Assembly: GCA_028876585.1 (NCBI GenBank)
Contig: JAGWRL010000260.1
Span: 1-15,225, forward strand
Direction: 5' to 3'
Length of the DNA: 15,225 nucleotides
Source of the DNA: Pseudomonadota bacterium
GTDB taxonomy: Bacteria; Pseudomonadota; Alphaproteobacteria; Rhizobiales; Beijerinckiaceae
Positions within the stretch are counted from its first letter, which is position 1. Each line of letters begins with the position of its first letter. The notes under the pieces are model-generated. The model was given only the letters and a program-made list of their open reading frames with translations, did no database searches and was not told the DNA's origin. Made by a program: the position numbers and the translations under genes. Positions 1 through 15,225 of the stretch are shown here, one piece after another.

Positions 1-1
1 C

Positions 2-589
2 CCCAATGGCGCGCTGATGGCGCCCACCCCGCTGACGCTGGCCGAGACCGCCAGCGTGTTCGGCGAGATGCTGACCTTCCGCGCGCTGCTCGCTTCCGCC
101 GCCGACCCCGCCGAGCGCAAGTCGATGCTGGCCTCGAAGGTCGAGGACATGCTCAACACGGTGGTGCGGCAGATCGCGTTCTATAAATTCGAGCGGCTGA
201 TCCACACCGAGCGACGCAAGGGCGAACTCACTTCCGAGCAGATTTCGGCCTTGTGGATGCGCGTGCAGGGCGAAAGTCTCGGGCCGGCGATCGACCTCGG
301 CCCCGGCTACGAAACCTACTGGACCTATATCGGCCATTTCATCCACGCGCCGTTCTATGTCTACGCCTACGCCTTCGGCGATTGTCTGGTCAATTCACTC
401 TATGGCGTCTACGAAACCGCGCACGAGGGTTTCGTCGAGCGCTATTTCGCGCTGCTGTCGGCCGGCGGCTCGAAGCCCTATGGCGAGTTGCTGAAGCCGT
501 TCGGCCTCGACGCGCGCGACCCGAAATTCTGGTCGATCGGGCTGTCGCTGATCGAGCGCATGATCGGCGAATTGGAGGCGATGGGCTGA
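2..589 (+). CDS. M3-family oligoendopeptidase (PepF-like), C-terminal part
   Basis: This is the 3' end of a zinc metallopeptidase of family M3, cytoplasmic enzymes that trim oligopeptides. The frame is open to the left edge, so the ATG at 17 is internal and the HExxH zinc helix lies upstream of the window. What remains starts with PNGALMAPTP and then LAETASVFGEML. In M3 enzymes the Glu of this LAE-x-AS segment is the third zinc ligand. Further on is GHFIHAPFYVYAYAFGD (about 326-382), the His/Tyr-rich segment that lines the active site in PepF-like proteins. The end (SIGLSLIERMIGELEAMG) is a normal family terminus, so the gene is cut only by the window. It faces the minus-strand operon convergently, so the two are probably not co-transcribed, although a peptidase beside a peptide-type transporter is suggestive. 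The family call is secure; the substrate is unknown. Confidence 0.9.
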   Translation, partial: PNGALMAPTPLTLAETASVFGEMLTFRALLASAADPAERKSMLASKVEDMLNTVVRQIAFYKFERLIHTERRKGELTSEQISALWMRVQGESLGPAIDLGPGYETYWTYIGHFIHAPFYVYAYAFGDCLVNSLYGVYETAHEGFVERYFALLSAGGSKPYGELLKPFGLDARDPKFWSIGLSLIERMIGELEAMG

Positions 590-592
590 GCG

Positions 593-649
593 GCCGCGCC
601 GGCCGTGCCATTCCGGCGCGGCTGTGCGGGCGCCGAATGGCGCGCCCGC
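593..649 (+). terminator. Tandem GC-rich hairpins after the M3 peptidase gene
   Basis: Four bases after the TGA stop is a perfect 10-bp inverted repeat, GCCGCGCCGG (593-602) with CCGGCGCGGC (613-622), around a 10-nt loop. A second, imperfect stem follows directly: GCGGGCGCC (626-634) with GGCGCGCCCGC (639-649). No T-tract follows, so it is not a textbook intrinsic terminator. The position, just past the stop and between convergent genes, suggests a transcript 3' end that could serve either strand. Whether it terminates is inference. Confidence 0.45.
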
Positions 650-764
650 CGAAACGCGCGGGCGAAGACCTAATCGAGTTGAACCCATAAGCGGGCGTCG
701 GCGACCCCTCGCGGTCCAGGGCCCGTCGCAGCAAACATCATTGCTCAGGAGAAGGCGCGTCAGG

Positions 765-1793
765 TCAGCGTCTGCGCCTGGCAATATAGTCTGCGCAGAG
801 CTTTTCCGCGACCTCGATCATGATCGGCGTCAGTTCGACAGCGGTTTCGGTTTGGCTGCGTGTGTGAACCCACCCGAGATAGGTCAGGCTGCGAGCGGCA
901 TAAAACATTTCCATCGCGTCGAGATCGCGAGGCGATAGCGGCCGTGCGGCTTGATAGCCCCGCAAGACGCTGGACCTGATCGTGTCGAACGCGGGCTCCT
1001 CGGCCAACCAATAGATCGCGGTTACGATTTCAAACATATGCCAGCCGAAACCAGCGTCGTCGAAATCGATCAACTCGATCGCGTCGCCGTTCAGCAGGAT
1101 GTTTTCCGGCACGAGGTCGGCATGAATCAGGCCGTAATTGCCCTGTGTTCGCCCATAACGGTCGAGATCCTCCCTCAGCGCGGCTTTGGCGTCCAGGAAA
1201 AGGCGCTTTTGCGAGGGTGATAGGGCGGCAAGCTCCCAAAATCGCCCCCACAACGGAGCCTCGCCCACAAAGCCGTCGCGATCCCAATGCGGTCGGGTTT
1301 GCGCATTCTGCTGCGGCCAAGCGACCGACAGATTGTGCAACTTGCCCATGCATTCGCCGATTCTGAAGAACAGCGCCGCGACGTCGCGCCCCTCAAGTTC
1401 GAGCGGAGAGCCGACCGCGCCCAACTGACGCCCGCTCAACCAACTCAGCATGTCGACCTTCCAGGCGCCGGGCGCGCCCTCGGCGCTCGCGTCGACGATC
1501 ATGGCGCCTGATCGCGTCGCGATCGGGCGCGGCGTCGCGATCCCGCCCTCAGCCAGCATCGCCATCCAATTCAGTTCCGATTTCAGGCTGTCCGCGGAGT
1601 GATATCCCTGTCGATGCACGCGCAAAGCGGCGCGTTCGCCGTCAGCAGTCTTGACCTCGAACACGGCGTTCTCGCGATATTTTATCAAACGCGGATCGCT
1701 GTCGGCCACGCCCCATTGCCGCAGCGCGTTGACGGCGAGAACGCGCAGGCGCGCGGCTTGTTCTTGCGCGTCGAGGTCAAAGAAGTCGGTCAT
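765..1793 (-). CDS. APH-fold small-molecule kinase (hydroxylysine/ethanolamine kinase-like)
   Basis: A 342-residue phosphotransferase of the aminoglycoside phosphotransferase/choline kinase fold, cytoplasmic, with no signal peptide. The Brenner motif HADLVPEN is at about residues 224-231 (His224, catalytic Asp226, Asn231), and the metal-binding IDFDD is at 242-246. The N-lobe nucleotide-binding region lies around residues 40-61 (ENAVFEV, then ALRVHR). Family members phosphorylate hydroxyls of small amines, including homoserine, choline, hydroxylysine and ethanolamine. It is the last gene of the operon, starting 24 nt after the class III PLP gene, with a GGGAGA ribosome site 6-7 nt before the ATG. 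Kinases of this fold next to, or fused with, phospho-lyase-type class III enzymes are known in bacteria, and human hydroxylysine kinase belongs here. I infer phosphorylation of an amino alcohol that the neighbour then cleaves. The exact substrate cannot be read from sequence, and an antibiotic-resistance role is unlikely in this context. Confidence 0.85.
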   Translation of the reverse strand: MTDFFDLDAQEQAARLRVLAVNALRQWGVADSDPRLIKYRENAVFEVKTADGERAALRVHRQGYHSADSLKSELNWMAMLAEGGIATPRPIATRSGAMIVDASAEGAPGAWKVDMLSWLSGRQLGAVGSPLELEGRDVAALFFRIGECMGKLHNLSVAWPQQNAQTRPHWDRDGFVGEAPLWGRFWELAALSPSQKRLFLDAKAALREDLDRYGRTQGNYGLIHADLVPENILLNGDAIELIDFDDAGFGWHMFEIVTAIYWLAEEPAFDTIRSSVLRGYQAARPLSPRDLDAMEMFYAARSLTYLGWVHTRSQTETAVELTPIMIEVAEKLCADYIARRRR

Positions 1794-1817
1794 CAGGCGT
1801 CTCCCGCATTTCTTGTG

Positions 1818-3134
1818 TCACATGCGTTCCAGCACATATTGCAGCGTGCTGAACAGATGGTCGGCGTTCTTCCGGGAAAACGGCATCGGCGGGCGGATTT
1901 TCAGCAGATTGTTCTTGCGTCCAATCAACCCCATGATCACGCCCTCCTCGCGCATCCGGTTCATGACCGCCCTGGCGCGCTTCTCGTCGGCTTGCCTGCT
2001 CTTGCGGCTCTTGACGAATTCGCCGCCGAAAAACAGGCCCGATCCCCTGATGTCGCCGATCTCCTCGAAACGACCGCTCAGCTTGTGAAAGCGCATTTTG
2101 GCGTAGGCGCCGACCTCGCGGGCGTTGTCGATCAGGCGTTCGCGCTCGATGACGTCGAGCGTCGCCAGCGCCGCCGCGCAGGCGACGGGGTTGGCGCCGA
2201 AAGTGTTGAAATAGAGGTTCTTGGAGCGGAACTCCCGCATGATGTCGTCGCGCGCGACGACGCCGCCGATCGGATAGCCATTGCCCATCGGCTTGCCCAT
2301 GGTGACGATGTCGGGCGTGAAGCCGGAATGCTGATGCCCCCACATCGCCGTGCCGGTTCGCCCAAACCCCGCCTGCACTTCGTCGGCGATCACCAGCCCG
2401 CCGGCCTTGTGAATCTTGCGCGCGATGCGGGCGAGAAAACCTGCCGGCAAATCCGGAAACCCTTCGTTGGCGAAGATCGGACAAATCAGGATCGCGGCGA
2501 CGCCGTGGCCCGCAGCTTTCAACGAGGCGATCGCCGCCTCGAGATGGCGAAGGATTCTCGCCGCCATCTCCTCGATGGTTCTTTCGCCGCGCTCGCGATG
2601 ATAGGAATCGGGCGCCGGAATCGAGCGAAGAAACAGGCTTTGCCCGTCCTCGCGCGGCAGCAACGTCGCCAACTCCATCACCAGCGCCGTATTGCCGTGG
2701 TAGGTGAAGTCGGTGACGATCAGGCCCCTGTTGCCGGTCGCCGATTGCGCCATCCGCAGCGCCACGTCGTTGGCCTCCGACCCGGTGCAGGTGTAGAGCA
2801 TCGTGTTCAGCGACTTGTGGAAGGTCGCGGTCAGACGCTCGGCGTAGTCGAGCACATTGTCGTGCAGATAACGCGAATGCGTGTTCAACAATCCCGTCTG
2901 TCGACGGATCGCCTCGACGACGTGGGGATGGCAATGGCCGACATGCGGGACATTGTTGTAACAATCGAGATATTTGCGCCCCTTGTGATCGTAGAGCCAG
3001 ACGCCCTTGGCGCGCACGAAATGCACGGGGTCGTCGTAGAAATGCGCATTGTTGGGGCCGAGCAACCGCTCGCGCCGCGCCATCATGCGCCTGGCGTGGC
3101 CCGACATTTTCGACTCCGCGGGATTGTTCGCCAA
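1818..3134 (-). CDS. Class III PLP enzyme, phospho-lyase type (ETNPPL/PHYKPL-like)
   Basis: A 438-residue fold-type I PLP enzyme of the class III aminotransferase family. Cofactor-site motifs are GSEAND (118-123), YHG (145-147), DEVQ (251-254) and the Schiff-base Lys281 in MGKPMGNGYP. The segments SRYLHDNVLDYAERL (88-102) and GKPMGNG resemble ethanolamine-phosphate and 5-phosphohydroxylysine phospho-lyases more than ordinary omega-transaminases. Those enzymes release ammonia and phosphate together, leaving an aldehyde. A kinase directly downstream and an aldehyde dehydrogenase directly upstream fit that chemistry. The listed start is a TTG with GAGG about 7-8 nt upstream. An ATG at 3107 (residue 10), preceded by GGAG, is equally good and gives the more usual family N-terminus. 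If the subgroup call is wrong, it would be a transaminase for a terminal amine. Family certain; lyase activity likely, not proven. Confidence 0.82.
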   Translation of the reverse strand: MANNPAESKMSGHARRMMARRERLLGPNNAHFYDDPVHFVRAKGVWLYDHKGRKYLDCYNNVPHVGHCHPHVVEAIRRQTGLLNTHSRYLHDNVLDYAERLTATFHKSLNTMLYTCTGSEANDVALRMAQSATGNRGLIVTDFTYHGNTALVMELATLLPREDGQSLFLRSIPAPDSYHRERGERTIEEMAARILRHLEAAIASLKAAGHGVAAILICPIFANEGFPDLPAGFLARIARKIHKAGGLVIADEVQAGFGRTGTAMWGHQHSGFTPDIVTMGKPMGNGYPIGGVVARDDIMREFRSKNLYFNTFGANPVACAAALATLDVIERERLIDNAREVGAYAKMRFHKLSGRFEEIGDIRGSGLFFGGEFVKSRKSRQADEKRARAVMNRMREEGVIMGLIGRKNNLLKIRPPMPFSRKNADHLFSTLQYVLERM

Positions 3135-3150
3135 CTTCGCGCCTCGCGGA

Positions 3151-4563
3151 TCAGGAGAAGATGACTTGGATGTCGGTGAATTCGTGCAGGCCCTCCTTGC
3201 CGAATTCGACGCCGAAGCCCGACGCCTTGCGGCCGCCGAACGGGGCGTTGGGTTGGATCACGCCATGTTTGTTGATCCACACCGACCCGCATTCAAGCCG
3301 CCGCGCCACCTTCTTGGCGTTGCCGATGTTGCGGCCCCAGACGGAGCCGCCGAGCCCATTCGGGCTGTCGTTGGCCATACGGATGGCCTCATCGACCTCG
3401 GCATAGCGGATGATTGGCAACACCGGTCCGAATTGTTCCTCGCGCACGAGGCGGTGCGAATTGTCGACGTCGCGCACCAGCGTCAGCGGATAGAAATGAC
3501 CGAGTTGGCGGGTCTTCGAGACCTTGCCGCCCAATATCACCTTGCCGCCGTTGGCCTTGGCGTCCTGGACCAATTCGACAATTTTGTTGAACTGACGCTC
3601 GTTCTGCACCGGACCGATGAGACTGTCCTCCAGCGCGCCGTCGCCCACCGCAATGGTTTTCGCGAATTCCTTCAGTTCACGGCAAACCTCGTCGTAGATC
3701 CGCTCATGCACATAGAGCCGCTTCAGCGCCGCGCAGGTCTGGCCGCCGTTGATGAAGGCGCCCCAGAACAGATTTTCCACGATCAGTTTCGGGTCCGCGT
3801 CGGGCAGCACGATGCCCGCGTCATTGCCGCCGAGTTCGAGCGTCAACCGCTTCATCGTTTGCGCCGCCGAGCGCATGATCTTCTGGCCGGTCTCGCACGA
3901 GCCGGTGAAAACGATCTTGCCGATTCCCTCATGCGCCGACATCTCCGCGCCGAGGAAATCTTCGCCGACGACGCAGTTGAGCACGCCCTTGGGCAGCACT
4001 TCGTTGAGCAGCTCCACCAACCGGATGGTTGATAGCGGTGTGAACGGCGAGGGTTTCACGACCACCGTGTTGCCGGCCTGCATCGCCGGGACGATATGCC
4101 AGATCGCGATCATCACCGGAAAATTCCACGGGGTGATCGAACCGACGACGCCGATCGGGCATCGGTAAGCCTTCAGCGTCCCGGCTTCGTTCTTTTGCAG
4201 GGTTTTCGGCTTGGTCTTCAGCGTCGCCGTATGGCGCGCCCAGGCGATTGCGCCGCCGATCTCCCAGCGCGAACCGAGCCCGTTGAGCGGCTTGCCCTGT
4301 TCGCGCGTCAGCAACCGCGCCAATTCGTCGGCGTTCTCCTCGATCTTGTCGGCGATCGCCACGGTCAATCTTCGCCGCTCCTTGTCGGACTTGCGGCTCC
4401 AGGACTCGAACGCCTTCGCCGCCGCCGCCACCGCCTCATCCAACTGCGCCTTGCCAGCTTTCGGCGCCATGCCGACGACGCCGTCGTTGGCGGGGTTGCG
4501 AACCGGAAAATGTTCGGGAGTGGGAACGTTGCGTCCGTCGATGATCAACGAATAGGTCTTCAT
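3151..4563 (-). CDS. NAD(P)-dependent aldehyde dehydrogenase
   Basis: A 470-residue member of the aldehyde dehydrogenase superfamily, full length and cytoplasmic. It oxidises an aldehyde to an acid with NAD(P). Visible motifs are TPWNFP with oxyanion Asn147, VVVKPSP (Lys170, cofactor binding), FTGS (219-222, Rossmann turn), ELGGND with general base Glu243, GQTC with catalytic Cys277, and EEQFGP (375-380). All key residues are present. It is most like the AldA/betaine-aldehyde/semialdehyde dehydrogenase branch. It lies 35 nt after the amidase gene and 16 nt before the PLP enzyme gene; AAGGA about 10 nt upstream supports the ATG. In context its substrate would be the aldehyde made by the neighbouring PLP enzyme: acetaldehyde, aminoadipate semialdehyde or another omega-semialdehyde. 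Family very secure; substrate inferred only. Confidence 0.93.
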   Translation of the reverse strand: MKTYSLIIDGRNVPTPEHFPVRNPANDGVVGMAPKAGKAQLDEAVAAAAKAFESWSRKSDKERRRLTVAIADKIEENADELARLLTREQGKPLNGLGSRWEIGGAIAWARHTATLKTKPKTLQKNEAGTLKAYRCPIGVVGSITPWNFPVMIAIWHIVPAMQAGNTVVVKPSPFTPLSTIRLVELLNEVLPKGVLNCVVGEDFLGAEMSAHEGIGKIVFTGSCETGQKIMRSAAQTMKRLTLELGGNDAGIVLPDADPKLIVENLFWGAFINGGQTCAALKRLYVHERIYDEVCRELKEFAKTIAVGDGALEDSLIGPVQNERQFNKIVELVQDAKANGGKVILGGKVSKTRQLGHFYPLTLVRDVDNSHRLVREEQFGPVLPIIRYAEVDEAIRMANDSPNGLGGSVWGRNIGNAKKVARRLECGSVWINKHGVIQPNAPFGGRKASGFGVEFGKEGLHEFTDIQVIFS

Positions 4564-4598
4564 GCGCCGGGAGTCCTTGCGTCAGCGGTCATCATGCG

Positions 4599-5996
4599 TC
4601 AGGTCCCAAAAATCGCCTCGATCCGGCGCGCGCACGCCAATACGGCGGCGTCGGCGTGCCGGCGCCCGACGATCTGCAACGCCACCGGCAGACCGCGCGC
4701 GGTCCGGCCGATGGGAACCACGGCGGCGGGTTGCTGGCTGAGGTTGAACGGATAGGTGAACCCGGTCCAATCCGTCCAGCGCATCATGCCTGAACCGAGG
4801 GGAAACTCGCGCTCGGCCTCGAAGGCCGCGATCGGCATCGCGGGGCTGATGAGGAAATCGAACGCGTCGAATTGCAGGTTGATGTCACGACGCAGCGCCG
4901 CGCGCGCCATCGTCGCCTCGACATAATCCATATGCGCCAGCGCCGCGCCCTCGGCCGATATGGCGGCCAGCCCCGGATCGAGCGCGGCCCGGGCCTCGGC
5001 GTCGAGCAAGCGAAGCGCCGCGGCGGCGCCGGTGAACCACAGGCGATGGAATATTTGCTGCGGGTTGGGAATGGCGAAATGGCGATCGACAAAGACAAAT
5101 CCCTCGCACGCCAATCGGCGCATCGCTGTTTCACAGAGGGCCGAGATCTCGCGGTCGACCTCGACAAAGCCGAGATTGGCGCTCCAGCAACATTTGGGTT
5201 GAGGCGCGGCGAGGGCGAGGCGTTCAACATAGTCGAGCGGCTCATAGGGGAGCGTGAACGGATCGCGCGAATCGGGTTCCGCAATCACGTTCAGCATCTC
5301 CGCCGCGTCCTCGACGCAACGCGTCATCGGGCCGACATGGGCGACGTCGCCGAAGGCGCTGGGGGGATAGGCGGGAACACGCCCGAACGAGGGCTTCAGC
5401 CCGAAGACGCCGCAAAAGGCCGAGGGAATTCGTATCGATCCGCCGCCGTCCGAGCCGATGTGCAGCACGCCCATGCCGAGCGCGGCGGCGACAGCTGCGC
5501 CGCCGCTCGACCCGCCAGCGGTCAGGGCGCGATCATGCGGATTGCGCGCGACGTCGCCGTTCGGGTTGTCGGTGATCCCCTTCCAACCAATCTCCGGCGT
5601 CGTCGTCTTGCCCAGCAGCACGGCGCCGGCCTCGCGCAGCCGCGCCGTGCAGGGCGCGTCCTCGCGCTCCGATCCCGCCAGCGCCGCGAGGCGCGAACCT
5701 TTGCGGGTCGGCCAGCCCTTGGTGTTGAACAGATCCTTGATCGAAGCCGGGACGCCGTCGATGCGGCCGAGCGGCGCGCCGCGCAGCCAGCGCTGCTCGG
5801 ATTCGCGGGCCTGCCGCAGCGCGGCGGCGTGATCGACAAAACAATAAGCGCCGAAATCGGCGTTGAGCGCGTCGATGCGATCGAGGCAGGCCCTGGCGAC
5901 CTCGACCGGCGAAAACGTCTTGGATTCGTAGCCCGCGCGCAATTGCCGGACGCCGAGGAAATGCAGATCGGCGCCCATCATGTCGGTCCTCTTCAT
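4599..5996 (-). CDS. Amidase-signature family hydrolase
   Basis: A 465-residue serine amidohydrolase of the amidase signature family, which hydrolyses C-N amide bonds (members include FAAH, 6-aminohexanoate cyclic dimer hydrolase and GatA-like enzymes). The Ser-cisSer-Lys triad is complete: Lys87 in ASIKDLF, the cis-Ser in AGGSSGG (Ser163) and the nucleophile Ser187 in SDGGGSIRIPS. No signal peptide, so cytoplasmic. No GatB/GatC genes are nearby, so a tRNA amidotransferase role is unlikely. The first ATG has only a weak ribosome site. Met6/Met7 (ATGATG at 5981 and 5978) have AAGAGGA 5-6 nt upstream and may be the real start. It lies 12 nt (27 nt with the alternative start) after the P1-hydrolase gene. 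In the operon it probably opens an amide in the imported compound or its breakdown product. Substrate unknown. Confidence 0.92.
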   Translation of the reverse strand: MKRTDMMGADLHFLGVRQLRAGYESKTFSPVEVARACLDRIDALNADFGAYCFVDHAAALRQARESEQRWLRGAPLGRIDGVPASIKDLFNTKGWPTRKGSRLAALAGSEREDAPCTARLREAGAVLLGKTTTPEIGWKGITDNPNGDVARNPHDRALTAGGSSGGAAVAAALGMGVLHIGSDGGGSIRIPSAFCGVFGLKPSFGRVPAYPPSAFGDVAHVGPMTRCVEDAAEMLNVIAEPDSRDPFTLPYEPLDYVERLALAAPQPKCCWSANLGFVEVDREISALCETAMRRLACEGFVFVDRHFAIPNPQQIFHRLWFTGAAAALRLLDAEARAALDPGLAAISAEGAALAHMDYVEATMARAALRRDINLQFDAFDFLISPAMPIAAFEAEREFPLGSGMMRWTDWTGFTYPFNLSQQPAAVVPIGRTARGLPVALQIVGRRHADAAVLACARRIEAIFGT

Positions 5997-6008
5997 ATCT
6001 GGCTCTTG

Positions 6009-7304
6009 TCAGATGGCAGTCGAACGGGCGCGGCCCGTCTGCTGCCAGGCCCCGAGATTGGTGATCATTCGATCCGGCGCGCCGTTCGCACCGGCCAGGA
6101 ACGCGCCGTCGCGAAACGCGGGGTAACCGCTCTCGCTCAGCGAAAAGCGACCGTCGGGGCCGAGGCGCGCCCGCGCGCTTTGCCCGGTTGGCACGCCGTG
6201 AAAGGATCGCGCGCCGGTGTTGACCAGAGTGAGCCCGTCGCCTTCGCTCGCCACCCGCGCCGAGAACCCCTCGCCAAAGACGAACTCGCCATTCAGTTGA
6301 TCGAGTCCGGCGGCCGGAATCGGGCTGACCGGCGCATATCTCCGCGGCCGGGTCACGTTCTCCAGCGCCTCGCGCATCACATCGGCAGCGATGGTTCCGA
6401 GCGCCGTGAGTTCGATCGAGGGATCGTCGACCTCGTCGGTGCTGGCGGCGAACAGAACGTCGCCGTCGAGCGGACAGGCGAACGGTTGGATCGAGCGCGC
6501 CATCGCCGCATGAACCTGTACGCCCAAACGATTGAGCGCCGAATAAGGCAAGCGCAGATTTGTGACGATGAGACTGATCGTCGTGTTGGTTGGATTGATC
6601 GCGCCCGGCGACGTGGTGGGATGCAGCCGCATCGGCGCGAGCGCTTGGTCGAGCGTGGCGATCCCCTCAGGCAGCAGTCCCAGCGGATCGAGCAGGCGGC
6701 CTTTGCGGTCGCACACCAATCCGACCGGATTGGCGACTGCGAAGGCCGCGATCTTGACCGCGCCGATTTGTCGAAACGCGCCCCCTTGTCCCGACGGCAG
6801 CGCGTGACCGAGGATCATGCCTTGAACGGCCATTCGCCCCGCGCCATGGGCGCCGAGCGGGAAGACGCCGGCACGGGCGGCCCGGTACGCGGCCGCGCCG
6901 AGCGCCACGTCGGGGCAGACCTCGTTGAGGCGCCGATCGCCGTAGTCATAGATGATCGCGCCCGCGACATTGGCGAGCCGCGTCAATTGTCCGTCATAAT
7001 AGCCGTCCGCTTTCATCGCCGCGGCGATGCCGGAGATCGCCTGCAAGCCGTACCACGAGCCGCCGGAAACGCCGATCGCGTCGAGCGTCGGTAGGTCATA
7101 GCCGAGCTTGAGGAAATCGGTGTTGTAACTGCCCGGCAGGCCGCCGCGCACATCGACGGCGGCCTTCGCTTTGTTGGGGAACACGAAGGCGGTGACGCCG
7201 GTCGGCCCTTCGGCGTATTCGGCGCAGCCTATGCGCAGCGCCGGCCAATCGAATTCAATCGTTTCGCCGTGAACCGCGACGTCGGGTGCGAGGTTGATCG
7301 CCAT
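6009..7304 (-). CDS. P1-family (DmpA/NylC-like) N-terminal-nucleophile hydrolase with long C-terminal tail
   Basis: A 431-residue member of the P1 family: L-aminopeptidase/D-esterase DmpA, beta-peptidyl aminopeptidases and the nylon-oligomer hydrolase NylC. These are made as inactive precursors that self-cleave, and the new N-terminal Ser/Thr attacks amide bonds. Family blocks are RGGLPGSYNTDFLKLG (53-68), SGGSWYGLQA (80-89), ANVAGAIIYDYGD (111-123), NPTNTTISLIVTN (237-249) and DGDVLFAASTDEV (280-292). Cleavage is predicted between Asn240 and Thr241, making Thr241 the nucleophile as in NylC rather than Ser as in DmpA. The core appears to end near residue 320; the remaining ~110 residues exceed the usual family length (about 355-375) and I recognise no domain there. 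No signal peptide. It is co-transcribed between the ATPase and amidase genes, 12-13 nt from each. The ribosome site is weak. Likely job: releasing an amino-terminal or amide-linked unit. Confidence 0.88.
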   Translation of the reverse strand: MAINLAPDVAVHGETIEFDWPALRIGCAEYAEGPTGVTAFVFPNKAKAAVDVRGGLPGSYNTDFLKLGYDLPTLDAIGVSGGSWYGLQAISGIAAAMKADGYYDGQLTRLANVAGAIIYDYGDRRLNEVCPDVALGAAAYRAARAGVFPLGAHGAGRMAVQGMILGHALPSGQGGAFRQIGAVKIAAFAVANPVGLVCDRKGRLLDPLGLLPEGIATLDQALAPMRLHPTTSPGAINPTNTTISLIVTNLRLPYSALNRLGVQVHAAMARSIQPFACPLDGDVLFAASTDEVDDPSIELTALGTIAADVMREALENVTRPRRYAPVSPIPAAGLDQLNGEFVFGEGFSARVASEGDGLTLVNTGARSFHGVPTGQSARARLGPDGRFSLSESGYPAFRDGAFLAGANGAPDRMITNLGAWQQTGRARSTAI

Positions 7305-7317
7305 TCGCGTCTCTTTC

Positions 7318-8085
7318 TCAGATCAGATCGCTAGCTTTCAGAAGCGCGTCGACGTAGTCGATCCCCGTTTCCGCATAATACTTGCGCGTCGGCGCCCAAT
7401 CCACCAGTTCGCCCCGGCGCAGCACCGCGATCGAATGCGCGAGCGAGCGCACCGCTCCCAGATCATGCGAGATGAACAGCGCGGCGAATTTCATTTCGTC
7501 CTGCAACGAACGGATCAGTTCAAGAATCTGCGCCTGAACAGACATATCGAGGGCGCTGACCGCTTCATCGAATACGATGAACTTCGGGCTGGTGACGAGC
7601 GCGCGGGCGATCGACACGCGTTGTCGTTGACCTCCCGAAAGCTGTCGCGGGTAGCGGCGCGCATGGTCGGGCGTCAACCCGACGCGCGCGAGCATCGCCT
7701 CAATCCGCGCCTCGGCTTGCGCGCCCGTGACGCCGGCCACCCTCAAGGGCTCGGTGACCGATTTGGCGACCGTCATGCGCGGGTTGAGCGACCATTCCGG
7801 ATATTGCAGCACCGCCGACAGATGACCAGGGCTGCGCTTGCCAAGCCCAAACACCTCGCGCTCGCCCATTCGGACCGCGCCCGATGTCGGCCGCATCAAC
7901 CCAAGGCAGAGTTTGCCGATGGTGCTCTTGCCTGAACCGGATTCGCCCACAAGCCCCAGCGTCTCGCCGTGGTTGACGCCGAGGTTGACACGCTTCACCG
8001 CGTCCAACTGGCGCCGCGCCCAGAAGGGTCCGGAAGGGAAGCGCACCGTGACATCGTTCAGCGCGACGAGCGGTTCACGCGTCAT
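7318..8085 (-). CDS. Dpp/Opp-type ABC transporter ATP-binding protein (second ATPase)
   Basis: A 255-residue ATPase of the peptide/nickel/opine (PepT) import family, equivalent in position to DppF/NikE. It powers uptake through the two permeases encoded upstream, on the cytoplasmic face. Motifs: Walker A GESGSGKST (47-55), Q-loop Gln94 in VLQYPEWSLNP, signature LSGGQRQRVSIARAL (149-163), Walker B FIVFDE followed by AVSALD (169-180), and switch His207 in ISHD. The DEAVSALD form in place of DEPTSALD occurs in NikE-like members. Its ATG overlaps the TGA of the previous ATPase gene (ATGA), the usual coupling that keeps the two subunits balanced. The short C-terminal region lacks a clear oligopeptide-transporter C-terminal domain. 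Family certain; cargo unknown. Confidence 0.92.
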   Translation of the reverse strand: MTREPLVALNDVTVRFPSGPFWARRQLDAVKRVNLGVNHGETLGLVGESGSGKSTIGKLCLGLMRPTSGAVRMGEREVFGLGKRSPGHLSAVLQYPEWSLNPRMTVAKSVTEPLRVAGVTGAQAEARIEAMLARVGLTPDHARRYPRQLSGGQRQRVSIARALVTSPKFIVFDEAVSALDMSVQAQILELIRSLQDEMKFAALFISHDLGAVRSLAHSIAVLRRGELVDWAPTRKYYAETGIDYVDALLKASDLI

Positions 8086-8912
8086 GGCGCGACCTCTCGC
8101 GCGACATCGGCATGGGGCGCGCGCTTGCCCGGAATCGCCCGCAGCAGTTTGATGGTATAGGGATGCTCCGGCGCCGAGAAAATGCGCTCCGTCGGCCCCC
8201 TTTCAACGATCTCTCCATCTTTCATCACCGCGACGTTTTCGGCGAATGCGCGCACCGATTGCAGATCGTGACTGACGATCAATAAAGCGGAGCCCGTCTC
8301 GTTGCAAACACGTGTCAGCAAGGTCATGATCTGCACCCTTACCAGCGCGTCCAGCGCCGACGTCGGCTCATCGGCGACGATCAGTCGCGGCGACTTGGCG
8401 ATGCACATGGCGATGGCGACCCTCTGCGCCATGCCGCCGGACAGTTCATGCGGAAGGGCGGCGAGGACCTGTTCGAGATGGCTCAATTCGACGCTTTCCA
8501 GCAGCGCGCGAATCCGCGGTCTCGGCAAATTGCCGCTTTCGGGATCGAAGAACTGATCACGAATCCGGCGCGTCGGATCCAAGGTGGTGATCGGGTTTTG
8601 AAAGATGAACGAGATCAGATGCTGACGTAGCCAGCGCTGGCGCTCCGGGCTCGCGCCGAACACATCCTCGCCCGCGATCTCGATGCGACCGCCCGCGACT
8701 TTTCCCGGTGGCCGCAGAAAGCCGGCCAACGCCAAGCCGAGCGTGCTTTTGCCTGAACCGGATTCGCCGATGACGCCCCAATGCGCGCCGGGCTCGACGG
8801 CCAGCGTCACGTTCTTCAGCGCTTCGACAACCATATCGCCAACCGCGAAGCGCACGCTGAAACTATCGACGCGCGCGATCGGTTTTCCCGTGTGAATTGG
8901 CTGCACGGACAT
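8082..8912 (-). CDS. Dpp/Opp-type ABC transporter ATP-binding protein (first ATPase)
   Basis: A 276-residue ATPase equivalent in position to DppD/OppD. Motifs: Walker A GESGSGKST (49-57), Q-loop Gln105 in IFQNPITTLDP, signature LSGGMAQRVAIA (157-168), Walker B LIVADEPTSALD (177-188) and switch His215 in VSHD. The end (APEHPYTIKLLRAIPGK) matches the start of the oligopeptide-transporter C-terminal region, but the protein then stops; the usual DppD length is about 320-330 and the Cys-rich tail is absent. It starts 3 nt after the TAG of the upstream permease gene, with GGAA as a modest ribosome site. With its overlapping partner it forms the nucleotide-binding pair of the importer. Family certain; the short tail is typical of NikD-like members. 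Confidence 0.92.
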   Translation of the reverse strand: MSVQPIHTGKPIARVDSFSVRFAVGDMVVEALKNVTLAVEPGAHWGVIGESGSGKSTLGLALAGFLRPPGKVAGGRIEIAGEDVFGASPERQRWLRQHLISFIFQNPITTLDPTRRIRDQFFDPESGNLPRPRIRALLESVELSHLEQVLAALPHELSGGMAQRVAIAMCIAKSPRLIVADEPTSALDALVRVQIMTLLTRVCNETGSALLIVSHDLQSVRAFAENVAVMKDGEIVERGPTERIFSAPEHPYTIKLLRAIPGKRAPHADVAREVAP

Positions 8913-8915
8913 CGT

Positions 8916-9755
8916 CTATTCCATGCCAAGGGGATCAATCGTGCGGCGCAGACCATCGCCGAGGAGATTGACCGACAAAATGGCGAGCGACAAGGTGATC
9001 CCGGCGGGAAACACCATCCACGGCGCGACCTCGATATAGGGCACGCCATCGCGCAGCATCGTTCCGAGCGAAGCCGTCGGCGCCTGAACGCCGATGCCCA
9101 GGAACGATAGGCTGCTTTCAACCAGCATGCCCACCGAAATCGAATAGACGAGCTGCACGAATATCGTCTCGGAGACGTTGGGCAGGATATGGGTGAACAC
9201 GCGCCGGAAGAAGGACACACCGGAAATTTCCGCCACGACGACGAAATCCCGCTTCATGACCGCGAGCGTCGCGGCCCGCACCACCCGCGACATCGCCGGA
9301 AAGGTGATCGCGGCGATGACGACCATCGCGCTGACGATGCCCGGCCTGATGACCGCCGTCACGAGAATGCCGAGCAGGATCGGCGGGAACGAGAACAGAA
9401 TATCGGAGAAGCGGTTTGAAATTTCGTTGCTCAGGGGGCGCCAGTAGGTGGCGCAGGTCGCGGTCAAGGCGCCGAGCAGACCCGAGACCAGCACCGCGAA
9501 GGCGGAGAGAAGAAATGTGTTCTGCAACCCTTGCACGACGCGCGCCAGGATCGGCCGCCCGAGTTGGTCGCCGCCGAAGGGCGCGGCGAGCGTCGGCGGT
9601 TGCAGCCGTTCGAGCGCGCCCACTTCGTCCGGTCGGCCGAAAGGCAGCAGCGCGAACGCGACAATGCCGAGCAGGAACATGCAAAGAATGAGCAAGGCGG
9701 CCAACAGGAGATAGTCGCGCGCGACGGCGCGCAGGAGGACGCGCGGCGAGATCAA
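8916..9755 (-). CDS. Dpp/Opp-type ABC transporter permease (DppC-like)
   Basis: A 279-residue inner-membrane permease of the BPD-transport family. There is one N-terminal membrane segment (about residues 15-37), a periplasmic loop with GGDQLGRPILARVVQG (61-76), then a C-terminal block of about five segments with the ATPase-coupling EAA-type loop around residues 170-190 (DFVVVAEISGVSFFRR, then HILPN). The loop motif is normally GTDxxGRDxxSR; here the second Asp is Pro68. The start is TTG, overlapping the TGA of the previous permease gene (TTGA). A strong GGAGG 6 nt upstream supports it, and no in-frame ATG sits nearby. This is translational coupling with the other permease. It ends in LLGDGLRRTIDPLG, the standard family terminus. 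Family certain; cargo unknown. Confidence 0.92.
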   Translation of the reverse strand: MISPRVLLRAVARDYLLLAALLILCMFLLGIVAFALLPFGRPDEVGALERLQPPTLAAPFGGDQLGRPILARVVQGLQNTFLLSAFAVLVSGLLGALTATCATYWRPLSNEISNRFSDILFSFPPILLGILVTAVIRPGIVSAMVVIAAITFPAMSRVVRAATLAVMKRDFVVVAEISGVSFFRRVFTHILPNVSETIFVQLVYSISVGMLVESSLSFLGIGVQAPTASLGTMLRDGVPYIEVAPWMVFPAGITLSLAILSVNLLGDGLRRTIDPLGME

Positions 9756-10705
9756 CGGTCGCCTCCATCGCGAAATCGCGGGTCGAGTTTTGCGTAAATG
9801 ATGTCGGTGACCATGTTGATGACGACGAAGAAGCTGGCCGACAGCATCACGCCCGCCTGCACCACCGGATAGTCGCGCCCCATGATCCCCTGCAACAGAT
9901 AACGGCCGAAGCCGGGAACGGAGAACAGGTTTTCAATCAGGACGGCGCCGCCGAGCAGATAGCCCAGATAGATGCCCAGAACCGTGAGCACCGGTATCGA
10001 GACGTTGCGCAAAATATGGCGGCGGATGATCTGCATCCGCGTCAGCCCGCGCAAGGTCGCCGCCGTGACATGATCCTGTTGCTGCACCGAGATCACCGCA
10101 TGGCGAGCGGTGGCGGCGACGAGGCCGACGCCGAAAAACGATAAGGCGGCGGCGGGAATCAGCACCGATTGCAGATGCAGGCTGAGGCTTTCTTGCGCGC
10201 TCACCCATTTGCCGACGGATACGCCAGGCGCAAAGCGCGAAAACATGAACAGCATCGCGCTGCCCAAGACGAAATCCGGCGCCGAGCCGCACAGGGAGGG
10301 AACGACCCGGCCCAAGCCGCCCCACAGCCGGCGGTCGCCGCCAAAACCCGCCGCGACGCCGATGCCGCCGCCAACGAGGGTCGCGATGACCATCGCGGCG
10401 AGGGCGATCTCGGCGGTCACGAATATGCGTTGCCGAAACTCGTCCCAGACGGGTTTGCTGGTGACGAGCGAATCGCCGAAGTCGCCCCGCAGCAGAGCGG
10501 CCACCCAGCGCAAATACTGGATGACCAGAGGTTGATCGAGCCCGAGTCTGGCCGCCAGCGCCGCGCGAAACTCGGGAGTTCCGCGCGGCACCAACACTTC
10601 CTCGAAACTGCCCGGGACCGAGCGGATCGCCAGGAAGATGACGATCGAGACGCCAACCAGCGTGAGCATGGTGCTGATCAAGCGACCGGCGACGAACTTC
10701 AGCAT
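9752..10705 (-). CDS. Dpp/Opp-type ABC transporter permease (DppB-like)
   Basis: A 317-residue inner-membrane permease. I start it at the ATG at 10705 (MLKFVAGRLISTML), giving the normal DppB N-terminus; the open frame runs further upstream but there overlaps the binding-protein gene. A GTG at 10732 overlapping that gene's TGA (GTGA) is an alternative. No strong ribosome site precedes the ATG. Landmarks: first membrane segment at about 9-29, LLRGDFGDSL (71-80), coupling loop HVTAATLRGLTRMQIIRRHILRN (212-234), VLIENLFSVPGFGRYL (255-270), GRDYPVVQAGVM (276-287) and the C-terminus DIIYAKLDPRFR. It forms the translocation channel with the DppC-like subunit, whose TTG start overlaps its stop. Family certain. 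Confidence 0.9.
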   Translation of the reverse strand: MLKFVAGRLISTMLTLVGVSIVIFLAIRSVPGSFEEVLVPRGTPEFRAALAARLGLDQPLVIQYLRWVAALLRGDFGDSLVTSKPVWDEFRQRIFVTAEIALAAMVIATLVGGGIGVAAGFGGDRRLWGGLGRVVPSLCGSAPDFVLGSAMLFMFSRFAPGVSVGKWVSAQESLSLHLQSVLIPAAALSFFGVGLVAATARHAVISVQQQDHVTAATLRGLTRMQIIRRHILRNVSIPVLTVLGIYLGYLLGGAVLIENLFSVPGFGRYLLQGIMGRDYPVVQAGVMLSASFFVVINMVTDIIYAKLDPRFRDGGDR

Positions 10706-10728
10706 CAGGGCGACCCCGGACCCACCAT

Positions 10729-12315
10729 TCACCGTGCTTTGTAGGCCCCGACGCCATAGAGGTTGTCCGCGTAGCCGTCCTTGTGACGGATGCCGGAAGC
10801 GTCGACCAGATCGGCGCGAAAGGCCATCGTTTCGACGCGCGTGATCAGCGGAATCTGGTTCGCCTGCGCGTCGAGCATTGAGGCGACATCCTGCAACGCC
10901 TTCGGCCGCGCCGGATCGTCGGCCGCCATCGCCCGCAGATTGGTGACCGCCGTCACCACGTCGGCTTCCTCGATCTGATAGCCGCCCGTGAACCCGGCCG
11001 CCTTGGGCACGAACCAGAGCGGGATCATCGCCGGATCGGAATAGCCGGCGTACCAACCAAGCGCTGCCTGGAAATTGCCCGGCTGATCGATCCAGACCCG
11101 CTTGACCATCGTGCCTTCGTCGACTGTGACGATGTTGACCGTTATGCCCGCCTCGGCGAAGCTCTCTTTGAGGACCTGGCTGATGGCCTGCCAGGCCGGC
11201 TCGGCGCCGGTGATCAACTCGAAGCTCAGGCTCTTCTGGCCGGCCTCGGCGAGCAAGGATTTGGCGCGATTGACGTCGCGGTTGAAATAGCCGAGCTTCG
11301 AAGTGTCGCAGGCGGCGAACAGCGGCGCCATCGACGACGAGGGCGCGCCATTGCCGCCCATGGCGATCTTGGCGATGCGCGGACGGTCGACAGCGAGCGC
11401 GACGGCTTGACGAACCTTTGCGTGGCCGAACGGCGAGTTCGGCGCGACGGCGTTCAGCATCAACCAGAACAGGTTGGACTGCTGGTTCTGAACGATCTCG
11501 ACGTTCTTGACCGCGCCCAGCAGCAGCTTCGCGTCGGGGCTGGCGTCGAACTGCGCGACCTGGACGGAGCCGTCGCGAAGGGCGGCGATCAAGGCGTTGT
11601 CATTGGGGATGATGCGCACCACGAGACGATCGAAGGTCGGTTGGCCCTGGCGCCAGTAATTGGGATTGCGGGCGAGCACCCATTTGTCGCCCTGCGTGTG
11701 CGATTCGACCATGTAAGGGCCGGAGCCGAGGAACGCTTTGGAGGGGTCGAAACCGCCGGCGGCGAGTTCTTTCATCGGCAGGATCGAGGCCATGGTTGAC
11801 GACAGCGCGGTCAACAGCGGCGCGTAAGGAGTCTTGAGCGCGATGCGGACTTTGTTGTCCCCAGCCGCTTCAATCGCCGTGATCGGCCCCATCTGGCCGC
11901 CGAAGAACGATCCAGTCTTCGGGTTGATGAGGCGGGTAAGGCTCCCGACGACGTCGTCCACCGTCAGTTCGCGACCGTTGGAGAATTTCACGCCCTTGTG
12001 GATGGTGAACACATATTCGGCGGGCGAGGGCTGCGTCCAGGATTCGGCGACGCCGGGGACGGGCTTGAGGTCGGCGTCGAGATCAACCAACCCTTCATAG
12101 ATGGTGTGCAGCAGCTCCCATGACGAGGCCAGGATCGACGTCGCGGGATCGTACATGGTCGCCTCGATCTTCTTGCCCCAGACAAGCTCGCTGGCGCCGG
12201 CGGCGAAGGCCCGCCCGGTTACCGCTTGTGGCAGCGCCAGCGCGCCGGCGCCAATCGCCAGGTTCCGGATGAAGGCGCGACGCGTGACGAACGACATCAG
12301 ATTTTCCTCCGACAT
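10729..12315 (-). CDS. Family-5 extracellular solute-binding protein, Tat-exported (DppA-like)
   Basis: A 528-residue periplasmic binding protein of the peptide/nickel/opine family (SBP_bac_5), delivering cargo to the downstream permeases. The N-terminus has a twin-arginine signal, TRRAFIRN at residues 11-18, then a hydrophobic stretch and AFA before a likely cut near residue 38. Family features include YEGLVDLDADLKPVPGVAESW after the signal, the FTIHKGVKFSNG block and VRQAVALAVDR in the middle. Length is normal. It is the first gene after the regulator (21-nt gap) and has two ATG codons (12315 and 12297), each with its own GGAGG; the second places the RR motif closer to the N-terminus. Use of Tat suggests folding or cofactor/ligand loading before export, or just lineage habit. 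Cargo could be peptides, amides, opines or metal complexes; the neighbours favour an amide-containing compound. Confidence 0.92.
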   Translation of the reverse strand: MSEENLMSFVTRRAFIRNLAIGAGALALPQAVTGRAFAAGASELVWGKKIEATMYDPATSILASSWELLHTIYEGLVDLDADLKPVPGVAESWTQPSPAEYVFTIHKGVKFSNGRELTVDDVVGSLTRLINPKTGSFFGGQMGPITAIEAAGDNKVRIALKTPYAPLLTALSSTMASILPMKELAAGGFDPSKAFLGSGPYMVESHTQGDKWVLARNPNYWRQGQPTFDRLVVRIIPNDNALIAALRDGSVQVAQFDASPDAKLLLGAVKNVEIVQNQQSNLFWLMLNAVAPNSPFGHAKVRQAVALAVDRPRIAKIAMGGNGAPSSSMAPLFAACDTSKLGYFNRDVNRAKSLLAEAGQKSLSFELITGAEPAWQAISQVLKESFAEAGITVNIVTVDEGTMVKRVWIDQPGNFQAALGWYAGYSDPAMIPLWFVPKAAGFTGGYQIEEADVVTAVTNLRAMAADDPARPKALQDVASMLDAQANQIPLITRVETMAFRADLVDASGIRHKDGYADNLYGVGAYKAR

Positions 12316-12328
12316 TACTTTTCCTCCC
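12295..12328 (-). promoter_or_regulatory. Duplicated ribosome-binding-site/start module of the binding-protein gene
   Basis: On the minus strand two similar units follow each other: GGAGGAAAAGTAATGTC and GGAGGAAAATCTGATGTC. The Shine-Dalgarno cores lie at 12323-12327 and 12306-12310, 7 and 8 nt before ATG codons at 12315 and 12297 in the same frame. Both starts look strong, giving 528 or 522 residues. The near-identity suggests a small tandem duplication. It marks a high-translation point in the operon, as expected for a binding protein needed in excess over its permeases (inference). Confidence 0.6.
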
Positions 12329-12336
12329 GTGAAAAC

Positions 12337-13134
12337 TTATCTTCTGTTTGATCTGACGCTGGTCAGGAACCCGCTCAAGTCAACTTCCGCTTCGAGATCG
12401 ACCATGTATCTGCGGGCCGATTCCATGTGTTCCGTCATGATTTTCGCGACCATTGGCCCGTCCCCGGCGCGAAACGCCTCGATCAGCTTTTCGTGGTGCG
12501 AGCAATTGTCATGGCCAAATTCCGCGTGCGGCGCCATGTGCATGTCGCGGAAGACGACGAGATCGGCGAGCAAACGATTGAGAAAGCGGCACATGAACGC
12601 CAGCAGCGGATTGGGCGAGGCTTCGGAGATCACATTGTGGAACTCCAGTTCGGCGAGCCTTTGCTGACGGCGCTCCTTGTGATCGGCGGCGGGGCCGCGG
12701 CTGGCCAGATTGAGAGCTTCCATCCGCTTCAGTTGCTCGGCGCTCAACCGGCCTGTCGCGGCCTGCGCCATTTCCGGCTCCAGCCGGCATCTGACTTCAT
12801 AGAGGTCGCGAGCGCTCGGCGTGTTGAAGAAAAAATAGGCGCTGAGCAACTGCATCGCCCGCGCCTCGTCAATTTCCCGGATCGTCGCGCCGCCGCGGGG
12901 ACCGGTCGTCAATTTGACGAGCCCTTGCACTTCCAGCGACTTCAACGCCTCGCGCACCGTGCCTTTGCTCAAGCCAAACTCAGCCAGCAGTTCCTTCTCG
13001 TTGGGCAGCCGCTCGCCGGGTCGATAGTGGCCGGAGACGATGCGTGATTTGATGACCTCGGCCATGAAATCGGAGCGTTTTTGGAAATCGGGCACCGTGC
13101 TTTCGGACAATGCGGATATAGGGTTCTGGGCCAT
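12337..13134 (-). CDS. GntR-family transcriptional regulator, FadR/FCD subfamily
   Basis: A 265-residue DNA-binding regulator. The winged helix-turn-helix spans about residues 25-88 (ERLPNEKELLAEFGLSKGTVREALKSLEVQGLV, then the GPRGG wing). An all-helical FCD effector domain covers about 105-240. Its likely metal-binding histidines are His166 (ELEFHNVIS), His213/214 (CSHHEKLIEAF) and His236 (TEHMESA). FCD regulators usually bind small organic acids and repress neighbouring catabolic genes until the ligand appears. It is the first gene of the train, 21 nt before the binding-protein gene, so it probably controls its own operon. The codon just before the ATG is a stop (TAA), so the start cannot move upstream. 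There is no Shine-Dalgarno, and the -10 lies within a few bases, suggesting a leaderless or near-leaderless mRNA. Family certain; ligand unknown. Confidence 0.93.
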   Translation of the reverse strand: MAQNPISALSESTVPDFQKRSDFMAEVIKSRIVSGHYRPGERLPNEKELLAEFGLSKGTVREALKSLEVQGLVKLTTGPRGGATIREIDEARAMQLLSAYFFFNTPSARDLYEVRCRLEPEMAQAATGRLSAEQLKRMEALNLASRGPAADHKERRQQRLAELEFHNVISEASPNPLLAFMCRFLNRLLADLVVFRDMHMAPHAEFGHDNCSHHEKLIEAFRAGDGPMVAKIMTEHMESARRYMVDLEAEVDLSGFLTSVRSNRR

Positions 13135-13170
13135 TTATTATGATAAATACAATAAACCGGATATTGTCAA
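13134..13170 (-). promoter_or_regulatory. Promoter and candidate operator of the catabolic operon
   Basis: On the minus strand a perfect -35 TTGACA (13165-13170) is followed by an AT-rich stretch. The best -10 is TATCAT (13140-13145, spacer 19); TTTATC (13142-13147, spacer 17) is a weaker alternative. An imperfect 23-bp palindrome, 13134-13156, has outer arms TTTATT/AATAAA and pairs at 8 of 11 positions. It covers both -10 options and the first base of the start codon. That is a classic place for an autorepressor, and GntR-type proteins bind short palindromes. Promoter and operator calls are inferred from sequence shape and position. Confidence 0.6.
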
Positions 13171-13449
13171 GCGCAGGCGACGCGTCCTCCAGCTTTTGGC
13201 GTGGACCTGTCGTGGCGGTTGGTCGACACAGCGCGCGCGTTCGCAAATGGCCTGACGCCGCGGGGGATGGCGGCTGCCACAGGCGCGCGGCCCCGCCTGC
13301 AACGGATTTCAGAGGCGGCCAGGCGATCTGGGCGGGGGCGATCCGAACGCGGTCCCGCACGGCGCTTGCGTGCGGAGTCGGACGGATTGGTTTGTTTCGT
13401 CGGCGGCGCGGCGGCGGGGGCGCAAATCCGCCCGCGCCGCCGGTTCCGC
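13171..13449. other. Gene-free intergenic stretch
   Basis: With the promoter, 13135-13449 is a 315-base stretch without a gene, separating the regulator's promoter from the stop codon of the cyclase-family gene. It is GC-rich apart from the promoter. It contains one strong inverted repeat (13401-13442, listed separately). Open frames here are continuations of antisense frames of the cyclase gene, with Arg/Ala-rich compositions typical of GC-rich noise. I see no tRNA, riboswitch or repeat family. Confidence 0.6.
13401..13442 (-). terminator. Hairpin downstream of the cyclase-family gene
   Basis: GGCGGCGCGG (13402-13411) pairs perfectly with CCGCGCCGCC (13432-13441), extended by one C-G pair, around a loop of about 20 nt that can pair further. 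It begins about 8 nt after the TGA stop of the minus-strand cyclase gene. The bases after the stem on that strand are ACGAAACAAACC, not a U-run, so efficiency as an intrinsic terminator is uncertain. It could keep that transcript from running into the operon promoter. Confidence 0.4.
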
Positions 13450-14289
13450 TCAGAGCAGTCCGATAATGCGCGTCGGGCCGCCGGTCGCGCCCTTCACTTT
13501 GGGGACGCCGAGCAGGATATGGCCGCCCTTCTCGGGGAAGGCGTCGAGATTGGCGATCGCCTCGAAACCCCAGCGGCCGCTGCCGAGCCAGGCGTAATGC
13601 ACGGGGAAGGCGCCGCTGGAGTTGAGGCCGGTGTCAAGCGACAGCGTGTCGACGCCGATGCCTTTCACCTTGCGCTCGGAAATCAGCATTTGCGCGGCTT
13701 CGACGTGGAAGCCAGGCGTATGGTTCTTGCCGTCCGCGTCCCTGCCGGTGAATTTCGGGTCACCGACGAGTTTGTGCCAGCCGGAATTCATGATGACGCA
13801 ACAGCCCTCCGGCAGCGGGCCGTTCTTCGCCTCCCACGCCTTGATGTCGTCGGGCGTCAGCGACGTGTCGGGATTGCCGGCGGCGCGCGCGGAAATGTCG
13901 ATCACGGCGGCGGGAACCAGCAAATCCGTCAGCGGCAGCAGATCGGCGGTGTGGCCGTCGGCGGAGAAATGGATCGGCGCGTCCATGTGGGTGCCGGTAT
14001 GCTCCATCATCGTCCAGCGGTTGAGGTTGACCTTGTTTTTCTGGAAATTGACGATGTTCTCGACTGTAAACCACTTGTCGCCGCTGAAAGTTGGAAAACC
14101 CTCGTAAAGCGCATGGGAGAGGTCGACCATCTTGTCGAAGCTCATCGGCGCGGCGGTGGCGGCGAAGATCGGGGTTGAGGCGGAGGCGGTCGCGACGGCG
14201 GCGCCGAGACCGAGCGTGAACCCCTTTTTCAGCAGACCGCGTCGGGTCGCGGTTTCGCAGACGGAATGAAGGCAGCCGGGTGGGCACAT
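13450..14289 (-). CDS. Cyclase-family metal-dependent hydrolase, Tat-exported
   Basis: A 279-residue member of the cyclase family (Pfam Cyclase: kynurenine formamidase KynB, isatin hydrolase and relatives), hydrolases of amides or lactam/lactone rings with Zn or Mn. The signature HTGTHMDAPIH is at 97-107 (metal-site His97, His101, Asp103 and His107), followed by a helical GVDTLSLD segment typical of the group. The N-terminus carries a twin-arginine signal, TATRRGLLKKG with Arg16-Arg17, a hydrophobic run and an alanine-rich cleavage zone near residues 42-47, so the enzyme should work in the periplasm. A GAGGGAG element about 9-10 nt upstream supports the ATG. It is separated from the operon by 315 bases and a hairpin, on the same strand, and probably has its own promoter. 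Family certain; substrate unknown. It could act on the same compound before import, but nothing proves that. Confidence 0.88.
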   Translation of the reverse strand: MCPPGCLHSVCETATRRGLLKKGFTLGLGAAVATASASTPIFAATAAPMSFDKMVDLSHALYEGFPTFSGDKWFTVENIVNFQKNKVNLNRWTMMEHTGTHMDAPIHFSADGHTADLLPLTDLLVPAAVIDISARAAGNPDTSLTPDDIKAWEAKNGPLPEGCCVIMNSGWHKLVGDPKFTGRDADGKNHTPGFHVEAAQMLISERKVKGIGVDTLSLDTGLNSSGAFPVHYAWLGSGRWGFEAIANLDAFPEKGGHILLGVPKVKGATGGPTRIIGLL

Positions 14290-14361
14290 GGCGTTTCGCT
14301 CCCTCTCGCGCGCGCTCCCTTCCGGGCCGCGCTGTTCTCCGCCATCGCGGCGGGATGCGGG

Positions 14362-14391
14362 AAGCTATGAGCTAACATGTTTGCCTGTCAA
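14362..14391 (-). promoter_or_regulatory. Possible promoter of the cyclase-family gene
   Basis: Minus strand: a perfect -35 TTGACA at 14386-14391, in the gap after the GcvT-domain gene. The -10 is poor: TAGCTT (14362-14367) at 18 bp or CATAGC (14364-14369) at 16 bp. A start near 14355 would give a leader of about 65 nt. Supported mainly by the exact -35 and its position between two same-strand genes. Confidence 0.35.
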
Positions 14392-14408
14392 TTCAGCGCG
14401 CGGCGCCG

Positions 14409-15225
14409 TCACGCGCGCATCTTGAGCCCTTCCGGATCGTAAGCGGGCGCGGCGAGGCGGCGCGCTCGCCGCCGCTCGCCGATGATCTCGATCTCGAAAC
14501 CGTCCTGCGCGTCGGCGTGCGCCTTCTCGATATAGCCCATCGCCAGCGACTGGCCGACCGTGTGGCCGTAGCCGCCGGAGGTGACCCAGCCGATGACGCG
14601 GCCGTCGCGCCAGATCGGCTCGTCGCCGATGGCGTCGGCGTCGCTCGCCTCCACCGCGAAAGTCGAGAGCCTGAGCTTGCCGCCGTCCGCCTTCTCCGCC
14701 GCCGCCGCTTGCGCGCCGATGAAGCCGCCGCGCTTCAAGTCGACGAAGCGGCCGAGGCCCGCCTCGTAAGGCCCGTAAATCGGCCGGTACTCGCGGAACC
14801 ATGTCCCAAAACTCTTTTCGAGTCGCAGGCAGAGCAGCGCCCTGAGGCCGAATTGGCTGAGGCCCAGCGGCGCGCCGGCTTCCATCAGCAGAGCGTGCAG
14901 CGCGCGCTGATATTCCGGCCGCACCCAGATTTCGTAGCCCAGTTCGCCGGTGAAGCTGACGCGGCCGACCAGCGCTGGGATCATGCCGATGTCCATCCTG
15001 CGGAACGACAGGAACGGGAAAGCGTCGCTGCCGAGATCGTCGCGGACGAGCTTCTGCATGAGTTCGCGCGCGCGCGGGCCGGCAATCGACAGGCCCGGAT
15101 AATCCATCGAGGCGGCGCGGAAGCTGACGCCGGGCGTGCCCTGCGTCTCGAACCAGCGCAGATAATAATCGACCGCCGCCAGCGAGCAGATCAGCAGGAA
15201 CTTGTCCTGCGCGTGACGGCTGAGG
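14409..15225 (-). CDS. GcvT-domain protein, dimethylglycine/sarcosine dehydrogenase type, C-terminal part
   Basis: The frame is open from the right window edge to the TGA at 14409, about 272 residues, so the ATG at 15107 is internal and the gene is cut by the window. The visible part is the aminomethyltransferase (GcvT) fold: RWFETQGTPGVSFRAAS, then GPRARELMQKL, VSFTGELGYEIWV, LGLSQFGLRALLCLRLEKSFGTW, YEAGLGRFVDLKRGGFIG, and the C-terminal barrel domain ending DPEGLKMRA. In dimethylglycine and sarcosine dehydrogenases this half binds tetrahydrofolate and accepts the one-carbon unit from the FAD-dependent N-terminal half. The LEK-x-(F/Y) and EAGLG blocks favour that group over stand-alone GcvT of glycine cleavage. 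The flavin domain would lie outside the window, so the full architecture is inferred. Confidence 0.8.
   Translation of the reverse strand, partial: LSRHAQDKFLLICSLAAVDYYLRWFETQGTPGVSFRAASMDYPGLSIAGPRARELMQKLVRDDLGSDAFPFLSFRRMDIGMIPALVGRVSFTGELGYEIWVRPEYQRALHALLMEAGAPLGLSQFGLRALLCLRLEKSFGTWFREYRPIYGPYEAGLGRFVDLKRGGFIGAQAAAAEKADGGKLRLSTFAVEASDADAIGDEPIWRDGRVIGWVTSGGYGHTVGQSLAMGYIEKAHADAQDGFEIEIIGERRRARRLAAPAYDPEGLKMRA

Follow-up and report, generated by a model that had tools for sequence, protein, structure and literature searches.

The window, by which we mean the whole 15,225-nt stretch of DNA analyzed here, carries on its minus strand eleven genes in a row, running from position 13134 down to 765. 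As originally predicted from the sequence, all eleven share one strand with gaps of at most 35 nt: the ORF coordinates give, from the GntR-type regulator gene downward, ten junctions of 21, 23, −4, 3, −4, 13, 12, 35, 16, and 24 nt, and the train constitutes a predicted operon. Upstream of gntR there are 315 nt, and at the other end the kinase gene is followed, after 175 nt, by the end of a convergent M3-peptidase gene. The right end of the window (14409–15224) encodes a GcvT-type C-terminus. The families proposed for the eleven genes were confirmed by matches in Pfam, NCBIfam, and the PDB, and motif patterns matched eight of them (both ATPases, the kinase, the lyase, the dehydrogenase, the amidase, the P1 hydrolase, and, through its twin-arginine signal, the binding protein), no pattern having been applied to the two permeases.

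The train had been predicted to start from a single AT-rich promoter, and it does lie behind the most AT-rich stretch of the window. The presumed promoter/operator (13135–13170, minus strand) is 78% AT, a content reached by only 4 of 15190 36-base windows; it contains an exact TTGACA, with 6-nt inverted repeats nearby, but a scan of the window found no consensus σ70 site, against 2.3 expected by shuffling. Because any −10 element would abut the annotated ATG, either the gntR promoter or its first codon is uncertain, and the true start of the regulator may lie downstream of the annotated one. As annotated, this GntR/FCD-family protein (12337–13134) has 265 amino acids and matches Pfam GntR (60.7 bits) and FCD (79.0 bits), although a strict GntR motif pattern found no match in it. 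The next five genes make up the complement of a Dpp/Opp peptide-type ABC importer, namely a periplasmic binding protein of SBP family 5 (10729–12315; Pfam SBP_bac_5, 255 bits) with a twin-arginine signal (RRAFIR at residue 12), a DppB-like permease (9752–10705; BPD_transp_1, 110 bits), a DppC-like permease (8916–9755; BPD_transp_1, 80 bits), and two ATPases, both with Walker A and LSGG motifs, the first with an oligo_HPY tail (8082–8912; ABC_tran 98 bits, oligo_HPY 31 bits) and the second at 7318–8085 (ABC_tran, 106 bits). The binding protein has 11 NCBIfam matches, none above its cut-off, and peptide transport by this importer is putative.

Two amide hydrolases follow. The P1/S58 Ntn hydrolase (6009–7304; Pfam Peptidase_S58, 70.7 bits) has as its best-matching solved structures the nylon-oligomer hydrolases Nyl12 (193 bits) and NylC (177 bits), which cut amides of ω-amino acids or diamines; it carries a C-terminal extension of about 115 amino acids and, by eye, no signal peptide. 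Its residues N240-T241-T242, like N192, are invariant among 17 sequences, and in the PDB alignment N240/T241 fall on N266/T267 of NylC and N192 on N219. Besides the S58 domain, the protein thus has both the Asn-Thr pair at which it presumably cleaves itself (N240/T241) and the Asn conserved at position 219 of NylC. Lys189, the presumed catalytic residue of NylC according to PMC6021441, is however replaced by Met163 (hand numbering), and activity on NylC-like substrates is therefore not assured. The amidase-signature hydrolase (4599–5996; Pfam Amidase, 302 bits) exceeds the cut-off of NCBIfam NF004815 (593 versus 506 bits) and has the Lys and two Ser motifs.

The back half of the operon encodes an aldehyde dehydrogenase, a class III PLP enzyme, and a kinase. 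The PLP enzyme (1818–3134; Pfam PF00202, 266.5 bits; NNVPHVGH and GKPMGNG motifs) had been called a phospho-lyase type, and the comparisons agree: it scores 398 bits against the phospholyase 5g4i and 342 bits against human ETNPPL (6tor), with dialkylglycine decarboxylase the next-best PDB family at 185 bits. An NNV…GH motif, which we defined in the present analysis from the fetched loci, is shared by 53 of the 54 lyase relatives but absent from all five ordinary class III aminotransferases of the same loci, from which the lyases separate with full support. These data support the assignment as a predicted phospho-lyase rather than a transaminase, under whose action an O-phospho-amino alcohol would most likely lose its phosphate and ammonia. 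The kinase (765–1793; Pfam APH, 91 bits) has the APH domain together with the HxDxxxxN (HADLVPEN) and IDFDD motifs, and its best solved relative is 6ef6 (131 bits), which we take to be the aminopropanol kinase of M. smegmatis; most likely, it phosphorylates a β-amino alcohol. Since at 53 of the 54 fetched lyase loci an APH kinase is either fused to the lyase or no more than 1.5 kb away, kinase and lyase are a real pair. The dehydrogenase (3151–4563) is a less constant member of the set. Its best NCBIfam match, PRK13473, stays below the cut-off (422 versus 615 bits), and its PDB match 8yen scores 396 bits. Close relatives (49–68% identity) do adjoin a lyase or kinase at three loci (L145, L116, and L165) and lie about 3 kb off at a fourth (L095), but neither P1 nor amidase was detected at any of the four.

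The importer with the P1 hydrolase is a second module, distinct from the kinase-lyase pair: both occur in the window’s order at 7 of 80 P1 loci, as well as at L149 of Variovorax and at L164, and 5 of the 7 have no lyase nearby. Hydrolases and kinase-lyase genes that never occur together had been named beforehand as speaking against the original prediction, yet nine other loci carry both, eight with P1 (L001, L012, L013, L025, L151, L158, L159, and L164) and one with the amidase only (L163). They include 4 of the 80 P1 loci (L001, L012, L013, and L025) and 5 of 13 P1 places from the G006 and G007 families (L012, L151, L013, L158, and L159; 15 were found and two partial ones left out). Among 61 sampled Streptomyces genomes, four have a kinase-lyase fusion, accompanied by importer and P1 in two (L025 and L164), by importer and amidase in one (L163), and by neither in the last (L162). 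The two modules meet again in a Pseudomonadota MAG, in Steroidobacteraceae, in Caulobacteraceae, and in Streptomyces. In 15 genomes, 16 P1 loci picked once the hits had been seen held 4 lyases against 0.075 expected (P about 1e-6); a fairer figure, calculated by hand for all 80 P1 loci at the same rate, is about 0.38 expected (P about 6e-4). The full combination is nonetheless rare, because P1 was detected at none of 40 lyase loci picked regardless of P1 (L105–L144), several of them on contigs of only 3.5–6.6 kb. At two of these (L140 and L141), a Dpp set stands beside the kinase-lyase pair alone, which is not beyond chance, as their genomes carry 43–44 SBP_bac_5 genes each. Compared with the kinase of the window, those of L012, L013, and L025 show only remote similarity.

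From the predicted families and their arrangement, we consider it likely that the operon is catabolic, its substrate being a primary β-amino alcohol in conjugated form, as an amide or peptide. In the route that we infer from family and context in all six of its steps, the Tat-exported SBP-5 protein and the DppBCDF-type importer would take up the conjugate, and the P1 hydrolase and the amidase would cleave its amide bonds in the cytoplasm; the kinase would then phosphorylate the hydroxyl of the freed HO-CHR-CH2-NH2, the PLP ammoniophospholyase would eliminate phosphate and ammonia to give R-CH2-CHO, and the dehydrogenase would oxidize this aldehyde, with the GntR/FCD regulator sensing substrate or product. 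Within this pathway class, we tentatively place ethanolamine first (R = H, giving acetaldehyde and acetate), at somewhat less than an even chance, because the nearest lyase and dehydrogenase in context (70% and 68%), which adjoin each other in Sinorhizobium chiapasense (L145), lie next to a choline/ethanolamine-kinase-like gene (Pfam 42.9 bits, above cut-off) and C1 genes. “Ethanolamine kinase” is a weak label for this gene, since its sole NCBIfam match, a guanitoxin-synthesis kinase, is far below cut-off (88.9 versus 357 bits). The locus also holds a DMGDH-like demethylase, a formyl-THF deformylase, and, judged by eye, ETF and FolD genes, at L163 SHMT and a DAO flavoprotein lie downstream of the kinase-lyase fusion, and the window itself ends in the GcvT-type C-terminus; such DMGDH-like neighbors could be there by chance. 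A wider and distinctly doubtful speculation is that the clusters represent a repeatedly assembled, undescribed catabolism of amide-bound amino alcohols, in which the natural role of P1 enzymes would be to free β-amino alcohols or hydroxy-amino acids and so supply a dedicated kinase and ammoniophospholyase, possibly with a folate-linked N-demethylase for N-methylated members in the window, S. chiapasense, and L163.

The same mechanism might instead act on other substrates. Collagen-type 5-hydroxylysine peptides would suit the peptide-type importer and the pair of amide hydrolases, with kinase and lyase acting as HYKK and PHYKPL toward 2-aminoadipate semialdehyde and aminoadipate, and the animal route, as Veiga-da-Cunha reportedly described in 2012, likewise consists of a kinase and a phospho-lyase. 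This is unlikely in view of the nylon-oligomer relatives of P1, the context of the S. chiapasense pair, and the lack of any recognized aminoadipate-type gene among the scanned window proteins (Pfam, NCBIfam). No more probable is the amide of a hydroxylated ω-amino acid (isoserine or GABOB), freed by P1 and converted by the kinase-lyase pair to malonate or succinate semialdehyde. It would accord with the amides cut by the solved P1 relatives and with the class III aminotransferase matches (27–35% identity, no lyase motif) of many lyase-less P1 loci. The parallel L013 cluster, moreover, adds to P1, kinase, and lyase an aminotransferase and a succinate-semialdehyde dehydrogenase (673 bits, cut-off 646), which suggests that the substrate there is of the GABA or hydroxy-GABA type, not ethanolamine; the window dehydrogenase, however, reaches only 347 of the 646 bits that NCBIfam requires for a succinate-semialdehyde dehydrogenase, and the surroundings of the S. 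chiapasense pair are of another kind.

Two further readings part with the mechanism itself. If the amidase and P1 cut 6-aminohexanoate-type oligomers, with the PLP enzyme transaminating, the dehydrogenase oxidizing, and the kinase incidental, the likeness of P1 to NylC and of the amidase to NylA would be accounted for, as would the PLP enzyme and dehydrogenase that come next. But the PLP enzyme has the lyase motif and groups with lyases, such enzymes are coupled to a kinase almost throughout, and Lys189 is not conserved, making this reading highly improbable. That importer and hydrolases on the one hand and kinase, lyase, and dehydrogenase on the other are two modules of one operon without a common substrate would match the five collinear loci lacking a lyase and the 40 kinase-lyase loci without detected P1; it is rather improbable against the tight spacing, with no internal gap above 35 nt, and the joint occurrence in four other lineages.

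If the pair is indeed a kinase with a phospho-lyase, a large gene group would gain a testable function: on two rhizobial plasmids (L146 and L150), relatives of the PLP enzyme are annotated “aspartate aminotransferase family protein” and lie next to a gene annotated “phosphotransferase.” P1 hydrolases, now screened as nylon-degrading enzymes, would gain a candidate natural role, and since the joining recurs across lineages, few assays would inform many bacteria.

In comparison with known systems, the kinase-lyase back half is known chemistry, whereas for an amide importer and amide-cutting enzymes joined to it we found no description in the literature searched. ETNPPL, PHYKPL, and the bacterial 5g4i share with the predicted window lyase the class III PLP fold and a kinase partner, with which PHYKPL works; to our knowledge, neither ethanolamine-phosphate nor 5-phosphohydroxylysine phospho-lyases occur joined with amide importers and hydrolases. 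The nylon-6 oligomer pathway (NylA, NylC, NylD, and NylE) has P1, an amidase-signature hydrolase, a class III PLP enzyme, and an aldehyde dehydrogenase, as in the window, which differs in its importer, the Lys189-to-Met change, and a lyase-type PLP enzyme with a kinase beside it that is, by sequence class only, not an ω-transaminase of the NylD kind. Dpp-type importers with a dedicated hydrolase (Actinobacteria, Variovorax) show the same collinear SBP-5 protein, two permeases, two ATPases, and P1, but mostly without the lyase (5 of 7 loci). Another class III PLP lyase, acting on a hydroxylated primary amine according to PMC8154272, is distant from the window enzyme (217 bits, NCBIfam cut-off 525), and no phosphonate genes were seen among the scanned window proteins. 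The claim that no characterized operon joins all these parts holds in the literature searched, but the locus is less isolated than it implied, as the RMM1/aut 1-amino-2-propanol microcompartment locus of Mycobacterium and Rhodococcus, according to PMC4207490 and PMC6620236, already unites GntR, permease, class III PLP enzyme, APH kinase, and aldehyde dehydrogenase, RMM1 adding multiple hydrolases. With it the window shares GntR, the PLP enzyme (there called an aminotransferase), the kinase, and the dehydrogenase; it has a peptide-type ABC importer in place of the GabP-type permease, P1 and amidase-signature enzymes as hydrolases, no short-chain dehydrogenase, and no shell protein among the 11 operon and 3 flanking proteins (scanned with Pfam or NCBIfam, the dehydrogenase and the M3 peptidase with NCBIfam alone). 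In its predicted functions, the core of the window resembles an RMM/aut microcompartment locus without the shell genes.

We confirmed that the window carries an eleven-gene train on a single strand, as the original prediction had it: the genes occupy 13134 to 765 on the minus strand, their ten junctions measure −4 to 35 nt, and from this spacing we infer that they are co-transcribed. The AT-rich promoter that had been placed in front of them held up in part. The AT-richest zone does lie just upstream, the 36 bases directly before the train (13135–13170) being 78% AT, a value matched by 4 of the 15,190 36-base windows in an AT scan of the window, but a consensus promoter scanner made zero calls across the window, so that the operon promoter is presumed. 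Pfam, NCBIfam and a PDB sequence search concur with the family assignments, and motifs are intact in the eight operon genes that have a pattern match. The reading of the operon as import followed by amide cleavage, phosphorylation, phospho-elimination and oxidation is supported in its main line only. Upstream of the operon, also on the minus strand, lie the C-terminus of a GcvT-domain protein resembling sarcosine oxidase alpha or TMAO demethylase (14409–15224, open at the right end) and, between this gene and the operon, a putative cyclase/arylformamidase-like protein (13450–14289; PF04199, 143 bits), whose start appears by eye to be of twin-arginine type. The C-terminal end of an M3-family oligoendopeptidase (2–589, plus strand) is convergent with the operon.

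By its sequence, the class III PLP enzyme (1818–3134) belongs to the phospho-lyases. In the PDB sequence search, its top two solved relatives score 398 bits (5g4i, a bacterial phospholyase) and 342 bits (6tor, the human ethanolamine-phosphate phospho-lyase), and the next family after the phospho-lyases scores 185 bits. Its relatives were compared in 54 loci, consisting of 50 fetched neighborhoods (10 from genomes of P1 loci, L095–L104, and 40 chosen by lyase alone, L105–L144, mostly the higher-scoring among 65 listed places) and four loci from the P1 search (L001, L012, L013 and L025). In the clustering some kinases had merged with lyases; 14 such ORFs, together with five ordinary aminotransferases, were removed before these counts, and the tree was treated likewise. 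The motif NNV...GH is present in 53 of the 54 lyases and absent from all five ordinary class III aminotransferases that these loci also contain, and an APH kinase lies within 1.5 kb of the lyase, or is fused to it, in 53 of the 54 loci, the sole exception being L135, whose lyase is only 189 bases from the contig start. An 81-row tree splits 76 lyases from five aminotransferases with full support. Motif, kinase coupling and tree split therefore indicate that the kinase-lyase pair is real and widespread. At E 1e-80 the lyase was found in at least 39 of 385 alphaproteobacterial and at least 12 of 274 gammaproteobacterial genomes sampled, both lower bounds with 4 to 6 candidates scored per genome. 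Lyases close to that of the window proved scarce: the order of G295 yielded one among 76 genomes (E 1e-130) and, with the 4 to 6 best candidates scored per genome, the order of G001 yielded one among 300 (E 1e-130), the family of G1042 none among 394 (E 1e-185) and the family of G1044 none among 249 (E 1e-160); absences in the class-level samples and the last three groups are weak, since so few first-look candidates were scored per genome. Partial or weaker matches (32–35%) in L014, L019 and L160, which have no lyase motif, were left out. Genes for a Tm-1-like protein, a HAD hydrolase, an aminotransferase, the lyase and the kinase form a conserved set on three rhizobial plasmids (L146, L147 and L150). 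Their names are annotations in L146 and L150, and similarity identifies just the lyase, kinase and aminotransferase in L147; in L146 the set adjoins 4-hydroxyphenylacetate degradation genes. In L116 (13128–14501 and nearby), from the gammaproteobacterial sample, a methylamine-dehydrogenase heavy-chain-like gene adjoins a lyase-kinase-dehydrogenase run.

The hydrolases, too, occur with kinase and lyase elsewhere, as a conserved-neighborhood search revealed in eight loci with P1 and one with the amidase (L163). One of the eight is L001, from a Pseudomonadota MAG, which also has the amidase and the full importer and whose kinase-lyase pair lies on the opposite strand. The Steroidobacteraceae family sample contributes L012 and L151, the Caulobacteraceae family sample L013 (Asticcacaulis endophyticus), L158 and L159, and Streptomyces L025 (Streptomyces sp. 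SID12501) and L164. In the Streptomyces sample, L163 combines importer and amidase with a fused kinase-lyase but lacks P1, and L162, the fourth fusion locus of that sample, has no importer or hydrolase matches. The kinase-lyase pair occurs in 4 of the best 80 of 517 P1 loci and, in the Steroidobacteraceae and Caulobacteraceae families, in 5 of 13 P1 places examined (15 found), L012 and L013 entering both counts. For 16 P1 loci with measured genomes, 0.075 lyases were expected and 4 observed, but these loci were chosen after the matches were seen and include all four joint ones; owing to this post hoc choice, the hand-calculated figure for the 80 P1 loci (about 0.38 lyases expected, P about 6e-4) is fairer. 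Counting against joined modules, P1 was detected in 0 of the 40 loci chosen by lyase (L105–L144), several of whose contigs are short. A Dpp importer adjoining kinase-lyase alone (L140 and L141) was rejected as support after a gene-count control: with 4 to 44 SBP_bac_5 genes per genome in 16 genomes, such proximity means little. Five of 50 loci (L103, L106, L109, L115 and L136) have distant amidase matches (27–32%) in the vicinity of a lyase; these were likewise not counted, because the amidase family is common.

Whether the joint state, hydrolase together with kinase and lyase, has one origin or several was judged from the lyase tree, on which it needs five changes, forced by well-supported branches. 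One of the five is the non-joint L162 within the Streptomyces group; the Steroidobacteraceae and Caulobacteraceae rows arise at an unresolved fork, where a single change may serve both, and eight rows known as proteins alone (P0122 to P0156, leaving aside P0137, a match to L145) were scored non-joint without locus context. The nearest lyases known from other contigs alone (P0122–P0135) are 70–85% identical. The kinases of joint loci are very different, and so are the transporters, ABC in some and POT in L012, L013, L151, L158 and L159. Tree changes, dissimilar kinases and dissimilar transporters together suggest that the joint cluster was assembled more than once, gains and losses being indistinguishable.

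A second module consists of importer and P1. When genome contigs were scanned with a P1 alignment, 7 of the best 80 of 517 loci (L001, L025–L029 and L031) had binding protein, both permeases, both ATPases and P1 running in one direction and in the window's order; in L002 the parts are present but scattered, and two further importer-P1 loci are Variovorax L149 and L164. The window P1 (6009–7304) keeps the NylC cleavage pair (N240/T241) and NylC N219 (N192), and has Met163 where NylC has Lys189, presumed catalytic (PMC6021441); it is thus a member of P1/S58 and not a demonstrated NylC. Its C-terminal extension (residues about 315–431) is shared by close relatives and lies outside the stretch matched by NylC chains. 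On Sinorhizobium fredii plasmid pSfreNXT3b (L148, 10362–13362), an amidase (43%) adjoins a P1 (44%), related to the window's pair; transposase and recombinase genes flank the two, and the plasmid is typed conjugative. Behind the importer-P1 module of Leucobacter komagatae (L026, 10962–14819) come an amidohydrolase and two AAT-family proteins.

Kinase-lyase chemistry requires a primary amine beside a hydroxyl-bearing carbon. The closest lyase seen in context, in S. chiapasense L145 (lyase 70%, adjacent dehydrogenase 68%), neighbors a choline/ethanolamine-kinase-like gene (Pfam 42.9 bits, above cut-off; sole NCBIfam match a guanitoxin-synthesis kinase, far below cut-off), a DMGDH-like DAO/GCV_T protein, a formyl-THF deformylase, and ETF and FolD ORFs named by eye. 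Downstream of the fusion in L163 lie SHMT and a DAO protein, and the window's own GcvT-type C-terminus shares 35–37% identity with the DMGDH-like lyase neighbors of L108 and L118, and 29% with the one in L145; the DMGDH-like neighbors were kept as suggestive only. These contexts point to substrates of ethanolamine type, perhaps N-methylated. However, the dehydrogenase of the L013 cluster is a succinate-semialdehyde dehydrogenase, above cut-off, so relatives may handle hydroxy-omega-amino acids, which counts against ethanolamine; the lyase family probably combines one chemistry with several substrates. An octopamine-type substrate, an idea from hpa genes by the pair in Rhizobium L146, gained no support in a literature search, and no bacterial hydroxylysine operon turned up in such searches.

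That no characterized operon joins all these parts agrees with literature searches, which left most subscription papers outside their scope and gave no description of the combination or its parts. Judged by the accessible portions of PMC4207490 and PMC6620236, the closest known system is the RMM1/aut locus, with GntR, permease, class III PLP enzyme, APH kinase, aldehyde dehydrogenase and shell; hydrolases are part of RMM1 there, and the PLP enzyme is treated as an aminotransferase. The lyase-kinase coupling found here suggests that this enzyme, too, could be a phospho-lyase. In contrast to RMM1/aut as described in those portions, the window operon has no shell and carries an ABC importer together with P1 and amidase hydrolases.
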